Assembly (NCBI RefSeq): GCF_003627965.1
Contig: NZ_RBWE01000001.1
Location: forward strand, 1,202,934 to 1,266,933
Length of the DNA stretch: 64,000 nt
From: Desulfofundulus salinus
GTDB lineage: Bacteria > Bacillota > Desulfotomaculia > Desulfotomaculales > Desulfovirgulaceae
Direction: 5' to 3'
Positions 1 through 64,000 of the stretch are shown piece after piece. The notes under the pieces are model-generated. The model ran no database searches. It saw only the letters and a list, made by a program, of their open reading frames with translations, and was not told where the DNA came from. Position 1 is the stretch's first letter; the number at the start of each line of letters is the position of its first letter. The position numbers and the translations under genes were made by a program.

Positions 1-760
1 GGGTGGCGGGAAATTGACGAACTGGGTGATTTGGAACGCCTGGTCCTGGTTCTCGAATATCTACCCGACGAGGAACTGATACAAAAGCTGGAGCGAGAAC
101 GCGGGCACGGCCGCAACGATTACCCGGTACGAGCGGTCTGGAACTCAATCCTGGCCGGGGTCGTATTTCAGCACACGTCTGTTGAGAGCCTGCGGCGGGA
201 ACTGAAGCGGAATGCCCAGTTGCGGGAACTATGTGGGTTTGATCCAGCTCGGGGCGAGGATGCCGTTCCACCATCTTATGTATACAGCCGCATGTTAGTA
301 AAGCTGATGCAGCACGCCGATGAAGTGGAAAAAATATTTACGCGGCTGGTGGATGAAATAAGTACCCTGTTACCGGATTTCGGGCGGGTGCTGGCCCTGG
401 ACAGCAAAGCTATTAACAGTCTGGCCCGGGGTAAAAAGCGGGATGAAGAAGAAAAGGGGAGACGCGGCTGGTGACCGGTAAGGAGAACATCGTTTACGAC
501 TACTGTGGTACGGTTTATTGCCACTGTCCCGAGACAAACAAGCGTCGCGAGATGGCTTTCGGGGGATTTGAAAAAGACCGGGAAACCTTGAAATATCGCT
601 GTCCTGCCCGGCACTACGGGGTGAAGTGCCGGGGAATGGAGCAGTGTTCCGCAACGGATGGAGTGCGTATAAGCTTGATATACCCGTGCCGTACAGGTTG
701 ACCACGGATAGTGACCTGCTGGGCAGACCACTTAGATGCTTTTTACAATGAAGACTGCAA
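1..760 (+). pseudogene. Decayed DDE transposase (IS1182-like)
   Basis: The reading frame is already open at base 1 (translation WREIDELGDLERL...), so the 5' end lies outside the window. The frame runs to a stop at 472-474, and homologous sequence resumes in another frame from about 471. The first part has the helical N-terminal region of IS1182-type transposases, ending near the first catalytic Asp (VLALDSKAI). The second part has the zinc-binding C-terminal region (YDYCGTVYCHC, YRCPARHYGVKC). From memory of the family, about 100 or more residues of the catalytic core are missing between them, and the C-terminal helix after about 690 is also lost. It is an internally deleted, frameshifted and inactive copy. 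The family name is from memory. Confidence 0.75.
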
Positions 761-1150
761 TCCAGATGTAGCAAATATTTTTAGAGCCAATTGCGCTGTC
801 CGGAAACAAACATAATAGAAAGAATATACCCGAGCTTAAGCATTTTCATGAATGGGTACAAAAACAAGCTCCAGGTATTGCTTAAGACCCCATTAATCGG
901 AAGGTAAGTTTCCAGTTCGCATCATGACATATGTGGGTTGATACTATACTTATCTTGGTATTCATGATTCAGGGTTAATTTACCACAAATGCCCCTTAGT
1001 TGTTATTTGCTACCAGCCGAAAACGTGAATTTCGTAGATGGCTCTACCTACAAATAAAAGTGTGTGACAAAAAATTTTTGTTCCGGAAGAAGGAAATTTC
1101 GGCTAACTGGCGAATGTAGTATATTGCTTAAGTTAAGTTAAGACAGTATA
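761..1150. other. Intergenic region, no gene recognised
   Basis: This AT-richer stretch between the transposase remnant and the first E-type RNA holds no convincing reading frame. It contains short TTAAG repeats at about 1127-1141. No terminal inverted repeat belonging to the upstream insertion sequence was recognised. Confidence 0.5.
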
Positions 1151-1281
1151 GGTGGCCGAAGCCACCCTGAAGTGCTTCACGGTTACGTGCAGGCAACGCT
1201 AAACTTCATAAAAGCCCTGGAGGATCAGGTAACCATGGAGGTTGCTTCCTTTCTAGTAAAGAAGGCTCCATGGTTTTTTAT
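1151..1281 (+). ncRNA. E-type structured leader RNA, copy 1
   Basis: A 6-bp hairpin with an NGAA-type tetraloop (GGTGGC/CGAA/GCCACC, 1151-1166) is followed by a junction region. A long hairpin then follows whose outer stem is AACCATGGAG/CTCCATGGTT (about 1231-1275), ending in a run of T. The same order of parts occurs at five other places in this window, so I treat it as one family. I could not match it to a riboswitch consensus I know. The distal hairpin with its U-run has the form of an intrinsic terminator, so control of downstream transcription is a reasonable inference. Confidence 0.6.
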
Positions 1282-1324
1282 TTGGCTTCTCGTAGATAAA
1301 TTAAGCTTTGAGGAGGCGAGGATA

Positions 1325-1447
1325 GTGCTGAAAAGGGTTCTGGAGAAAGGTTTGGAAGAGGCAATAACGAAAGAAGAAGCGCTGTATCTCTTTAGGGAGG
1401 TGCAAAGGTCTGAAGAGTTTTTAGAGCTCGCAAAAGTTGCTTCGTAA
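1325..1447 (+). CDS. Small hypothetical protein (about 40 aa)
   Basis: A GTG at 1325 sits 8-9 bases after an AGGAGG sequence (about 1311-1316), which makes it the best-supported start. The product is a short charged, probably helical peptide (ITKEEALYLFREVQ in its middle). The frame is open further upstream to 1172, but that part overlaps the E-type RNA, including its hairpin, so a longer protein is less likely. No family is recognised. It may be the decayed end of a longer gene or a real small protein under control of the leader RNA. Confidence 0.35.
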   Translation: MLKRVLEKGLEEAITKEEALYLFREVQRSEEFLELAKVAS

Positions 1448-1459
1448 GCGTAAAATAAA

Positions 1460-1482
1460 CCCCACCTTGCAATCAGGTGGGG
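1460..1482 (+). terminator. Terminator-like hairpin
   Basis: An 8-bp perfect stem, CCCCACCT/AGGTGGGG, lies just after the small reading frame. No U-run follows, so termination efficiency is doubtful. Confidence 0.4.
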
Positions 1483-1569
1483 ACATAATCTGGCTTATTT
1501 ATTAACCCTGCACACAGGGCCGTTGAGCTGGTCATTGGGCGGTATACGGCTCATGTAAACGGTAAACCG

Positions 1570-2682
1570 GTGGCCCTGGACATGCCGGGGAAGATAATAG
1601 ACGGCCGCACCCTGGTCCCCCTGCGCTTTATCGGCGAGTCGCTGGGCGCCAAGGTGGACTGGAACGAGACGAATCGCACAGTGATTATTGTTACCGGTAG
1701 CGGTAGTGCCGGTAGCGGGAGCGCTCCTGCGCCGCCAAAGCGGATCAGCATTAAAGATTCCCAGGGCCGCACGGTCCGCGTTCCCTGCCCGCCGCAGCGG
1801 ATCGTCTCGGTGAACTCCGACGTTACCGAACTCATCTGTGCCCTCGGGGAGGAAAAAAGAATTGTTGGCGTCGCGGATACCGCCGGCTTTCCGCCCGTGG
1901 TAAAAGGCAAAGCGAAGGTGGGCAAGGCATTCACTCCGAGCGTGGAGAAGATACTGGCGCTGAAACCAGATGTGGTCTTCGGCTACGGGAAGTTCTTGAA
2001 GCCGGAGATTATTGCCCAGATTGAGCGGGCGGGTGTACCCGTGGTGCTCCTCGACTGCTACAAGATCGAAACCATGGCGCGGGACATCCGCACCCTGGGG
2101 ACTATCCTCAACCGCCAGAAAGATGCAGCAGCGTACATTGCTTACTTTGAAAAATACCAGAAACTTTTTAGTGAGAGGACGAAAAACATCCCGCTTAACA
2201 AGCGGCCGCGGGTCTACCTCGAGGGCTATACGGATTATTCCGGCACTGGGCCTGGCTCCGGCGGCGCCCAGATGCTGGACTGCGTTGGGGGGAGGAACAT
2301 CTGCGCGGCGCTGCGGCTGCCCTACCCGAAGGTGAACTCGGAGTGGGTGGTGGCCCAGAACCCGCAGGTAATCATTAAGGCCTGTGCCAGCTCGATCCCC
2401 TCCGGTTACGGCGAAAAGCCGGACGCGATGGCCAAAAAACGCACCGAAATGATGCGCCGCCCCGGCTGGGGCAAGATCGACGCCGTGCGTCAGGGGAAAG
2501 TTTATATGCTTTCCAGCGAGATTTATACCGGTCCGCGGGCGATCGTCGGCCTGGCCTACTTCGCCAAATGGATTTACCCGGACCTCTTCCGGGACATCGA
2601 CCCGGAGGCGATTCACAAAGAGATGCTCAAGAAATTTCACGGCATAGAGCTTAAAGGGGCTTATGCTTATCCGGAAAAATAA
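1570..2682 (+). CDS. Fe3+/corrinoid-type solute-binding protein with partial stalk domain, 5'-truncated
   Basis: The C-terminal ~280 residues are a BtuF/FecB-type periplasmic-binding domain (PF01497-like; ISIKDSQGRTVRVPCPPQRI, then LKPDVVFGY), expected to bind a metal chelate or corrinoid outside the membrane. The N-terminal ~45 residues are the end of a copper-amine-oxidase-N stalk domain (DGRTLVPLRFIGESLG). The frame stays open upstream to 1489, and the stalk homology continues there (ELVIGRYTAHVNGKPVALD). No ATG, signal peptide or lipobox is found. The GTG at 1570 is only the first permitted start codon. The gene has probably lost its export signal by deletion and may be non-functional. 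The next gene is also a stalk-domain protein, so recombination between such genes is a plausible origin. Confidence 0.8.
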   Translation: MALDMPGKIIDGRTLVPLRFIGESLGAKVDWNETNRTVIIVTGSGSAGSGSAPAPPKRISIKDSQGRTVRVPCPPQRIVSVNSDVTELICALGEEKRIVGVADTAGFPPVVKGKAKVGKAFTPSVEKILALKPDVVFGYGKFLKPEIIAQIERAGVPVVLLDCYKIETMARDIRTLGTILNRQKDAAAYIAYFEKYQKLFSERTKNIPLNKRPRVYLEGYTDYSGTGPGSGGAQMLDCVGGRNICAALRLPYPKVNSEWVVAQNPQVIIKACASSIPSGYGEKPDAMAKKRTEMMRRPGWGKIDAVRQGKVYMLSSEIYTGPRAIVGLAYFAKWIYPDLFRDIDPEAIHKEMLKKFHGIELKGAYAYPEK

Positions 2683-2754
2683 TGCATCGCTGCTTCAGGT
2701 GTAATTACAATGCTTAATTAAATCTATTTAGCTGGAGGAGGGTTTTTCTTAACA

Positions 2755-5130
2755 ATGAAGCGGTCTCGTTTGATCCTGCTGATTTTTGCCGTGGCGTGCG
2801 TCCTGGTTTTAGCCTCAGCCGGTACCGCTTCTGCAGCCACCACAAACTCAGCACTCTGGTGCCCGAACGTGGTCGCGGACGGCACCGCTCAGCAGCTCGG
2901 CGGCCTTTACATCAGCGAGAGCAACGCCATGTCCATCAAGCCAGGCGACTGGGTGAGCATCACCCTGCCTTCCTTCACGGAACTCCAGAAAATTACCTTT
3001 AATTTCGTTAGCAGCAGTTCCTACTTCCCACAAAAAAAGGATGCGGTTAGCGTAACGTTTTCTGAAAACACCTACAGTGTAAGCTCGGCTGTTTACTCTT
3101 ACGGTGAGGAGGCCGCATTAATCGAAGACACATTAGGGAGCAAGATCTTGCTTCAGGCCGTAAGCAGGCAGAGCATTATCTTGAAAGTGAGTTCCGTGCC
3201 TTCTGAACGGCCTTCGACGAGAACCTTCAGAACCTACATCTACTTCGACGAGGTGGTTATCAAGCCGGTGGCGCCGGAGGAACTGGAATCCTCCGACATT
3301 AAAGTCACCCTCGATGCGCCCTCGACCGCCGGCTTCTCTTCCGGTTCGGTGACCATTGGCAAGATCCTCACGGGGGGCGGGAGCACGATTACCGCGGCCT
3401 CCCCGACGAACATCACCGAGGACGGCGGGGAGATCGCCCAGATCACCTTGAAGGAGGACTCGCCCGGGGCGCTGAAAGCGAATGAAGATGGCTTCCCCGG
3501 CGAAAATACGGTAAAGCTTGTCTTGAGCCCCGGCTTCACCTGGGACACCGTGACCCTCATCCCGCAGGGGGGCTTTGCACGCGGAAGTGTGGATAAAGAT
3601 TTCTTTACCGAGAGGGACGGCCGCAGCGCCCTCTACCTCAAGATCAGCAAGGAAAGTAGCGGCAGCCCCGGGCAGATTATCATCAAGGCTTCGGTTAAAG
3701 CTGACGAGTCCTTCACCACCGCCCGTGACGTGAAGGTCACCTACGGCGGCACCAACCCCGGTGTGGGCGGCGAGAGGATCGCCGAGGTGACGGTGGCGAA
3801 GTACCTGGTTTCCGGTTCGAGCGTGGCCGCCAAAAGCACCCTGGACGTGGTGGCCGGCCGGGCCAACCAGCAGATCGGGAACTTCACCATCGCCGAAGGG
3901 ATGCCGGGGGACCTGCCCAAAGGGAGACTGATCAGCCTTACTCTCCCCGAGGGGGCGAAGTGGAACCGGCCGCCCACCGTCACCCGCGAGGCGGGGAACG
4001 GTACTCTCAATGATACTCCCAGCATCCGCGATGACGGGCGGACGCTTGTTTACACCGTTAAAGATACTTCCACTTCGCGCACGACCTTCTGCTTCAAGAA
4101 CGCCACCGTCGATCTGGCGCTCGGTGCGCCTGAGGAACTGACCGTGACCGTGAAAGGCCCCGGCACCAGCGGTACCGTAACCGTGGCCCACGTCCAGGCG
4201 CCGGTTGCGGTTTCTGCCGCGGGCGGGACGGTCAGCATCGGGGTGCAGGAGCAGGCGGTAGGCGCGCTCACCATCCAGGAGAACGTGGTGGGGGCGCTGC
4301 GGGCCCGGGATGCAGCCGGCAACCGGGCGGTTGTGAAGCTCACCCTGCCTTCGGGAGTGCGTTTTGCCCGGACACCCGCCGTAAAGGTGACCGCGGGGGA
4401 CCTGGAACTCGATGCTGCCGGAATCAAGCTGGAGGATAACGACCGGACGCTCGTTATCCCGGTGAAGCTTTCCAGCGCCACACCCGTCGAAAAACAGCTG
4501 CCGGCCGGTGAGCAAGGTGAAGGGAGTTCCGGGGAGAGCGAGAGCACCGGTGAGGCGGTTGCCGAACAGGTGGGAAGTACAGTTACTGTGCAGGACATTT
4601 TCCTGACCCTGGACCGCACGGTACCGGCAGGCGATATCACCCTTGAAGTAAGTGGCAGCGCCCTTTCCGAAACCGGGGACCTGTTTTCTTCATCACTCAA
4701 CAAATTGACCTGTTTGCTGGCGCATTGCCTTACACCGGCACCGGTAGCGACAAAGGCAGAAGCGGTCTTCACCATTGGCAGCAAGAAGTACCGCATCGGC
4801 AGTGAGGAAAAGGAAATGGACGTGGAGCCTTACGTTAAGAACGGCCGCACCTATGCCCCGGTGAGATACCTTGCCCTGGCTGCCGGGCTGAATGACGAAA
4901 ACATCCTGTGGGACGGTTCAAATCAGACCGTAACCCTTCTGGCCGACAAGCGGGTGGTCCAGTTCAAGGTGGGGCAAAAGGCCTATCTCATCCAGGGTGT
5001 GCCCATCTCTATTGATGCAGCGCCGGAAATAGTCAACGGGCGGACAATGCTACCCTACCGCTTTGTGGCCCAGGCGCTGGGACTGCAGGCAGAGTGGAAT
5101 GCAGATGCCCGGCAGGTAATTATTCGTTAG
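2755..5130 (+). CDS. Exported stalk-domain (copper amine oxidase N-like) surface protein
   Basis: The 791-residue protein has a Sec signal peptide (MKRSRLILLIFAVACVLVLA, cleavage near ASA at about 27). A long beta-rich Thr/Ser/Val region follows. Two half-repeats of the copper-amine-oxidase N-terminal 'stalk' domain form the C-terminus (VKNGRTYAPVRYLALAAG about 700 and VNGRTMLPYRFVAQALG about 760). Such domains are common in surface proteins of anaerobic Firmicutes, where they are thought to act in cell-wall attachment or assembly. They are not oxidases. A strong RBS (GGAGGAGG) precedes the ATG. The function of the central region is unknown. The position between a truncated binding protein and an ABC ATPase suggests a cell-surface role in uptake, but this is inference. 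Confidence 0.8.
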   Translation: MKRSRLILLIFAVACVLVLASAGTASAATTNSALWCPNVVADGTAQQLGGLYISESNAMSIKPGDWVSITLPSFTELQKITFNFVSSSSYFPQKKDAVSVTFSENTYSVSSAVYSYGEEAALIEDTLGSKILLQAVSRQSIILKVSSVPSERPSTRTFRTYIYFDEVVIKPVAPEELESSDIKVTLDAPSTAGFSSGSVTIGKILTGGGSTITAASPTNITEDGGEIAQITLKEDSPGALKANEDGFPGENTVKLVLSPGFTWDTVTLIPQGGFARGSVDKDFFTERDGRSALYLKISKESSGSPGQIIIKASVKADESFTTARDVKVTYGGTNPGVGGERIAEVTVAKYLVSGSSVAAKSTLDVVAGRANQQIGNFTIAEGMPGDLPKGRLISLTLPEGAKWNRPPTVTREAGNGTLNDTPSIRDDGRTLVYTVKDTSTSRTTFCFKNATVDLALGAPEELTVTVKGPGTSGTVTVAHVQAPVAVSAAGGTVSIGVQEQAVGALTIQENVVGALRARDAAGNRAVVKLTLPSGVRFARTPAVKVTAGDLELDAAGIKLEDNDRTLVIPVKLSSATPVEKQLPAGEQGEGSSGESESTGEAVAEQVGSTVTVQDIFLTLDRTVPAGDITLEVSGSALSETGDLFSSSLNKLTCLLAHCLTPAPVATKAEAVFTIGSKKYRIGSEEKEMDVEPYVKNGRTYAPVRYLALAAGLNDENILWDGSNQTVTLLADKRVVQFKVGQKAYLIQGVPISIDAAPEIVNGRTMLPYRFVAQALGLQAEWNADARQVIIR

Positions 5131-5147
5131 TTCATTAAGTAAAGGTA

Positions 5148-5186
5148 GTACCGGGGGTGCTCCGTAAACCAGCGTACCCCCGGTAC
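5148..5186 (+). terminator. Strong intercistronic hairpin
   Basis: A perfect 11-bp stem, GTACCGGGGGT/ACCCCCGGTAC, closes a 17-nt loop between the stalk-domain gene and the ABC ATPase. It lacks a U-run, so it may be an attenuator or RNA-stability element rather than a full terminator. Confidence 0.5.
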
Positions 5187-5212
5187 TGTATCCGGGAGAG
5201 GAGGAAACCGGG

Positions 5213-6034
5213 GTGCGGCTTCAAGTTAAGGGCGTGTGTTTTTCCTACGGAAGCGTATCAGTTCTGGAAGATGTGACCTTTAAAGTACAGGCCGGCGAGA
5301 CATTGGGCATTATAGGGCCCAATGGTTCCGGCAAGAGTACCCTTTTGCGCTGCCTGGCCAGGGTGTTGAAGCCGCGTATGGGGACGGTTTTCCTGGACGG
5401 GAAAAACCTGGCCGCTCTTCGCGGCCGGGAGGTGGGCCGCTATTTGGGGTACGTGCCCCCACCGGGTACGGGGCAGGCTTTTCCGTGCACCGTACTGGAA
5501 ACGGTGCTGCAGGGACGCCGTCCCCACCTCACCTGGGGAGTTAGCCATGGCGACCTTGCTGCGGTAACCAGAGCGCTGGCATATTTGGGTTTAACCGACC
5601 TGGGGGAGAGGCAGCTCGGTGAACTTTCCAGCGGCCAGCGGCAGAAAGTGCTTATTGCCCGGGCTCTGGCCCAGGAACCCGAGGTTTTTCTGCTGGACGA
5701 ACCCACGGCGACCCTGGATATACGTTACCAGCTTGAGGTTCTGGCGCGGATGCGGGAACTTGCCACGGAACAGGGGCGGGTGGTGGTAATGGTACTTCAC
5801 GACCTCAATCTGGCCAGCCGCTTTAGCGATCGTATGTTGTTGCTGCATAACGGGCGTATTGTTGCCGCCGGTACTCCCAAAACGGTGCTTACGCCGGAGA
5901 ACATTCGTGTTGTATATGGGGTCGAAGCAGTGGTAACAGAGTCCAGGTGGGGCCTGCAGGTGACGCCGGTGGCGCCGCTGGATATGACCGGAACAAAGGG
6001 AACGGCAAAGGTAGTTCTGGCTGCTCAGGGATGA
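5213..6034 (+). CDS. ABC transporter ATPase, FecE/BtuD/HmuV type
   Basis: This 273-residue nucleotide-binding subunit has Walker A GPNGSGKST (about 36), a Q-loop region, signature LSSGQRQKV and Walker B VFLLDEPTATLD, followed by the H-loop VLHDLN. Members energise uptake of iron-siderophore, heme or corrinoid complexes. It starts at GTG 5213 after GGAGAGGAGG. No FecCD-type permease is found next to it. The only such permease in the window is btuC at 14 kb, and the nearest binding protein (1570-2682) is truncated. It may be the surviving part of a lost importer or may work with a distant permease. Confidence 0.85.
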   Translation: MRLQVKGVCFSYGSVSVLEDVTFKVQAGETLGIIGPNGSGKSTLLRCLARVLKPRMGTVFLDGKNLAALRGREVGRYLGYVPPPGTGQAFPCTVLETVLQGRRPHLTWGVSHGDLAAVTRALAYLGLTDLGERQLGELSSGQRQKVLIARALAQEPEVFLLDEPTATLDIRYQLEVLARMRELATEQGRVVVMVLHDLNLASRFSDRMLLLHNGRIVAAGTPKTVLTPENIRVVYGVEAVVTESRWGLQVTPVAPLDMTGTKGTAKVVLAAQG

Positions 6035-6136
6035 CGGTTGGTAAATTACTTTGAGAGGGGCGGAAGGGCGTGGAAGGAGCGGGAGAGGTTGAAAGGTGCC
6101 GGAGCCGATACCCGTGTACAGGAACAGCCGGCGGTA

Positions 6137-6988
6137 ATGATCGAACTGAAGGACGTGGTCAAAAACTACGGCCGTATAACGGCCGTAGCCGGCGTGAGTT
6201 TTCAGGTTTTGCAGGGGGAAATCTTTGGCCTTTTAGGCCCCAACGGGGCCGGCAAAACCACCACCATCCGCATGCTCACGACCCTGACCAGGCCTACCGC
6301 CGGAGAGCTATATGTGGCCGGTTACCCCGTGGCTACCTGCCCGGTGGAGGTTAAGAAGCGCATCGGCGTGGTGCCCCAGCAAAATAACCTGGAGCGGGAA
6401 TTAACCGGGCGGGAAAACCTTTTGCTCCATGCCCTGCTGCACAGGATGCCCCGGGTTGAGCGGGAGCGGCGCATTGAGGAGTTGCTGGATTATGTAGGCC
6501 TCTCTTCCCGGGCTGATGAACGGGTACAGCATTACTCGGGCGGTATGGCCCGCCGCCTGCTCATTGCCCGGGCCCTGCTGCATTGCCCGCCCATTCTCTT
6601 TCTGGATGAGCCGACCATTGGCCTGGACCCCCAGACCCGCCGCAAGATTTGGGATTTAATCCAGTTGATGAACCGGGACGGGATGACCGTACTATTGACA
6701 ACACATTATATCGAAGAGGCGGACAGCCTGTGTCACCGGGTGGGCATCATTGACCACGGCCGGCTTATCGCCCTGGGGACGCCGGCGGAATTAAAGGAGA
6801 GGCTGGGGAATTACTGCGTGGAATTCTTGAACGAACAGGGTACCGAGCGGCATTTCTTCGCCACCCGGAGCGAAGCAAAGGCGTATGCCCAGAGCAAAGA
6901 TTTTGATACGGTAGTCCGGCGTACCAACCTGGAGGATGTTTTTGTGGAGCTGACCGGCCGTGAAGCAAGGGAACTGGCTTCAGTCTAA
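6137..6988 (+). CDS. ABC-2 type exporter ATPase (DrrA/NatA-like)
   Basis: The ATPase has Walker A LLGPNGAGKTT, signature YSGGMARRL, Walker B ILFLDEPTIGLD and H-loop LLTTHYIEEAD. The C-terminal region, ending NLEDVFVELTGRE, is typical of DrrA-like subunits of drug or polyketide exporters. The frame is open from a TTG at 6038, but family similarity begins with MIELKDVVKNYG at ATG 6137, which I take as the start; the RBS is weak. Its 3' end overlaps the permease gene by 29 bases, which indicates coupled expression. It probably forms one exporter with the two permeases that follow. Confidence 0.85.
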   Translation: MIELKDVVKNYGRITAVAGVSFQVLQGEIFGLLGPNGAGKTTTIRMLTTLTRPTAGELYVAGYPVATCPVEVKKRIGVVPQQNNLERELTGRENLLLHALLHRMPRVERERRIEELLDYVGLSSRADERVQHYSGGMARRLLIARALLHCPPILFLDEPTIGLDPQTRRKIWDLIQLMNRDGMTVLLTTHYIEEADSLCHRVGIIDHGRLIALGTPAELKERLGNYCVEFLNEQGTERHFFATRSEAKAYAQSKDFDTVVRRTNLEDVFVELTGREARELASV

Positions 6989-7796
6989 AAAGTTATCTAC
7001 CGGTGAGGGTGCCCCCCTGGCCGGGGGCTCTTTCAGAGTCTGGTCGCCTTTAGCCCGTCTGGACTGGCTGCCCATTGTGCTGGCCATGGGGATGGTCTGG
7101 CGGCGGCGCTGGTGGCGCTTTCTCATCGGGGGATTGAACAGGCCGCTGATCATTCTGGTTATTTTTGCCTGGAACCTGGGCGATAAGACGGCTACCGCCA
7201 CCGGCAGTTATCTGGGTTTTCTGGTGCCCGGCCTGGTGGTCATGGCTGCAGTTTCGGCCAGCTATGCCGACCTGGTGAACTGGTTTACCCTGAGGCGTAC
7301 TTTTTACCGGGTGCTGGACGAGTACCTGCTAGCTCCCATTTCCAGAAGTTCGCTTTTAATCGGGCACGTGCTGGGTGCAGGGATCAAGGGATTTCTTACT
7401 TCCCTGGTGGTGTTCCTGACCGCGTCCCTGCTGATCAGGGGTTTCCAGTTTTCCATTCTCTGCTTTATTCAATTATTGATTATCTGCCTCACCTTTGCCT
7501 GCCTGGCGGTGGCTGTGGCCATGGTCGCCGGGGGTGATAAAGATACACTGATGTTTACCAACCTGATCGTGTTTCCGATGACCTTTTTCTGCGGCACCTT
7601 TTTTCCGGTGGAGCAACTGCCCGGCCCGCTGGAGTGCTTGAGCTGGGGCCTGCCCCTGACGACGGCAACATATAACCTGCGCGCTCTTGTCCTGACCGGT
7701 ACCGGTAAGCCGGGGTGGTTTTTCCAGAGCCTGGGCTGGCTGGCTGGTCTGTACCTGGTTGCTTACCTCTTAATGAAGTGGCGGCTGGAAGATTAA
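6960..7796 (+). CDS. ABC-2 type transporter permease
   Basis: About six hydrophobic segments and the ABC-2 membrane pattern are visible (FFCGTFFPVEQLPGPL, then LPLTTATYNLRALVLTG, the typical conserved C-terminal part). It starts at GTG 6960 inside the ATPase gene. With the ATPase at 6137 it would form an exporter. The substrate is not predictable. A 160-bp gap with a GC-rich hairpin (GCCCCGGC/GCCGGGGC, about 7846-7908) separates it from the second permease. Confidence 0.8.
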   Translation: MKQGNWLQSKKLSTGEGAPLAGGSFRVWSPLARLDWLPIVLAMGMVWRRRWWRFLIGGLNRPLIILVIFAWNLGDKTATATGSYLGFLVPGLVVMAAVSASYADLVNWFTLRRTFYRVLDEYLLAPISRSSLLIGHVLGAGIKGFLTSLVVFLTASLLIRGFQFSILCFIQLLIICLTFACLAVAVAMVAGGDKDTLMFTNLIVFPMTFFCGTFFPVEQLPGPLECLSWGLPLTTATYNLRALVLTGTGKPGWFFQSLGWLAGLYLVAYLLMKWRLED

Positions 7797-7959
7797 ATAG
7801 GGCAGCGGCTTTTACGGCCTGCTCGAATGCTGCTCTTTGAAGCTGCCCCGGCGGGTCCCTAAGGCGCGTGGTCGAGCGTGAGCCGGGGCAGGCTTAAGCT
7901 GGGGTAACCAGAACCCGGGGATATTCAAGCGCCGGTTTCTGTAGAGGATGTGATGTTGT

Positions 7960-8751
7960 TTGCGTGTTCCGGCAACCACGGGCGGGGTAAAGGCTCGCTG
8001 CTTTTTAACCCCATGGTACCCAATTATCTGGGAGGAAATGATCTACTGGCGGAGCAAGTTCTGGCTCTACCTGGCCACCTACATGCTCTCCCCCATGCTC
8101 TTTTTGCTCTCCTTTGGATTCGGGGTGGGGCGTCGGCTGCAGATGATCATGCCCGGAGGGATGAGCTATTTGGACTTTTTAGTGCCGGGCGTGGTGGCCC
8201 TGGCTTTGTTCAATAACGGGGTGACATCGGTAACGGTGCGCATGTTCTATACGCGCCTTTACTTCCAGAGTTTTGAAGCCTACCGTTTGGCCCCGGTGAG
8301 CAATTTTTCCATTTGCCTGGGCTACACCCTGGCCGGCGCCATGCGTGGCCTTTTAGCCGGTCTGATTGTTCTGATAATGGTGTTCCTGCTTGTCCCTGGT
8401 TTAAAGCTAAACTGGCCTTTTTTCGGGGCGATGCTGCTGGCTTCCCTTTGCTTCGGGACTTTTGGCGTGCTCATCGGCCTGTGCCTGCGCTCCTTTGACG
8501 ACCAGGCCCTGGTCAGTGAATTTATCCTGGTCCCCGTCACCTTTTTAAGTGGTACCCTGATCCCCGTGGAGCGCCTGCCCGGATTCTTACAGCACGTGGT
8601 ATGGTTTTTCCCCCTTACCCCGGCGGCAGAACTGTTGCGCACCACCCTGACCGGGAACGGATTCAACTGGTGGCTGGCGGCGGTGCTGGGAGGATGGAGT
8701 GTTGTTTTGTTTACCCTGGGCTGGCTCAGGCTGAAAATGCTGGATGGCTAA
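7960..8751 (+). CDS. ABC-2 type transporter permease (second subunit)
   Basis: This is a paralog of the preceding permease with the same ABC-2 topology (FLSGTLIPVERLPGFLQ, then FPLTPAAELLRTTLTG). The reading frame opens at TTG 7960. An in-frame ATG at 8041, just after GGGAGGAA, is another possible start, but it would cut into the first cytoplasmic segment, so the true N-terminus is uncertain. Two different permeases with one ATPase suggest a heterodimeric exporter. The gene is convergent with the minus-strand cassette that follows, with only a few bases between them. Confidence 0.8.
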   Translation: MRVPATTGGVKARCFLTPWYPIIWEEMIYWRSKFWLYLATYMLSPMLFLLSFGFGVGRRLQMIMPGGMSYLDFLVPGVVALALFNNGVTSVTVRMFYTRLYFQSFEAYRLAPVSNFSICLGYTLAGAMRGLLAGLIVLIMVFLLVPGLKLNWPFFGAMLLASLCFGTFGVLIGLCLRSFDDQALVSEFILVPVTFLSGTLIPVERLPGFLQHVVWFFPLTPAAELLRTTLTGNGFNWWLAAVLGGWSVVLFTLGWLRLKMLDG

Positions 8752-8753
8752 GA

Positions 8754-9586
8754 TCAAGCAACTATCCTGGGATAAAGGTATGTGCCCACTGCTGTAGCCA
8801 GAATGCAGGCTACCAGCAAAACTCCTACGTCAACCTGCCAGCTGGTCAATTGGCCGGTAACAAGGGCGCCACGCAAGAAGTCCACCATATAGCTTAGCGG
8901 GTTGACCGATGCCACCACGCGCAGCCAGTCGGGCATGATGGAGATGGGATACAGCGCGTTGGAAGCAAAAAACAAGGGCATGGTGATTAACTGGCCGATA
9001 CCCATGAACGTTCACGGGTTTTAACAATGGCGGCGATAATCATGGACAGGGTGGCAAAAAATACGGCTCCCAGTATGACCACACCGGCGGCTGCTAACAG
9101 GAGGGCCGGGTGCCAGTGCAGGGGTATGCCGGTTATGGCCGCAAGCAGAAAAATAATGGTTACCTGGCTTAAGGCACGTACTCCGGCTGCCAGAGCCTTG
9201 CCCAGTACCAGCGCCAACCGGGGTAGGGGCATGGCCAGAAACTTTTGCAATATCCCCATATCTCTTTCCCAGATAGTCGAAAGACCAAAGAAGATGGCTG
9301 TAAACATCACCGACTGCGAGAGAATGCCGGGGGTCATATAAGTCTGGTAAGTTACCCCGCCTGTGTCAAATGCGCGTACCTTGCTGAAAGCCTGGCCGAA
9401 AATCAGCAGCCAGAGCACAGGCTGCACGGCCCGGGTGAACAGCTCGGTCGGTTCGTGGCGCAGCTTGCGCAGTTCCATTTCAATAATGACCAGCATGTCT
9501 GTTAGTGCCTGCAGCACTGTGCCGCCTGATTTTGCCGCCGGTTCAACCGAGGCGGCGACTGATGTGGCGAACCTGTCTGATTCCAC
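8754..9586 (-). pseudogene. ABC-2 permease broken by a one-base frameshift
   Basis: Two adjoining frames together make one ABC-2 permease. The N-terminal part starts at GTG 9586, preceded by GGGGGAG, and runs to about 8995 (ending IAAIVKTRER). The C-terminal part begins MGIGQLITMPLFFASNALYP. The family pattern at the join is ERFMGIGQL; insertion of a single T near 9005-9010 restores it. The loss could be a real mutation or a sequencing error. The gene belongs with the upstream ATPase and MarR gene, overlapping the ATPase end by about 44 bases. It is a DrrB-like membrane subunit. Confidence 0.8.
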
Positions 9587-10343
9587 GAAAATCTCCCCCC
9601 GCATCCAAAAAATTACCGGTAAAATAAGTAAATACATCATCCATGGAAGCATCGGGGTTACCCACCAGTGCCTTTAATTCCCCCGGCGTGCCGGTAACCA
9701 CCATTTCGCCGCGATTAAGTATGCCCACCCGGGTACAGACTGTATCGGCCTCTTCCATATAGTGAGTGGTGAGCAGGATGGCCATACGGGAAGTCCGGCG
9801 TAGCTTCGCGAGTATTTCCCAGACTCCCCTGCGGGCCACCGGGTCCAGCCCCACCGTGGGCTCATCCAGGAAAAGTACCCGGGGATAATGAAGGACGGCC
9901 TGGGCAATTTCCAGTCGTCGCACCATACCGCCGGAATAGGTGCGCACCAGCCGGCCGGCGGCATCTTCCAGTTGCATGAAATGCAGCAGGTCGGCAATAC
10001 GCCTTTCTCTTTCTCTTCCTTTTAAACCAAGCAGTTTGGCAAAAATCATCATGTTTTCATAACCGGTGAGTGCCCCATCCACCGACAGGGCCTGGGGCAC
10101 ATAACCGATACATTGCCGTACCCGGGCCGCCTGCCGGCGCACATCGTAACCGCACACCGTTGCCCGGCCGCCATCAGGTAGTAACAGGGTGGTCAGCATG
10201 CGTACAATGGTTGTCTTACCCGCTCCGTTTGGCCCCAGCAGGCCAAAAACCTCCCCGGCTGCAATGTTAAAAGAAACACCTTTTACCGCGGTGTGTTTGC
10301 CGAAGGATTTTTTCAGTTGTTCAACTTCGACAATTACCTCCAC
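9543..10343 (-). CDS. ABC-2 type exporter ATPase (DrrA-like)
   Basis: The 266-residue ATPase has Walker A LLGPNGAGKTT, signature YSGGMVRRLEI, Walker B VLFLDEPTVGLD and H-loop LLTTHYMEEAD. The C-terminus carries the DrrA-type DDVFTYFTG motif. It overlaps the end of the marR gene by 23 bases and the start of the permease by about 44, so the three genes form one operon. A MarR-controlled exporter of this kind usually removes a toxic small molecule that also binds the regulator. Only the layout supports that here. Confidence 0.85.
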   Translation of the reverse strand: MEVIVEVEQLKKSFGKHTAVKGVSFNIAAGEVFGLLGPNGAGKTTIVRMLTTLLLPDGGRATVCGYDVRRQAARVRQCIGYVPQALSVDGALTGYENMMIFAKLLGLKGRERERRIADLLHFMQLEDAAGRLVRTYSGGMVRRLEIAQAVLHYPRVLFLDEPTVGLDPVARRGVWEILAKLRRTSRMAILLTTHYMEEADTVCTRVGILNRGEMVVTGTPGELKALVGNPDASMDDVFTYFTGNFLDAGGDFRGIRQVRHISRRLG

Positions 10344-10791
10344 CGGACACCGCTCCTTCTTTCATCTGCCCCAGTACTTTCTCCAGCAGGCTATAAAGCT
10401 GGCGTCTTTCCTCCCCGTCGAGCGGTTCAAAAAGGGCTGATAAAACCCGGTGCCTTTCCTGCCGCCAGGCGTGAAATACTGCCTGCCCGTGTTCGGTGAG
10501 ATACACAGTTACCACCCGTTCGTCTTCCGTTCCTCGTTTTCTGCATACCAGACCATCCCGCTCCAGTCTCTTGACAGCGATGGTCACCGCGCTTGAGCCG
10601 GTACCCATGCGAACGGCGATATCTTTGATCCGCTGTGGTCCAAACCGGTGCAGGATGTGCAAAACCCAGTACTGCTCAAGTGTAATCTTACCCTGTTTTA
10701 CCGGGTGGGACGTCAAACGCCAGCAACGCCAGATTTGCCAGAGCGCATCGGCAATTTTTTCAGTGAGCAACTGCTCGTTATTATTCATCAC
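10321..10791 (-). CDS. MarR-family transcriptional regulator
   Basis: The 156-residue protein has the MarR winged helix (LHRFGPQRIKDIAVRMGTG, then AVKRLERDGLVCRKRGTEDE with the wing ERVVTVYLTEHG). It is the first gene of the minus-strand exporter operon. It probably represses its own promoter, whose spacer holds a palindrome. The inducing ligand is unknown. Confidence 0.88.
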   Translation of the reverse strand: MMNNNEQLLTEKIADALWQIWRCWRLTSHPVKQGKITLEQYWVLHILHRFGPQRIKDIAVRMGTGSSAVTIAVKRLERDGLVCRKRGTEDERVVTVYLTEHGQAVFHAWRQERHRVLSALFEPLDGEERRQLYSLLEKVLGQMKEGAVSGGGNCRS

Positions 10792-10812
10792 ATCACCTGT
10801 CTTTCCAAGTAA

Positions 10813-10841
10813 AACATACCATCAAAAAATTTGATAGTCAA
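10813..10841 (-). promoter_or_regulatory. marR promoter with operator-like palindrome
   Basis: On the minus strand, TTGACT (10836-10841) and TATGTT (10813-10818) are separated by exactly 17 bp. The spacer contains the inverted repeat ATCAAA-TTT-TTTGAT (10821-10835), a likely MarR binding site that would block RNA polymerase. Confidence 0.75.
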
Positions 10842-10877
10842 CATATTTCATGTTTAAAATTGTTTACCCGGTCGCCC

Positions 10878-10940
10878 GGTCCGGCCGTTCTTAAAGTCCA
10901 GGAAGGAGGGAGATTATAATCCCGCCCAGTATCAATTACT
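10878..10940 (+). repeat. Duplicated leader segment, copy A
   Basis: About 50 bases around TTAAAGTCCAGGAAGGAGGG closely match 33262-33320. Together with the fmdE and DUF4198 matches downstream, this marks an old segmental duplication. Confidence 0.65.
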
Positions 10941-10982
10941 TTGTGTACCGAATCCATATATTAAGGGAAGGAGTGTTTTCTG

Positions 10983-11561
10983 ATGACCGATTGGGAAAAA
11001 GTAATTGCCTTTCACGGGCACCCCTGTTGTTTGCTGGCCATCGGGTACCGGGCAACAAAGGTTGCCTTGGAGAAACTGGGTGCTGGTGTTCCCGGGCACG
11101 ATCTGGTGGCCGTGGTGGAAAACCGTACCTGTGCCGCCGACGCGGTGCAGGTGGTCTCGGGTTGCACCTTTGGGAAAAGAAATTTTGTCTACAGGGACAA
11201 CGGCAAATACGTATTTACCTTTGCCTGCATGGGAGAGAGGCAGGCTTTGCGGGTAAGCTTAAGGGCAGGTGTGCTGAGCAAAGAAGGGGATGATTTTGTA
11301 GCCCTCATGGAAAAGGTGGCCAACGGAGTAGCCACAGAAGGGGAGCGGGAGGAGTTTTACCGCCGCCAGGAGCCCCTGATGAAGTACATTCTGGAAGGGC
11401 CGGTTGAAGAAATTTTTGAAATGCAGATTGTAAATTTGGAAAAATCTCTTCCTGAACTCTGTTTGCAGATGATTACCTGCAGCCGCTGCGGCGAAGAAAT
11501 GATGAAAGATCATGCCTTTTTTCAGAATGGACGTCCGGTCTGTAAGGATTGTCTGGTATAA
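10983..11561 (+). CDS. FmdE-family protein with C-terminal zinc ribbon, copy 1
   Basis: The 192-residue protein starts at ATG 10983 after GGAAGGAG. The N-terminal ~150 residues match the FmdE family (PF02663-like; FHGHPCCLLAIGYRATKVAL, then ENRTCAADAVQVVSGCTFGK), with a conserved His/Cys metal-site arrangement. The C-terminus is a zinc ribbon, CSRCGEEM...CKDC. FmdE was named as a formylmethanofuran dehydrogenase subunit but is widespread beside metal and molybdenum/tungsten genes, and its biochemical role is not settled. A DUF4198 remnant follows directly, as in the partly decayed copy at 33.7 kb. A third homolog lies at 41761. Confidence 0.85.
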   Translation: MTDWEKVIAFHGHPCCLLAIGYRATKVALEKLGAGVPGHDLVAVVENRTCAADAVQVVSGCTFGKRNFVYRDNGKYVFTFACMGERQALRVSLRAGVLSKEGDDFVALMEKVANGVATEGEREEFYRRQEPLMKYILEGPVEEIFEMQIVNLEKSLPELCLQMITCSRCGEEMMKDHAFFQNGRPVCKDCLV

Positions 11562-11582
11562 AGAGCTAAAGCCGGCCTGGTC

Positions 11583-11864
11583 ATGGCCCCCGGTGCCTAC
11601 CGGGTGGGCGACGAGGTGATCCTGGAAGTTCTTTACCGGGACGGCCTTTGCCGGGAGCGGAGTTTAAAAGCCACCTGGAGCCTGCGGGAAGAAGAGGACT
11701 GGGGGCTGAGTGCAACAACCGATGACGCGGGGCGGGTGAAATTTTTCCTGGGCAATCCCGGGCACTGGCTTTTTTACACCCGGTATGCCGATGAAACTCT
11801 GGGCAGGGAGGGTGAGTACGATAAGCGGGTCTGCAGTGGTCTGTACACTGGAAGCGGCAGATAA
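11583..11864 (+). pseudogene. DUF4198 gene fragment (C-terminal third)
   Basis: From PGAYRVGDEVILEVLYR onward this is nearly the same as the last ~90 residues of the complete DUF4198 protein at 33854-34600. The first two thirds are missing and no RBS precedes the apparent ATG at 11583. The C-terminal few residues also diverge (CSGLYTGSGR). It is a remnant left next to an intact fmdE. Confidence 0.85.
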
Positions 11865-11899
11865 AATTGTTGTGGAGGACATCTCGAATTAAAATTTAA

Positions 11900-11929
11900 T
11901 TGACTTTATACAGGGAGAAGCAGTATAAT
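11900..11929 (+). promoter_or_regulatory. Sigma-A-type promoter for the corrinoid operon leader
   Basis: TTGACT (11900-11905) and TATAAT (11924-11929) are 18 bp apart. This is the only strong promoter seen before the E2/F1/cobalamin leader and btuF. A primary transcript from it would carry a leader of about 970 nt. Confidence 0.7.
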
Positions 11930-12029
11930 AATTTACAGAGGATGGGTGCTGTTTCACGTATCCCGGCGGATAGTGTTAAAAAACACCGGTTGCACCACGG
12001 CGAAAGTGTAAGTGTAGTAAAATAAAAGT

Positions 12030-12155
12030 GGTGACAGAAGTCACCGGTTTAATGTTCGCTTTGACATAAAGCAGGAAAAAGCGTAGTGGCAACCATGAAG
12101 GTGCTGTTTCCCTCCAGAGGAAGGAGGCAGGCTTTCATGGTTTTCTTGTTTTTCC
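12030..12155 (+). ncRNA. E-type structured leader RNA, copy 2
   Basis: Hairpin GGTGAC/AGAA/GTCACC (12030-12045) is followed by a junction and then a long terminal hairpin with outer stem AACCATGAAG/CTTTCATGGTT (about 12091-12142) and a T-rich tail. It is the first of three RNA elements stacked in the btuF leader. Confidence 0.6.
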
Positions 12156-12269
12156 CCGGTGCGAGGCCAACCGTAAGGATAGGCAGCGTCTTTCCAACTT
12201 TCGAGGGTCTAAGCTAAACCTTGGCATTAGCTTTTAACCCTATACCTGTTTGCCGGACGGGATCCCCGG

Positions 12270-12388
12270 TAAACGGGTCCGACTCCTTCTCAACGGGTAT
12301 GCAGGGGTCTGGTCAACCCTGCATGCTGTACCTCCTTTCGTCCTGGCATGTGGGGCCTGGTCACCCCCACATGCCCCGCTCTTTTTTT
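12270..12388 (+). ncRNA. F-type C-rich hairpin RNA with terminator, copy 1
   Basis: CTCCTT is followed by a hairpin (GCAGGG...CCCTGC), a single-stranded-looking TACCTCCTTTCG (about 12329-12340), and a final stem GGCATGTGGGG/CCCCCACATGCC with a T7 run (12382-12388). The same order is seen at 47.7 kb and 56.3 kb. The ACCTCCTTTC stretch resembles the 3' end of 16S rRNA and could pair with Shine-Dalgarno sequences. A trans-acting small RNA or an attenuator are both possible. Confidence 0.55.
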
Positions 12389-12464
12389 AGTCCCGTTCTC
12401 ATGTTACGCGAAGGGCTTGAACTCTGACGCCGGGGTCTTCGTGGTTTTTTCAACTAAATAGTGC

Positions 12465-12722
12465 GAAACGGGGTGTCCTGCTTCCCTGGTGGGGGCAGGC
12501 TGAAAAGGGAAGCCGGTGCAAATCCGGCGCGGTCCCGCCACTGTGAGGGGAAGGGCCCCACATTATGTCACTGTCCAGCACTCAGTAAAATTTTCTGCTT
12601 TGATAGAAACTGGTTACTGCTACGAATAAGGATACGGCGAAGGGAACCATAACATGGCTGAGTGCTGGATGGGAAGACGTGGAGTTCCGATGAACCCGAG
12701 CCAGGAGACCTGCCCCGTTTTA
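12465..12722 (+). ncRNA. Cobalamin riboswitch
   Basis: The conserved parts are present in order: GGGTGTCCTGCTTCC, AGCCGGTGCAAATCCGGC, GCGGTCCCGCCACTGTGA and the B12 box GAGCCAGGAGACCTGCC (about 12699-12715). A long variable arm of about 100 nt separates the core from the B12 box. It should sense adenosylcobalamin or a related corrinoid and switch off the btu operon through the terminator that follows. Confidence 0.95.
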
Positions 12723-12775
12723 TCTACCATGCTGCCTACGCGGATAGGGAGGTGGTAAGCCAGTACTTTGCCTTA

Positions 12776-12800
12776 CCCCGCTTTTCGGCAGCGGGGTTTT
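12776..12800 (+). terminator. Riboswitch expression-platform terminator
   Basis: Stem CCCCGC/GCGGGG with loop TTTTCGGCA is followed by TTTTC, directly after the cobalamin aptamer and about 105 bases before the btuF start. Confidence 0.8.
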
Positions 12801-12906
12801 CAATTTTATATAGTTTTAAATCCTGGTGCCACCAGGCAGAAGAGGTTCCTGGAGCAGGTGGATTATAGCCTTTTGCTCAGAAATTTTTAGAGGAGTTGAT
12901 TTGGCC

Positions 12907-14031
12907 ATGTATCCTAAATATGGGAGAATTTTGTCTATCTTTTTCCTAATTTTTTTAATAATCCTCCTCGCCGGTTGTAGCGCGGAGAAGGTCAGGCCGG
13001 GGGAAAAGGTTAGTCTGCAGTATGCCACTGGCTTTAGCATCGAAAATCTACCTGCCGGCTGCAAAAAGGTAACTGACGGCGACGGGAGAGAGTTGCTATT
13101 GGTACCCCGGGGCAAAAAGCCGCCCGCGGGTTACGGGAACCTTCCGGTTTTCTATACTCCTGTACAAAAGGTAGTTGTTGGCTCGACCACCCAGGCCGCC
13201 CTCCTCAGGCCGCTCGGGGTGCTGGGTACCATTGCCGGGGTAACCACGGAGAAAAAAGACTGGTACATTGACGAAGTAACGAAAGGAATGGAAAAGGGGC
13301 GGGTTGCTTTCCTGGGCAAGAACAGTGCCCCGGACTATGAAAAAATCAAGGCCCTTTCCCCGGATGTAGTTTTTACCTACACGCACGTCATGGGCGGAAC
13401 GGAGTTTGCCCAGAAGTTAAACGAACTGGGCATCCCCTACGCCGTGGATAACGAGTGGCTGGAGTCTCATCCTTTGGGCAGGGTGGAATGGGTGAAGTTC
13501 CTGGCCGCCTTTTACAACAAAGAAAAGGAGGCAGATGATTACTTCCGCCAGGTGGTCGCTAACGTCGAGCAGGTGGCCAGGAAGGTACCTGCCGGGACAA
13601 GGCCCAAGGTCCTCTGGGGGAGCATCTTTAAGGGCAAAGTATACGTACCTGCCGGCAACTCTTACGTGGCCAGGATGATTGAAATGGCCGGAGGCGATTA
13701 CGTCTTCAAGGACCTTGGCGGTTCGGCTACGGGCAATGCCAATATCACCCTGGAGGAATTTTATGCCAGAGGCAAGGATGCAGATATTTTCATTATACCT
13801 TTCAGCCCCCAGTCAACCGGCATCACCTCCATTGCCAAACTTCTAGAACAAGCACCGGTCCTGGCAGATATCAAGCCGGTAAAAGAAAAAAGAATCTGGT
13901 GTGCTCAGCCCTGGTACTATCAATCAATGGATAAAACAGACGAGCAAATTGAGGACCTGGCTGCTATGTTTTACCCTGTTTCCTGGTCTGGTTACCAACC
14001 CAGGCATTTTATGAGTTTGCCGGATAAGTAA
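12907..14031 (+). CDS. btuF: Corrinoid ABC transporter lipoprotein, substrate-binding
   Basis: The 374-residue lipoprotein has a signal with lipobox LLAGC (Cys about 21). A PF01497-type binding fold follows (ALLRPLGVLGTIAGV, LSPDVVFTYTHV, PRKVLWG-type domain linker). ATG 12907 is chosen because AGAGGAG lies just before it and the lipoprotein signal starts there; the frame is open upstream but without signal features. The cobalamin riboswitch upstream and the FecCD permease, ATPase and cbiZ downstream support corrinoid uptake. The family as a whole also binds siderophores, so the ligand rests on context. Confidence 0.9.
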   Translation: MYPKYGRILSIFFLIFLIILLAGCSAEKVRPGEKVSLQYATGFSIENLPAGCKKVTDGDGRELLLVPRGKKPPAGYGNLPVFYTPVQKVVVGSTTQAALLRPLGVLGTIAGVTTEKKDWYIDEVTKGMEKGRVAFLGKNSAPDYEKIKALSPDVVFTYTHVMGGTEFAQKLNELGIPYAVDNEWLESHPLGRVEWVKFLAAFYNKEKEADDYFRQVVANVEQVARKVPAGTRPKVLWGSIFKGKVYVPAGNSYVARMIEMAGGDYVFKDLGGSATGNANITLEEFYARGKDADIFIIPFSPQSTGITSIAKLLEQAPVLADIKPVKEKRIWCAQPWYYQSMDKTDEQIEDLAAMFYPVSWSGYQPRHFMSLPDK

Positions 14032-14043
14032 GTGTTGCACCAC

Positions 14044-14069
14044 CGGGACCCGGCCTGCCGGGTCCCGGT
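14044..14069 (+). terminator. Intercistronic hairpin between btuF and btuC
   Basis: A strong GC stem, CCGGGACCCGGC/GCCGGGTCCCGG, with almost no loop and no U-run. It more likely sets relative expression of the lipoprotein and membrane subunit than ends transcription. Confidence 0.5.
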
Positions 14070-14083
14070 AATCAGGGAGATGA

Positions 14084-15112
14084 GTGAAGGTGTTTTTCAA
14101 GGAAAAGACAGGCCGATATTATATCTTTATCATTATTTTTGCCTTCTTGGTGGGGGCCCTGTTTCTCTTAAATCTCAGTTTAGGCTCAGTACCCGTACCG
14201 CTAAAAGAGGTCTACCGGGTCGTCCTGCACCAGCCTGTTGATAATACCACCTTTCAAGCGGTGATCTGGAAGATTCGTCTTCCCCGCTCCCTGGCCACCC
14301 TTTTTGGCGGGGCGGCTTTGGCCACTGGGGGATTGCTGTTGCAGATCTTTTTCCGCAACCCCATTGTGGGGCCTTACGTGCTGGGCATTTCTTCCGGGGC
14401 CACCCTGCTTGTGGCGCTGGTCATGCTCACCAGCCTTTCCGTGGGCCTGACCATCCATCCCTTTGCCCTGAGCATGGCTGCTTTTCTCGGTGCCCTTTTA
14501 GTGATGATACTCGTCCTGGCCGTGGCCAACCGGGTAAGAAATGTGGTTACTCTGCTGGTCGTCGGCTTGATGATGGGTTATTTGTGCAGCGCGGTAAGCA
14601 GCATTTTAATTGCTCTGGCGGAAAAGGAAAAGGTGCACGGCTTTGTCCTCTGGACGCTGGGCAGCTTTTCCGGGTTTACCTGGGATGAACTGGTGGTCCT
14701 GATGGGGTTGAGCGGGCCGCTGCTCCTGTGTTCTCTCCTGCTCTGCAAGCCCCTTAACGCTTTTTTACTGGGGGAAGATTATGCCCGGAGCATGGGGGTG
14801 AACATCCGGTGTTTTCGGGTGGCCATTGTGATGCTGGCCAGCGCCCTGGCCGGTTTGGTTACTGCTTTTGCCGGGCCGGTCGCCTTTATTGGCCTCGCTG
14901 TGCCACACATGGCCAGGCTTTCTTTGGGCACTTCAGATAACAGAGCGCTCCTGCCGGCAACCATTTTACTGGGGGCTACTGTTGCCAGTTTATGTGATCT
15001 GGTGGCAAGGATGGCCCTGTCACCTGTGGAGCTGCCGATTAGCGCCATTACGTCATTTTTTGGTGCACCTATTGTTATCGGGCTGTTGTTGAAAAGGAGG
15101 ACCGCTCTATGA
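14084..15112 (+). CDS. btuC: FecCD/BtuC-type ABC permease
   Basis: The 342-residue membrane protein has about ten hydrophobic helices and the family motifs RLPRSLATLFGGAALATGG near residue 65 and the coupling-helix region GLAVPHMARL near 270. It starts at GTG 14084 after AGGGAG. The stop overlaps the start of the ATPase gene (ATGA). It forms the channel for corrinoid import with the flanking genes. Confidence 0.92.
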   Translation: MKVFFKEKTGRYYIFIIIFAFLVGALFLLNLSLGSVPVPLKEVYRVVLHQPVDNTTFQAVIWKIRLPRSLATLFGGAALATGGLLLQIFFRNPIVGPYVLGISSGATLLVALVMLTSLSVGLTIHPFALSMAAFLGALLVMILVLAVANRVRNVVTLLVVGLMMGYLCSAVSSILIALAEKEKVHGFVLWTLGSFSGFTWDELVVLMGLSGPLLLCSLLLCKPLNAFLLGEDYARSMGVNIRCFRVAIVMLASALAGLVTAFAGPVAFIGLAVPHMARLSLGTSDNRALLPATILLGATVASLCDLVARMALSPVELPISAITSFFGAPIVIGLLLKRRTAL

Positions 15113-16317
15113 AAGTGTTACAGGCCTGCGATCTGGCCGTGGGCTATGGTACCAGGACGGTGGTAAATGACATTAATCTGGATGCTTTAAAGGGTCAGTT
15201 TATCTGCCTTCTAGGACCTAACGGTTCCGGGAAGTCTACCATCTTGCGCTGCCTGGCCGGGCTTTTGGCCCCTTTGAGGGGTTCGGTATATCTAAAGGGA
15301 AACCAGCTTTATACCCTGGGGCCTGGGGATCTGGCAAGGACCATGGCTGTGGTTCTCACGGAACGCCTTTCTCCGGGGCTGCTCACGGCCTTTGAAGTGG
15401 TAGCCATGGGACGTTACCCCTACACGGGCTTCTGGGGGCACCTCACCGAAAAAGATCGGTGCAAAACTCAAGAGGCTCTGCGCCTGGTAAATGGGGAGAA
15501 TCTTGCCACAAGGTATTTTGCCGAGCTAAGCGACGGCGAAAAGCAGAAGGTTATGCTGGCGCGGGCGCTGGCACAAGAACCGGAACTGATCATATTGGAC
15601 GAACCAACCACCCATCTGGACGTAAAGCACCGGCTGGAAGTAATGGCCATTCTCCGGCAGCTAACCCGGGAAAAAGGGATTACTGTAATTCTTTCCCTGC
15701 ATGAAATTGATCTGGCCTTGAAGAGTTGTGCTATCGCTATGCTCGTTAAGGACGGGAAAATCCTGGCCTGCGGCCCACCAGAGGAGGTGTTGGACGAGGA
15801 TACGGTGACTGAACTATACGATATTGATTCCGCTTATTTCAGCGATTGCCTGGGCGGCATGGAGCTTAGAAACAACGGCGGAGCGCCGGTCTATGTGCTG
15901 GGCGGTGCCGGAAGTGGGGCACGTGTTTACCGCATGTTGAGCAAACATGGTTTTGGCGTCGTGACCGGTGTTATTCACGAAAACGACGTGGATTACCATG
16001 TTGGTAAGGCCGTCGGGGCCACGTTGATTGAGGAACAGCCGTTTGAAGAGATTGGTGATTCGTCCTTTGAGCGTGCAGTCGAATTAATACGCCGGGCTGC
16101 ACGGGTGATTGACGCCGGCTTTCCTGTGGGATCGCTGAACCTGCGCAACCTCGACCTGATCCGGCTGGTGCTGGCGCAGGGCCGGACGGTCTATACCTTG
16201 CGCGGCAAGAGGGAAACGGAAGAGCTGTACGGGGAGGTCGGCAGCCAGTTCATTCACTGTCACAGCCTGGGGGATCTGCTGGAGAAGCTGACCTCTAATG
16301 CGCATGCCACCGGTTGA
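15109..16317 (+). CDS. btuD: BtuD-type ABC ATPase with a ~150-residue C-terminal extension
   Basis: Residues 1 to about 245 are an ABC ATPase: Walker A GPNGSGKST, signature LSDGEKQKVM, Walker B LIILDEPTTHLD and H-loop SLHEID. FecE-type ATPases usually end near 260 residues, but here a further ~150 residues follow. They begin with a Rossmann-like strand and glycine-rich turn (PVYVLGGAGSGARVYRML), then GFGVVTGVIHENDVDYH. The extension may bind a nucleotide or the corrinoid and report on or regulate transport; this is not shown. The gene overlaps the end of btuC by 4 bases. Confidence 0.9.
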   Translation: MKVLQACDLAVGYGTRTVVNDINLDALKGQFICLLGPNGSGKSTILRCLAGLLAPLRGSVYLKGNQLYTLGPGDLARTMAVVLTERLSPGLLTAFEVVAMGRYPYTGFWGHLTEKDRCKTQEALRLVNGENLATRYFAELSDGEKQKVMLARALAQEPELIILDEPTTHLDVKHRLEVMAILRQLTREKGITVILSLHEIDLALKSCAIAMLVKDGKILACGPPEEVLDEDTVTELYDIDSAYFSDCLGGMELRNNGGAPVYVLGGAGSGARVYRMLSKHGFGVVTGVIHENDVDYHVGKAVGATLIEEQPFEEIGDSSFERAVELIRRAARVIDAGFPVGSLNLRNLDLIRLVLAQGRTVYTLRGKRETEELYGEVGSQFIHCHSLGDLLEKLTSNAHATG

Positions 16318-16376
16318 TAAAGACGGACATTTAATGATGGCGTTATTAATTATATTGAATGAGAGTGGGTGGTATA

Positions 16377-17468
16377 TTGCTCATTTATGAAACGAGCAGC
16401 GGGGAAAAAATTTACCGGCGTGACGATAGCATCATCGTTTATTTTCCCGGACCACGCCGGGTGGTCAGTACGGCCAGGCTCAACGGCGGCTATCGAGAAG
16501 ACTTACAGGCGGTATTTAACCACCACATGCCTCCCGGTGATCACAAGCCTGCCGATTTGCCGGGAGGCAGCGTGGAGGGATACCTGGAGTACCTGACCGG
16601 CCGTTTGAATTTGCCCTACCGTCACACTGCCGGGCTATTGACTGCTGCCAGAATGGAAAATGCTTCTATAAAAACGGCTGATTATCGTGAGCTGGCGTTG
16701 ACAGCTGTGGTTACCGGCGGAGTAGAGGTAAACGGGGGACGGGCCGGAGATCCCGCCCGGCACTACGAACTGGACGGCCAGTGGACTTTCGTCGGCGGCA
16801 CCATAAATATCATCCTGCTTATCGATGGCAACCTGCCTCCCCACACGCTTGTGCGCGCCATTGTTACAGCCACTGAGGCCAAGGCGGCTGCCCTGCAGGA
16901 ACTGGTTGCTCCCAGCCGTTATTCTCACGGGATCGCCACCGGGTCAGGCACCGATCAAATTATTGCCGTTTCCAACGTGCAGTGCCGGCATAGCTTCACA
17001 GATGCCGGGAAGCATTCCAAACTGGGTGAGCTGATCGGGAGGGCGGTTAAGGAAGCAGTTAAAGAGGCACTGGATAAACAGACCGGCCTTAATCCCCTGC
17101 GCCAGTGCAATTTTCTGGTCCGCCTGGAGAGGTACGTGATTGGTCTTGACGACTTCTGGCGCCTGGCACAATCTGATGGGATCGGGCTTTCCCGGGAGTT
17201 ATATCTGGAACGGTTGCGTCGCCTGGCTACAGACGAAAGACTGGTCGCCCTGGCGGCCACGTTACTGCATTTGCTTGACGAATATGAATGGGGCCTGCTG
17301 TCCGGCGGGGCGACGTTAGAGGCAGGAAGAAACTTTATCCGGGCATATGTACCTTCTGCAGCTGTTGATGAGGGAAAGGGAAGCGAGCCGGTTAATTACC
17401 TGATTAAGATGTTTATCAGAGCGGTTAATGAAATAATTGCGAAACAAGAAAAAGCTTTTCTACCCTGA
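16377..17468 (+). CDS. cbiZ: CbiZ-type adenosylcobinamide amidohydrolase
   Basis: The protein matches CbiZ (PF01955-like): STARLNGGYREDL near the N-terminus, then LLTAARMENAS, VVTGGVEVNGGRAGDPA and the strongly conserved TATEAKAAALQEL and GIATGSGTDQI. CbiZ cuts the aminopropanol side chain of imported (pseudo)cobinamide-containing corrinoids so that the nucleotide loop can be rebuilt. It fits a salvage operon. An ATG at 16359 lacks an RBS; TTG 16377, after GTGGGTGG and giving MLIYETSSGEK, is the better start. The C-terminal ~130 residues are an extra domain I do not recognise. Confidence 0.88.
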   Translation: MLIYETSSGEKIYRRDDSIIVYFPGPRRVVSTARLNGGYREDLQAVFNHHMPPGDHKPADLPGGSVEGYLEYLTGRLNLPYRHTAGLLTAARMENASIKTADYRELALTAVVTGGVEVNGGRAGDPARHYELDGQWTFVGGTINIILLIDGNLPPHTLVRAIVTATEAKAAALQELVAPSRYSHGIATGSGTDQIIAVSNVQCRHSFTDAGKHSKLGELIGRAVKEAVKEALDKQTGLNPLRQCNFLVRLERYVIGLDDFWRLAQSDGIGLSRELYLERLRRLATDERLVALAATLLHLLDEYEWGLLSGGATLEAGRNFIRAYVPSAAVDEGKGSEPVNYLIKMFIRAVNEIIAKQEKAFLP

Positions 17469-17506
17469 AGCGGAAAATCTATTTTGCCATCTATCCTGCA
17501 GATTGG

Positions 17507-17761
17507 ATGTCGAAAAACTTCCCGGCCCGGATCATTGTAAATCCCGAGCTGGCCACCACGGGTTATGCCTTTGAAAGCAGAAGGGACATTTCCCCCTTTG
17601 TGGAGACCGTTCCCGGGCCGACCACGGAATTGTTCGGTGCCCTGGCCCGCCGGTACGGGGTCTATATTTGCCTGGGGCTACCGGAAGTGGATTTAAAATC
17701 GGGTATTTATTATAACACCGCAGTCCATTTAGAAGAGGGGAGAGAATGGGATGAAGCTTAG
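17507..17761 (+). pseudogene. Nitrilase-family (carbon-nitrogen hydrolase) remnant
   Basis: Only a middle piece remains: ARIIVNPELATTGYAFESR carries the active-site Glu region (NPEL), followed by VPGPTTELFGALARRYGVYI. The N-terminal strand and everything after about YYNTAV (Lys and Cys catalytic residues) are absent. The remnant ends inside the cobN start. Confidence 0.7.
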
Positions 17762-20700
17762 AATATTGTTTTACACGGCCATTGAGGGTGAATTGGGCAG
17801 CCTCAGTAATGCCGTCAGGAGCGTGCACAGGGAATACGGACCCCTGGTGGAAGTTCTGGCATACGCGAAGCGGGATTTAACCGGCCCGGAAAAGCAAGCA
17901 GAGTTACTGGATACGGTTCCCTGCTGCCACCTGGTGATCCTGCACCTGATGGGTGGGCCGGACTCCTTACCCTCTTTCGACCGGGTAACGGCCCTGGCCA
18001 GAGAACAGGCCATACCTCTGGCCGTTCTGCCTTCGGCGGGGGATGATACCCGGGCGCTCCTGGGCTTGAGCAACCTTTCTGAAGAAGATTACCGGCTTGT
18101 CCGGTTATATGTTTGTTACGGCGGGGAGGAGAACCTCAAAAATTTACTCATCTGGTCAATTAACCGTTATTTAAAAAAGTTTTACCCTGTACCGGAGCCC
18201 AAACCCCTCCCCTGGGAAGGGTTATACTACCCGGGGTGTCAGAGTGAGGCCCAGGCAGCGGCCCTTCTTGAAGAAAAACTAAAGGAAGGTAAACCCGTGG
18301 TGGGTATTCTTTTCTACCAGAGTTACCGGGTAACCGGCAACACCGGCTTTGTGGACGAGCTGATCAATCAAATAGAAAACCAGGGTGGTGTAGCCCTGCC
18401 GGTATTCCTGTATGCGACCAGAAACGATGAGCTGGGTAGCCGGGGGATAGCCTGGGTGGTGGAAAATTACTTTAGTCGCCAGGGCCGGCCGCTGGTGGAT
18501 GTGGTGGTAAACACTCTCATGTTTGCCCAAACCATGGCCACGCCAACCTTCAGCCGGGTTGAAGAAAAGGATCTCTACCTGCGCCTGGGCGTGCCCTTAA
18601 TCAAAGCCATCCTTTCCGTAGCGTCCCGTAGCGAATGGGAAAACAGCCAGCAGGGTCTCGGCCCGCTGGACGTTGTTATGAGCGTGGCCCTGCCGGAGTT
18701 TGACGGCGATCTGATTACTGTGCCGGTGGCTACCAGGGAGGAGATGGAAAGAGATCCCCTTACCGGGGCAGCTCCAATTAAATATGTGCCCGTTGCCGAA
18801 CGAATGCAAAAAGTGGCCTCCCTCGCCTTACGCTGGGCAAGGTTGAGGCGCAAGCCCAACCGCGAGAAAAAAGTGGCCATTATCCTGCACAATTACCCGC
18901 CCCGCAACGACCGCATCGGCAACGCCTTCGGCCTGGATACGCCGGCCAGCGTACACCGTTTGCTGGTGGCCATGCACAAGGCCGGTTATCTGGTTGAAGA
19001 TCTGCCGCCCGATGGAGCGGCTTTGATGGAAAAAGTCCTGTCCGGCTTGACCAACGAGCGGGGCTGGCTGGACCCCCGGGAACTGGAGCGCCGGGCAGCC
19101 GCCAGGGTGGAGAAAAGTACTTACAGGGAGTGGTTTTTCGCTTTCCCCGGGATCTCACAGGAGCACCTTAAACGGGACTGGGGGCCCCCTCCCGGAGAGG
19201 TTTTCTATTACGGAGATCATTTGCTGGTACCCGGGATATTTCTGGGCAACGTGTTTTTGGGCGTGCAACCGCCGCGAGGCTTTTTGGAAGACCCGTCGAA
19301 AATCTACCACAGCCCGGATCTTTCCCCGCCACATCACTACCTGGCCTATTACCGGTGGTTGCGGGATGTTTTTCAAGCAGATATTGTCTTTCATATTGGT
19401 AAGCATGGCTCACTGGAGTGGCTTCCCGGCAAGGGGGTGGGACTTTCCGCGGCCTGCTTCCCGGACCTGGCTATTAACGACCTGCCTCACGTTTACCCGT
19501 ATATTGTAAACAATCCAGGGGAAGGCACCCAGGCCAAGCGCCGTTCCCATGCCTGCATTATTGACCACCTGGTGCCGGTTATGACCAGGGCCGGGTCATA
19601 TGATGAACTGGCCGAAATTGAGGTTCTCTTGAAGGAATATAACGAAGCAAAAATGATGGACGCTTCCAGGCTGCCCTCCCTGCACAACCTGATCTGGGAA
19701 AAAGTGGCACTTACTCATCTGGATCAAGATTTAAAAATAACCCGGGAGGCAGCAGAAAAAGACTGGGAGGATTTTTTGGAGCGCCTGCATTCGTACCTGC
19801 ACGAGATAAAAGATACGTTGATCCGGGACGGCCTGCACATTTTGGGCCAGCCGCCGGCAGGCGAAGCCCTGGTGGAAATGCTCCTGGCCCTAACCCGCCT
19901 GCCCAACGGTCCGGTCCCTTCCTTGCGGGAGCAGGTAGCCGGTATAAAAGGGTTCAGCTATGAAGCACTCCTGTCAAATCCCGGCTATTTCGATCCAGAT
20001 CGGGGACGTACATATGGAGAAATGCTGGATGAAATTGATAACCTGGCCCGCCGGTTGCTGGAAGCCTTCGTAAATGGCGGTTATACGGTAAATGAAGCGC
20101 CCTTTATAGTGCAAAAGCTCCTGGGAAAACAAAATGAGGAGATTTGCCGGGTGCTTGAATACGCAGTCAATACGCTGGTGCCGGCTCTGGCCGCAACAAA
20201 GCAGGAACTGGACAACTGCCTCAACGCTTTAGCTGGGGGTTTTGTGCCCCCTGGACCTTCGGGAGCTCCTACCCGTGGCATGGCTGACATTCTCCCTACC
20301 GGGCGCAATTTTTACTCCGTCGATCCCCAGGCTGTTCCCAGCCGTGCGGCCTGGCAGGTGGGCTGCTCCCTGGCTGATGCCCTGCTGGAACGGTACAGGC
20401 AAGAGAAGGGAACCTATCCCAGGAGTGTTGGCATTGTGGTATGGGCTACCAGCAACATGCGTACGGGCGGTGATGATATAGCCCAGGCGTTGTACTTAAT
20501 GGGAGTCCGGCCGGTATGGGATGAAAAAAGCGGGAGAATTAAGGGACTGGCTGTAATCCCACTTGAGGAGCTGGGACGGCCCCGGATAGACGTGACCATA
20601 AGGGCCAGCGGGATGTTCCGCGATGCCTTTTTAAATGTCATCCACTTGATTGACCAGGCAGTGGAAATGGTGGCCAATCTGGACGAGCCGGAAGATTTGA

Positions 20701-21509
20701 ATTTTGTAGCTGCCCACGTGCGTCAGGAGGTGGCAGAAAAAGTAGCTCAGGGGATAAATCCGGAACAGGCCCGGGAAGAAGCCCTGTGGCGTATTTTCAG
20801 CGATCCCCCGGGGTGTTACGGGGCGGGAGTGAGCAACCTCATAACCGCCAGGAACTGGCGGGACGAGAAAGACCTGGGGGAAGTCTACGTCACCTGGGGT
20901 GGTTATGCTTACAGCCGGCGCTCTTTTGGTAAAGATGCCCGGCCTGCTTTCCGGCAGCGCCTGGCCCTGGTGGAAGCTACCGTGAAAAATGAGGATACCC
21001 GCGAGATCGATATGTACGACAGCGATGACTTTTACTCCTACCACGGCGGGATGGTGGCGGCGGTAAAGGCAATAAAGGGGGAGCCGCCCATGTCTTTCAG
21101 CGGCGACAGTTCGGATCCGGCAAGGGTGCGGGTGCGTACTCTCGACGAGGAAACAAAGCATATTTTCCGCGCTCGTGTACTTAATCCCAGGTGGATTGAG
21201 AGTATGAAGCGCCATGGTTATAAAGGGGCGGGAGATCTCTCTCACCTGGTGGAGGTGGCTTTCGGCTGGGACGCCACCGCCGGGGTGCTGGAGGACTGGC
21301 TTTACGAGGCTCTGGCACATAAGTATGCCCTGGATCCATCCATGCAGGATTGGTTTAAAGAAGTCAATCCCTGGGCTTTGCAGAACATTGTCGAACACTT
21401 GCTGGAAGCCATTGAAAGGGGAATGTGGCAGGCAGCACCGGAAATGAACGAGGCATTAAGAGAACTTTACCTGGAAATAGAAGGGGAACTGGAGGCCCGG
21501 ACGGAATAG
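17751..21509 (+). CDS. cobN: CobN/BchH-family chelatase large subunit, paralog 1
   Basis: The 1252-residue length is usual for the family. Recognisable blocks include FHIGKHGSLEWLPGKGVGLS (about 545-565), the PHVYPYIVNNPGEG block, KRRSHACIIDHLVP, and the C-terminal conserved DYFGD-like and RHGYKGA sequences (SMKRHGYKGAGDLSHLV). CobN and ChlH/BchH hold a tetrapyrrole while an AAA+ motor (CobST or ChlID) drives metal insertion. No such motor gene is in this window. The gene lies in the cobalamin-riboswitch operon behind btuFCD-cbiZ, so a role in corrinoid handling during salvage is inferred. Radical SAM follows after 34 bases. Confidence 0.88.
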   Translation: MKLRILFYTAIEGELGSLSNAVRSVHREYGPLVEVLAYAKRDLTGPEKQAELLDTVPCCHLVILHLMGGPDSLPSFDRVTALAREQAIPLAVLPSAGDDTRALLGLSNLSEEDYRLVRLYVCYGGEENLKNLLIWSINRYLKKFYPVPEPKPLPWEGLYYPGCQSEAQAAALLEEKLKEGKPVVGILFYQSYRVTGNTGFVDELINQIENQGGVALPVFLYATRNDELGSRGIAWVVENYFSRQGRPLVDVVVNTLMFAQTMATPTFSRVEEKDLYLRLGVPLIKAILSVASRSEWENSQQGLGPLDVVMSVALPEFDGDLITVPVATREEMERDPLTGAAPIKYVPVAERMQKVASLALRWARLRRKPNREKKVAIILHNYPPRNDRIGNAFGLDTPASVHRLLVAMHKAGYLVEDLPPDGAALMEKVLSGLTNERGWLDPRELERRAAARVEKSTYREWFFAFPGISQEHLKRDWGPPPGEVFYYGDHLLVPGIFLGNVFLGVQPPRGFLEDPSKIYHSPDLSPPHHYLAYYRWLRDVFQADIVFHIGKHGSLEWLPGKGVGLSAACFPDLAINDLPHVYPYIVNNPGEGTQAKRRSHACIIDHLVPVMTRAGSYDELAEIEVLLKEYNEAKMMDASRLPSLHNLIWEKVALTHLDQDLKITREAAEKDWEDFLERLHSYLHEIKDTLIRDGLHILGQPPAGEALVEMLLALTRLPNGPVPSLREQVAGIKGFSYEALLSNPGYFDPDRGRTYGEMLDEIDNLARRLLEAFVNGGYTVNEAPFIVQKLLGKQNEEICRVLEYAVNTLVPALAATKQELDNCLNALAGGFVPPGPSGAPTRGMADILPTGRNFYSVDPQAVPSRAAWQVGCSLADALLERYRQEKGTYPRSVGIVVWATSNMRTGGDDIAQALYLMGVRPVWDEKSGRIKGLAVIPLEELGRPRIDVTIRASGMFRDAFLNVIHLIDQAVEMVANLDEPEDLNFVAAHVRQEVAEKVAQGINPEQAREEALWRIFSDPPGCYGAGVSNLITARNWRDEKDLGEVYVTWGGYAYSRRSFGKDARPAFRQRLALVEATVKNEDTREIDMYDSDDFYSYHGGMVAAVKAIKGEPPMSFSGDSSDPARVRVRTLDEETKHIFRARVLNPRWIESMKRHGYKGAGDLSHLVEVAFGWDATAGVLEDWLYEALAHKYALDPSMQDWFKEVNPWALQNIVEHLLEAIERGMWQAAPEMNEALRELYLEIEGELEARTE

Positions 21510-21543
21510 TACTTTAAAGTAAAAAACTGGACGGGTGGGGCAA

Positions 21544-22623
21544 ATGACGAAAGAAATCAAGCTCCTGGTATTGCTGGTAACCGGTGATTGCAACCTGCGC
21601 TGCGTTTATTGCTATGCCCGGGGAGGCGAAAGCAAAAGGCATATGTCCTGGGAGGTGGCCCGGCATGCGGTGGATTACGCTGCCGCCCGGAGCAAATCCT
21701 TCAAGATCCAGTTTTCCGGCGGCGAGCCTCTGTTAAACCTGCCCCTGGTAAAAGAGGTGGCGGCCTACGTTCGGTCGCGCCGGCTTTCCGTTAAATTACA
21801 GCTGCAGACCAACGGAACACTGATCACCCCCGCAGTGGCCCAGGAATTAAAGTCTCTGGGCGTGGCGCTGGGGGTGAGCCTGGACGGTCGTCCGGAGATT
21901 AACGACCGGCTGCGCTCTTTTGCCGGGGGTGGGGGTTCTACCCTGGCTGTAATCCGGGGACTGCAAAACCTGGCTGCAGAAGGAATAAAGGTGGGTCTGA
22001 CGGTGGTTTTAACGGCTGAAAGCACGGCGGGGTTGACTCAACTGGTGGAACTGGCTGCTTACCTGGGGAATGTCTACGGGATTTCTCTGGACTTGCTGCG
22101 CCCCCTGGGCAGGGGTCGGGAGGGGCGCGTAGCACCGCCGGAGCCGGAGCTTCTGAACCAGCAGGTCAAAGCAGCCATAAAGCGGGCAGAGGAAATAGCC
22201 CGGCTGGGCGGCCCGTTAATCCGGTTTCGCGAAGTGGAGAGGTTGAAATACCAGCTGCACCGGGGAATAACCAGGCGGCATTATTGTTATGCCACCACCG
22301 GGCAGTCCATGGCCGTAATGCCCGACGGCTCGGTTTATCCCTGTGCTTCCCTGTCCGGCCTGACAGAATTTTACCTGGGCCGGATCACGGACGGGAGGTT
22401 TTCCCTGGCCGAAGCGCTGGCCGGAACGTCGCTCCTGGGGCGTACTGTAGAAGTGATGGCCGGCTGCCGGGATTGCTGGCATAGATACCTGTGCGGCGGC
22501 GGTTGCCCGGCCCGTGCTTATGCCCTCACCGGCCGGGTGGACCGTGCCTGTAAGGCAGATTGCCTGTTAAGGAAAGTCTATTTGGATTTTGTTAAAAAGG
22601 AGAATACTTATGCTCATATATGA
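21544..22623 (+). CDS. Radical SAM/SPASM-like protein
   Basis: The 359-residue enzyme has the radical SAM cluster motif CNLRCVYC at about residue 18 and FSGGEPLL at about 55. A C-terminal SPASM-like cysteine set follows (PDGSVYPCASLSG, CRDCWHRYLCGGGCP, CKADC), which would bind auxiliary Fe-S clusters. Such enzymes often mature peptides or sulfatases, but some act on cofactors. It is transcribed with cobN. ATG 21544 follows GGTGGGG; the earlier GTG has no RBS. Its substrate is unknown. Corrinoid or other tetrapyrrole modification and peptide modification are both possible. Confidence 0.85.
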   Translation: MTKEIKLLVLLVTGDCNLRCVYCYARGGESKRHMSWEVARHAVDYAAARSKSFKIQFSGGEPLLNLPLVKEVAAYVRSRRLSVKLQLQTNGTLITPAVAQELKSLGVALGVSLDGRPEINDRLRSFAGGGGSTLAVIRGLQNLAAEGIKVGLTVVLTAESTAGLTQLVELAAYLGNVYGISLDLLRPLGRGREGRVAPPEPELLNQQVKAAIKRAEEIARLGGPLIRFREVERLKYQLHRGITRRHYCYATTGQSMAVMPDGSVYPCASLSGLTEFYLGRITDGRFSLAEALAGTSLLGRTVEVMAGCRDCWHRYLCGGGCPARAYALTGRVDRACKADCLLRKVYLDFVKKENTYAHI

Positions 22624-22666
22624 ATTGCCTGCAGGTCACCAACATTTGAGAAATATTTTATATTAA
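22610..22666 (+). CDS. Tiny ORF overlapping the radical SAM gene (18 aa)
   Basis: The ATG at 22610 follows AAAAGGAGAATACTT, a near-perfect RBS, and overlaps the radical SAM stop by 14 bases. It encodes MLIYELPAGHQHLRNILY. Position after a radical SAM/SPASM gene could mean a substrate peptide. However, its first residues resemble the start of CbiZ (MLIYETSSGEK at 16377), so it may be the surviving 5' tip of a deleted second cbiZ. I favour the remnant. Confidence 0.4.
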   Translation: MLIYELPAGHQHLRNILY

Positions 22667-22760
22667 AACTTTTTAGTTAAAATTTTTGTTTCGCCTTTTT
22701 TTGCAGGAATTTTTTACTCAATGCAGTATTATGATAAATGAAAGAATATTTTGCCAGTAA

Positions 22761-22898
22761 GATGACCGAAGTCGTCGGGTTTTTAAGAAAGGCAATCTAA
22801 CAAAGGCTATCTAACCAGTTAAAAACTCGAACGGTAAAAGCCACGAAGGCAATGTCTTCCTCATCGAAAGGGGGCTGCTTTTTCGTGGCTTTTAATTT
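22761..22898 (+). ncRNA. E-type structured leader RNA, copy 3
   Basis: Hairpin GATGAC/CGAA/GTCGTC (22761-22776), a junction with GGCAATCTAAC/GGCTATCTAACC repeats, then a terminal hairpin with outer stem AAAGCCACGAA/TTCGTGGCTTT (about 22837-22892) and a T-rich tail. It lies 20 bases before the nickel/peptide-type permease gene. Confidence 0.65.
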
Positions 22899-22915
22899 TC
22901 AGGAGCGTGCATTAA

Positions 22916-23854
22916 ATGAGCCAGTACCTGATAAAGCGTTTTTTCTACCTCATCCCTGTAATGCTGGGGGTATCCATCATTACCTTTGCGTTAATCAACC
23001 TGGCCCCCGGCGATCCTGCTGAACTAATCCTGCGGGCCGGCGGGGTGGAGCCTACCAGAGAAGCCGTAGAGGCCTTGCGGGAAGAGCTGGGCCTGAACGA
23101 CCCGGTATACATTCAGTACGGCCGGTGGCTGTGGAATGCCGCGCACCTGGATCTGGGCAAATCGTTTCGCACCGGGCGTCCCGTGGCGGAAGAAATTCTC
23201 TCCCGCTTTCCGGCCACCCTGGAGCTTGCTTTCGCGGCCATGGCCTTCATGATATGTCTTGCCCTGCCGGCGGGGATCCTCTCTGCCCTTTACCGGCACG
23301 CCTTCCTTGACCACTTAAGCCGCCTCGGGGCTCTTCTGGGTGCTTCGCTTCCCGGTTTCTGGCTGGGGTTAATGCTCATCTACCTTTTTGCCGTGAAGCT
23401 GGGTGTTTTGCCGGTAATGGGCCGGGGCGGGCCAGAGCATCTGGTGTTGCCGGCGGCAACCTTAGGATTTGGCCTGGCTGCCGTCTACGCCCGGATTTTG
23501 CGGGCCAGCATGCTGGACGTGCTGGGGCAGGACTACATCAGGGTGGCCCGGGCCAAGGGGTTGAAGGAAAAGTGGGTGATTGGGCGCCACGCCCTGAAGA
23601 ACGCCCTTTTGCCCGCGGTGACGTTGCTGGGCATGAGCTTCGGGCACCTTTTGGGGGGAGCGGTAATTGTGGAAACCATCTTTGCCTGGCCGGGCGTGGG
23701 GAAGTTTGCCGTGGATTCCATCTTCAACCGGGACTACCCGGTGATCCAGGGGTACGCCCTTTTCATGGCCGTGGTGTTTGTCCTGGTGAACCTCCTGGTG
23801 GACATATCCTATGTTTTTCTCGACCCGCGCATCCGCCTGGAAAGGGGGAAATAG
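22916..23854 (+). CDS. Nickel/peptide-type ABC permease (NikB/DppB-like)
   Basis: The 312-residue membrane protein has the DppB/NikB family hallmarks: MSQYLIKRFFYLIPVML first helix, NLAPGDPAELI, and the EAA coupling loop RVARAKGLKEKWVIGRHALKN's region near residue 205. About six membrane helices are predicted by eye. It starts the permease/ATPase operon that runs to 26782, directly behind E-type leader 3. The substrate could be nickel or cobalt, free or chelated, or a peptide. The CobN and corrinoid neighbours favour a metal or metal chelate. Confidence 0.88.
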   Translation: MSQYLIKRFFYLIPVMLGVSIITFALINLAPGDPAELILRAGGVEPTREAVEALREELGLNDPVYIQYGRWLWNAAHLDLGKSFRTGRPVAEEILSRFPATLELAFAAMAFMICLALPAGILSALYRHAFLDHLSRLGALLGASLPGFWLGLMLIYLFAVKLGVLPVMGRGGPEHLVLPAATLGFGLAAVYARILRASMLDVLGQDYIRVARAKGLKEKWVIGRHALKNALLPAVTLLGMSFGHLLGGAVIVETIFAWPGVGKFAVDSIFNRDYPVIQGYALFMAVVFVLVNLLVDISYVFLDPRIRLERGK

Positions 23855-23857
23855 CCG

Positions 23858-24787
23858 GTGAGTATCTCGAAAAATTCCGGTGTGGGGGTTGCCGGTTATC
23901 CTGCTACTGTGGAGTCAGCGGGCCAGGCGGGAACGGTCTCGCGCGGGCTGCTGGCCGCCGCGCTGGAAAGGCTCTGGCAGGATAAACTGGCTCTTTTGGG
24001 GCTGGTGATCATCCTGGCCGTGGTGGCCGTGGCGGTTTTTGCGCCCTATATTGCGCCCAACGACCCCGTAAAGGTGGATCTGGCGCAGCGTCTTGCACCG
24101 CCCGGCGCGCAGTACCCCCTGGGCACCGACCACCTGGGGCGTTGCCTCTTGTCGCGGTTGATCTATGGCACGAGGGTTTCCCTGGCCACGGCGGCTTTAG
24201 CTCTGTCTGCCATCATGCTCATCAGCATTCCCCTGGGCACCCTGGCGGGCTACTGCGGGGGGCGGGTGGACAACGCCATCATGCGGGTAGTTGACGTGCT
24301 GCTGGCCTTTCCGGGCCTGATCCTGGCGCTGGTCATCGCCGGGACGCTGGGGCCGGGGCTTTTAAACGTGATGCTGGCGTTATCTTTAGTCTGGTGGGTG
24401 GGGTACGCCCGGGTCATCCGGGGGATGGTCCTTTCAGTGAAAGAGAAAGAATTCGTCCTGGCGGCCCGGGCCTGCGGCACGTGTGAGATGGGCATCATCA
24501 CGCGGCACATCCTGCCCAACGTGCTCTCCCCGGTGATCGTCCTGGCCACGCTGGACATGGGCAAGCTGATCCTGGCCATCTCCGGGCTTTCCTTCCTGGG
24601 CCTCGGCGCCCAGCCGCCAACGCCGGAATGGGGGGCCATGCTGAACGACGGCCGGCCTTACATGCAGGTGGCGCCGCAACTCATGGTCTACCCGGGTCTT
24701 TGCATCATGACGGTGGTGCTGGCCTTCAACCTGCTGGGCGACGGCTTAAGGGACGCCCTGGACCCGCGGGGGATTACCAGGCTTTAA
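23858..24787 (+). CDS. Nickel/peptide-type ABC permease (NikC/DppC-like)
   Basis: The 309-residue protein has an N-terminal cytoplasmic leader, then the DppC/NikC pattern APYIAPNDPVKVDLAQRL, YPLGTDHLGRCLLSRLIYG and the EAA loop VLAARACGTCEMGIITRHI. It starts 3 bases after the previous stop, so translation is coupled. It pairs with the DppB-like subunit. Confidence 0.88.
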   Translation: MSISKNSGVGVAGYPATVESAGQAGTVSRGLLAAALERLWQDKLALLGLVIILAVVAVAVFAPYIAPNDPVKVDLAQRLAPPGAQYPLGTDHLGRCLLSRLIYGTRVSLATAALALSAIMLISIPLGTLAGYCGGRVDNAIMRVVDVLLAFPGLILALVIAGTLGPGLLNVMLALSLVWWVGYARVIRGMVLSVKEKEFVLAARACGTCEMGIITRHILPNVLSPVIVLATLDMGKLILAISGLSFLGLGAQPPTPEWGAMLNDGRPYMQVAPQLMVYPGLCIMTVVLAFNLLGDGLRDALDPRGITRL

Positions 24788-24831
24788 GCGCTCAAAGACG
24801 CATTTTTAAGGAAGACAAAGGGGGCTGGCCG

Positions 24832-25806
24832 ATGTCTTCTGCTCCTGTTCTAAGGGTGAAAAATCTTTCCACCCATTTTTACACCAGGCACAGCGTCATC
24901 AAGGCCGTAGACGGGGTGAGTTTTGTGGTGGCGGCCGGGAAAACCCTGGGGTTGGTGGGGGAAAGCGGTTGCGGCAAGAGTGTTACAGCCCTGTCCATCC
25001 TGCGCCTGATTGAGCCGCCAGGAAGAATTCTTTCCGGGGAAGTCTGGTTAAACGGTTACGACCTGCTCAGGCTTCCCCTACGGCAGTTGCGGCGGGTGCG
25101 GGGCAGGGAAATAGCGCTTGTTTTCCAGGACCCGCTGACCTCCCTGAACCCGGTTTTAACTATCGGTACGCAGCTTGCGGAAACCATTGTCTCTCATGAA
25201 GAGGTATCCCGGGTTGAAGCGCGGCGACGGGCGGTAGACCTTCTTTCCCGCGTGGGCCTGCCCGACCCGGAAAGGCTGTTGCGCCTGTACCCTTTTCAGC
25301 TTTCCGGAGGCATGCGCCAGCGGGTGATGATGGCCATGGCGCTCTCGATGCGCCCGAAGGTGTTAATTGCCGATGAGCCCACCACCGCCCTGGACGTTAC
25401 CGTCCAGGCCCAGATCCTGGCGGAGCTAAAGCGGCTGCAGGAGGAGCTGGGTATGGCCGTCATCCTCATCACCCACGACCTGGGGGTGATCGCGGCCATG
25501 GCCGATGAAGTGGCGGTGATGTACGCCGGATCGATTGTGGAGTGTGGCCCGGTGGCAGAAGTCTTTGACCGTCCCGCCCACCCCTACACCCGGGCTTTGC
25601 TCCGTTCCATGCCGCGCCTGGGCAGGGAAGAACTGGTGCCCGTTGAGGGGCAGCCGCCGTCGCTTCTAAATCTCCCGGCCCATTGCCCCTTCCTCCCCCG
25701 CTGCCCGCAGGCGGGCGCGGCGTGCTGGGGGGAGAAGCCGGAATTGCGGGAGATCGGGCCGGGCCACGCGGCAGCCTGCCACCGTTTATTTCCCTGGGCC
25801 GGCTAG
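24832..25806 (+). CDS. Nickel/peptide-type ABC ATPase (NikD/DppD-like)
   Basis: The start is ATG 24832; the longer open frame upstream only overlaps the permease gene. The ATPase has Walker [11 protein letters not shown], signature [12 protein letters not shown], Walker [15 protein letters not shown] and the oligopeptide-family C-terminal zone with cysteines ([16 protein letters not shown]), which in some members binds an Fe-S cluster. About 45 bases separate it from the permease. Confidence 0.88.
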
Positions 25807-25822
25807 GGGAGGAGGGATGCGG

Positions 25823-26782
25823 GTGAGCCTCCTGGAGGTAAGGGATCTGGTTAAGCACTACCCGGGGAAAGGAGGGATTCTGGCCGGCTGCCGGGAAAAG
25901 GTGCGGGCTGTTGATGGGGTTTCTCTCTCCATAGCCCGGGGAGAGACCCTGGGCCTGGTGGGGGAGAGCGGCTGCGGCAAGAGCACCCTGGGGCGGCTGG
26001 TGGTGCGGCTGGAAGAACCTACGGCTGGAAAGATTTTTTTCGCCGGCGAGGAGATCACCGTCTGGACGGGGAGAAAGCTGCGGGAGCTGCGCCGCCGCTT
26101 CCAGATCATCTTTCAGGACTCTTCTTCCTCTCTCAACCCGCGCCGGACGGTGGAGGCAATCATTGAAGAACCCCTGGCCAATTTCGGCGTGGCGAAAGAG
26201 GAGCGCCGGGAGCGGGTGCGTGACCTTTTAACGCTTGTCGGTCTGGAACCGGAGCACGCCTCGCATTACCCCCACGAGTTCAGCGGGGGCCAGCGCCAGC
26301 GCATCAACATTGCCCGGGCCCTGGCCCTGCAGCCGGAGATGGTGGTCTGCGACGAGCCCGTTTCCAGCCTGGACGTATCCATCCGGGCGCAGATCTTGAA
26401 TCTGTTGCGGGAGCTGAAAAGACGGCTCAATCTTTCGTACCTCTTCATCTCCCATGACCTGGCGGCGGTGAATTATCTTGCCGACCGGGTGGCGGTGATG
26501 TACCTGGGCAAAATCGTGGAGTTGCTGCCGGCAGAAGGCCTCGTATTACAGGCCCGCCACCCCTACACCCGGGCGCTTTTGAGCGCGGTGCCAGAACCCA
26601 ACCCGCGGCAAAGGACCAGCCTAAAGCCGGTGGTACGGGGTGAGCCGCCTGACCCGGCAAATCCTCCACCGGGCTGCCGCTTTCACCCCCGGTGCCCCGA
26701 AGCCCGCGACGTTTGTCGGCAAGAGGAGCCCGTTTTGAAGGAGGTGGGAGAGGGGCATTTGGTGAGTTGTCACCTGGTATAA
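25823..26782 (+). CDS. Nickel/peptide-type ABC ATPase (NikE/DppF-like)
   Basis: Walker [11 protein letters not shown], signature FSGGQRQRINIA, Walker B MVVCDEPVSSLDVS and a Cys-containing oligopeptide-family C-terminus (FHPRCPEARDVC). The ATG at 25817 is only a few bases from GGGGAGGAGG; GTG 25823 has the normal spacing and is preferred. It completes a BCDE transporter; the binding protein for the set is probably the lipoprotein at 31694 or the parent of the chimera at 26939. Confidence 0.88.
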   Translation: MSLLEVRDLVKHYPGKGGILAGCREKVRAVDGVSLSIARGETLGLVGESGCGKSTLGRLVVRLEEPTAGKIFFAGEEITVWTGRKLRELRRRFQIIFQDSSSSLNPRRTVEAIIEEPLANFGVAKEERRERVRDLLTLVGLEPEHASHYPHEFSGGQRQRINIARALALQPEMVVCDEPVSSLDVSIRAQILNLLRELKRRLNLSYLFISHDLAAVNYLADRVAVMYLGKIVELLPAEGLVLQARHPYTRALLSAVPEPNPRQRTSLKPVVRGEPPDPANPPPGCRFHPRCPEARDVCRQEEPVLKEVGEGHLVSCHLV

Positions 26783-26808
26783 GTTTTGCGGCGACCAGAA
26801 ACTTGTAA

Positions 26809-26917
26809 AAAGCGGGAAACTGGCTTTCGCCATTATTACTTACCGCCAATTCACGCGGGCCACGAAGGTCCTTTTTGCCCTGCCGAAACAGAGGTGGACT
26901 TTCGTGGCCTTTTTGCG
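26809..26917 (+). ncRNA. E-type structured leader RNA, copy 4
   Basis: The terminal hairpin matches the family closely: outer stem GGCCACGAAGGTCC/GGACTTTCGTGGCC (about 26858-26909), inner loop CCGAAA, then TTTTT. The proximal hairpin diverges (GGCGA/TCGCC and CCAG/CTGG pairings around 26791-26830) and is less certain. The element ends 22 bases before the chimeric gene. Confidence 0.6.
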
Positions 26918-26938
26918 CTCATAAGGAGGGCTTTTAAA

Positions 26939-27790
26939 ATGGACATTGCTGGTTTAACTGATTTTAAACCACCCGTCTCAGGAGAAGCACTGGCAGAGAT
27001 GGCCAGATGCTACCAGAAATCTCTGCTCCTGGAACAGACGTTTAAGTTAGGGATTTTTGAAAACCTTGCGGCCGGTCGAAGTGTTACGCAATTGGCCGAG
27101 CAAACGGGGGCCCGTCCAGAGCGGTTAGCTCTCGTACTGGATGCGTTAGTGTCTGTTGGGCTTTTGGAGAAAAACGGCGACACTTACACTAACACCGTTA
27201 TGACCAATACCTTTTTGTGTTTACACAGCAAGTTTTACCAGGGCGATCTCCTTAGACTGCAGCTTGCGCCGGAGCGGCGCCGGCAATGGGAACGAATTGG
27301 GGATAAATTCCAGGTGACGCTTATTGCTTCCACCCTTTACGAAGAAGGCAGGGCAATTGCCGAGGCCGTGCAGGCGGACTTGAAGAAAGTCGGTATTGCC
27401 GTTGAGGTACGGGTGCTGGAGTCTGCCGCCAGATTCGAGGCTTTAAAGCAGCGCAATTACGACCTCGTTGAATTGGGCGGCATCTGTGCCACCAACGACC
27501 CGACACCTTGGTTCAGCTATTATTTCGGCACCCAGCATCCGGAGTACTGCGTGCTAAAAGACCAAACCTTACAGGAACTGGTGGGCGGGCTCTATGCCGC
27601 AGTTACGGCTGAGGCGCGCCGGGAAATCTTCTTTAAGCTCCAGGAGTTGCTAAAAGAGCGGGCACCGGGCATTTTCCTTTACAGTCAGGATGCCATTACG
27701 GTGACCAGGGAAGCAGTTAAAGATTTTACCATGGAGGGCGGCATGCCTGGAAGCTATTCCTACCTGCGGGTTATTTCGTTAAGCAACTGA
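26939..27790 (+). CDS. Chimeric protein: methyltransferase N-domain fused to the C-half of a NikA/DppA-type binding protein
   Basis: ATG 26939 follows AAGGAGGG. Residues 1 to about 118 look like the helical dimerisation/winged-helix domain of O-methyltransferase-type enzymes (LLLEQTFKLGIFENLAAG, then RLALVLDALVSVGLLEK). From about residue 125 the sequence matches the last third of family-5 solute-binding proteins, such as the neighbour at 31694 (AEAVQADLKKVGIAVEVRV, RNYDLVELGG, LQELLKERAPGIFLY). The SAM-binding fold, the lipoprotein signal and the first binding lobe are all missing. It is best read as an in-frame deletion product between two genes. Function is doubtful although the frame is clean. 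Confidence 0.75.
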   Translation: MDIAGLTDFKPPVSGEALAEMARCYQKSLLLEQTFKLGIFENLAAGRSVTQLAEQTGARPERLALVLDALVSVGLLEKNGDTYTNTVMTNTFLCLHSKFYQGDLLRLQLAPERRRQWERIGDKFQVTLIASTLYEEGRAIAEAVQADLKKVGIAVEVRVLESAARFEALKQRNYDLVELGGICATNDPTPWFSYYFGTQHPEYCVLKDQTLQELVGGLYAAVTAEARREIFFKLQELLKERAPGIFLYSQDAITVTREAVKDFTMEGGMPGSYSYLRVISLSN

Positions 27791-27803
27791 GGAGGTGCTT
27801 TTT

Positions 27804-30800
27804 ATGATCAAAATTGCCGGTTTCCGGGTAATTTACGGGCCCAGCACGGTGGGGCGGGTTTATGAGGAGGCGGTGGCGGAGCTGGCAGCTGCCGGGTGGC
27901 CTGTTGACCTACGCTACAGCCAGCCGCCACCGGCGGGAATGCTCCTTCCTTCCCCGGAGTGGCTCCGCTTTGCTAAAGAGGAGGCAGACGCGGTCTTTTT
28001 CAGCTTCCCGCCGGAGTTTAAGGCGCTGGGAGAGCTTTTCGGCCGGCTGAAGGAAGAGCTTTCTAAACCGGTTGTACCGGTGACCGTTGAGGTGGCGGGA
28101 ATAAGCAGTATCGCGCCGGAAGTGGTCCAGCGCGCCATCCAGTACCACCTTTTCGGCGGCAAAGAGAACCTGAAAGCCTTCCTCCTGTGGCTGGGCGAGC
28201 TGGCCGGGAAGTTGCCGGCCGGGACGGCGCCCGCACCGCAGGAACTTCCCTGGGCGGGGATTTACCACCCGCGGGCTAAGGGATGCTTTACGCATCTTGC
28301 TGATTACCTGGCCTGGTACGGGGAGCGGCGGCCGCTTGTGGGCCTGCTTTTCCCCCGCGTTTTCTGGGTGGAGGAAAACCTGGCGGGGTATGATGCTATT
28401 ATCGAAGAAATTGAGCAGCGCGGCGCCGGGGTAATCCCCGTCTTTAGCGACGGCTGGTTTGGCCAGGTAAAGAACGACGATGTCATCCGGCTGTTTTTCT
28501 TCCGGGATGGAAAGCCGGTCATTGAAGCCCTGGTGGCCTACAGCGCCTTTTTCTTAAAGACGCGCCGGGAGGTAGTCGCCTTAAACCGGGAGCCGGCTGA
28601 TGATGTGCTCTTAGAACTCAACGTGCCCATTTTAAAGATGATCTACGCTGCGCGGCAAACGGAAGCCCAGTGGCGGGAAGACCCGCAGGGCTTGAATTTA
28701 CCGCAGGTGATCATCAGCATCACCTTGCCGGAGTTCGACGGGCTCATCGAACCCCTTCTGGTTAGCGCGGCGGAGGACGAGGGGGACTTTGCTCTCGGTC
28801 GGCCCCTCCTTTCGGAAGTGCGATACTTGGGTGACCGGCTCTTCCGTTGGATAGAGCTCCGGCATAAGCCCAATGCCGCAAAGAAAGTGGCCTTTGTCCT
28901 TTTAAATTCTCCCTGCAAGAGCGCGGAGGCTACGGTGGGGACGGCTTTCGGGCTTGACTCCCTGGAGAGCGTGGCCCGTATTTTAAGGCGGATGAGGGAG
29001 AAAGGTTATCGCCTTGAGTGGGTGCCCCAAGACGGTCGCGAACTGGCGGAAGCAATTTTGGGGCGCAAAGCGCTTCCCGACTTCCGCTGGACCACGCTAG
29101 AGGAGATAGTGACAAAGGGCGGGGCGGCGGCCATGGTGCCCCTGGAGAAGTACCTCCGGTGGTTTGAGGAACTCCCGCCTCAGGCCAGGGAAAAGATGGC
29201 GGTGGCCTGGGGGGACCCGAAGGAAGCCAGGGAACTTTCCGGCGTGCAAAAGCTCTCCCTTGGGCTTTACAACGGTCACGTGATTATCCCCGGAATCGTT
29301 ACCGGCAATGTGTTTATTGGCGTACAGCCCAAGCGGGGCTGCGCTGGTTCCCGCTGTGATGGGGAGGTCTGCAAGATCCTCCACGACCCGGACGTACCGC
29401 CGCCGCACCAGTGGATAGCCTGGCACAGGTGGCTCGAGGAGGAGTTTGGTGCCGACGTGGTGGTGCACGTGGGCACCCACGGGGTGCTGGAGCTTCTGCC
29501 CGGCAAGACTACAGCTCTATCTGAATCCTGTTTCCCCCGCATTTCTCTAGGTAAGGTACCGCACCTTTACATTTACAACCTGGTCAATCCCATGGAGGCG
29601 GTAGTGGCCAAGCGGCGCTCGGCAGCGGTCATTGTGGATCATCTGCCGCCGGTTCTGGCCAGCATGCGTCTTTCCGGCGATCTCGCCGACCTGGAGGAGT
29701 TGCTGGAGGACTACCAGAAGGCGGTAAGCCTCAATGAAAAAGGACGTGCCGGGGTAATCCGGGGACAGATTGCCGAAAAAGCGCGCTCAACCGGCCTTTG
29801 GGGCGAGGGCCAGGAGCCCGACCCGGCGGTTTTGCACGAGAAACTCACCGTCCTGCGGGAGAGTCAGTTCCGCGACGGCCTGCATATATTTGGCGAGGCG
29901 CCGGCGGGTGAGGCGCTGGCCGAGCTTTTAAACACTGTCCTGCGGCTGGATCAGCCCGACTGTCCCTCTTTGCGGCGTGCTCTGGCAGAGTGCTTAAAGC
30001 TTGATTACGATGTCCTGTTTAAGGAACCGCAAGCATTTCACCCTGCGGCCGGGGTGAGCAAAGGCAAGCTTCTTGAGGAGCTGGATGTGCTGGGGAAGGA
30101 GATCCTGGCTGACCTCCTGGACTTGCCGGTGGATGCGGTGGGCGAGCCTCTGGCCAGGGCGCAGGAGCACATTTCCCGCTTTGCCCGGCGCCGGGGTCTT
30201 ACACCTGACGGCGGTAAAAACTCGCTGGCCAAAGTGCTGGCCAAAGCCCTGCGAATCATACCCCTGGTGAGGCGCACGACTGATGAAATGGAAAACCTGC
30301 TGCGGGGTTTTGCTGGCGAGTTCATTCCTCCCGGCGCCTCCGGGGCACTGGCCCGGGGCAAGGTGGAGGTTCTGCCCACCGGACGCAACATGTACTCCAT
30401 CGACCCCTGGCGTATCCCCACCGCTGCTGCCTGGGAGGTGGGGATGCGGCTGGCAGAGGAACTCATTGCCCGCTCGAAAAACGAGGACGGTTCTTACCCG
30501 GAAGCCATCGGCTTCACCTTGCGGGCGATGGATCCCTTCCGGGCCGATGGCGAGCTCATTGCCCAGATCCTCTATACCCTCGGTGTGGAGCCGGTCTGGG
30601 TGGCCGGGCGGGTGGTAAACCTCAGGCCCATACCTTTAAATAAACTGGGGCGTCCCCGCATTGACTGTCTGGTAAACCTCTCCTCCATCCTGCGGGATGG
30701 GATGTCGCGTGCCTTCGAGCTCATTGACCAGGCGGTGAAGATGGTGGCGGAGCTGGAGGAGCCGCCGGAACAGAATTTTGTGCGCAAGCACATGCTGGAA

Positions 30801-31697
30801 AGGGAGGCCGAGCTCCTGGCAGAGCACGGGAAGGAAGGAGCTCGAAGGCTGGCCACCTTACGCGTGTTTTCTTCCGCTCCGGGCACCTACGGCACGGGCG
30901 TGGAGCTGGCGGTGGCGTCGTCTGCCTGGAAAGAAGAGCAGGACCTGGCGGAGGTTTACTTCCACTGGACTGGCTACGCCTACGGCGAGGGGGTTTACGC
31001 GCGAAAAGCGCCGGCTGAGCTAGTGGACAGGTGCCGCCGGGTAACCGTGACCTTTGAAAAGTTCGATTCGGACGAAATCGACCTTTTGGACTGCTGCCAC
31101 ATATACGGGGTACACGGCGGCTTTACCGTGGCGGCCAAAGTCGCCTCCGGCAAAGAGCCTCGAACCTATTTCGGCGACACGCACGACCCCGAACGCCCGG
31201 TGATCCGCACCCTGCGCGAGGAGCTTTCCCGCATTGCCCACACCCGGCTTTTAAACCCGGCCTGGATCGAGGGCAAGAAGCGTCACGGTTACAAGGGGGC
31301 CGGGGACATCTCCAGCCGGGTCAACCACATGTACGGCTGGCAGGCCACCACCCGCCAGGTGGAAAACTGGGTCTTCGACGGCATTGCCGAAAAGTTCGTC
31401 CTGGATGAGGAGAACCGGAAGTTCTTCCAGGAGGACAATCCCTGGGCATTGGAAGAGATCGTGCGGCGGCTTCTGGAGGCGGAGAGTCGGGGACTCTGGC
31501 AGGCCGATCCCGAACTCCTGGCCCGGGTTAGGGAAGCTTATCTGGAGATCGAAGGCTGGCTTGAGGAGCAGATGGGGGAGGTGAAGGGCGAATTCCAGGG
31601 CGGGGCGGTGGATGTTCGCGCACTTGGGGAGATGGAGGGATGGCAGGAGAAGTTAGCCGTTGTGCGAAAGGAATTGGAAAGGAGGAAAGCGCAGTGA
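27804..31697 (+). CDS. CobN/BchH-family chelatase large subunit, paralog 2
   Basis: The 1297-residue protein is homologous to the CobN at 17751 along its length (VHVGTHGVLELLPGKTTALS about 560, PHLYIYNLVNP, KRRSAAVIVDHLPP, KKRHGYKGAGDISSRV). It differs by a Cys-rich insertion, RGCAGSRCDGEVC (about 515), just before the metal/porphyrin site region. It starts at ATG 27804 after GAGGAGG. It is followed with a 4-base overlap by a family-5 binding lipoprotein, and the NikBCDE-like genes lie upstream. This pairing of a CobN-like protein with a nickel-type importer suggests handling of metal or metallated tetrapyrrole at uptake. Metal specificity is unknown, and no AAA+ partner is in the window. Confidence 0.85.
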   Translation: MIKIAGFRVIYGPSTVGRVYEEAVAELAAAGWPVDLRYSQPPPAGMLLPSPEWLRFAKEEADAVFFSFPPEFKALGELFGRLKEELSKPVVPVTVEVAGISSIAPEVVQRAIQYHLFGGKENLKAFLLWLGELAGKLPAGTAPAPQELPWAGIYHPRAKGCFTHLADYLAWYGERRPLVGLLFPRVFWVEENLAGYDAIIEEIEQRGAGVIPVFSDGWFGQVKNDDVIRLFFFRDGKPVIEALVAYSAFFLKTRREVVALNREPADDVLLELNVPILKMIYAARQTEAQWREDPQGLNLPQVIISITLPEFDGLIEPLLVSAAEDEGDFALGRPLLSEVRYLGDRLFRWIELRHKPNAAKKVAFVLLNSPCKSAEATVGTAFGLDSLESVARILRRMREKGYRLEWVPQDGRELAEAILGRKALPDFRWTTLEEIVTKGGAAAMVPLEKYLRWFEELPPQAREKMAVAWGDPKEARELSGVQKLSLGLYNGHVIIPGIVTGNVFIGVQPKRGCAGSRCDGEVCKILHDPDVPPPHQWIAWHRWLEEEFGADVVVHVGTHGVLELLPGKTTALSESCFPRISLGKVPHLYIYNLVNPMEAVVAKRRSAAVIVDHLPPVLASMRLSGDLADLEELLEDYQKAVSLNEKGRAGVIRGQIAEKARSTGLWGEGQEPDPAVLHEKLTVLRESQFRDGLHIFGEAPAGEALAELLNTVLRLDQPDCPSLRRALAECLKLDYDVLFKEPQAFHPAAGVSKGKLLEELDVLGKEILADLLDLPVDAVGEPLARAQEHISRFARRRGLTPDGGKNSLAKVLAKALRIIPLVRRTTDEMENLLRGFAGEFIPPGASGALARGKVEVLPTGRNMYSIDPWRIPTAAAWEVGMRLAEELIARSKNEDGSYPEAIGFTLRAMDPFRADGELIAQILYTLGVEPVWVAGRVVNLRPIPLNKLGRPRIDCLVNLSSILRDGMSRAFELIDQAVKMVAELEEPPEQNFVRKHMLEREAELLAEHGKEGARRLATLRVFSSAPGTYGTGVELAVASSAWKEEQDLAEVYFHWTGYAYGEGVYARKAPAELVDRCRRVTVTFEKFDSDEIDLLDCCHIYGVHGGFTVAAKVASGKEPRTYFGDTHDPERPVIRTLREELSRIAHTRLLNPAWIEGKKRHGYKGAGDISSRVNHMYGWQATTRQVENWVFDGIAEKFVLDEENRKFFQEDNPWALEEIVRRLLEAESRGLWQADPELLARVREAYLEIEGWLEEQMGEVKGEFQGGAVDVRALGEMEGWQEKLAVVRKELERRKAQ

Positions 31698-33256
31698 GGA
31701 AAAAACGCATGTTGAGCAAAGGGTTTTCTTATGTGCTCTTGGTACTCTTCCTGCTTGGAGCGATAATGTCGGCTGGTTGCACCCAAAAGAATGTGCCGGC
31801 ACGGGAACAGGCGCAGGAGCTTGCCATAGCGCTGGGCGAAAAAGAAGTGACCTCCCTTGACCCTTTCGACCCGCATGGTTCCTCCTCTTCCTGGTACATT
31901 CAGCCGATGCTCTTTGAAACCCTGGTGTTCGACACGTTGAAGGGCACGGAACCAATGTTGGCGGAAAGGTGGGAAATGTCACCGGACGGGAAAAAATGGA
32001 CGTTTTACTTGCGGCAGGGGATCAAGTTTCATGACGGCAGTTTTCTTACGGCAGAGGCAGTAAAATTCAGCATCGAAAAGTCTCTGGCCAATAAAGTTTC
32101 CGGCTTGGGAGCCAGAAAACCTCCGGTGCCCGTGATCAGAGTGGAAGCAGCGGATGAAAGGACGGTGGTCGTTCATCTCGATAAGCCATACGGGCCTTTC
32201 CTTTCCGAAATCGGCAGCGTGAGGATTGTCAGTCCTGCCTCCTACCAAGGAGATAAGTTTGTAGGACCCGTGGGGACCGGTCCCTGGGTGGTTGCTTCCT
32301 TTACACCTCAGGAAATGGCCTTTACGCCCTTTAACGACTACTGGCAGGGGAAACCCAAGCTCAACAAGGTTACGATAAAGTGCATTCCCGATCCGCAGGC
32401 GCGGGTAATGGCTCTAGAGTCCGGCGAAGTGGATGTGATTGGGGTGGACATGCAGGGAGTGGAGCCGGCGGCAGCCAAGAGCCTTACGGCGTCCGGGAAG
32501 TACCAGGTGATATCTCTCCACCAGGCTTATTTAGTAGCGCTGTACTTCAACCCGCGCGCCGAACTGTTAAAAGACATCCGGGTGAGGCAGGCCATAAACT
32601 ATGCGTTGAACCGGGAGGAAATGGTGGCCAAACTGTTGGAGGGCTACGGCGTTCCCGCCAAAGGGCCCGTGGGATTTGACACCTCCATCCCCTGGACCAA
32701 CCCGCATATAGAAGGATATCCTTACGACCCGGAAAAGGCCAAAGCACTTCTTAAAGATGCCGGGTTTAAAGGGGGTGCTCCACTCAAGCTTGCCTACGAA
32801 GGTTACCGTGCCTACCACAAGGCTCTGGCCGAACTGATTCAGGCCCAGCTTGGCGCCGTGGGGATTAAGGTCGAGCTGAATTCCTGCGAGTCAGGGGCCT
32901 TCACTCAAATCCTCCAGGCCGGCCAGTACGATCTAGCGCTCATTCCGCCTTACGGCAAGCGGGAAGAGGATTCTTACCCCTATCTCGGGATGTTCTTCTT
33001 CTCCCGGGGACGATACAAAGTGATGGAAGACCCTCAATTTGACAGGCTTTTTATGGCCCAGCTCTTCACTGCCGACCCCAAAGAACGCGAAAAGCTGTAC
33101 TGGGCGCTTCAGGAGGAAATCATGAAAAACTGCCCGGCAGCCTTTTTGTTCCACCCCGACCGGATAACGGTGCTGAAGAAGGACATCCAGGGTTGGGAGT
33201 CGGATTACGGTTTTAACAGCCTGACCACGCTGTGGAAGGTGAGCCGGGGAGAGTAA
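31694..33256 (+). CDS. Family-5 solute-binding lipoprotein (NikA/DppA type)
   Basis: GTG 31694 overlaps the cobN-2 stop and follows GGAAAGGAGG. The lipoprotein signal ends with lipobox MSAGC. The mature part has the family pattern SLDPFDPHGSSSSW, LAERWEMSPDGKKWTFYLR, FHDGSFLTAEAVKFSIE and VRQAINYALNREEMV. About 520 residues is the usual length. It should deliver its ligand to the NikBCDE-like complex encoded at 22916-26782. Coupling to cobN-2 suggests a nickel/cobalt or metal-chelate ligand, but this is inferred. Confidence 0.88.
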   Translation: MRKKRMLSKGFSYVLLVLFLLGAIMSAGCTQKNVPAREQAQELAIALGEKEVTSLDPFDPHGSSSSWYIQPMLFETLVFDTLKGTEPMLAERWEMSPDGKKWTFYLRQGIKFHDGSFLTAEAVKFSIEKSLANKVSGLGARKPPVPVIRVEAADERTVVVHLDKPYGPFLSEIGSVRIVSPASYQGDKFVGPVGTGPWVVASFTPQEMAFTPFNDYWQGKPKLNKVTIKCIPDPQARVMALESGEVDVIGVDMQGVEPAAAKSLTASGKYQVISLHQAYLVALYFNPRAELLKDIRVRQAINYALNREEMVAKLLEGYGVPAKGPVGFDTSIPWTNPHIEGYPYDPEKAKALLKDAGFKGGAPLKLAYEGYRAYHKALAELIQAQLGAVGIKVELNSCESGAFTQILQAGQYDLALIPPYGKREEDSYPYLGMFFFSRGRYKVMEDPQFDRLFMAQLFTADPKEREKLYWALQEEIMKNCPAAFLFHPDRITVLKKDIQGWESDYGFNSLTTLWKVSRGE

Positions 33257-33261
33257 ACCCC

Positions 33262-33320
33262 CTGGCCGGTTTTAAAGTTCAGGAAGGAGGGAGAGATTAT
33301 AAGCCTGCATAGCATCAACG
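33262..33320 (+). repeat. Duplicated leader segment, copy B
   Basis: The sequence around TTAAAGTTCAGGAAGGAGGG matches 10878-10940, marking the second copy of the fmdE-DUF4198 duplication. Confidence 0.65.
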
Positions 33321-33341
33321 CAAGGGTCCAGTAAATTAAAA

Positions 33342-33371
33342 TTAAATTTAAGAAAGTTAAATTTAAGAAAG
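33342..33371 (+). repeat. 15-bp tandem repeat
   Basis: Two perfect head-to-tail copies of TTAAATTTAAGAAAG lie between the duplicated leader and E-type RNA 5. Confidence 0.85.
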
Positions 33372-33407
33372 AGGAATTTAAAGAAGCATAATGAATCTTT
33401 ATTACAA

Positions 33408-33563
33408 AGTGGCCGGAGCCGCTGGTTATTATGTTATAGCTTACCGGCGCCGTGAAGGCGTATAGCTGTTGCTAACGAGCTGTACGGAAATTTTGATCCA
33501 TTTTAAGGCCATGAAGGCCCTGAGTGCCTCGTCGAAGCGAGGTGTGGGTTTTCATGGCTTTTT
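33408..33563 (+). ncRNA. E-type structured leader RNA, copy 5
   Basis: Hairpin AGTGGC/CGGA/GCCGCT (33408-33423), a longer junction with extra hairpins, then a terminal hairpin with outer stem GCCATGAAGGCCC/GGGTTTTCATGGC and inner CCTCG/TCGAAG/CGAGG (about 33508-33558), ending in TTTTT. It precedes the fmdE remnant and the DUF4198 gene. Confidence 0.65.
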
Positions 33564-33719
33564 GAGTTTCATTGCTTTAGGGTTGAACACCCTTGCGTTC
33601 GGTCCTTCCGGTTTATGGTACTGCCATGTAACTTGCGAACGTTACTTTCATATGTGTTGACTAGTCGATGGATTGCGCGGACTTGTTGATCCGGGTTTTA
33701 AAGATAAGGAGAGGCTGCC

Positions 33720-33830
33720 TGAGGACCGGTTGGGAAAAGGTAATTGCCTTCACGGGCACCCCTGTTGTTTGCTGGCTATTGAGTACCTTGCAACAAGGGT
33801 GGACGCCCAGTCTGTAAGGATTGCTTAGTA
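33720..33830 (+). pseudogene. fmdE remnant with large internal deletion
   Basis: The first ~75 bases match the start of the fmdE at 10983 (GGTTGGGAAAAGGTAATTGCC...), but ATG is changed to AGG and one T is lost in the CCTTTCAC region. The sequence then jumps, with about 470 bases missing, to the last ~35 bases of the gene (GGACGCCCAGTCTGTAAGGA). It lies exactly where an intact fmdE would precede DUF4198. Confidence 0.85.
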
Positions 33831-33853
33831 TATAACCAAGGGAGGAGTTCTTC

Positions 33854-34600
33854 ATGTTGAAGGTAGTGCAGGGTCACGAGATTTGGGTTCTGCCCGAGGG
33901 AAGTCATGGTCACGAAGGACATGAAACCCGGTGCCGGATTTTTTACGGGCACGCCATGCGTCCCGATGGCTTGGCGGACCCGGCACGGCTGGCGGCCTGG
34001 GTGCTGCTCCCCGGCGGAGCAAAGCTTTCCTTAAAGGTAGAAGCGGGAGATGACAGGTTTCACCTGGTGGCGTTTACGCCCGACCGGGATGGATTCTGGC
34101 CCGTGACGGTGGAAAACGACGTCGGGCCGGTGGCGGTTACCGCGGACGGTTTTTACCGCCGGGGGACGCGTAAAGACTACCCCGGTGCCCGGGAAGTGGG
34201 CTACTACTATCAGTACGCCAAGACATACGTGCAGGTGGGGCATTTCTGTGCCGCCTGCGGCCCGGTGGTGCAGCCACCGGAAATCACCAGCCTGGCCCAC
34301 GACCTCGAACTGATTCTTACCCCCGGTGCTTACCGGGTGGGGGACGAAGTAATTCTGGAAGTTCTTTACCGCGGCCGGCCTTTACCGGGGACAGAAGTGA
34401 AGGCGACCTGGAGCCTGCGGGAAGAAGATGACTGGGGGCTAAGCGCAAAAACTGATGATGCAGGACGGGTGAAGTTTATCTTGAGCAATCCCGGGCACTG
34501 GCTTTTTTACACCCGGGTTGCCGACGAAACCCTGGGCCGGGAAGGCGAGTACGACAAAAAGGTGTACAGCGCTACGCTAAGCCTTTTTGGTGTACGATAA
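33854..34600 (+). CDS. DUF4198-like protein without a signal peptide
   Basis: ATG 33854 follows GGGAGGAG. The 248-residue product begins MLKVVQGHEIWVLPEGSHGH, which is where the mature part of exported DUF4198 proteins normally begins; no signal peptide or membrane helix is seen, so it appears cytosolic. Two beta-rich halves follow, with several His in the first 20 residues (HEIW, HGHEGHETR), an AHD motif (about 148) and a CAAC motif (about 135). DUF4198 domains are known near nickel and cobalt transport genes, which fits this island. The biochemical role is unknown. Confidence 0.75.
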   Translation: MLKVVQGHEIWVLPEGSHGHEGHETRCRIFYGHAMRPDGLADPARLAAWVLLPGGAKLSLKVEAGDDRFHLVAFTPDRDGFWPVTVENDVGPVAVTADGFYRRGTRKDYPGAREVGYYYQYAKTYVQVGHFCAACGPVVQPPEITSLAHDLELILTPGAYRVGDEVILEVLYRGRPLPGTEVKATWSLREEDDWGLSAKTDDAGRVKFILSNPGHWLFYTRVADETLGREGEYDKKVYSATLSLFGVR

Positions 34601-34642
34601 ACCCATTTGGAAGGATTTATTGACAAGTGATGAAGCAATTAA

Positions 34643-34671
34643 TTGACATATGATAAGTGGTATGTTATAAC
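34643..34671 (+). promoter_or_regulatory. Sigma-A-type promoter
   Basis: TTGACA (34643-34648) and TATAAC (34666-34671) are 17 bp apart, about 15 bases upstream of the RBS of the CGGC-domain gene. Confidence 0.75.
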
Positions 34672-34693
34672 AAAACCAAAAAAAGGAGTGATA

Positions 34694-35041
34694 TTGAAGG
34701 TGAATGTACTCATTGTAAGTTGTGGTTCCTACGTATCCCAGGGTTATGGCTGTCCCGGCGAGTGGAAATGTTTTAAAGCCGCCCGCGACCGGGAAGGAAA
34801 CTTTAAGGATTATGATTCTGTGAATGTGGTGGGTTTCCTGACCTGTGAATGTCCCGGGAGATCACTTATCCCAAACATCGGTTGTGTTAAAAAGAATGTA
34901 GATTTTGATGTTATCCACCTCTCCACCTGTATGGCTAACGCCTGGCCGGCCTGTCCCTACAGGGATGTGGACGAGCTTGCCAAAAAGATTACGGAAAAGT
35001 TTGGGGTTAAGGTAGTCAAGGGAACTCATGATTACGCATAG
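34694..35041 (+). CDS. CGGC-domain protein
   Basis: The start is TTG 34694, chosen because AAAAAGGAG lies 5-6 bases before it. The 115-residue protein matches the CGGC domain (PF08821-like): VNVLIVSCGSY, GYGCPGEWKCFKAA, VVGFLTCECPGRS, then HLSTCMANAWPACPY. The conserved Cys/His suggest metal or Fe-S binding; the function is unknown. It has its own promoter and terminator, so it is a single-gene unit. Confidence 0.85.
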   Translation: MKVNVLIVSCGSYVSQGYGCPGEWKCFKAARDREGNFKDYDSVNVVGFLTCECPGRSLIPNIGCVKKNVDFDVIHLSTCMANAWPACPYRDVDELAKKITEKFGVKVVKGTHDYA

Positions 35042-35062
35042 CTGACGTCCTGTTTTTCCATG

Positions 35063-35095
35063 CCCCCGCAATTACATCCGTAGCGGGGGGTTTTT
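35063..35095 (+). terminator. Rho-independent terminator
   Basis: Stem CCCCCGC/GCGGGGG with a 13-nt loop is followed by TTTTT, 20 bases after the CGGC gene stop. Confidence 0.9.
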
Positions 35096-35347
35096 GTTAT
35101 CCTCTTTAGTTTCATTTTTCCAGATCACTGTTTTGATTATCCGCGCTAATATATCTTCTACTCCGGTGTAAAAATGGTGCAGGTAGCCAGCCAGGGCCAT
35201 AAGCTTTTCCTCGGGAATCTTGCCGGAAATACGGTTTATTTCCTGGCCCAGGGAATGAATTTTGCCTGCGATATTCTCTATGGAGGGCATTTTATCTTCC
35301 AGATCGCCTATTAAACCCAGGTAGGCATTAATCTTTTCCTCGCTCAT
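35072..35347 (-). pseudogene. HepT-like (HEPN) toxin gene, 3'-truncated
   Basis: The 91-residue reading frame begins like HepT-like HEPN ribonuclease toxins: helical N-terminus, then GYLHHFYTGVEDILARI near residue 55-70. Complete members continue for another 60 or so residues, with the catalytic R-x4-6-H motif. Here the frame runs into the terminator of the facing CGGC gene and ends in unrelated residues (NKNPPLRM). No MNT-type nucleotidyltransferase partner is adjacent. The assignment is from memory. Confidence 0.5.
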
Positions 35348-35511
35348 AAATAATCACACCCTGGTTGTATATTTTTTTCTTCATTATACCCGCACATCCT
35401 GGACACCTGCCCTTTTACATTCCGTATCGTTTCTATCTTCAAGTTTATACCAGGCGGCGGTAGCTGGCAAGGATTTGCAGATGCAAGGATTGGCTCTGCT
35501 CCGAAAAGGGG

Positions 35512-35820
35512 TTGACAGGAGGGAGGAATTATCCTATGATTAGCATGAGAATGAAAACCATTATCTTTATCCAATGGGGTACATGGGAGGCTGCTGCTGC
35601 CCTGATCTTTGGCCTTTTAGCTAAAGAAGTGGTGGTCGGTACTCTCGGTGTCATTTACGGTGTTGGCGAGGAAGCAGAAAGTTTAATCCCCATCATCCAG
35701 CCGCACTGGACCCCTCTTTCGGCCTATGCCTTTATGGCCATGTGCCTGATTTACATTCCCTGCGTTGCGACCATAGGCGCCATTAAACGGGAAACAAACT
35801 CATGGAAGTGGACGGTATGA
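35512..35820 (+). pseudogene. feoB: FeoB C-terminal remnant
   Basis: The sequence GTWEAAAALIFGLLAKEVVV, then MAMCLIYIPCVATIGAIKRE, is characteristic of the last membrane segments of the ferrous iron transporter FeoB. The GTPase domain and most of the membrane domain (about 550 residues) are missing. It cannot be functional. Confidence 0.85.
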
Positions 35821-35849
35821 AAAAAGGAGGTGCTGGAAGGATGAGGTAG

Positions 35850-36049
35850 GTACCGTAGCGCTGGCGGAGCTTAAGTTCGCCGACGCCGGTACCATCCCGG
35901 GCTGGGCGAAGGCGAGCGTAGGCGCTGCCGTAGCGTAGGGGATTGTTGCCGGCTATCCCGACAACACTTTCCGTGCGGAGAAGCCCGTGACGCGGGCGGA
36001 AGCTGCGGCGATGGTCCTCCGGCTGCTCGATGCGGTAGGAAACAGGTAA
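35850..36049 (+). pseudogene. S-layer homology (SLH) domain remnant
   Basis: Translation from about 35857 gives LKFADAGTIPGWAKASVGAA, then an in-frame TAG near 35936, then GIVAGYPDNTFRAEKPVTRA and EAAAMVLRLLDAVG. This is one SLH repeat interrupted by a stop, with no signal peptide or further repeats. Confidence 0.8.
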
Positions 36050-36075
36050 ACTGAGAGACGGCAAGGAGGGGAAAA

Positions 36076-36237
36076 GTGAAGAAGGCGCGTGTACCTCACA
36101 ATCCGGGAAGGGTTGTTGTTAAATCCTTGCGCAAAGGTCCGTGGCTGATCAACTATCGACTGCAAGGGGGTAAAATTGTCTACCTGTTATGGGCGACCAA
36201 AGGATTGGGTTTTCTCAAGAACTGGGGCCAGGAATGA
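36076..36237 (+). CDS. Small basic hypothetical protein (53 aa)
   Basis: GTG 36076 follows AAGGAGGGGAAAA, a strong RBS. The product starts MKKARVPHNPGRVVVKSLRK and ends KNWGQE; it is basic with a hydrophobic middle (IVYLLWATKGLGFL). The stop is 16 bases before the DUF2325 gene, so the two are probably co-transcribed. I do not recognise a family. Confidence 0.55.
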   Translation: MKKARVPHNPGRVVVKSLRKGPWLINYRLQGGKIVYLLWATKGLGFLKNWGQE

Positions 36238-36253
36238 TGAAAGGGAATCGACT

Positions 36254-36616
36254 ATGAGCGTATTTATTGTCGGTGGCGACCGCCTGGGGAAAATCCCACA
36301 CAACCTCCGTCAACTGGGGTTTGATAGGGTTTACCATTTCAAGGGGCGGAAAAAGATTGCTGTGGGTAAGTTAAACATACCGGAGGAGACCGGCCTGGTC
36401 ATTGTCCTGACAGACTACGTAAGTCATAACATTGCCGCGATGATCAAAGAACAGACCAGCATGAAAAATACTCCGGTGGTATATGCGAAGCGTTCCTGGA
36501 CCCATATTTACCAGAAACTTAAACTGAGCCAGGCGATGGAAAATGGGCAGCATTCCGATGACATGAGAAACCTTCGGGACGAAGCCCCCGGGCTTGTCCC
36601 AGGGGAGGTTCACTGA
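36254..36616 (+). CDS. DUF2325-family protein
   Basis: The 120-residue protein starts at ATG 36254 after AAAGGGA. It has the DUF2325 (PF10087-like) pattern: MSVFIVGGDRLGKIPHNL, DRVYHFKGRK, VIVLTDYVSHNIAAMIKEQ, and a variant of the usual C-terminal segment. The fold is thought to be Rossmann-like; the function is unknown. A longer open frame upstream overlaps the 53-aa gene and is not supported by an RBS. Confidence 0.8.
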   Translation: MSVFIVGGDRLGKIPHNLRQLGFDRVYHFKGRKKIAVGKLNIPEETGLVIVLTDYVSHNIAAMIKEQTSMKNTPVVYAKRSWTHIYQKLKLSQAMENGQHSDDMRNLRDEAPGLVPGEVH

Positions 36617-36703
36617 CATTTTCTCTTAATTGCCTTACAATGGTTGGTTTAAACAATAGTTGACATTTTCTCTTAATTGCCTTACAATGGTTTAAACAAT
36701 AGT
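36614..36703 (+). repeat. Tandem duplication starting at the DUF2325 stop codon
   Basis: Two copies (36614-36660 and 36661-36703) of a 43-47-bp unit beginning TGACATTTTCTCTTAATTGC and ending TTTAAACAATAGT. The first TGA is the stop codon of the DUF2325 gene. The copies differ only by a TTGG insertion. Confidence 0.9.
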
Positions 36704-36780
36704 TTAGCAATAGTTAAACAAACTACTATTAGTTTATAACCATAAAAACTGAGGAATATCGATTTTGCTAAAACTTTAAC

Positions 36781-36907
36781 CCCGTAACGAAGACGGGATC
36801 AGAGCGGACAAGCTGACCTGGACCGGACAGGTAAAGAAAGGCCACGGAGGCCCCCAGTTTCCTTCCCTGAAAGTTTAAGGAGGGTGCCCGTGGCTTTTGT
36901 TTTTTGG
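36781..36907 (+). ncRNA. E-type structured leader RNA, copy 6
   Basis: Proximal hairpin CCCGT/AACGAAG/ACGGG (36781-36797), then a terminal hairpin with outer stem GCCACGGAGG/GCCCGTGGC-type pairing (about 36841-36894), inner CCTTCC...GGAGGG, and a T-rich tail (CTTTTGTTTTTT). It lies 90 bases before the methyltransferase/Znu-type importer operon. Confidence 0.6.
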
Positions 36908-36997
36908 GGCTGGTACCCGGGATAAAAAGTGGATCCCCTTCATCCGCAGGTTATTAAAGCCAATTATCGTGGCCGTTAATATGGGAGGTAGATGTTG

Positions 36998-37606
36998 ATG
37001 GGTAGTGCACACCGGGATTATTTTAACCAAAAGGCGCCCATTTGGGACAATTTATTGACTGGTGAGACATTGGAGCGGTTGAAAAAAATCATAGATGAGC
37101 TTGCCATCAGAACCGGGAGCTTTATTCTGGACGTAGGTACCGGTACGGGGGTTCTTTTACCTTTTCTTGTTGAAGCGGCCGGTCCAGAAGGTAAAGTGGT
37201 GGCGCTGGACATTGCTGAAGAGATGCTGGCCAGAGCCAGGGCGAAAAATCCGGGGAATGTGGAATTTGTACTGGCGGACATAAGCTGTACGCCATTTCAG
37301 GAAGATACTTTCGATGAGATCATCTGCAACTCCTGTTTTCCTCATTTTACCGATAAACCCCGTGCGCTGGCCGAAATGGCCCGCATTTTAAAGCCTGGCG
37401 GGAGGCTGGTCATCTGCCATTCCATGAGCAGGGAGGCAGTAAACGATTTACACCGGTCGTTAGGGGGGGTGGTCGCCAACGATCTGATTCCCGACGATGA
37501 TAAAATGCAGGAATTGTGCAGGCACTGTGGACTAGTGGAGATTGAAATTATCAATACAAGGGAGAAATATGTTTTGAAAGCACGTAAACCCATATTGACA
37601 AGTTGA
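36998..37606 (+). CDS. Class I SAM-dependent methyltransferase
   Basis: ATG 36998 has the best spacing to GGGAGG; the ATG six bases earlier is too close. The 202-residue protein has SAM motif I ILDVGTGTGVLLPFL (about 44-58), an acidic residue after VVALDIAEEML, and the motif LKPGGRLVICHS (about 128-140). It is the first gene of an operon with a Znu-type importer, behind an E-type leader. A small-molecule substrate such as a metallophore or tetrapyrrole is possible; the substrate is unknown. Confidence 0.85.
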   Translation: MGSAHRDYFNQKAPIWDNLLTGETLERLKKIIDELAIRTGSFILDVGTGTGVLLPFLVEAAGPEGKVVALDIAEEMLARARAKNPGNVEFVLADISCTPFQEDTFDEIICNSCFPHFTDKPRALAEMARILKPGGRLVICHSMSREAVNDLHRSLGGVVANDLIPDDDKMQELCRHCGLVEIEIINTREKYVLKARKPILTS

Positions 37607-37637
37607 GCCGGGATGAAAATGGAGGAGGGTAATCTCA

Positions 37638-38486
37638 TTGAGAAGGGTTTATTCATTATCTATCACGGTAATTATTCTGGTAATTCTTTTACTTGTTATC
37701 TCTGGATGTGCGGCGAAAGATAGTCCGAAGCTAGAAGTTGCTACGGGTACGTCATTGATTGCTGATATTGTCAAAAATGTCGGCGGTGATAAAGTAGAGA
37801 CCGTGAATATTGTCCCCCCTGCTGCCTGCCCGGGGCATTTTGACCTGAAGCCAGGCGATGTGCAAAAGCTGGCCGAGGCCAGGCTATTTTTGCGCCACGA
37901 CTGGCAGGGGAAAATGTTTACCAAAGAACTGATAGAATCGGTGCATAATAAGGACCTGCAGGTGGTTGAAGTTGCCGTGGCCGGTAACTGGATGGCACCC
38001 CCGGTGCAAAAGGAGGCGGTTACAAAAATTGCCGGAATATTGATGGAAAAAGATCCATCTAACAGGGCTTATTATGAGCAAAATGCCGACCGCCTGGTTT
38101 CGCAGATTGAGTCAAAGGGCAAAGAAACCCTGTCCAGGCTTCAGGCTGCCGGCGCAGGTGGCGTGAAGGTACTCTGTTCCGATATGCAGCAGGGGTTTTT
38201 AAAATGGGCCGGTTTTGACGTGGTGGCTACTTATGGCCGGCCGGAGGAGCTTAACCCGCAAAAAATGCAGGAGCTTATTAACAAAGGGAAACAGGCTGGT
38301 GTAAAGCTGGTGGTGGATAACCTGCAGAGCGGCCCGGACGCAGGTAAAGGTATAGCGAAAGAATTGGGGGCGGCACAGGTGACCATCTCCAATTTCCCGG
38401 GAGGGTTACCGCAAACGGATACCTGGAGCGCCGCTCTGGACAAAAATGTGGAGTTGCTTTTGGATGCTCTTAAGGAGGTAAAATAA
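37638..38486 (+). CDS. Metal-binding lipoprotein of the ZnuA/TroA cluster
   Basis: The start is TTG 37638 after ATGGAGGAGG. The lipoprotein signal ends LLVISGC. The mature protein follows cluster A-I metal-binding proteins (LEVATGTSLIADIVKNVGGD, then AACPGHFDLKPGDVQKLAEA where the family usually has an HxYEP metal His). Only one His of the usual set (GHFD) is evident there, and a Cys lies next to it, so the ligand may not be zinc or manganese. It serves with the ATPase and permease that follow. Confidence 0.85.
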   Translation: MRRVYSLSITVIILVILLLVISGCAAKDSPKLEVATGTSLIADIVKNVGGDKVETVNIVPPAACPGHFDLKPGDVQKLAEARLFLRHDWQGKMFTKELIESVHNKDLQVVEVAVAGNWMAPPVQKEAVTKIAGILMEKDPSNRAYYEQNADRLVSQIESKGKETLSRLQAAGAGGVKVLCSDMQQGFLKWAGFDVVATYGRPEELNPQKMQELINKGKQAGVKLVVDNLQSGPDAGKGIAKELGAAQVTISNFPGGLPQTDTWSAALDKNVELLLDALKEVK

Positions 38487-38487
38487 A

Positions 38488-39300
38488 ATTAATCTCGCCG
38501 GACGGTGGAACAGTATTCCGGAAAATGGGCTGTTCAACGGAGCTACTCTAATAAAGATAGAAGATGCCGTTGTTTCCTACCGTGAAGATGTAGCTTTACG
38601 GGGCGTTTCGCTGTCAGTTAGAAAGGGCGAGCTGGTCGGCATCATCGGGCCGAACGGGGCCGGTAAAACTACCCTCCTCACCCTGGTGAACGGGTTGGGT
38701 AGACTCCTTCAGGGGCGGGTGGAAGTGCTGGGCTACTCGCTTCAAAAGGGCTGCCCGGCCTTTTTGCGCCGGCGGATTGGCTACGTGCCGCAAATTCAGA
38801 ACATTGATCCCCGTATGCCGGTGAGTGTGCGGGAAGTGGTCATGATGGGGCGCTACGGCCGCCTGGGCCTGCTGCGCCGGCCCGGGCCGGCCGACAGGCG
38901 GGTGGTGGACAGCATGTTGCAGCTGGTGGGCATGAGCCACCTTGCCTCTCGCCCCATCGGCCATCTTTCAGGAGGTGAGCAGCAGCGGGTGGCCATTGCC
39001 CGTGCCCTGGCCCAGGAGCCGGAGATCCTTCTTCTGGACGAGCCGACCGCGGCCCTGGACCGCCGGGCGCGGGTGGAGATCATGACCCTGATCAGTGAAA
39101 TCCACCGCTCCCGCCACCTGACCACCCTGATGGTGACCCACGAGCTGAAAACGGCGGCAGCAGTTTGTGACCGGCTGATTTTAATGAAGGAGGGTCGCAT
39201 CTGGGCACAGGGCACGCCGGCGGAAGTACTGCGGGAAGAGGTTCTGGACCTCCTGTTCGGCGGCGAAAATATGATGGAAAATGCAGTTGCTCTTCAGTGA
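38488..39300 (+). CDS. ABC ATPase of ZnuC/MntB type, apparent ATT start
   Basis: The reading frame is open from 38482 and the family N-terminus (IKIEDAVVSYREDVALRGVS) begins at about 38550, yet no ATG, GTG or TTG occurs in frame before 38686, which is after the Walker A motif. The ATT at 38488 lies 9 bases after AGGAGG and is the likely start; an in-frame CTG is another option. Motifs: Walker A GPNGAGKTTLL, signature LSGGEQQRVAIA, Walker B LLLDEPTAALD. The RBS lies inside the end of the binding-protein gene, so the genes are coupled. Confidence 0.85.
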   Translation: MNLAGRWNSIPENGLFNGATLIKIEDAVVSYREDVALRGVSLSVRKGELVGIIGPNGAGKTTLLTLVNGLGRLLQGRVEVLGYSLQKGCPAFLRRRIGYVPQIQNIDPRMPVSVREVVMMGRYGRLGLLRRPGPADRRVVDSMLQLVGMSHLASRPIGHLSGGEQQRVAIARALAQEPEILLLDEPTAALDRRARVEIMTLISEIHRSRHLTTLMVTHELKTAAAVCDRLILMKEGRIWAQGTPAEVLREEVLDLLFGGENMMENAVALQ

Positions 39301-39374
39301 CGCATTGGATTCCAAAATAATCATTGCCAAAAAGGGGTAAAGCCGGGTGGCTGCAACCGGGGGGCGTTATATTT

Positions 39375-40239
39375 TTGGATCTTTCTATTCTGAGTTACCA
39401 GTTCATGCAAAATGCCATTCTGGCCGGCCTGCTTGGGGGCGTGGCCTGTTCTCTTATCGGGGTTTTTGTTGTCACGATGAACCTTTCTTTTATCGGGGTG
39501 GCCATCTCCCACGCCGCTTTTGCCGGGGCGCTCTGCGGGGCCTGGCTGGGTTTTAATCCCCTGGCCGGGGCTTTTCTATTCAGTCTGGTGGCAGCAGCGG
39601 TAATCGGGCCGCTGGCCGACCGGGGAGAGTTTAACCCCGATACGCCCATTGGTATTATTTTTTCCATTACGATGGGGATGGCTTTTCTGTTTATGGGCCT
39701 TTTGCCTGGCCCGAAAACCCAGGCCCTGGAGCTTTTGTGGGGAAGCATCCTTACGGTGAACGACCGCGACCTGCTTTTGCTGGCTATTGTAGCAGCGGTC
39801 GTAGTGAGCCTGGTGGTGCTCTTTTTTAAAGAAATTCAGGCTGTGATTTTTCACCGGGAAGCTGCCCTGGCCGTGGGCATTCCGGCCAGCCTGATTTTTT
39901 ACGGCCTGCTCTTTTTAACCGGTTCGGTAATTACTGCTTCTTTACGCAGCATCGGCGGCCTGCTTATTTTTAACCTGATCTTAAACCCTGCGGCTGCAGC
40001 CTACCAGCTGACTTATAACCTGCGGCTAATGTTTGTTTTATCTTCCTTCTTCGGTGTTCTTTCCACCTGGGTGGGGCTTTTTTTTTTTTTCCTGTTTGTT
40101 TGACGTGCCCAGTGGGGCCACCATTGTAATTGTCTCTGCGGTTATCTTTGTCATTGCGGCTTCCTTTTCTCCCAAGCGCAAAGTAAAAAAGTGGCAGGAA
40201 GAAGTATCAACAGGTCCTGGAAAAGCTCTTTTCAAATAG
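39375..40239 (+). pseudogene. ABC-3 family permease (ZnuB-like) with a frameshift in a T13 run
   Basis: TTG 39375 after GGGGGGC begins the protein. It has the ABC-3 pattern (FMQNAILAGLLGGVACSLIG, FIGVAISHAAFAGAL, ITASLRSIGGLLIFNLIL) and about eight membrane helices. At 40078-40090 thirteen T occur in a row. Read as is, the frame stops at 40103. With twelve T it continues as FDVPSGATIVIVSA to 40239, the normal family C-terminus. The tract may be a sequencing error, a phase-variable site, or be bypassed by polymerase slippage, so the gene may still work. Confidence 0.8.
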
Positions 40240-40294
40240 CCCGTAAAAGAGTACCGGACAGCAATCCGGTGCTGCCCGGCAATCGGTTTTGATG

Positions 40295-41515
40295 TTAGCC
40301 CCGCTTCCCCCCGTTTTCCTCCTGCCTTTCCAAATCCCTTTTCTTTGCCTTCGTTTCCCAGATATCGGCCAGTTCCCGGCCAAAGAAGTGTGACAGCTGC
40401 TCCTTTGCTTTTTCATAACTGCCGGCACTGATGAGTACAAAGATGCCTCCACCAATAAGGGTGATGATGATCACCCATACCAGGCTGGACCATACGCCTG
40501 GTCGACGGGCTGTCGGGTCGGTCACGGGTTTTTCGTATTCGGGAGCTCCCGGGGTACTGGTGGGTCCGGTAATGCCCAGGATTACCGGGACTGCATCCGC
40601 CAGCAGGGCAATCCCGCGCATGGCTTCTTCTTTGCGATTGGTGTAGGTGCCGGCCTCAATTAAAATGGCGGTGGGTAGGAGATCCTGATTATAGTTTCCC
40701 TGACCCACAAAAATATCTTTGGCAATGGGCCAGTGCATTTTATTGGCGTAGGCCATCAAGCGTTTGGCAAAATCCAGGTTGGCCGCCATATGGGGATTTT
40801 CCCGCCCCACGACAAAACGCATTTGCGCAACATTTTCATTGGAAACGATGCGCCGGTAAAATTCGGGATCATCTACACCGTCCCGATGTACATCAAATAT
40901 GGCTATGGGGTTTTTTTTCAGCAATTGAACAGCCGTCCGGCGCGAGCGGTAGTAAGCATTGTCGTCGTGGGGGTCATGGGGAGTTTTATCATGCAGGACT
41001 CTGGCCCCCTCGCGCGACAATTTACTGCTGTAAGAATCACCAACCTGAAAGATTCCTCCGCGAAAGGGAATGGATGCGCTGCCGTCGGAAGGGACGTACG
41101 ATTCATCGCTGTGCGTATGATAAATGGCCACCGGTTGATTGTTGCGGGCAGCTGCAGCCACCGGTATTTCCATTCTGGAGAAGAGTTCGTTATAAGCCAG
41201 TAACTGCCTATCCATTCCCAGAAAGCGGGCAGTGGCCAGGTTGCCGTCCACTTTTTCTATGCGGTAGTGCTTCCCTTCGGCAGTAATCACCTCATCGCCG
41301 ACCCGTACACGGCGGGAAATCATGGTGACCGGATTTCCCTCTTCATCCCGAACTACAAATGCTCGCCCCGCTCCCAGTTCATCATCAACAATTTGCCGGA
41401 CCTGAGGAAAACTTAGAACGGGCAGGGTTACCTCCGGGGCAGTCCACAGGACCAGCATACATAAACCGGCGGCAATCAAACCTGTTCCCAGCAAAACTTT
41501 TCCTTTACCTGCCAT
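40295..41515 (-). CDS. spoIIP: Stage II sporulation protein P
   Basis: The 406-residue protein has one N-terminal membrane anchor (GKVLLGTGLIAAGLCMLVLW), then the SpoIIP domain with IYHTHSDESYVPSDG, IFDVHRDGVDD, FVVGRENPHMAANLDFA and the C-terminal AILIEAGTYTNRKEEAM. A second hydrophobic segment (LVWVIIITLIGGGIFVL) lies near the C-terminus. SpoIIP is an amidase/endopeptidase that drives engulfment with SpoIID and SpoIIM. Its presence shows an endospore former. Confidence 0.9.
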   Translation of the reverse strand: MAGKGKVLLGTGLIAAGLCMLVLWTAPEVTLPVLSFPQVRQIVDDELGAGRAFVVRDEEGNPVTMISRRVRVGDEVITAEGKHYRIEKVDGNLATARFLGMDRQLLAYNELFSRMEIPVAAAARNNQPVAIYHTHSDESYVPSDGSASIPFRGGIFQVGDSYSSKLSREGARVLHDKTPHDPHDDNAYYRSRRTAVQLLKKNPIAIFDVHRDGVDDPEFYRRIVSNENVAQMRFVVGRENPHMAANLDFAKRLMAYANKMHWPIAKDIFVGQGNYNQDLLPTAILIEAGTYTNRKEEAMRGIALLADAVPVILGITGPTSTPGAPEYEKPVTDPTARRPGVWSSLVWVIIITLIGGGIFVLISAGSYEKAKEQLSHFFGRELADIWETKAKKRDLERQEENGGKRG

Positions 41516-41760
41516 TTCCAGAACTCCCCTTGGAGGTATTTAACGAACGTACTTCTTGTTTTTTAGTTATCTCCTGTTCCCGACCGGGAAATACGGCATA
41601 TGTTAAAAACGAATAACTGCAAAAATATTGGACCGGCAAGGCGCATGTAAGTCCGGCTTCCGTTGACGAATATTTCAGTCAAGGCAGGATATTTTGTCTA
41701 TGGGGTGGAATAAACTTGAGGTGGATTAAGTTACGAGTAAACGCCAGGGAGTGAGTTGTT

Positions 41761-42369
41761 ATGTGTATGGAAAAAAGTGATTGGGAAAAATGCGTGGAGT
41801 TTCACGGGCATTCCTGCCCCGGCTTGGCCGTGGGCTACCGGGCGGCAAAAATCGGCCTGCAAGAGCTGACCGGGCACCGCGCGGAGGACGAAGAACTGGT
41901 GGCCGTTGTGGAGAACGATGCCTGCGGTGTGGATGCAGTGATGGTACTTACCGGTTGCACCCTGGGTAAGGGCAATTTGCTGTACCGGGATTATGGCAAG
42001 CACGTGTTTACCTTTATCTGCCGGGAAAGCGGCAAAGCGGTACGCGTTTCGGTCAAGGGGGCGGCGTGGCGGCAAAACGATGAGTTCCGGGCCTTAAGGG
42101 ACAAAGTATTCGGCGGCACCGCCGATGAGAGGGAGCGGCAGCTCTTCCGGGAGCTTCAAGAACAGCGCATTCGGTATATTCTCGAAGCCCCTCCGGAAGA
42201 GTTCTGTGAGGTACAACATGTGAAGGTAGAACTGCCGCCGAAGGCGCGCATTTTTAATTCGGTAACCTGTGCTTTCTGTGGTGAACCGGTTTCCGAGGCC
42301 CGGGCCAGGGTGCGGGACGGAAAATTTGCTTGCATCCCCTGTGCCGGCGAATATACCAGGGGATGGTGA
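41761..42369 (+). CDS. FmdE-family protein with C-terminal zinc ribbon, copy 2
   Basis: The 202-residue protein has FHGHSCPGLAVGYRAAKIGL and ENDACGVDAVMVLTGCTLGK, i.e. the full His/Cys pattern of the FmdE family, and a zinc ribbon CAFCGEPV...CIPC at the end. It keeps HSCPG where copy 1 (10983) has HPCCL. It is followed after 6 bases by a crotonase-fold gene. The molecular role is not established. Confidence 0.88.
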   Translation: MCMEKSDWEKCVEFHGHSCPGLAVGYRAAKIGLQELTGHRAEDEELVAVVENDACGVDAVMVLTGCTLGKGNLLYRDYGKHVFTFICRESGKAVRVSVKGAAWRQNDEFRALRDKVFGGTADERERQLFRELQEQRIRYILEAPPEEFCEVQHVKVELPPKARIFNSVTCAFCGEPVSEARARVRDGKFACIPCAGEYTRGW

Positions 42370-42375
42370 GCCCAT

Positions 42376-43152
42376 ATGAGTTATCAGTATCTTCTCTATG
42401 ATGAAGAAGAAAAAGTCGGCTTTATTTCCCTCAACCGCCCTGAAAAACGCAATGCCCTTTCCCAGGGTCTGTTGGAAGAATTAACCACTCTTTTGCTTAA
42501 AATCGGACAGGAGAAAAAAGTTAAGGTAGTGGTGCTGAAAGGCATTGGCAAAACCTTTTCCGCCGGCCACGACCTGAAGGAAATTGCCGACGGCACGCCA
42601 CAGGATGTACTGAAGCTCTTTCAAACCTGCTATTTGACCATGCGGGCCATCCGGGAAATACCCCAGCCGGTAATTGCCCAGGTGCACGGCGTGGCCACGG
42701 CTGCCGGTTGCCAGCTGGTGGCGGCGGCCGACCTGGCCGTGGCGGCGGAGGATGCCCTGTTTGCCACACCGGGAGTGAAAATAGGGCTGTTCTGTACCAC
42801 GCCTGCGGTTTTCTTGAGCCGCAACGTCGGGAGAAAAAAGGCCATGGAAATGCTGTTGACCGGCGAGTTTATGCCGGCCCGGGAAGCTTTGATCTACGGC
42901 CTGGTAAATAAGGTAGTGCCGCCGGGTGAGCTGGAGACGGCCACCAGGGAACTGGCCGGCAAGATTGCCCGGTACAGTTTATCGGCCATTGGTGCCGGTA
43001 AAAGGGCTTTTTACCAGCAAATAAACATGGAGGATTTCCAGGCCCTGAACTACGCCACCGAGGTTATTTCCCTGAATACCACCACGGCCGATGCGCAGGA
43101 AGGAATCAGGGCCTTTTTGGAAAAACGTGAACCTAAGTGGTCAGATGATTAA
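42376..43152 (+). CDS. Enoyl-CoA hydratase/isomerase (crotonase) family protein
   Basis: The 258-residue protein has the crotonase oxyanion-hole pattern FSAGHDLKEIAD and HGVATAAGCQLVAAADLAVA. The two catalytic Glu of classical hydratases are not kept: the GGGCEL position reads AAGCQL, and the PEI position reads PGVKIG. The LFCTTPAVFLSR segment resembles ECHDC3-like members. A simple hydratase activity is therefore doubtful; isomerase, hydrolase or another CoA reaction is possible. It is joined to fmdE copy 2. Confidence 0.8.
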   Translation: MSYQYLLYDEEEKVGFISLNRPEKRNALSQGLLEELTTLLLKIGQEKKVKVVVLKGIGKTFSAGHDLKEIADGTPQDVLKLFQTCYLTMRAIREIPQPVIAQVHGVATAAGCQLVAAADLAVAAEDALFATPGVKIGLFCTTPAVFLSRNVGRKKAMEMLLTGEFMPAREALIYGLVNKVVPPGELETATRELAGKIARYSLSAIGAGKRAFYQQINMEDFQALNYATEVISLNTTTADAQEGIRAFLEKREPKWSDD

Positions 43153-43182
43153 TTAGGCCGGGAAAATCCCGGCCCTTTCCTT

Positions 43183-44088
43183 TTATAACCAGGCATCAAG
43201 CATCATACTCAAAAAAAGCAGGAACAAGTAGGGGCTGGAAAACTTAAAGAGGAACCAGGCGTTTTGGGGTGTGGGGTGAAGGTATACATAGGTGCTTAAA
43301 CCCAGGGCCGCCAGGCCGGTAATGATTGCGGTAAGGAGGTAAACCATGCCCCAGGACCCAGCAAAATAGATCAGTATGGATAATAAAACCATCAAAATGA
43401 CCGTGCTTAAAAGACAGTGCAGGGCCTTTCTGGCTTCACAGACCACGGGGAGCATGGGAACTTTTACTTTAGCGTAGTCCTCCTTGTAAAAGATGGCCAG
43501 GCTCCATATGTGGTTGGGAATCCATAATACCACCAGGGCGGCAATGAGAAGAGGCAGCAAATCCACCTTACCCGTTACGGCAGTCCAGCCGAAGAGTGCG
43601 GGGAGGCCGCCGGAAAACCCACCCAGGATGATGTTCCAGGAGCTCCTGCGCTTCAACCAGAGGCTGTAAATGCCTACATAACCAATCATTCCGCCCCAAA
43701 GGCAGGCAAATGCAATGGGGTTGACCATCCAGCCAAGGATGAGAGAGGCAACGAAGAGGAACAACCCCCAGTACAGGGCCCGCACCGGAGGATTAATTCT
43801 CCCATCGGGAATGGGCCGTTTGCGGGTCCGGATCATACTTGCGTCCAGATCCCGGTCGATATAACAGCTGACGGCGTTGGCGCCGGCACAGGCTAAAGTT
43901 ACCGCCACTGTCGCAGCCACAAATTGAAACATGGGAATAGGTCCGTTTAGGGCAATCGCCACCATCATGGTAGCCAGTGCCGTAAAGACGAGCAGGACCA
44001 CGGAACGGGGTTTGGTTACTTCCAGGTAAGCCAGGGTCGTAGTCCAAAAATCCGCCCGCACTTTGTTTATACTGGTCTCTATGTTCAC
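43183..44088 (-). CDS. ctaB: Protoheme IX farnesyltransferase (heme O synthase)
   Basis: The 301-residue UbiA-family membrane protein has the prenyl-diphosphate-binding motif NAVSCYIDRDLDASMIRTRK (residues about 75-95) with RPIPDGRI, and the second motif near the middle. About nine membrane helices are visible. It makes heme O from heme B for terminal oxidases. No oxidase or heme A synthase gene lies nearby, which is unusual for an apparent strict anaerobe. Confidence 0.88.
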   Translation of the reverse strand: MNIETSINKVRADFWTTTLAYLEVTKPRSVVLLVFTALATMMVAIALNGPIPMFQFVAATVAVTLACAGANAVSCYIDRDLDASMIRTRKRPIPDGRINPPVRALYWGLFLFVASLILGWMVNPIAFACLWGGMIGYVGIYSLWLKRRSSWNIILGGFSGGLPALFGWTAVTGKVDLLPLLIAALVVLWIPNHIWSLAIFYKEDYAKVKVPMLPVVCEARKALHCLLSTVILMVLLSILIYFAGSWGMVYLLTAIITGLAALGLSTYVYLHPTPQNAWFLFKFSSPYLFLLFLSMMLDAWL

Positions 44089-44173
44089 TTTTACGTTTCC
44101 TCCAATCCAAGTCTACTTATTGCCTATTTTTTTAATAGTTCGTTATATTGTGCATAAATCCTTCTTTAATTGT

Positions 44174-44553
44174 TTTGATCGCTTACCCGTTATCCGCCCG
44201 AACGGGTACATACCGTTGTTGTCTGGACCAGGTTTCCCGAAACGGTACTTGTCAGGTTGCGTGCGGTGCTAAGCATGTACGCCCAGGTATATGTACACCT
44301 CACGGTGACAGGACTGGGCGGTACATTGGTGGAACCCCGGGTTGCCAGACCGGAGGTGGTTCTGGCACAAATTCCGTCCCTCATTGAGTTTCTCGGCGAT
44401 CCGAGGCGCCTCCGTGTACGGCCCGACCCGTTGCTGATGTTCAGGCGCAATCAGGAAGTTTTTTCGAACCTGGAAACAGCGGCGCAGGTTATTCGAGCGG
44501 CCGCGGCCATGGGGGTGACCACCTTGAGGTGGAAGCGGGAGTGCTCCATATAA
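44174..44553 (+). pseudogene. Radical SAM-type (DUF1848-like) gene remnant
   Basis: Translation from 44174 gives RYPPERVHTVVVWTRFPETV, then VYVHLTVTGLGGTLVEP and FLGDPRRLRVRPDPLLMF, a pattern I know from the middle of DUF1848-like proteins. The N-terminal start and the C-terminal cysteine-cluster part are missing; the end (TTLRWKRECSI) is a chance frame. The family name is from memory. Confidence 0.6.
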
Positions 44554-44609
44554 GAATTAACGGCCGGGAAGCCCCGACCACCATTTTAATTGTAGGCGCC
44601 TGGAGAAGA

Positions 44610-44876
44610 TTACTGAGCAAGGTTGGCCTCTTTCAAACGACGGTAAATGTACTGGCGGGCCTCATCGCTATCCGGCTCGTCCAGCGGTTTTAAGCGCATC
44701 AAATCGGGGGACAGGCGGGCCAGAAATATCCCCGGAGCGTTTTTTTCCACCACCAGGTATACATCGCGCTTTGGTTTAACCGGGACGGCATAGTCTCCTT
44801 TGATGGTGGTAAGTACAGGGATTAAATCCCAATTCTCCACGAAAAATTCCACCGCTTCTTCAATGGTAATGTTCAC
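44610..44876 (-). CDS. Hypothetical protein, third gene of the metallo-hydrolase operon
   Basis: The 88-residue acidic protein (MNITIEEAVEFFVENWDLIP at the start) has no family I recognise. It has a beta-rich middle (RDVYLVVEKNAPGIFLARL). It starts 3 bases after the XRE gene stop and is probably co-transcribed with it. Confidence 0.6.
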   Translation of the reverse strand: MNITIEEAVEFFVENWDLIPVLTTIKGDYAVPVKPKRDVYLVVEKNAPGIFLARLSPDLMRLKPLDEPDSDEARQYIYRRLKEANLAQ

Positions 44877-44879
44877 TTT

Positions 44880-45125
44880 TTAACCCTCCTGTTCACTTTC
44901 CAGGTCGCATTGAAGCAGCTGGGCCGGGTCCGCTTTTTCGTAAAAGTGGCGGGAGAATTCCTCGAAACTCAGCCCCAGGGCATTGGCCCATTTCTGGGCC
45001 ACGCATAAACGGGGGTATTGTTGACCTCTCTCGATGGCCAGCAACTCCCGTACGGTAATCCCTACCCGGGTGGCCATGGCTGACGCCGTGAGCCTCTGGC
45101 TTTTTCTTACCTCTTCAAGGCTCAT
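44880..45125 (-). CDS. XRE-family helix-turn-helix protein
   Basis: The 81-residue protein has one Cro/C1-type HTH (RLTASAMATRVGITVRELLA, IERGQQYPRL). The start overlaps the end of the metallo-hydrolase gene by 4 bases (ATGA). It may autoregulate the operon. Confidence 0.8.
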   Translation of the reverse strand: MSLEEVRKSQRLTASAMATRVGITVRELLAIERGQQYPRLCVAQKWANALGLSFEEFSRHFYEKADPAQLLQCDLESEQEG

Positions 45126-45970
45126 TCCTCACCACCCTCTCTCAGGGGCAGGGTGAAACTGGCGCCGGCCGGCGCAAAATGGAAGACGGGACCGAAAATA
45201 GCGGCAAGACGGGCTGCGACAGGCAGGCCGGTGCAGTGGTTGGCCGCCAGGAACTTCAGGTCGAGGTTCTGCAGGTAGGCTATGGTAGCCTCCTGTTGTT
45301 CTTTAGGTGCCGGTCCCAGGTGGGTGCCGCCGATGATGCCGTATATGCGGTCGACGCCGGTTACCTGCCGCGCGTGTTCCACGATATTCACCACTCCCGC
45401 GTGGGCACATCCCAGGATTATCACTACCCCCTCTTCCGTAACGCAGTACAGGCTCATGTCATCACGAAAGGGATCGGGCACCCTGTGGCCGTTTTCCAGG
45501 CAAAAGAGGCGGCTGTCTCCCTTTTCGAAAGTGGTCTTGCGCGGGACTTCACCGCTGACCCACAGTCCGGGCGCGATTTGCTGCGGTTCCTGCTCAAAGA
45601 TGAAATCTGCGCCCAGGCTTTCCAGTTCCTTCCGTCGGAATGGCACTCCGATGTACTGTTCCTGGGGCTGGGAAACGTAGTGCAATGCAAAAAAGTCGGG
45701 ATGGACGTAGACGGGCAAACGGCCCCGCAGGCGAAGGAAATCCCGCATGCCTCCGCTATGATCGTAGTGGCCGTGGCTCATTACCAGGGCGTCGACCTCC
45801 TGCAGGTTGATCCCCAGGGCGGCGGCGTTTGCCAGGATATTTCCTCGTTCACCGGTGTCTAAAAGAACCTTTGTTCCGGCCGTTTCCACCAGCAGGGCCA
45901 AACCCCATTCTCCCGTCAAACCCAGGGGCAGGCCTACGGTATTTTCGCTTAGAACGGTTATTTTAACCAT
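45122..45970 (-). CDS. Metallo-beta-lactamase-fold hydrolase
   Basis: The protein of about 282 residues has the metal motif MSHGHYDHSGG (about 63-73), later GCAHAGVVNI (about 190) and the terminal NHCTG (about 250). This spacing matches the subgroup named after the 7,8-dihydropterin-6-methyl-aminobenzene phosphate synthase-like hydrolases. ATG 45970 (MVKITVLSEN) is chosen over the GTG four codons upstream. It heads the operon with the XRE and hypothetical genes. The true substrate is unknown. Confidence 0.82.
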   Translation of the reverse strand: MVKITVLSENTVGLPLGLTGEWGLALLVETAGTKVLLDTGERGNILANAAALGINLQEVDALVMSHGHYDHSGGMRDFLRLRGRLPVYVHPDFFALHYVSQPQEQYIGVPFRRKELESLGADFIFEQEPQQIAPGLWVSGEVPRKTTFEKGDSRLFCLENGHRVPDPFRDDMSLYCVTEEGVVIILGCAHAGVVNIVEHARQVTGVDRIYGIIGGTHLGPAPKEQQEATIAYLQNLDLKFLAANHCTGLPVAARLAAIFGPVFHFAPAGASFTLPLREGGEE

Positions 45971-45982
45971 CACCCTATGCAC

Positions 45983-46418
45983 CCCTGCAATTAGGATTTA
46001 CAAATGACTTTTCTAGGCTAACTGTAACACTCATTGCTTCTGCAGTCAACTGTTGGAGAACGGTAGTCTGCTCGGCTCAAGGTCGCTCGCTTCGTGCAAA
46101 ACGGCGGCCATTTTGTCCGCTGTTAGTGGCGCTGAATGCGTCATGGGCGCCTACTTAAATTTTACACGGCCAGAACGGTATCGGTGACCGCCCGGGCGGG
46201 CAAAAATCCCCAGAATTTGGGAGATGCTCTTGCACAGGGCTCACCCGATGATCACCCTGTTTACAGAAATATCCCATTCCTTTTAAAATTTGAGCATAAA
46301 TCCGCAATATTGTTCGAAAAAGGAAGGTAATGGCCATAATTAACGTTTGCTCGTAAGTACAGGCCTTTGATAAAGTTATAATAATCTACCATAAGCTTTT
46401 GCGGGGGGAGGAAGCCGC
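45983..46418. other. Intergenic region with a promoter-like block shared with acsA
   Basis: No gene is supported here. Bases 46324-46386 (around TGGCCATAATTAACGTTTGC and TAAAGTTATAAT) align with 51731-51795 upstream of acsA. A TATAAT lies at about 46376-46381. The rest (46020-46200) contains GC-rich sequence with no clear structure. Confidence 0.5.
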
Positions 46419-47663
46419 GTGGAAGCAATAGCGGCCAGCAAGCTGGATCCAACCTTCATGAGCGAGGTTGTCTCAAAGTTCAGGACGGACAAGGAGCCGA
46501 CGGATCTTTACAACTGCCTTACCTGCGGCATGTGCAGTGCCGGTTGCCCCTATAACGGTGTGCACGACCATGCCGACCCGCGCAAGTTTATCCGCCAGGT
46601 AGCCCTGGGGATGCGGGACGAGGTGCTTGCGTCTACTTTTATCTGGGCCTGTACCATGTGCGGGCGCTGTACCTTCCACTGCCCGATGAATGTGGATATT
46701 GCCGGTCTGGTGAGAACCATTCGTGGTAATTTTGGCCTGCGGGCACCTGGCTTCTTGCAGGACGTGGTGGATGCGCAGATCCGTACCGGTAACCAGATGG
46801 AGGTAACAACGGAAGAGTACCTGGAAACCCTGGAGTGGATGGAGGAAGAGCTGCAACAGGAAGTGGGGGATCCCAATGCCAGAATACCCGTGGACCAGGA
46901 AGGGGCAGAGTTCCTCTTCATGTGGGACCCCCGGGAAATCAAGTACTACCCCCAGGATGTGCAGAGCATTGCCAAAATTATGTGGGCCGCAGGGGCCAGC
47001 TGGACGGTCAGCAGCCGCTGGTGGGACGCCACCCACTATGCCCTGTTCAATGGTGATGACGAGGCATCGACCGTTATGGTACGGCGTACGATGGAAGAGT
47101 TTGAACGCCTGAAAGTGAAAGAAGTGGTCATTACCGAGTGTGGACATGCTTTCCGGGCGCAGCGGTGGGGGCGTAAAGTGTGGCTTAACGCCGACTACCC
47201 CGTGCGCAGCTTTGTCCAGCTGCAGGCCGAGTGGATCAGGGAAGGACGTATCAAACTTGATCGCACCAGGAACACCGAACGGGTGACCTTCCACGATCCC
47301 TGCAACCTGGTGCGCAAAGAGGGAGTTGTGGAAGAACCTCGCTATTGTCTGCAGCAGGCGGTCATGGACTTTGTCGAAATGTGGCCCAACCGGCAGTACA
47401 ACTATTGCTGCGGCGGCGGTGGCGGCCTGCTGGCCATGGGTAAAGATATTTACCCCTACCGGATGGCCAAGGGTAAGCTGAAAGCCGAGCAAATCAAAGC
47501 CACCGGTGCCAAAATCGTGGTGACACCCTGCCACAACTGTTACGACCAGCTGAACGACATCATTAAGTACTACAAGCTGGACTGCAAGGTAAATCATATT
47601 CACCACCTGGTGAGCAACGCCCTGATCTTGCCCAGCAAAGCGGAAAGGGAGCAATTGAAATAA
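46419..47663 (+). CDS. HdrD/GlpC-like iron-sulfur protein
   Basis: The 414-residue protein starts at GTG 46419 after GGGGGGAGGAAG. Two [4Fe-4S] motifs lie near the N-terminus: CLTCGMCSAGCP (about 35) and CTMCGRCTFHCP (about 78). Two CCG-type halves follow (TECGHAFRA about 240; YNYCCGGGGGLL about 325; VVTPCHNCYDQL about 365). Such proteins carry out heterodisulfide-reductase-like or quinone-linked electron transfer. With acsAB nearby and a shared upstream sequence, a link to Wood-Ljungdahl electron flow is plausible. No membrane subunit is adjacent. Confidence 0.85.
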   Translation: MEAIAASKLDPTFMSEVVSKFRTDKEPTDLYNCLTCGMCSAGCPYNGVHDHADPRKFIRQVALGMRDEVLASTFIWACTMCGRCTFHCPMNVDIAGLVRTIRGNFGLRAPGFLQDVVDAQIRTGNQMEVTTEEYLETLEWMEEELQQEVGDPNARIPVDQEGAEFLFMWDPREIKYYPQDVQSIAKIMWAAGASWTVSSRWWDATHYALFNGDDEASTVMVRRTMEEFERLKVKEVVITECGHAFRAQRWGRKVWLNADYPVRSFVQLQAEWIREGRIKLDRTRNTERVTFHDPCNLVRKEGVVEEPRYCLQQAVMDFVEMWPNRQYNYCCGGGGGLLAMGKDIYPYRMAKGKLKAEQIKATGAKIVVTPCHNCYDQLNDIIKYYKLDCKVNHIHHLVSNALILPSKAEREQLK

Positions 47664-47734
47664 TATCCTGTTTCATGGTGAAAGGCGGGTGATGGGAGTT
47701 ATCCAAAACTTTTTAATTTGGATTTCGTAAAATG

Positions 47735-47876
47735 GCCGGGGGAAAATTCTCCTGGTCGTTCCGGCAAGGGAGACCTGCCCTTACCCCTGCCGGAAACCTC
47801 CCTTCAAAGGGCACATTACCATCCCACAATGATTTAGTCTGGCCCCGGTACGTACGTTTTTGCCGGGCTTTTTTTT
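47735..47876 (+). ncRNA. F-type C-rich hairpin RNA with terminator, copy 2
   Basis: TTCTCCTGGTCG leads to hairpin TTCCGGCA.../...TGCCGGAA, then AACCTCCCTTC (47795-47805), CCATCCCAC, and a terminal stem GCCCCGG/CCGGGC (one bulge) with T8 (47869-47876). It matches copy 3 at 56.3 kb closely in the single-stranded parts, while the hairpin arms differ by compensating changes. Confidence 0.6.
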
Positions 47877-48015
47877 GCACTTCGGGGTGTGATCCGGGCA
47901 GCGGCAAGGATACCGCATTGATCAGAAAAACAACTTCTGCGGTTGGAGCTATTGCTTCTTTGCTTACGGGATGTTAATATGGACATATGTAAAGTTAGAT
48001 CGAGGGCTGGAATGT

Positions 48016-49374
48016 ATGAATGTCACAGCTGAGCAAAATATTATCCCGGTTATTTTAAACAGCATTAGTGATGGTGTTTTTACAATTAATTCCGATTGGC
48101 GCATCACTTTTTTCAACCGTGCTGCGGAGGAAATTACCGGGGTGTCCCGGGGAGAAGCCGTCGGGCGTTTTTGCTGGGAAGTTTTTCGGGCCAGTATTTG
48201 CGAGAGGGAATGTGCGTTAAAACACACCCTTGAAACCGGTTGTCCGGTAGTGAACAGGGCTGTTTATATTGTCAATGCTTACGGTAAAAAGGTTCCCATC
48301 AGCATCAGTACCGGTATATTGAGGGATGAGTACCAGCAGGTGATTGGCGGTGTGGAAACCTTCCGGGATCTCTCCCTGGTGGAGGAATTACGCAGAGAAT
48401 TGCGGGGGCGGTATACTTTTGCCGATATCATTAGCAAAAACCACCGGATGCAACAAATTTTCTCCCTTCTTCCGGACATAGCGGAAAGTGATAGCACGGT
48501 GTTAATTGAAGGGCCGACCGGTTCGGGAAAGGAACTTTTAGCACGAGCCATACACAATTTAAGCCCTCGCAGGGACAAACCCCTGGTGGCCGTAAATTGC
48601 GCCGCCCTTCCTGATACCTTGCTGGAATCTGAGCTTTTCGGTTATGAGGCAGGGGCCTTTACTGATGCCAGAAAAAGTAAACCAGGCCGTTTTGCCCGTG
48701 CCCAGGGGGGCACCCTTTTTCTTGATGAAATTGGCGATATTTCTCCGGCTCTGCAGGTTAAACTCCTGCGGGTTTTACAGGAAAAAGAGTTTGAGCCCCT
48801 GGGTGCGGTGCGCCCGGTGAAGGCCGATGTGCGGATACTGGCAGCTACCAATAAAGATCTGGCCGAGCTGGTGGAAAAGGGGTTGTTTCGTCAGGATTTG
48901 TACTACCGGATCAATGTAATTAAAATTACGTTACCCCCCTTATCCGAACGTAAGGAAGATATTCCCTTACTCGTAGAGCATTTTATCGACAGGTTAAACA
49001 TTCTGCGGGGTAAAGCCATTGACGGGATTTCTGAAGAAGCCCTGGCCCTGTTATGGCAGCACGACTTTCCAGGAAATATCAGGGAACTGGAAAACATCAT
49101 CGAACATGCCTTTATCCTGTGCAAAGGCGGGCTCATTAAGCCGGAGCACTTGCCCGCTTATCTACAGGCCGTTTCTGACCGCTCCTGTTCCGGGAAAGGC
49201 AAAACCTTAGCCGAAATGGAAGCCCGGATGATTTATGAGGCGCTTGTTCGGAACCAGGGAAAACGCAGTCTGGCGGCCAGGGAACTGGGTATTGATAAGA
49301 CCACGCTGTGGCGGAAAATTAAGCGATATGGCATAAAGATTCCAGCCAGTGACCATTTAAACAGGGTAGAATAA
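48016..49374 (+). CDS. Sigma-54-dependent activator with PAS sensor
   Basis: The start is ATG 48016; the longer frame upstream has no RBS. Residues 1 to about 125 form a PAS domain (ISDGVFTINSDWRITFFNRA) with Cys (CWEVF...CERECAL) that might bind a metal or sense redox. The AAA+ domain follows: Walker A EGPTGSGKELLA, the sigma-54 contact loop GAFTDA (variant of GAFTGA) and Walker B GGTLFLDEIGD. A Fis-type HTH ends the protein (LAARELGIDKTTLWRKIKRY). A sigma-54-type promoter lies 150 bases downstream, ahead of the NifX-like cluster, and is its likely target. Confidence 0.9.
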   Translation: MNVTAEQNIIPVILNSISDGVFTINSDWRITFFNRAAEEITGVSRGEAVGRFCWEVFRASICERECALKHTLETGCPVVNRAVYIVNAYGKKVPISISTGILRDEYQQVIGGVETFRDLSLVEELRRELRGRYTFADIISKNHRMQQIFSLLPDIAESDSTVLIEGPTGSGKELLARAIHNLSPRRDKPLVAVNCAALPDTLLESELFGYEAGAFTDARKSKPGRFARAQGGTLFLDEIGDISPALQVKLLRVLQEKEFEPLGAVRPVKADVRILAATNKDLAELVEKGLFRQDLYYRINVIKITLPPLSERKEDIPLLVEHFIDRLNILRGKAIDGISEEALALLWQHDFPGNIRELENIIEHAFILCKGGLIKPEHLPAYLQAVSDRSCSGKGKTLAEMEARMIYEALVRNQGKRSLAARELGIDKTTLWRKIKRYGIKIPASDHLNRVE

Positions 49375-49409
49375 CGTTGCATTCTGCAATGGTTCAGGTG
49401 GTTAATCCG

Positions 49410-49430
49410 GGTGCATTTTGCACCTTTTTT
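49410..49430 (+). terminator. Rho-independent terminator
   Basis: Stem GGTGCA/TGCACC with loop TTT is followed by TTTTTT, 36 bases after the sigma-54 activator. Confidence 0.85.
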
Positions 49431-49522
49431 GTTTTGCCCCAATATTATCAGCCGGAAGGAACGTTCGGCTAAAGCCAGGGGCAGCTATTTTATCCCGATT
49501 TTTTAGAGGCAGGTTGTTTTGT

Positions 49523-49538
49523 TGGCATAAGTTTTGCA
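49523..49538 (+). promoter_or_regulatory. Sigma-54-type (-24/-12) promoter
   Basis: TGGCAT-AAGTT-TTGCA has GG and GC separated by exactly 10 bases, as required for sigma-54 RNA polymerase. It points at the NifX-like/DUF5320 genes; the palindromic element 49577-49875 would be in the transcript leader. Confidence 0.7.
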
Positions 49539-49576
49539 ATCAAAAGTTACGAAAGGGTAAACAGTTTTAGTAAAAG

Positions 49577-49875
49577 TTCAGTAAAACCGCCGTTAACTGC
49601 AAAGGAACGGCGTTGTCTAGAGCGAACGATTTTGCGGAGCGCCGGTAACAGCACCCGGTGAAGCGAGGCTGCCGGCTCGGCTCTCGAGGACGCATGATGA
49701 ACTGTTCGGAAGAAGACTCCGAAAACATATTAAGTCAGGATGTAATAACGAAGAATGATTAGTGGCGGGCAATCCGCAGAGAGCCAGAGCCGGCCCGAAG
49801 CGAGCCGCGGTGCGCATCTTACGCGGAGCATATGAGTAAGCGGGACAACGCCGTTCCTTAAGCGGGTTGACTGAA
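49577..49875. repeat. M-type palindromic element, copy 1 (about 300 bp)
   Basis: The ends form a long imperfect inverted repeat: GTTCAGTAAAACCGC with AAGGAACGGCGTTGTC on the left, and GACAACGCCGTTCCTT with GCGGGTTGACTGAAC on the right. A nested 15-bp palindrome (GCCGGCTCGGCTCTC/GAGAGCCAGAGCCGGC) lies inside. No protein is encoded. Its end sequence is shared with the elements at 57974 and 60519. MITE-like mobile DNA or a structured RNA are both possible. Confidence 0.65.
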
Positions 49876-49924
49876 CACTCACCTGTTTTAAAACAGGCTC
49901 TAATCTAACGGGGTGTAACGGTCA

Positions 49925-50299
49925 ATGAGAGTTGCTCTCGCCAGGTGGGGCAATCGCATATCTCCCCTCTTCGATGTGGCTCAAGAAACGCTGATGGTGG
50001 AAATCAGCCGGGGACGGCTCATTTCTCGAAGGCAAGTAAGGCTGGATGATTTGGGCTGGCCTTCCCGGGCTGAGCAATTGGTTTGTCTGGGTGTAAGAGT
50101 ACTTATTTGCGGCGGCATAAGCAACTTTCTTTATCATCAGGTAGTCGCCCGGGGAATACAGGTAATTCCCTGGGTGACGGGTGATGTGGAGGAAGTTTTA
50201 CAGGCCTATCTTCAAGGCCAGTTAAACCAGGAAAGATTTGCCATGCCCGGTTGCCGCAGGTGGCGGCATCGCCACCGCGGGGGGCGGTGGGGGAGGTGA
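49925..50299 (+). CDS. Dinitrogenase FeMo-cofactor-biosynthesis (NifX/NafY-like) domain protein
   Basis: The 124-residue protein has the PF02579-like pattern: MRVALARWGNRISPLFDVAQ, later VLICGGISNFLYHQVVARGI and IPWVTGDVEEVLQAYLQG. The C-terminus is a Gly/Arg/His-rich tail (GCRRWRHRHRGGRWGR) that could bind metal. No nif structural genes are near. Such proteins often occur with DUF5320 proteins in anaerobes and may carry Fe-S or Mo-Fe-S clusters. It is the first gene downstream of the sigma-54 promoter. Confidence 0.85.
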   Translation: MRVALARWGNRISPLFDVAQETLMVEISRGRLISRRQVRLDDLGWPSRAEQLVCLGVRVLICGGISNFLYHQVVARGIQVIPWVTGDVEEVLQAYLQGQLNQERFAMPGCRRWRHRHRGGRWGR

Positions 50300-50305
50300 A
50301 AACAA

Positions 50306-50512
50306 GTGCCCGGGTTTGATGGAAGTGGCCCCCGGGGAGCCGGTCCCATGACCGGTCGAGGTCAGGGCTATTGCATCGTTCCCTTAACGGGAGGCTTGTC
50401 TCAGATTCCTGCCATAAGGCCGTCTAAAGCTAAAGGTGGCAGGGGTAGGAGGAAGTTTCTTTTTGAACTCTGCACTTACGGGAGAAAAAACAAAAACAGG
50501 TTTATGGGTTAG
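50306..50512 (+). CDS. DUF5320-like protein (68 aa)
   Basis: GTG 50306 follows GGGGGAGGTG. The product opens with the DUF5320 hallmark MPGFDGSGPRGAGPMTGRGQ and has a single Cys just after it (GYC). The C-terminal part is basic and lacks the usual helical tail. It lies between the NifX-like gene and another DUF5320 protein, in one operon. The function is unknown. Confidence 0.75.
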   Translation: MPGFDGSGPRGAGPMTGRGQGYCIVPLTGGLSQIPAIRPSKAKGGRGRRKFLFELCTYGRKNKNRFMG

Positions 50513-50526
50513 GAGGTTGATGTGAA

Positions 50527-50874
50527 ATGCCACGTGGAGACAGAACGGGTCCCTGGGGTATGGGTGCGATGACCGGCAGGGCGATGGGGTACTGTGCCGG
50601 GTACAGCGTGCCCGGGTTTGCCAGTGCGCCGGGGTGGTGGTGCCGTCCCCGCCGGGGTTCCGGTTGGGGTGCGGGGCGCCGTAGCCGTTTCTGGTGGGGT
50701 GGTTTTCCCCCGGCGACTGGTACGCCGTATGTGCCCTATTTCCCGGCTCCTCCTGAAAATGAGCCCGGTGTGTTAAAAGCGCATATTTCCCATCTCGAAA
50801 ATATCTTACAGGCATTTAAACAGCGCCTGGAGCAAATTCAAGAGAGGAGCAAAGGACAAACGGAACAGGAATAA
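50527..50874 (+). CDS. DUF5320 protein (115 aa)
   Basis: ATG 50527 follows TTAGGAGG. It opens with MPRGDRTGPWGMGAMTGRAM, then a Gly/Trp/Arg-rich low-complexity stretch, and ends with a coiled-coil-like helix (LKAHISHLENILQAFKQRLE). This architecture is typical of DUF5320 proteins that accompany NifX-like and Fe-S assembly ATPase genes. The function is unknown. Confidence 0.85.
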   Translation: MPRGDRTGPWGMGAMTGRAMGYCAGYSVPGFASAPGWWCRPRRGSGWGAGRRSRFWWGGFPPATGTPYVPYFPAPPENEPGVLKAHISHLENILQAFKQRLEQIQERSKGQTEQE

Positions 50875-50883
50875 TCAAGCAAA

Positions 50884-50915
50884 GCCGGTAGTGTTAAAGC
50901 TGCCGGCATATTTTT
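50884..50915 (+). terminator. Rho-independent terminator
   Basis: Stem GCCGGTAG/CTGCCGGC followed by ATATTTTT, ending the NifX-like/DUF5320 operon. Confidence 0.85.
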
Positions 50916-50952
50916 ACCGGACTAACTACAGGCATTTTATGCCAATCTGTTA

Positions 50953-50982
50953 TTGACAATAGTTCATATATCCCTTTAAAAT
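50953..50982 (+). promoter_or_regulatory. Sigma-A-type promoter of the Fur-family gene
   Basis: TTGACA (50953-50958) and TAAAAT (50977-50982) are 18 bp apart, about 55 bases before the start codon. Confidence 0.7.
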
Positions 50983-51037
50983 AACATATGACCAAAAGCC
51001 ACGGACAGCTGTCTTAAAAAGAAAAGAGGTGGGTTCC

Positions 51038-51541
51038 TTGGAGAAAGGAACGGCCGCAAAAATCGAACGGTTGAAAAAGAATGGATTGCGTTTAACTGTT
51101 CAGCGGGAAGTGATTTTAAACGCTTTAATAGCAAAAAGTAATGAACATCCCAGTGCGGAAGATTTATTCGAGGAAGCCAGGCAAAAATGCCCCGGCATCG
51201 GGCGGGCTACCGTTTACCGTACGTTAAGGCTTTTCCACCGGTTGGGTTTGGTACGTCGCCTGCAGCTTATGGACGGTTCCTTCCGTTACGAAATAAACGG
51301 TGATCCCCATGCCCATTTCATTTGCCTGGGCTGTGGCCTGGTTTTTGAACTGGAAGCCTCACCGGTGGTGGAATTGTCTCCTTCCCAAAGACAGGATTTT
51401 CAAATTATCGGTGCCTCCTTAAAGCTCTTTGGTTTTTGTTCGCAATGCCACGCGCAGGGGCAAAAAGTGCCGTCCTTTGATCCCCCCGGGGCACAGGTAG
51501 TGGCGGAACAGGGGATGAACAAGGGAATATCTGGTGGTTAG
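51038..51541 (+). CDS. Fur-family metalloregulator
   Basis: TTG 51038 is favoured by the AGAGGTGG about 5 bases upstream; a GTG nine bases earlier is the alternative. The 167-residue protein has the Fur winged helix (NGLRLTVQREVILNALI, GIGRATVYRTLRLFHRLGLV), the HAHFICLGCG metal/Cys site (about 91-100) and a second Cys pair FCSQC (about 137-141). Family members sense Fe, Zn, Mn, Ni or peroxide; the subtype cannot be fixed by eye. It lies just upstream of acsA-acsB, whose enzymes need Fe and Ni. Confidence 0.88.
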   Translation: MEKGTAAKIERLKKNGLRLTVQREVILNALIAKSNEHPSAEDLFEEARQKCPGIGRATVYRTLRLFHRLGLVRRLQLMDGSFRYEINGDPHAHFICLGCGLVFELEASPVVELSPSQRQDFQIIGASLKLFGFCSQCHAQGQKVPSFDPPGAQVVAEQGMNKGISGG

Positions 51542-51947
51542 CGGCCCTCCTCAATTCAGATACTTATGGACAGACAGCAGGTTTCGCTGACCGGGCAAAG
51601 GTTATAACCTTAAGGGAATATGATAATTGCCCCGGTACTTTGGTAAATGGCGGCCTGTCTTAGTGAAATTATGTTAAAGAAAATACACCCTTATAAATCG
51701 AACATAAATTCATTACATGCCTTAATGGGGAAGAATATGGTCATAATTAACATTTGTCCGTTAGACGAGCCTCTGGTAAAGTAGAACTAATAATCACAAT
51801 GTTTTACTAAATCTTAAATTATCGAGGAGGGGGACGCATTTTCGTACAGCCCGGTAGAAAAGGTTCAAAGGGGCGGGAAAAGCTTTATCAGAGGTTTTTA
51901 ACGTCTTCCTGCAATTAACCTGTTTAATGTTTAAGGAGGTCAGATAA
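51542..51947. other. acsA upstream region
   Basis: No gene is supported. Bases 51731-51795 (TGGTCATAATTAACATTTG...GGTAAAGTAGAAC) align with the region upstream of the HdrD-like gene (46324-46386), which suggests a shared promoter or operator. The acsA RBS TAAGGAGG is at about 51932-51939. Confidence 0.5.
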
Positions 51948-53969
51948 ATGCCAAGGTTTAGGGATCCCCAGCTGACCAGCCGGCCTTCGGATAAGACCCC
52001 GCGGGTCATTGATCCCAAGAGTGTCAGGCGTTCCGTTGATCCGGCTGTCCTGGAAATGATTGATGTAGCCAAAGAGCAGGGTGTGATTACCGCCTTTGAC
52101 CGGGTGGTGGCCCAGCAGCCCCAGTGCCAGTTTGGATATAAGGGCATCTGTTGTCGTATTTGTATGATGGGTCCCTGCCGGATTAAAGCGGAAGAAGGGC
52201 CGGCGAGCAGGGGTATATGCGGTGCCAATTCCTGGACCATTGTGGCCCGCAGTGTGGGTGTAATGATCCTCACTGGTTGTGCCTCCCATGCTCAACATGG
52301 TAACCATATAGCTCACACGTTGGAAATGATTGCTGAGGGGAAAGCTCCCGACTACTCCATTAAGGACCCCGAGAAACTGGTGCGCATTTGTAAGAAGGTG
52401 GGGATTGAAACCGAAGGCAAAGAAACTTTGGCTCTGGCGAAGGAGCTGGCTGAAACAGCCCTGGAGGACTTCCGTCGCCTGAAGGGAGAAGGGGAAGCTA
52501 CCTGGATAGTGAAGCAGCAAATCCCTGCCCGGGTAGAAAGGTACAGAAGCCATATGGTCATGCCCCACGGGATTCATGCCACCATTTCCGACCTGGTTAC
52601 CCAGGCCCACGTGGGGATGGATAACGACCCGGTAAACCTGGTATTCAGCGCCGTACGGGTAGGCCTGGCCGACCTGGCCGGCAAGTGGATTGCGACCGAC
52701 CTTTCCGATATTATTTTCGGTACTCCCCAACCTGTTGTCAGTGAAGCCAATATGGGGGTTTTAGACCCCAAAAAAGTCAATATTGTTGTGCACGGCCATA
52801 ATCCCCTCTTAAGCGAAATGATTGTGGCTGCGGCCCGGGAATTGGAAGACGAAGCCAGAGCCGCCGGTGCTGCCGGTATTAACCTGGCCGGTATTTGTTG
52901 TACGGGAAACGAAGTGCTCATGCGCCAGGGTATTCCCATAGTGACCTCCTTTGCCTCCCAGGAACTGGCCATCTGTACCGGTGCTGTTGATGCCATGGTG
53001 GTGGACGTGCAGTGCATCATGCCCGGTTTAAACACGGTGGCCCAGTGCTTTGGAACCAGGTTGATTACCACTTCGGATATTGTGAAGATTCCCGGTAGCA
53101 TGCACATTGACTATCAGGAGGCAACGGCCATGGCCAACGCTAAAGAAGTCATCCGCCAGGCCATTGAAGCCTTTAAAGAACGGGGAACCCGTCCGGTACA
53201 CATTCCCAATGTAAAGAACAAAGTGGTGGCAGGCTGGAGTTTGGAGGCTATCTTTGAGCTATTCAAGACTGTTAACCCCGATAACCCGGTACGGGTGCTC
53301 AACGAAGCCATTCTTTCCGGGGAACTGAAGGGTGTCATTCTCATGGCCGGGTGCAACAACCTGAAAACCTTCCAGGATCAGGCCCACCTGGATATCACCA
53401 AAGCCATGCTGAAAAATGATGTTTTTGTTATTTCCACCGGTTGTAATGCCCAGGCGTGCGCGAAGGCGGGCTTGATGGATCCGGCTAAAGTGGATGAGTT
53501 TTGCGGTCCCGGGTTAAAGAAATTTTATCAGCGGATCAGCGAGAAGGCCGATCTTAAGTATGGTTTGCCACCTGTGTTCCACATTGGTTCCTGTGTCGAC
53601 AACTCCCGGGCGGCCGAACTCTTAATGCTGATGGCCGAAGATCTCGGTGTAGATACTCCCAAAGTGCCCTTTGTCGCCTCAGCCCCGGAGGCTATGAGCG
53701 GTAAGGCTACCAGTATTGGTACATGGGCTGTAACCATCGGCTTGCCCACTCATGTGGGAACTATGCCGCCGGTAGAGGGTTCCGACCTGATCTATAGTAT
53801 TTTGACGCAAATTGCCGGAGATGTATTTGGCGGTTACTTTATCCTGGAACCCGATATTGAGGTGGCCATACAAAAACTGCTCAATGCACTGGAGTACCGT
53901 ACCTGGAAGCTGGGTGTGCATCGTAAAGTAGCAGAAGACTTTGAAACCGCTCTCTGTCAAAACTGGTAA
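51948..53969 (+). CDS. acsA: CO dehydrogenase catalytic subunit (CODH/ACS beta)
   Basis: The 673-residue protein matches Ni-Fe CO dehydrogenase. Cys60, Cys68, Cys69, Cys72, Cys77 and Cys91 give the D- and B-cluster pattern (GICCRICMMGPCRI), at almost the same positions as in Moorella AcsA. The C-cluster ligands appear in GICCTGNEVLMR (about 319), DVQCIMPG (about 345), AGCNN and STGCNAQACAKAG, and the late GSCVDNSRAAE. It interconverts CO and CO2 and passes CO through a tunnel to AcsB. acsB follows after 24 bases. Confidence 0.96.
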   Translation: MPRFRDPQLTSRPSDKTPRVIDPKSVRRSVDPAVLEMIDVAKEQGVITAFDRVVAQQPQCQFGYKGICCRICMMGPCRIKAEEGPASRGICGANSWTIVARSVGVMILTGCASHAQHGNHIAHTLEMIAEGKAPDYSIKDPEKLVRICKKVGIETEGKETLALAKELAETALEDFRRLKGEGEATWIVKQQIPARVERYRSHMVMPHGIHATISDLVTQAHVGMDNDPVNLVFSAVRVGLADLAGKWIATDLSDIIFGTPQPVVSEANMGVLDPKKVNIVVHGHNPLLSEMIVAAARELEDEARAAGAAGINLAGICCTGNEVLMRQGIPIVTSFASQELAICTGAVDAMVVDVQCIMPGLNTVAQCFGTRLITTSDIVKIPGSMHIDYQEATAMANAKEVIRQAIEAFKERGTRPVHIPNVKNKVVAGWSLEAIFELFKTVNPDNPVRVLNEAILSGELKGVILMAGCNNLKTFQDQAHLDITKAMLKNDVFVISTGCNAQACAKAGLMDPAKVDEFCGPGLKKFYQRISEKADLKYGLPPVFHIGSCVDNSRAAELLMLMAEDLGVDTPKVPFVASAPEAMSGKATSIGTWAVTIGLPTHVGTMPPVEGSDLIYSILTQIAGDVFGGYFILEPDIEVAIQKLLNALEYRTWKLGVHRKVAEDFETALCQNW

Positions 53970-53993
53970 ACCTGGGGCGGAGGAGGGAAAATA

Positions 53994-56192
53994 ATGGCCG
54001 AAGCCATTAATTTTGACCAGATATTTGAAGGGGCTGTTGAACAGGGTAAGGAGCCAAAGAGACTTTTTAAAGAAGCCTACGAAGGGGCTATTACCGCTGT
54101 AAGTTATGCTGAGATTTTGCTGAACCAGGCTATTCGCCGGTATGGCAAGGATCATCCCGTAGGATACCCCGATACTGCTTACTTTTTGCCGGTAATCCGG
54201 TGTTTAAGCGGTGAAGAAATTAGGACCCTTGGGGATTGCGTGCCCGTATTGAACCGGGTCCGGGCGGCGATGAAAGAGGAAAAAACCTTTGCCAATGCCC
54301 GCCAGTGGGGAGAAGCCACCTGGTACGCTGCAGACATTATCGAGGCTATTCGCTACCTCCAATATAGCCCGGAGAATCCCCTGCATGTTCCACCCTGGAC
54401 CGGTTTTATCGGCGACCCGGTGGTGCGCCAGTACGGCACCAAGATGGTGGACTGGACCATCCCCGGCGAAGTCCTGATCCTTGGCCGGGCCAGAGATCCC
54501 AGGGAGCTGGCCAGGGTTGTCAACAAGTTAATGGGCATGGGCTTCATGCTTTTCCTCTGCGACGAGGTTATCGAACAGTTGTTGGAGGAAGGAGTAAAGC
54601 TAGGCGTCGACCTGATTGCCTACCCCCTGGGCAACTTCACCCAGGTGGTCCACTGCGCCAACTACGCCCTGCGGGCCGGCATGATGTTCGGCGGCATCAA
54701 GCCGGGCTTAAGGGATGCCCAGCGGGACTACCAGCGCCGGCGGATCCGTGCTTTCGTGCTCTATCTGGGCGAGCACGATATGGTCAAGACGGCCGCCTGC
54801 ATGGGGGCAATCAACATCGGCATTCCCATTATCACCGACCAGCCCTTGCCTGAAGACAAGCAAATAAAAGACTGGTTTATCTACGAGCCGGATCTGGAAA
54901 AAGCCATCCAGCTGGGTATGGAGTTGCGTGAAATCAAAATTACCAGCATAGAAATTGATGCACCCATTACCGTGGGCCCGGCTTTTGAGGGTGAGTCCAT
55001 CCGCAAGAAGGACATGTATGTGGAATTCGGCGGGACCAGGACTCCTAGCTTCGAGCTCGTGCGCATGGTCGGTCCGGACGAAGTGGAAGACGGCAAGGTG
55101 GAAGTGATTGGTCCCGACATCGACACCGTACAACCGGGAAGCGCCATGCCCCTGGGTATCATCGTGGATGTTTACGGGCGTAAGATGCAGGAAGACTTCG
55201 AGCCCGTGCTGGAGCGGCGCATACATTACTTCACCAACTACGGGGAAGGTCTGTGGCACGTGGCCCAGCGGGACATCATGTGGGTGCGCATAAGCAAGGG
55301 TGCTTTTGAAAAAGGCTTCCGCTTAAAACACCTGGGCAATATCCTCTACGCCAAGTTCAAGTCGGAATTTGCCGCGGTGGTAGACCGGGTGCAGGTAACC
55401 ATTTACACCGACGAGCAAAAGGTCCTGGAGATGCGGGAACTGGCCCGGCAGTACTACAAGAAACGGGACGACCGGCTCAAGGAGCTGCGGGATGAAACCG
55501 TGGACACCTTCTATTCCTGCACTCTCTGCCAGTCCTTTGCCCCCACCCACGTGTGCATCGTTCCTCCCGAACGGACGGGCCTGTGCGGTGCGGTGAGCTG
55601 GCTGGACGCCAAGGCTTCCTACGAAATCAACTCCCACGGGCCAAACCAGCCCATCAAGCTGGAGGGGTTGATAGATCCGGTCAAAGGACAGTGGAAGTCG
55701 GTCAACGATTTCGTATACCAGAACTCCCAGCGGAGCATTCAAGTGGTAAACTTCTATACCATTATGGAATATCCAATGACTTCCTGTGGCTGCTTTGAGT
55801 GCATACTGGCCATGGTGCCGGAGTGCAACGGCTTTATGGTGGTCAACCGGGAGCACGGTGGCATGACCCCCTCGGGGATGACCTTCTCCACCATGGCCGG
55901 CACCATTGGCGGCGGTGCCCAGATGCCCGGGTTCATGGGCATCAGTAAGTCCTACCTGGCGTCCCGCAAGTTTGTCCCGGCCGACGGCGGCCTGGCCCGG
56001 GTGGTGTGGATGCCCAAGGCCCTGAAAGACCAGCTGCGGCCGCAACTGGAAGAAGCCGCCGAAGCAGCCGGCCTGGGTAAGGACTTTGTGGATAAGATTG
56101 CCGATGAAACTGTGGGCACCAGCGGCGAAGAAATCCTGCCCTTCCTGGAGGAGAAGGGGCATCCGGCCCTGAGCCTCCCGCCGCTGCTTTGA
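53994..56192 (+). CDS. acsB: Acetyl-CoA synthase (CODH/ACS alpha)
   Basis: The 732-residue protein carries the A-cluster ligands Cys509, Cys512, Cys521 and Cys531 (YSCTLCQSFAPTHVC, GLCGAVSWLDAK) and the Cys598-Gly599-Cys600 motif (TSCGC) that holds the proximal and distal nickel. The length agrees with the clostridial enzyme. It forms acetyl-CoA from CO, a methyl-corrinoid and CoA. The usual partners acsC, acsD and acsE are not next to it; an unrelated aminotransferase follows on the other strand. Confidence 0.96.
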   Translation: MAEAINFDQIFEGAVEQGKEPKRLFKEAYEGAITAVSYAEILLNQAIRRYGKDHPVGYPDTAYFLPVIRCLSGEEIRTLGDCVPVLNRVRAAMKEEKTFANARQWGEATWYAADIIEAIRYLQYSPENPLHVPPWTGFIGDPVVRQYGTKMVDWTIPGEVLILGRARDPRELARVVNKLMGMGFMLFLCDEVIEQLLEEGVKLGVDLIAYPLGNFTQVVHCANYALRAGMMFGGIKPGLRDAQRDYQRRRIRAFVLYLGEHDMVKTAACMGAINIGIPIITDQPLPEDKQIKDWFIYEPDLEKAIQLGMELREIKITSIEIDAPITVGPAFEGESIRKKDMYVEFGGTRTPSFELVRMVGPDEVEDGKVEVIGPDIDTVQPGSAMPLGIIVDVYGRKMQEDFEPVLERRIHYFTNYGEGLWHVAQRDIMWVRISKGAFEKGFRLKHLGNILYAKFKSEFAAVVDRVQVTIYTDEQKVLEMRELARQYYKKRDDRLKELRDETVDTFYSCTLCQSFAPTHVCIVPPERTGLCGAVSWLDAKASYEINSHGPNQPIKLEGLIDPVKGQWKSVNDFVYQNSQRSIQVVNFYTIMEYPMTSCGCFECILAMVPECNGFMVVNREHGGMTPSGMTFSTMAGTIGGGAQMPGFMGISKSYLASRKFVPADGGLARVVWMPKALKDQLRPQLEEAAEAAGLGKDFVDKIADETVGTSGEEILPFLEEKGHPALSLPPLL

Positions 56193-56229
56193 GAAGTGAG
56201 ATGCGAGAAGTTGGAAATGAGATTAAGAG

Positions 56230-56254
56230 GGGATTGGCCTTCGGGGCCAATCCC
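56230..56254 (+). terminator. Strong hairpin after acsB
   Basis: A 10-bp stem, GGGATTGGCC/GGCCAATCCC, with a TTCGG loop lies 37 bases after the acsB stop. The tail (GTTAAGAATA) has no U-run, so it may end or protect the acsAB mRNA. Confidence 0.55.
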
Positions 56255-56339
56255 GTTAAGAATACCAGTTCTGTGCTTTCGGGTTTCTAACGGGGTTAAG
56301 CTCCCTTGGCAGAGCTTTAACCTTCCCGGCCGTTGCGAG

Positions 56340-56485
56340 TACGCCAATGGCCGGGAAATAAATCTCCTTGGCTGTTCCGGCATGGAGCTCGCCCTTCTCC
56401 ATGCCGGATACCTCCCTTCGGGGCTTTTCCATCCCACTACAAATGTTGTGTGGCCCGGCGCATTAACAAAGCCGGGCTATTTTTT
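56340..56485 (+). ncRNA. F-type C-rich hairpin RNA with terminator, copy 3
   Basis: AATCTCCTTGGCTG leads to a long hairpin CCGGCATGGAG/CTCCATGCCGG (about 56376-56407), then ATACCTCCCTTCG (56408-56420), CCATCCCAC, and a perfect terminal stem GCCCGGC/GCCGGGC followed by TATTTTTT. The arrangement equals copy 2 at 47.7 kb. An extra hairpin GGTTAAGCTC/GAGCTTTAACC precedes it at about 56290-56322. Confidence 0.6.
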
Positions 56486-56512
56486 ATGAGGCCCGGCTGT
56501 GTATTGGCCAAT

Positions 56513-57931
56513 CTACTCCTTTTGGGTCAGGGATTTAAAGATGGTCTTTACACCGGAAGTGGCCATGCTCATAAACCCCCGGTGTCGTTTGAAGATCTCC
56601 TCCAGAGCGGTTACCACCCGGTCGATTTGTTCCCGGGTAACGCAAAGGGGGGGCTCCAGGCGGATAACATTGGGGTTGTTGAGGGTATAGGCAGTAATAA
56701 TACCGTAGTTATTTAAAAGTTCCCCGGCAACCAGACTGCCCGTATATTCTTCAGCCAGCCTGGTGGCCAGCCCGAAAGTAACTTTGGAGGCCAGCCCGCC
56801 GGGTTGGTTGAATTCCAGGCCGATCATCAGGCCCCGTCCCCGTACTTCTTTCAGCAGGGGGAAGCGTTCCTGCAGTTCTTTAAGCCGGGCCAGGAAGTAG
56901 GCGCCCTTTTCCCGGGCCTGTTCCACTAAATTTTCCTCGTAAATGACCTGGATGGTGGCCAGGGCTGCGGCGCAGGCCATAGCATTGCCCCCGAAGGTAG
57001 AAGTATGTAAGAGGGCCTTTTCCATCCCGCCGTAGGCTTTTTTCCAGATTTCGTCGGTGGTGATGTAGGCCCCTACGGGCATCATTCCGCCGCCCAGGGA
57101 TTTGGCCAGGCACATAATGTCCGGTTCTACATTTTCCGCCTCGCAGGCAAACATATACCCCGTACGGCCGAAGCCGGTCTGCACTTCATCGGCAATGAAG
57201 AGGGTGCCGTAACGGCTGCAAAGTTCCCGGGCCTTTCTCAGGTAGCCCGGTGGGGGCACGTTGATTCCTCCTTCGCCTTGAATTGGTTCCACTATAAAGG
57301 CCGCGGCCTGCCGGGACTGCAGGGCCTTTTCCAGGGCCTGTAAATCCCCAAAGGGTATGGCCTGGCACTGGGGTAACAGGGGAGCAAAGGGTTTTTGATA
57401 TTTTTCCCGCCCGGTGACTGAAAGAGCCCCCATGGTTTTCCCGTGGAAGGAACCCTGGCAGTAGATGACGCCGCTGCGGCCCGTAGCTGCCCGGGCCAGT
57501 TTGATTGCTCCTTCCACAGCTTCCGCTCCGCTGTTGCAAAGAAAGGAACGTTGCAGCTTGCCGGGGGTTATCAGGGCAAGATTGTGGGCAAGCGCGGCGG
57601 CAAGAATCCCCAGGGAAGCCTGGAGAATGTTGGGCAATGCCTGGACCCGCTGCAGGGCGGCCAGTACTTTGGGGTGATTGTGTCCCAGGTTCAGGGCACC
57701 GTAACCACCCAAAAAATCGAGGTATTCCCGGCCCTGACTGTCCCACACCGAAATGCCCTGCGCCCGCACAAACAGTTTGTCAAAGCTTAGCAGTTCCAGC
57801 ATGGTGGCCAGGCCGGCGTTGAGGTACTTTTTATGGAAATCCTTAACCTGTGTCCTGTCCAGGGAGAGGGCCTCCTGGAGATCCAAAAGTCCTGCGGGTT
57901 GGCCCGCTACAGGTTTGGTGTTTTTCGTCAA
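56513..57931 (-). CDS. Class III aminotransferase (putrescine/ornithine aminotransferase-like)
   Basis: The 472-residue PLP enzyme has the class III pattern: LDFLGGYGALNLGHNHPKVL, NSGAEAVEGAIKLARAAT, FIADEVQTGFGRTG, and the PLP Lys in CLAKSLGGGMMPVGAYI (about 285). A loop HTSTFGGNAMACAAAL follows. The length and N-terminal extension resemble putrescine-2-oxoglutarate aminotransferase (PatA/YgjG) more than ArgD. The substrate is uncertain. The gene is convergent with the acsAB region and divergent from ylxM-ffh. Confidence 0.85.
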   Translation of the reverse strand: MTKNTKPVAGQPAGLLDLQEALSLDRTQVKDFHKKYLNAGLATMLELLSFDKLFVRAQGISVWDSQGREYLDFLGGYGALNLGHNHPKVLAALQRVQALPNILQASLGILAAALAHNLALITPGKLQRSFLCNSGAEAVEGAIKLARAATGRSGVIYCQGSFHGKTMGALSVTGREKYQKPFAPLLPQCQAIPFGDLQALEKALQSRQAAAFIVEPIQGEGGINVPPPGYLRKARELCSRYGTLFIADEVQTGFGRTGYMFACEAENVEPDIMCLAKSLGGGMMPVGAYITTDEIWKKAYGGMEKALLHTSTFGGNAMACAAALATIQVIYEENLVEQAREKGAYFLARLKELQERFPLLKEVRGRGLMIGLEFNQPGGLASKVTFGLATRLAEEYTGSLVAGELLNNYGIITAYTLNNPNVIRLEPPLCVTREQIDRVVTALEEIFKRHRGFMSMATSGVKTIFKSLTQKE

Positions 57932-57973
57932 TTATCTTCACCTCTCACCGGTTATATTAAATAAAAGTAAATA

Positions 57974-58048
57974 TCCAGTAAAACCGTTATGACGAGGATG
58001 CGGTGTTGTAGGCGCGTGACAGCGCCGCATCCAACCGGGTTCACTGAA
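57974..58048. repeat. M-type palindromic element, copy 2 (about 75 bp)
   Basis: Left end CCAGTAAAACCGTTATGACG, right end CCAACCGGGTTCACTGAA; the inner part pairs as GGATGCGG/CCGCATCC. The ends match those of the copies at 49577 and 60519. It lies in the divergent gap between the aminotransferase and ylxM. Confidence 0.65.
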
Positions 58049-58125
58049 TAATTAGCGGAAAATTGTTACACGTCATATACAGCCATATTATCACTGCTGG
58101 GGATTGCTGTCAAATGGCATTCCGC

Positions 58126-58154
58126 TTGACAGCGTCGGTGGGATCCGATAAAAT
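58126..58154 (+). promoter_or_regulatory. Sigma-A-type promoter of ylxM-ffh
   Basis: TTGACA (58126-58131) and TAAAAT (58149-58154) are 17 bp apart, about 72 bases before ylxM. Confidence 0.8.
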
Positions 58155-58225
58155 TTAGTGTAAAGTGTCTATCCTTTATAGGTTTTACTCCAGTTTTCCA
58201 GCTGGGGTCAGCAGGAGGACGGGGC

Positions 58226-58561
58226 ATGGAGAAGCTGGCCTGGATGAACCTCCTTTATGATTTTTACGGGCAGCTGTTGACCCAGCGTCAGCAAAAGTTT
58301 GTGGAACTTTACTACGCCCATGATCTTTCCCTGGGCGAAATTGCCGAACAATTTGGTGTCAGTCGCCAGGCAGTTCACGACGTGCTGAAAAGGGCGGAGC
58401 ACATTCTCACCCGGTATGAGGAAAAACTGGGCCTGGTGGCCAAATTTATGGAACAGCGGCGCCGCCTGGGCGAAGCCCTGGCGCTGCTGGATGAAAATAG
58501 TTCGATGAACGAGGAAACTCTATCGCAGGTACGGGAAATCCTGCGGGGTGTAATGGGGTGA
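58226..58561 (+). CDS. ylxM: YlxM/p13-like SRP-associated HTH protein
   Basis: The 111-residue protein begins MEKLAWMNLLYDFYGQLLT, followed by an HTH (LSLGEIAEQFGVSRQAVHDV) and the helical C-terminus typical of YlxM (UPF0122). It regulates or assists the SRP GTPase in Gram-positive bacteria. It starts after GCAGGAGGACGGGGC and is followed by ffh after 4 bases. Confidence 0.92.
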   Translation: MEKLAWMNLLYDFYGQLLTQRQQKFVELYYAHDLSLGEIAEQFGVSRQAVHDVLKRAEHILTRYEEKLGLVAKFMEQRRRLGEALALLDENSSMNEETLSQVREILRGVMG

Positions 58562-58565
58562 GATT

Positions 58566-59936
58566 ATGATATTTGAAGGCCTGGCTGAAAAGTTGCAGGA
58601 AACCTTCCGCAAGTTAAAAAGTAAAGGTCGGCTTACGGAGGCCGATGTGGACGAGGCTATGAAAGAAGTGCGCCGGGCCCTTCTGGCCGCCGACGTGAAT
58701 TTCCAGGTGGTAAAATCTTTCGTTGCCCGGGTTAAGGAGCGGGCGGTGGGTCAGGATGTCCTGTCCAGTTTAACACCGGCGCAGCAGGTTATTAAAATTG
58801 TGCGGGATGAGCTGGCCGGTTTGATGGGTGGGACCCAGAGCAAGCTCAACCTGGCCCCCAAGCCGCCCACCGTGGTGATGATGGTGGGGTTGCACGGGGC
58901 TGGGAAAACCACCACGGCGGCCAAACTGGCCAACCTGATGCGCAAACAGGGACGCCGCCCCATGTTGGTGGCGGGCGACGTCTACCGCCCGGCGGCCATC
59001 AAACAATTGCAGGTGCTGGGGGAGCAACTGGGTATCCCTGTATTTTCCATGGGGGACCGGCATACCCCGGTGGATATTGCCCGGGCGGCCGTAGAACACG
59101 CCGTAAAACAGGGCCGGGACCTGGTGATCATTGATACAGCCGGAAGGTTGGAAATAAATGAAGAGATGATGGCCGAGCTGGAGACCCTCAAAGCTGCCGT
59201 GCGTCCCCACGAGATTTTGCTGGTGGTGGATGCCATGACCGGCCAGGTGGCGGTTAATATAGCCGAGACTTTCAATAAACGGCTGGGACTGGACGGGGTG
59301 GTGCTTACCAAACTGGATGGTGACACCCGGGGTGGGGCGGCCCTGTCCATCAAGGCCGTTACCGGCTGTCCCATTAAATTTGTGGGGGTGGGTGAGAAGC
59401 TGGATGCCCTGGAACCCTTCCACCCCGACCGCATGGCCGACCGGATTCTGGGCATGGGGGATGTACTCACCCTCATTGAAAAGGCCCAGGCCAATTTCGA
59501 CGCCGAACAGGTGGCCCGGCTGAATAAAAAGATCCGCAGTGCCGATTTTACTCTGGATGATTTCCTGGAGCAGCTCCAGGAAGTGAAGAAGCTGGGGCCC
59601 ATCCAGCAGATCATCAGCATGATCCCCGGGCTGGGCAATATGAAGAAGCTAAAGGAACTGGGGGATATTGACGACAGGGAACTGGTTTATGTGGAAGCCA
59701 TTATCAAATCCATGACCCCCTGGGAACGGGCCCATCCCCACGAGATCAACGGCAGCCGCCGCCGGCGCATTGCCCGGGGCAGCGGGACCACGGTGCAGAA
59801 GGTTAACAGCGTTTTAAAGCAGTTTGAACAGACGCGCAAAATGATGCGCCAGCTGGCTGAAATGGGCAAAGGAGGCAAAAAGGGGGGCAAGCTGCCCAGA
59901 AACTTATTCCTGGGTAAAGATAACCCCTTATTTTAA
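58566..59936 (+). CDS. ffh: Signal recognition particle GTPase
   Basis: The 456-residue protein has an NG domain with G1 GLHGAGKTTTAAKLA (about 108), DTAGR (about 194) and TKLDGDTRGG (about 246), and an M domain rich in Met (PGLGNMKKL, RGSGTTVQKVN, FEQTRKMMRQL). It binds signal sequences and 4.5S/scRNA for membrane targeting. G1 reads GLHGAGKTT where GLQGSGKTT is usual, a conservative variant. Confidence 0.96.
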   Translation: MIFEGLAEKLQETFRKLKSKGRLTEADVDEAMKEVRRALLAADVNFQVVKSFVARVKERAVGQDVLSSLTPAQQVIKIVRDELAGLMGGTQSKLNLAPKPPTVVMMVGLHGAGKTTTAAKLANLMRKQGRRPMLVAGDVYRPAAIKQLQVLGEQLGIPVFSMGDRHTPVDIARAAVEHAVKQGRDLVIIDTAGRLEINEEMMAELETLKAAVRPHEILLVVDAMTGQVAVNIAETFNKRLGLDGVVLTKLDGDTRGGAALSIKAVTGCPIKFVGVGEKLDALEPFHPDRMADRILGMGDVLTLIEKAQANFDAEQVARLNKKIRSADFTLDDFLEQLQEVKKLGPIQQIISMIPGLGNMKKLKELGDIDDRELVYVEAIIKSMTPWERAHPHEINGSRRRRIARGSGTTVQKVNSVLKQFEQTRKMMRQLAEMGKGGKKGGKLPRNLFLGKDNPLF

Positions 59937-59965
59937 GATACATCCCATCAAGGAGGTGAATACCT

Positions 59966-60232
59966 GTGGCCGTTAAGATCAGGTTGAGAAGGATGGGGGC
60001 CAAGAAAAACCCTTTTTACCGTATTGTGGTGGCGGATTCCCGTTCCCCCCGGGACGGCCGGTTTGTGGAAGAGCTGGGGTATTATGACCCCTTGAAGGAG
60101 CCGGCTGAAATCAAGATTGACGAAGCCAGGGCACTGAAATGGCTCAAGAACGGTGCCCAGCTTACCGATACCGCCCGGGCGTTGTTCCAGAAAGCCGGGT
60201 TGCTGAATAAGCCCGCCGGGGAGAGCCAGTAG
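59966..60232 (+). CDS. rpsP: 30S ribosomal protein S16
   Basis: The 88-residue protein has the S16 start [20 protein letters not shown], then [20 protein letters not shown] and [14 protein letters not shown]. It starts at GTG 59966 after AAGGAGGTGA. The position after ffh is the normal Firmicute order. Confidence 0.96.
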
Positions 60233-60248
60233 GGTTTAGGGAGGTCTA

Positions 60249-60482
60249 ATGTATATGAAGGAAGTGGTGGAGATCCTGGCCAAGGCCCTGGTGGACCAAC
60301 CGGACAAAGTTTGCGTCAATATGATTGAAAAGGATAAATCCTGCCTGATTGAACTGAAGGTAGCCCCGGAAGACATGGGCAAGGTAATTGGCAAACAGGG
60401 TCGTATTGCCAGGGCCATCCGCACCGTGGCCAAGGCTGCGGCCGCCAGGCAGCGCAAAAAAGTAACCGTGGAGATAGTATAG
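60249..60482 (+). CDS. khpA: KH-domain RNA-binding protein
   Basis: The 77-residue protein has a single KH domain with the GxxG loop in VIGKQGRIARAIRTVAKAAA. It lies directly after rpsP, as KhpA (YlqC) does in Firmicutes. It binds RNA and in some species works with KhpB. Confidence 0.92.
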   Translation: MYMKEVVEILAKALVDQPDKVCVNMIEKDKSCLIELKVAPEDMGKVIGKQGRIARAIRTVAKAAAARQRKKVTVEIV

Positions 60483-60505
60483 GGGAGGGAATCTTTACCC
60501 TCCCC
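60481..60505 (+). terminator. Hairpin after khpA
   Basis: Stem AGGGGAGGG/CCCTCCCCT follows the khpA stop directly; only an AT-rich tail follows (GGTAAATATTTAA). Confidence 0.55.
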
Positions 60506-60518
60506 TGGTAAATATTTA

Positions 60519-60698
60519 ATAGAACCGTTATGACAAGGGTGCGGTGCTGTCGGCGCGAAGCATTGGAGTGAGCGAGGACCCAGCACTCACTGGGATACTG
60601 GCCTTTTCCAAAACCTGATGTTTCAATTAAACCTGAAACACCGGGAGCAAAGTCATAATCTGGTGAGTGCTGGGCCGCATCCAACCAGGTTCACTGAA
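60519..60698. repeat. M-type palindromic element, copy 3 (about 180 bp)
   Basis: Left end ATAGAACCGTTATGACAAGG, right end CCAACCAGGTTCACTGAA; GGGTGCGG pairs with CCGCATCC as in copy 2. An extra nested insert contains CCCAGCACTCAC/GTGAGTGCTGGG and a GTTTCAATTAAACCTGAAAC hairpin. It lies between khpA and ylqD, inside the translation cluster. Confidence 0.65.
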
Positions 60699-60757
60699 AT
60701 ATCTACCTCCCCTATACATACATGCGTTTTTTTGCCCGTCGGTGAGGCGATAAACTT

Positions 60758-61189
60758 ATGCATAAATTGACTATAATTTGTCCCGTTTTGGTTAAGGTTA
60801 AAGTTACCGAAGGATACAAACAAAAATTAAGCGCCGATATCCAGCAAGCCATCCGCCAGATCGATTTGCAGATGCAGCACCTGGAATTTCAGGCCCGGCG
60901 CGTGGTGGCCGAGCTGGAAAAGCAAAATCCCCAGGGTGTACCTGCCGCCCGGCAGCAAATTGAACAGGAGCGCGCCCGCCGGCTGGAGGCCCGGCAAAAG
61001 CTCCTGGATAAACTAAAGGAAGTAGCCCGGCTGACTCCCGGGGAAGAGGTAGTCCACGGGCAGCTTCAAAGTTTGGTGGAATTGAAAGTCGGGGACAACT
61101 GGCAGGAGGTTACCGGTATGGAAGTCATCCTGGAGGATGGTGTGGTCATGGAGATCCGGCCAACCGGAGGGAATGCCCTCGATGGTTGA
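60758..61189 (+). CDS. ylqD: YlqD-family protein
   Basis: The 143-residue protein has a short N-terminal strand (LTIICPVLVKVKVTEGYK), a long coiled coil (about 30-90; DIQQAIRQIDLQMQHLEFQA) and a beta C-terminus (LVELKVGDNWQEV). This fits YlqD (PF11068-like), normally found between khpA and rimM in Firmicutes. The function is unknown. It overlaps rimM by 8 bases. Confidence 0.85.
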   Translation: MHKLTIICPVLVKVKVTEGYKQKLSADIQQAIRQIDLQMQHLEFQARRVVAELEKQNPQGVPAARQQIEQERARRLEARQKLLDKLKEVARLTPGEEVVHGQLQSLVELKVGDNWQEVTGMEVILEDGVVMEIRPTGGNALDG

Positions 61190-61691
61190 ATACATTAACA
61201 TCGGCAAGATAGTCACCACCCAGGGTCACCGGGGGGAAGTGCGGGTCTTTCCCCTCACCGATTTTCCCGAGCGCTTTGAGCAAATGGACGAGGTGATAAT
61301 TTACCACAACGGGGAAAGAAAAACCTATCACATTGAAAAAACAAGGCGCCACAAAGGGTTTATTGTCCTTAAATTCAGGGAGGTGCCGGACATGAATGCG
61401 GCCCTGGCCCTGAAAGGAGCCTTACTGCAGGTAACCACTGAACAGCTGGTTGCCCTTCCTGAAGACACGTACTACATCTTTGAGATTATCGACCTGGACG
61501 TATATACCCTGGGTGGTGAGTGGTTGGGAAAAGTTACCGATGTATTAACCACCGGTGCCAATGATGTATATGTGGTACAGGAGGAGGGCAAACGTCCCCT
61601 GCTGATACCTGCATTAAAAAGCGTGGTCCGGAATATTGATCTGGACCAGAAACGCATGGTGGTGGACCTGCCTCCAGGCCTGCGGGACTAG
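61182..61691 (+). CDS. rimM: 16S rRNA processing protein RimM
   Basis: The ATG 61182 start ([20 protein letters not shown]) matches the family N-terminus and follows GGAGGG; the frame upstream is inside ylqD. The protein of about 169 residues has the RimM N-domain ([10 protein letters not shown]) and the PRC-barrel ([29 protein letters not shown]). It assists 30S head assembly. It is followed by trmD. Confidence 0.95.
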
Positions 61692-62455
61692 TGGGTGAAC
61701 TGGAAATGGTGGTAGATATATTAACCCTTTTCCCGGAAATGTTTGCCGGTCCCTTTGACGCCAGCATTATTAAAAGGGCCAGGGAGAAGGGACTTGTAGA
61801 GATCAACCTGATCAATATCAGGGATTTTTCCCGGAATAAGCACCGTACCGTGGATGACACCCCTTACGGGGGTGGGGCGGGTATGGTGATGGCCGCGGAA
61901 CCCCTGTTTGAGGCTATGGACTGGATCCGTGCCCGGCGGGGAGATCCTGGTAGGGTCATTTTGCTGTGTCCGGCCGGCCGCCCCTTCAACCAGGAGGTGG
62001 CGGCGGAACTGGCCCGGGAGAAACACCTGGTCCTCATCTGTGGTCATTACGAGGGTATTGACGAGCGGGTGGCGGAACACCTGGTCACGGACGAGATCTC
62101 CATTGGCGATTATGTGCTCACCGGCGGGGAGTTGCCGGCCATGGTGGTGGTAGATGCCGTATGCCGCTTAATTCCCGGGGTGCTCGGGGAAAGGGCCTCG
62201 GCACAGGAAGAGTCCTTCAGCGACGGCCTGCTGGAATATCCCCACTACACCAGGCCCAGGGAATACCGGGGCTACAGAGTACCGGAAGTGCTTTTAAGCG
62301 GTCATCACGAAAAAATCCGCCTCTGGCGACGGCGCCAGTCTTTGCTGCGCACCCTGGCCAGCCGTCCTGACCTGCTGGCCAGGGCCTCCCTGACCGGGGA
62401 GGACAGGAAAATCCTGGCCTCGGTTCTGGAAGAAATAAAAAGCCTGATCCAGTAA
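61691..62455 (+). CDS. trmD: tRNA (guanine-N1)-methyltransferase
   Basis: The 254-residue SPOUT enzyme has [33 protein letters not shown], the knot sequences [13 protein letters not shown] and [15 protein letters not shown], and [18 protein letters not shown]. It makes m1G37 in tRNA. GTG 61691 overlaps the rimM stop by one base; ATG 61706 is another possible start. Confidence 0.96.
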
Positions 62456-62459
62456 TGCC

Positions 62460-62489
62460 TTGCTTTGCTGGTAATCGCTGTGCTATAAT
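62460..62489 (+). promoter_or_regulatory. Promoter upstream of rplS
   Basis: TTGCTT (62460-62465) and TATAAT (62484-62489) are 18 bp apart, in the gap after trmD. It gives rplS a start site of its own besides read-through. Confidence 0.65.
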
Positions 62490-62567
62490 TTATTCTGTTG
62501 ATTTACGGACGGTCCAGTGTTGGACTTGATCATATGACTGTCGTCTAGCAGGAAAGGGGGGCGTTAG

Positions 62568-62909
62568 ATGAACCTGATTCAATCCCTGGAACAGGAGCAA
62601 ATGAAAACGGATATTCCCGATTTTCGTCCCGGGGACACCGTAAGGGTGCATGTGAAGGTAGTGGAAGGAAACCGGGAACGGATTCAGGTATTTGAAGGGG
62701 TAGTTATCCGTCGCCGTGGCGGCGGCCTGAGCGAAACCTTTACCGTACGCCGGGTTTCCTACGGAGTGGGAGTAGAAAGGACTTTTCCCCTGCATTCTCC
62801 GAGGATTGAACGCATCGAGGTGGTACGGCGGGGCCATGTGCGCCGGGCCAGGCTTTATTACCTGCGTCAGCTGCGGGGCAAGGCCGCCCGCATTCGGGAC
62901 AGAAGATAG
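62568..62909 (+). CDS. rplS: 50S ribosomal protein L19
   Basis: The 113-residue protein has the L19 pattern [55 protein letters not shown] and the basic C-terminus [18 protein letters not shown]. The ATG follows GAAAGGGGGGC. Confidence 0.96.
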
Positions 62910-62921
62910 TTTTAACCCAGG

Positions 62922-62946
62922 GGGACTGCCGCGACAGTCCCTTTTT
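62922..62946 (+). terminator. Rho-independent terminator after rplS
   Basis: Stem GGGACTG/CAGTCCC with loop CCGCGA, then TTTTT. Confidence 0.9.
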
Positions 62947-62978
62947 GGCTTTTACGCCTGATGGGAGGGAAGCGATCA

Positions 62979-63545
62979 ATGGAGGATGTGGAACGCGAAA
63001 CGAACCTGGCCGAAACAGCCCGGCAACCGGAAGGCAAAAAATCTACTTTCGGGGAAATTCTCGAGTCGGTAGTTGTAGCTGTTCTTCTGGCTGCCGTAAT
63101 CAGGCTTTTTATTTTAGCTCCCTTTTATATCCCGTCGGGTTCCATGGAGCCGACCCTGCAAATAGGAGACCGCATCATTGTCAGCAAGCTTGCCTACCGT
63201 TTTGGCGAACCCCGGCGCGGTGATATTGTGGTCTTCAAGTACCCTTTAGATCCCAGCCGGGATTTCGTAAAACGGCTCATTGGTCTGCCCGGAGAAACAG
63301 TGGCCCTGCGCAACAACCACCTTTATATTAACGGGCGCCTGGTGACCGAAGATTATTTACCCCAGGACATCCATTTTGCCGATTTCGGTCCCGTGCAGGT
63401 TCCTCCCGGCTATTATTTAATGCTGGGGGACAACCGCAATAACAGCGATGACAGCCGGGTCTGGGGTCCCCTTCCCCGGCAGAACATCGTTGGAAAGGCC
63501 ATCCTGGTCTACTGGCCCCTTGAACGCATCGGGTTACTGCATTAA
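62979..63545 (+). CDS. lepB: Signal peptidase I
   Basis: ATG 62979 follows GGGAGGGAAG; an ATG 18 bases earlier lies before that RBS. One N-terminal membrane helix (VVVAVLLAAVIRLFILAPFY) precedes the catalytic Ser in IPSGSMEPTL and the catalytic Lys in RDFVKRLIGLPGE. The final box GDNRNNSDDSRVWG is complete. At about 188 residues it is a typical Gram-positive type I signal peptidase. Confidence 0.96.
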   Translation: MEDVERETNLAETARQPEGKKSTFGEILESVVVAVLLAAVIRLFILAPFYIPSGSMEPTLQIGDRIIVSKLAYRFGEPRRGDIVVFKYPLDPSRDFVKRLIGLPGETVALRNNHLYINGRLVTEDYLPQDIHFADFGPVQVPPGYYLMLGDNRNNSDDSRVWGPLPRQNIVGKAILVYWPLERIGLLH

Positions 63546-63558
63546 AAGGTGATCAAAT

Positions 63559-64000
63559 ATGTCCATTCAGTGGTACCCCGGCCATATGGCCAGGGCAAGG
63601 CGGCTGGTTCAGGAAAACCTGAAACTGGTGGATGTGGTCATTGAACTATTGGATGCCCGGATTCCGGCCAGCAGCCGCAACCCGCTCATCGGTAAAATCG
63701 TGGGCGGGAAACCCCACCTGGTGGTGCTGAATAAGGAGGATCTGGCCGACCCGCATCTTACCCGCCTCTGGCTGGACTGGTTTCGTGGCTGTGGTCTGCC
63801 GGCTCTGGTGGTAGACTCTACCCGCCGGAAAGGCGTGGCGGAAGTCCCCATGCTGGTAAGGCGCCTGGTGGAAGATAAGATAGCTTCCCTGGCTGCCCGC
63901 GGCAGGCGCCCCCCTAATCCCCGCTGTATGGTGGTAGGTATACCCAATGTGGGCAAATCTTTTTTTATTAACGCCCTGGTGGGGAGCCGCGTTACCCGCA
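63559..64000 (+). CDS. rbgA: Ribosome biogenesis GTPase RbgA (YlqF), 3' end outside window
   Basis: ATG 63559 follows AAAAGGTGA. The 147 visible residues start MSIQWYPGHMARARRLVQEN and show the circularly permuted GTPase order: G4 VVLNKEDLAD (about 55) comes before G1 VVGIPNVGKSFFINAL (about 130). It acts in late 50S assembly. The gene runs off the window end. Confidence 0.95.
   Translation, partial: MSIQWYPGHMARARRLVQENLKLVDVVIELLDARIPASSRNPLIGKIVGGKPHLVVLNKEDLADPHLTRLWLDWFRGCGLPALVVDSTRRKGVAEVPMLVRRLVEDKIASLAARGRRPPNPRCMVVGIPNVGKSFFINALVGSRVTR

Follow-up and report, generated by a model that had tools for sequence, protein, structure and literature searches.

O-methyltransferases of the Methyltransf_2/Dimerisation type (nearest NCBIfam model TIGR02716, BchU) are represented in structural databases by DsyB (7wdq), RedM (8tji) and BchU (1x19), and family-5 substrate-binding proteins (SBP_bac_5) by NikA (1zlq, 4oer) and CntA (5yhe). 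That deletions can join neighbouring bacterial genes into working products is illustrated by the ppe38-71 locus of M. tuberculosis, where one chimera is functional and the protein product of a second fusion was detected (PMC7671302). The window analysed here, a stretch of 64,000 nucleotides from Desulfofundulus salinus, contains an open reading frame (26939-27790, + strand, 283 amino acids) in which parts of these two families meet. Residues 1-122 correspond to the N-terminal dimerisation domain of the O-methyltransferases, with the entire SAM-binding catalytic domain deleted, and residues 123-283 are the final 161 residues of a NikA-like protein, without the signal peptide, lipobox and N-terminal lobe and with part of the C-terminal lobe only. 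As in ppe38-71, a deletion appears to have put parts of two adjacent genes into a single reading frame, but here the chimera is known from its sequence alone and its parent genes are unrelated in fold. The frame is very probably a private in-frame deletion scar that joins a methyltransferase gene to a binding-protein gene, and in essence it is ordinary gene erosion, not a new protein family. The features of the locus are as follows.

22916-26782, + strand: NikBCDE-type ABC transporter genes, directly upstream of the chimera (open reading frames; NCBIfam nickel permease Opp2B/NikB)
26855-26921, + strand: leader hairpin and T-run before the chimera (the window has six copies)
26923-26930, + strand: ribosome-binding site AAGGAGGG, ahead of the ATG
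26939-27304, + strand: N-terminal O-methyltransferase part (dimerisation/winged-helix domain), residues 1-122 (PF08100; identity to intact methyltransferases)
27302-27307, + strand: fusion junction GAT/AAA (D122/K123), from alignment to L043 and L044
27305-27790, + strand: C-terminal NikA-like family-5 binding-protein part with its own native stop (identity to relatives; partial PF00496)
27804-31697, + strand: CobN-like class I chelatase, directly downstream (PF02514; identity to G024 and G065)
31700-33256, + strand: intact family-5 binding protein, with a 48% identical relative next to CobN in G061

The earlier note had described the frame as a methyltransferase N-domain joined at about residue 118 to the last third of a family-5 binding protein, and both Pfam and the separate genes of relatives bear out this composition. 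Dimerisation (PF08100) covers residues 17-93 (E 8.8e-10) and SBP_bac_5 (PF00496) residues 124-199, at profile positions 288-364 of 368 (E 5.7e-10), with a further HTH_20 match that is weak and below the cut-off (E 0.17). The join is in frame, as that note had it, although alignment to relatives places the exact site slightly later, at 27304/27305 or residue 122/123, where the methyltransferase sequence ...ERIGD runs into the binding-protein sequence KFQVTLIAS. The binding-protein part equals residues 360-520 of a 520-residue parent (161 residues, the last 31%). Homology reaches a single sharp breakpoint from both sides, and the two segments abut with 0 extra bases and, in the comparison with relatives, with at most one base of visible microhomology. 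Relative to these relatives the window lacks 1,734 bp (G024) or 1,741 bp (G065), DNA that had encoded the SAM-binding domain, the lipoprotein signal and binding-protein residues 1-359. The absences noted earlier are confirmed: Pfam finds no SAM-binding (Rossmann) domain in the chimera, a domain that is present in the parent methyltransferases, and sequence comparison finds no export signal or lipobox, the N-terminus being that of the methyltransferase; the parent binding proteins begin as lipoproteins do, with a hydrophobic leader and SGC. The clean frame reported before and a good ribosome-binding site are likewise there, and a stretch homologous to the ribosome-binding region lies upstream of the intact G065 methyltransferase, the similarity starting at window position 26925. 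Third-position GC content (0.59, against 0.73-0.81 in the NikBCDE and CobN neighbours) was considered as a sign of decay and set aside as uninformative, the intact G065 parents being likewise low (0.57-0.66).

The deletion that the earlier note proposed, from a methyltransferase gene into a NikA-type one, implies an undeleted pair, and a search of the genomes of the window's order found it in two, where both halves are separate, full-length and adjacent genes (G024:C29 and G065:C118), in the same order and on the same strand, with the same CobN gene next. The methyltransferases are 341 (G024) and 343 (G065) residues long and the binding proteins 518 and 520. The methyltransferase part of the chimera is 73.8% identical to residues 1-123 of the G065 protein and 62.5% to residues 1-121 of the G024 protein, and the binding-protein part is 77.0% and 75.2% identical, respectively; that two halves should match neighbouring full-length genes in two genomes (61-77% identity) is far beyond chance. 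The downstream CobN of the window is 86% (85.5%) identical to that of G024 and 80% (79.6%) to that of G065. In G024 the genes run NikBCDE, binding protein 1, methyltransferase, binding protein 2, CobN, FmdE-like, DUF4198; in G065 binding protein 1, DUF4198, methyltransferase, binding protein 2, CobN; and in the window NikBCDE, chimera, CobN, another binding protein. In more distant genomes (G281, G296, G083) the methyltransferase is a gene of its own, flanked by NikDE and a binding protein, and G329 has one downstream of DUF4198, with a binding protein next in one of its two copies. A contig labelled Armatimonadetes HOT.MB2.58 (JAIMBK010000081.1) is identical to the contig of G065, a member of the window's own order (L043/L045), and its public name looks wrong.

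The ancestral order would thus have been NikBCDE, O-methyltransferase, NikA-like binding protein, CobN, from which about 1.7 kb would have been lost, from methyltransferase codon 122 to binding-protein codon 360. The partial frames would have met in frame by chance, a one-in-three event. The hybrid would be tolerated, since the intact binding protein at 31700-33256 could serve the transporter, and would be expected to disappear in time. The deletion itself is confirmed by the intact pair and the same CobN in G024 and G065, and further supported by the junction, by the lack of close intact parents among the matches in this genome and by the absence of the fusion elsewhere. As for the lost operon that the earlier note imagined, an E-type leader followed by methyltransferase and NikA, its methyltransferase-NikA pair is real, but the leader does not stand directly before the methyltransferase in the relatives. 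The parallel it drew with 36781-38486 fails, that region holding a 204-residue UbiE-type methyltransferase and a ZnuA protein (family 9), not a dimerising O-methyltransferase and NikA.

How the join arose is most directly contested by the idea that two related operons recombined, the methyltransferase coming from one and the binding protein with CobN from another. The nearest relative does vary along the operon, from G065 for the methyltransferase part to G024 for CobN, with the binding-protein part about equally near both, so that a recombination may have preceded or accompanied the deletion, and the upstream leader is missing before the intact methyltransferase genes. Recombination in place of a deletion is nevertheless unlikely, because one deletion suffices when the parents are already adjacent and ordered in G024 and G065, and the differing histories may predate it. 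Less probable still is an artefact in which both genes are real and the assembler dropped 1.7 kb between them. Family-5 binding-protein genes are repetitive in kind and the join rests on the assembly, but the contig is 2.86 Mb long in a genome of 10 contigs that is 99.98% complete, and the junction is one exact point without a repeat or microhomology to mislead an assembler. A conserved two-domain family, which the earlier note had named as the finding that would speak for a genuine family, has next to no probability left. No match spanning both halves occurs in any other genome of the genus (6), the order (113) or the phylum (398; overlapping sets), nor in a GTDB contig scan, which yielded one locus with the C-terminal half; every match outside the genome itself covers one half only and lies in a separate gene, which refutes such a family within the sampled genomes. 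In its own genome the next best matches to the chimera are 28% and 30% identical, from a search with the chimera as query, which would miss the deleted middle part if a copy of it lay elsewhere. Within the genomes sampled, the fusion is private to this one.

Whether the hybrid does anything is a separate matter. With start, ribosome-binding site and stop intact, it is probably still translated. It would not be a methyltransferase, because the SAM domain is gone, nor an importer protein, because the signal peptide is absent and no lobe is complete, and it is most likely non-functional. An AlphaFold model from a 15-sequence alignment gave the methyltransferase core (residues 31-100) a pLDDT of 86-91 and most of the binding-protein part 28-56, with 62-72 over residues 211-240. 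In contrast, an intact binding protein modelled as a control from a shallower alignment of seven sequences reached a mean of 82.7, with the same segment mostly at about 80-96, and matched NikA-type structures in a fold search. The fold search of the chimera returned the methyltransferase N-domain and weak binding-protein matches (E about 1e-3). Together with the partial PF00496 match, the low pLDDT of the segment indicates that the chimera lacks a complete two-lobed fold with a ligand cleft. The cytosolic ligand-sensing regulator suggested earlier finds no support here, given that the remnant amounts to roughly one third of the fold and is modelled with low confidence.

It could instead be held that the fusion is newly born and functional, the dimerisation domain yielding a cytosolic dimer that carries a piece of a metal-binding protein and acts as sensor or decoy. 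On its side stand the intact frame, start, ribosome-binding site and stop, the precedent that bacterial deletion fusions can work (PMC7671302), and the retention of all 13 columns of the segment that are invariant among seven family-5 proteins. In a three-taxon codon model, moreover, the branch as a whole is not neutral: full neutrality can be rejected for the binding-protein part (lnL difference 10) but only marginally for the methyltransferase part (1.9). Omega on the chimera branch does not differ significantly from the other branches in either part, at 0.15 against 0.13 for the methyltransferase part and 0.124 against a background of 0.056 for the binding-protein part, where it lies above the background. 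Against a function, the remnant lacks two thirds of its fold and has low predicted confidence, unlike the intact protein, and 26 residues are altered in the chimera alone where both relatives agree, compared with 7 and 10 private to the relatives. In a mixture model for the binding-protein part, between 0 and about 15% of the branch can be a neutral final phase, and for the best-fitting phase the probability of meeting no stop codon is about 0.13. The selection data fit a recent scar and are also compatible with weak constraint. The 283-codon open frame and the non-neutral branch do count against a scar, though both are expected if the scar is young, and we regard a functional sensor or decoy as distinctly improbable. 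An expressed fusion under purifying selection, dimeric, cytosolic and in a new role such as modulating the adjoining CobN-like chelatase, is a shade less probable again; if true, it would be a young gene born by deletion inside a metal/tetrapyrrole operon.

The deletion that very probably made the chimera is accompanied by others in the same gene island. In the sister species G005, the syntenic site after CobN1 and a radical SAM gene retains only the leader together with pieces of NikB (83 bp) and NikD (450 bp), all at 93-99% DNA identity.

L103:6282-7070 (G005:C21): NikBCDE operon remnant, NikB and NikD pieces

The NikD remnant reads in one frame into a binding-protein C-terminus (L103:6702-7070), and the intact form of that binding protein stands after NikBCDE in G002. 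This fusion belongs to the same operon type as the chimera and likewise has a family-5 C-terminus left by deletion, but it has a frame break in its upstream part and involves a different binding protein. In the window itself, a DUF4198 C-terminal remnant (11562-11861) lies directly after an FmdE-like gene and is 84.5% identical in DNA to the intact gene at 33854-34600, with a corresponding remnant in G001 and G002; G002 also has a CobN fragment. With many deletions in the island, one that falls in frame is expected by chance in one case of three. The sister species G001 carries broken, partial duplicates of CobN1 and the radical SAM gene (L106, G001:C20:1-16000).

The E-type leader that the earlier note placed before the chimera is a hairpin at 26855-26921, and its copies in the window are as follows.

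1228-1287: leader hairpin
12088-12154: leader hairpin
22836-22902: leader hairpin
26855-26921: leader hairpin, before the chimera
33504-33571: leader hairpin
36837-36907: leader hairpin

Its consensus is CCAYGAAGG ... TTTCRTGG plus a T-run, and it precedes CobN genes and genes for metal/cobalamin transport. Genomes of the genus have 4-15 matches each at E ≤ 0.01, some of them on both strands of one site, and weaker matches occur in 57 of the 113 genomes of the order. The stem shows covariation, with 24 doubly changed cells where shuffles gave 7.2. Rfam gave no match at the gathering threshold, and sub-threshold matches to CopA and microRNA families were dismissed as generic hairpins. In G065 the methyltransferase gene follows DUF4198 within about 15 bp, with no such leader directly before it, and in G024 the leader model finds nothing. 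Another short hairpin, GGYGRC-[CA]GRA-GYCRCC, precedes the leader in most copies (for example L068, L071, L076, L080 and L087) and is absent at the copy before the chimera. The leader is possibly an undescribed regulatory RNA.

In G024 the NikBCDE-type genes precede the methyltransferase in the same order, in G281, G296 and G083 they precede methyltransferase and binding protein, and the binding protein at 31700-33256 may serve NikBCDE in the window in place of the lost one. To judge by the NikBCDE, NikA-like, BchU-like and CobN-like genes, the operon probably served to take up and handle a metal or a metallated tetrapyrrole; the BchU-like match of the methyltransferase (TIGR02716) is weak and below the model cut-off. 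CobN relatives can insert metal with the help of ATPase partners or, like HmuS, remove it (PMC12583661). The island holds three CobN-like chelatases (17751-21509, 27804-31697 and G000:C1:1195258-1198977), and matches to the Mg-chelatase ATPase family (frames of 361 and 699 residues, 1,190,107-1,192,359) lie about 3 kb before the third, so that insertion partners may exist. A literature search for CobN-like genes together with nickel transporters and methyltransferases found nothing.

For annotation the locus is a warning, as the frame would receive the names of a methyltransferase and of a nickel-binding protein, though it is probably neither one. As an example of deletion-driven gene erosion in a free-living bacterium it is clean and well resolved, with both intact parents, the junction and parallel scars in sister species all on hand. 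More interesting than the chimera is the recurrent leader hairpin, which could matter more widely.
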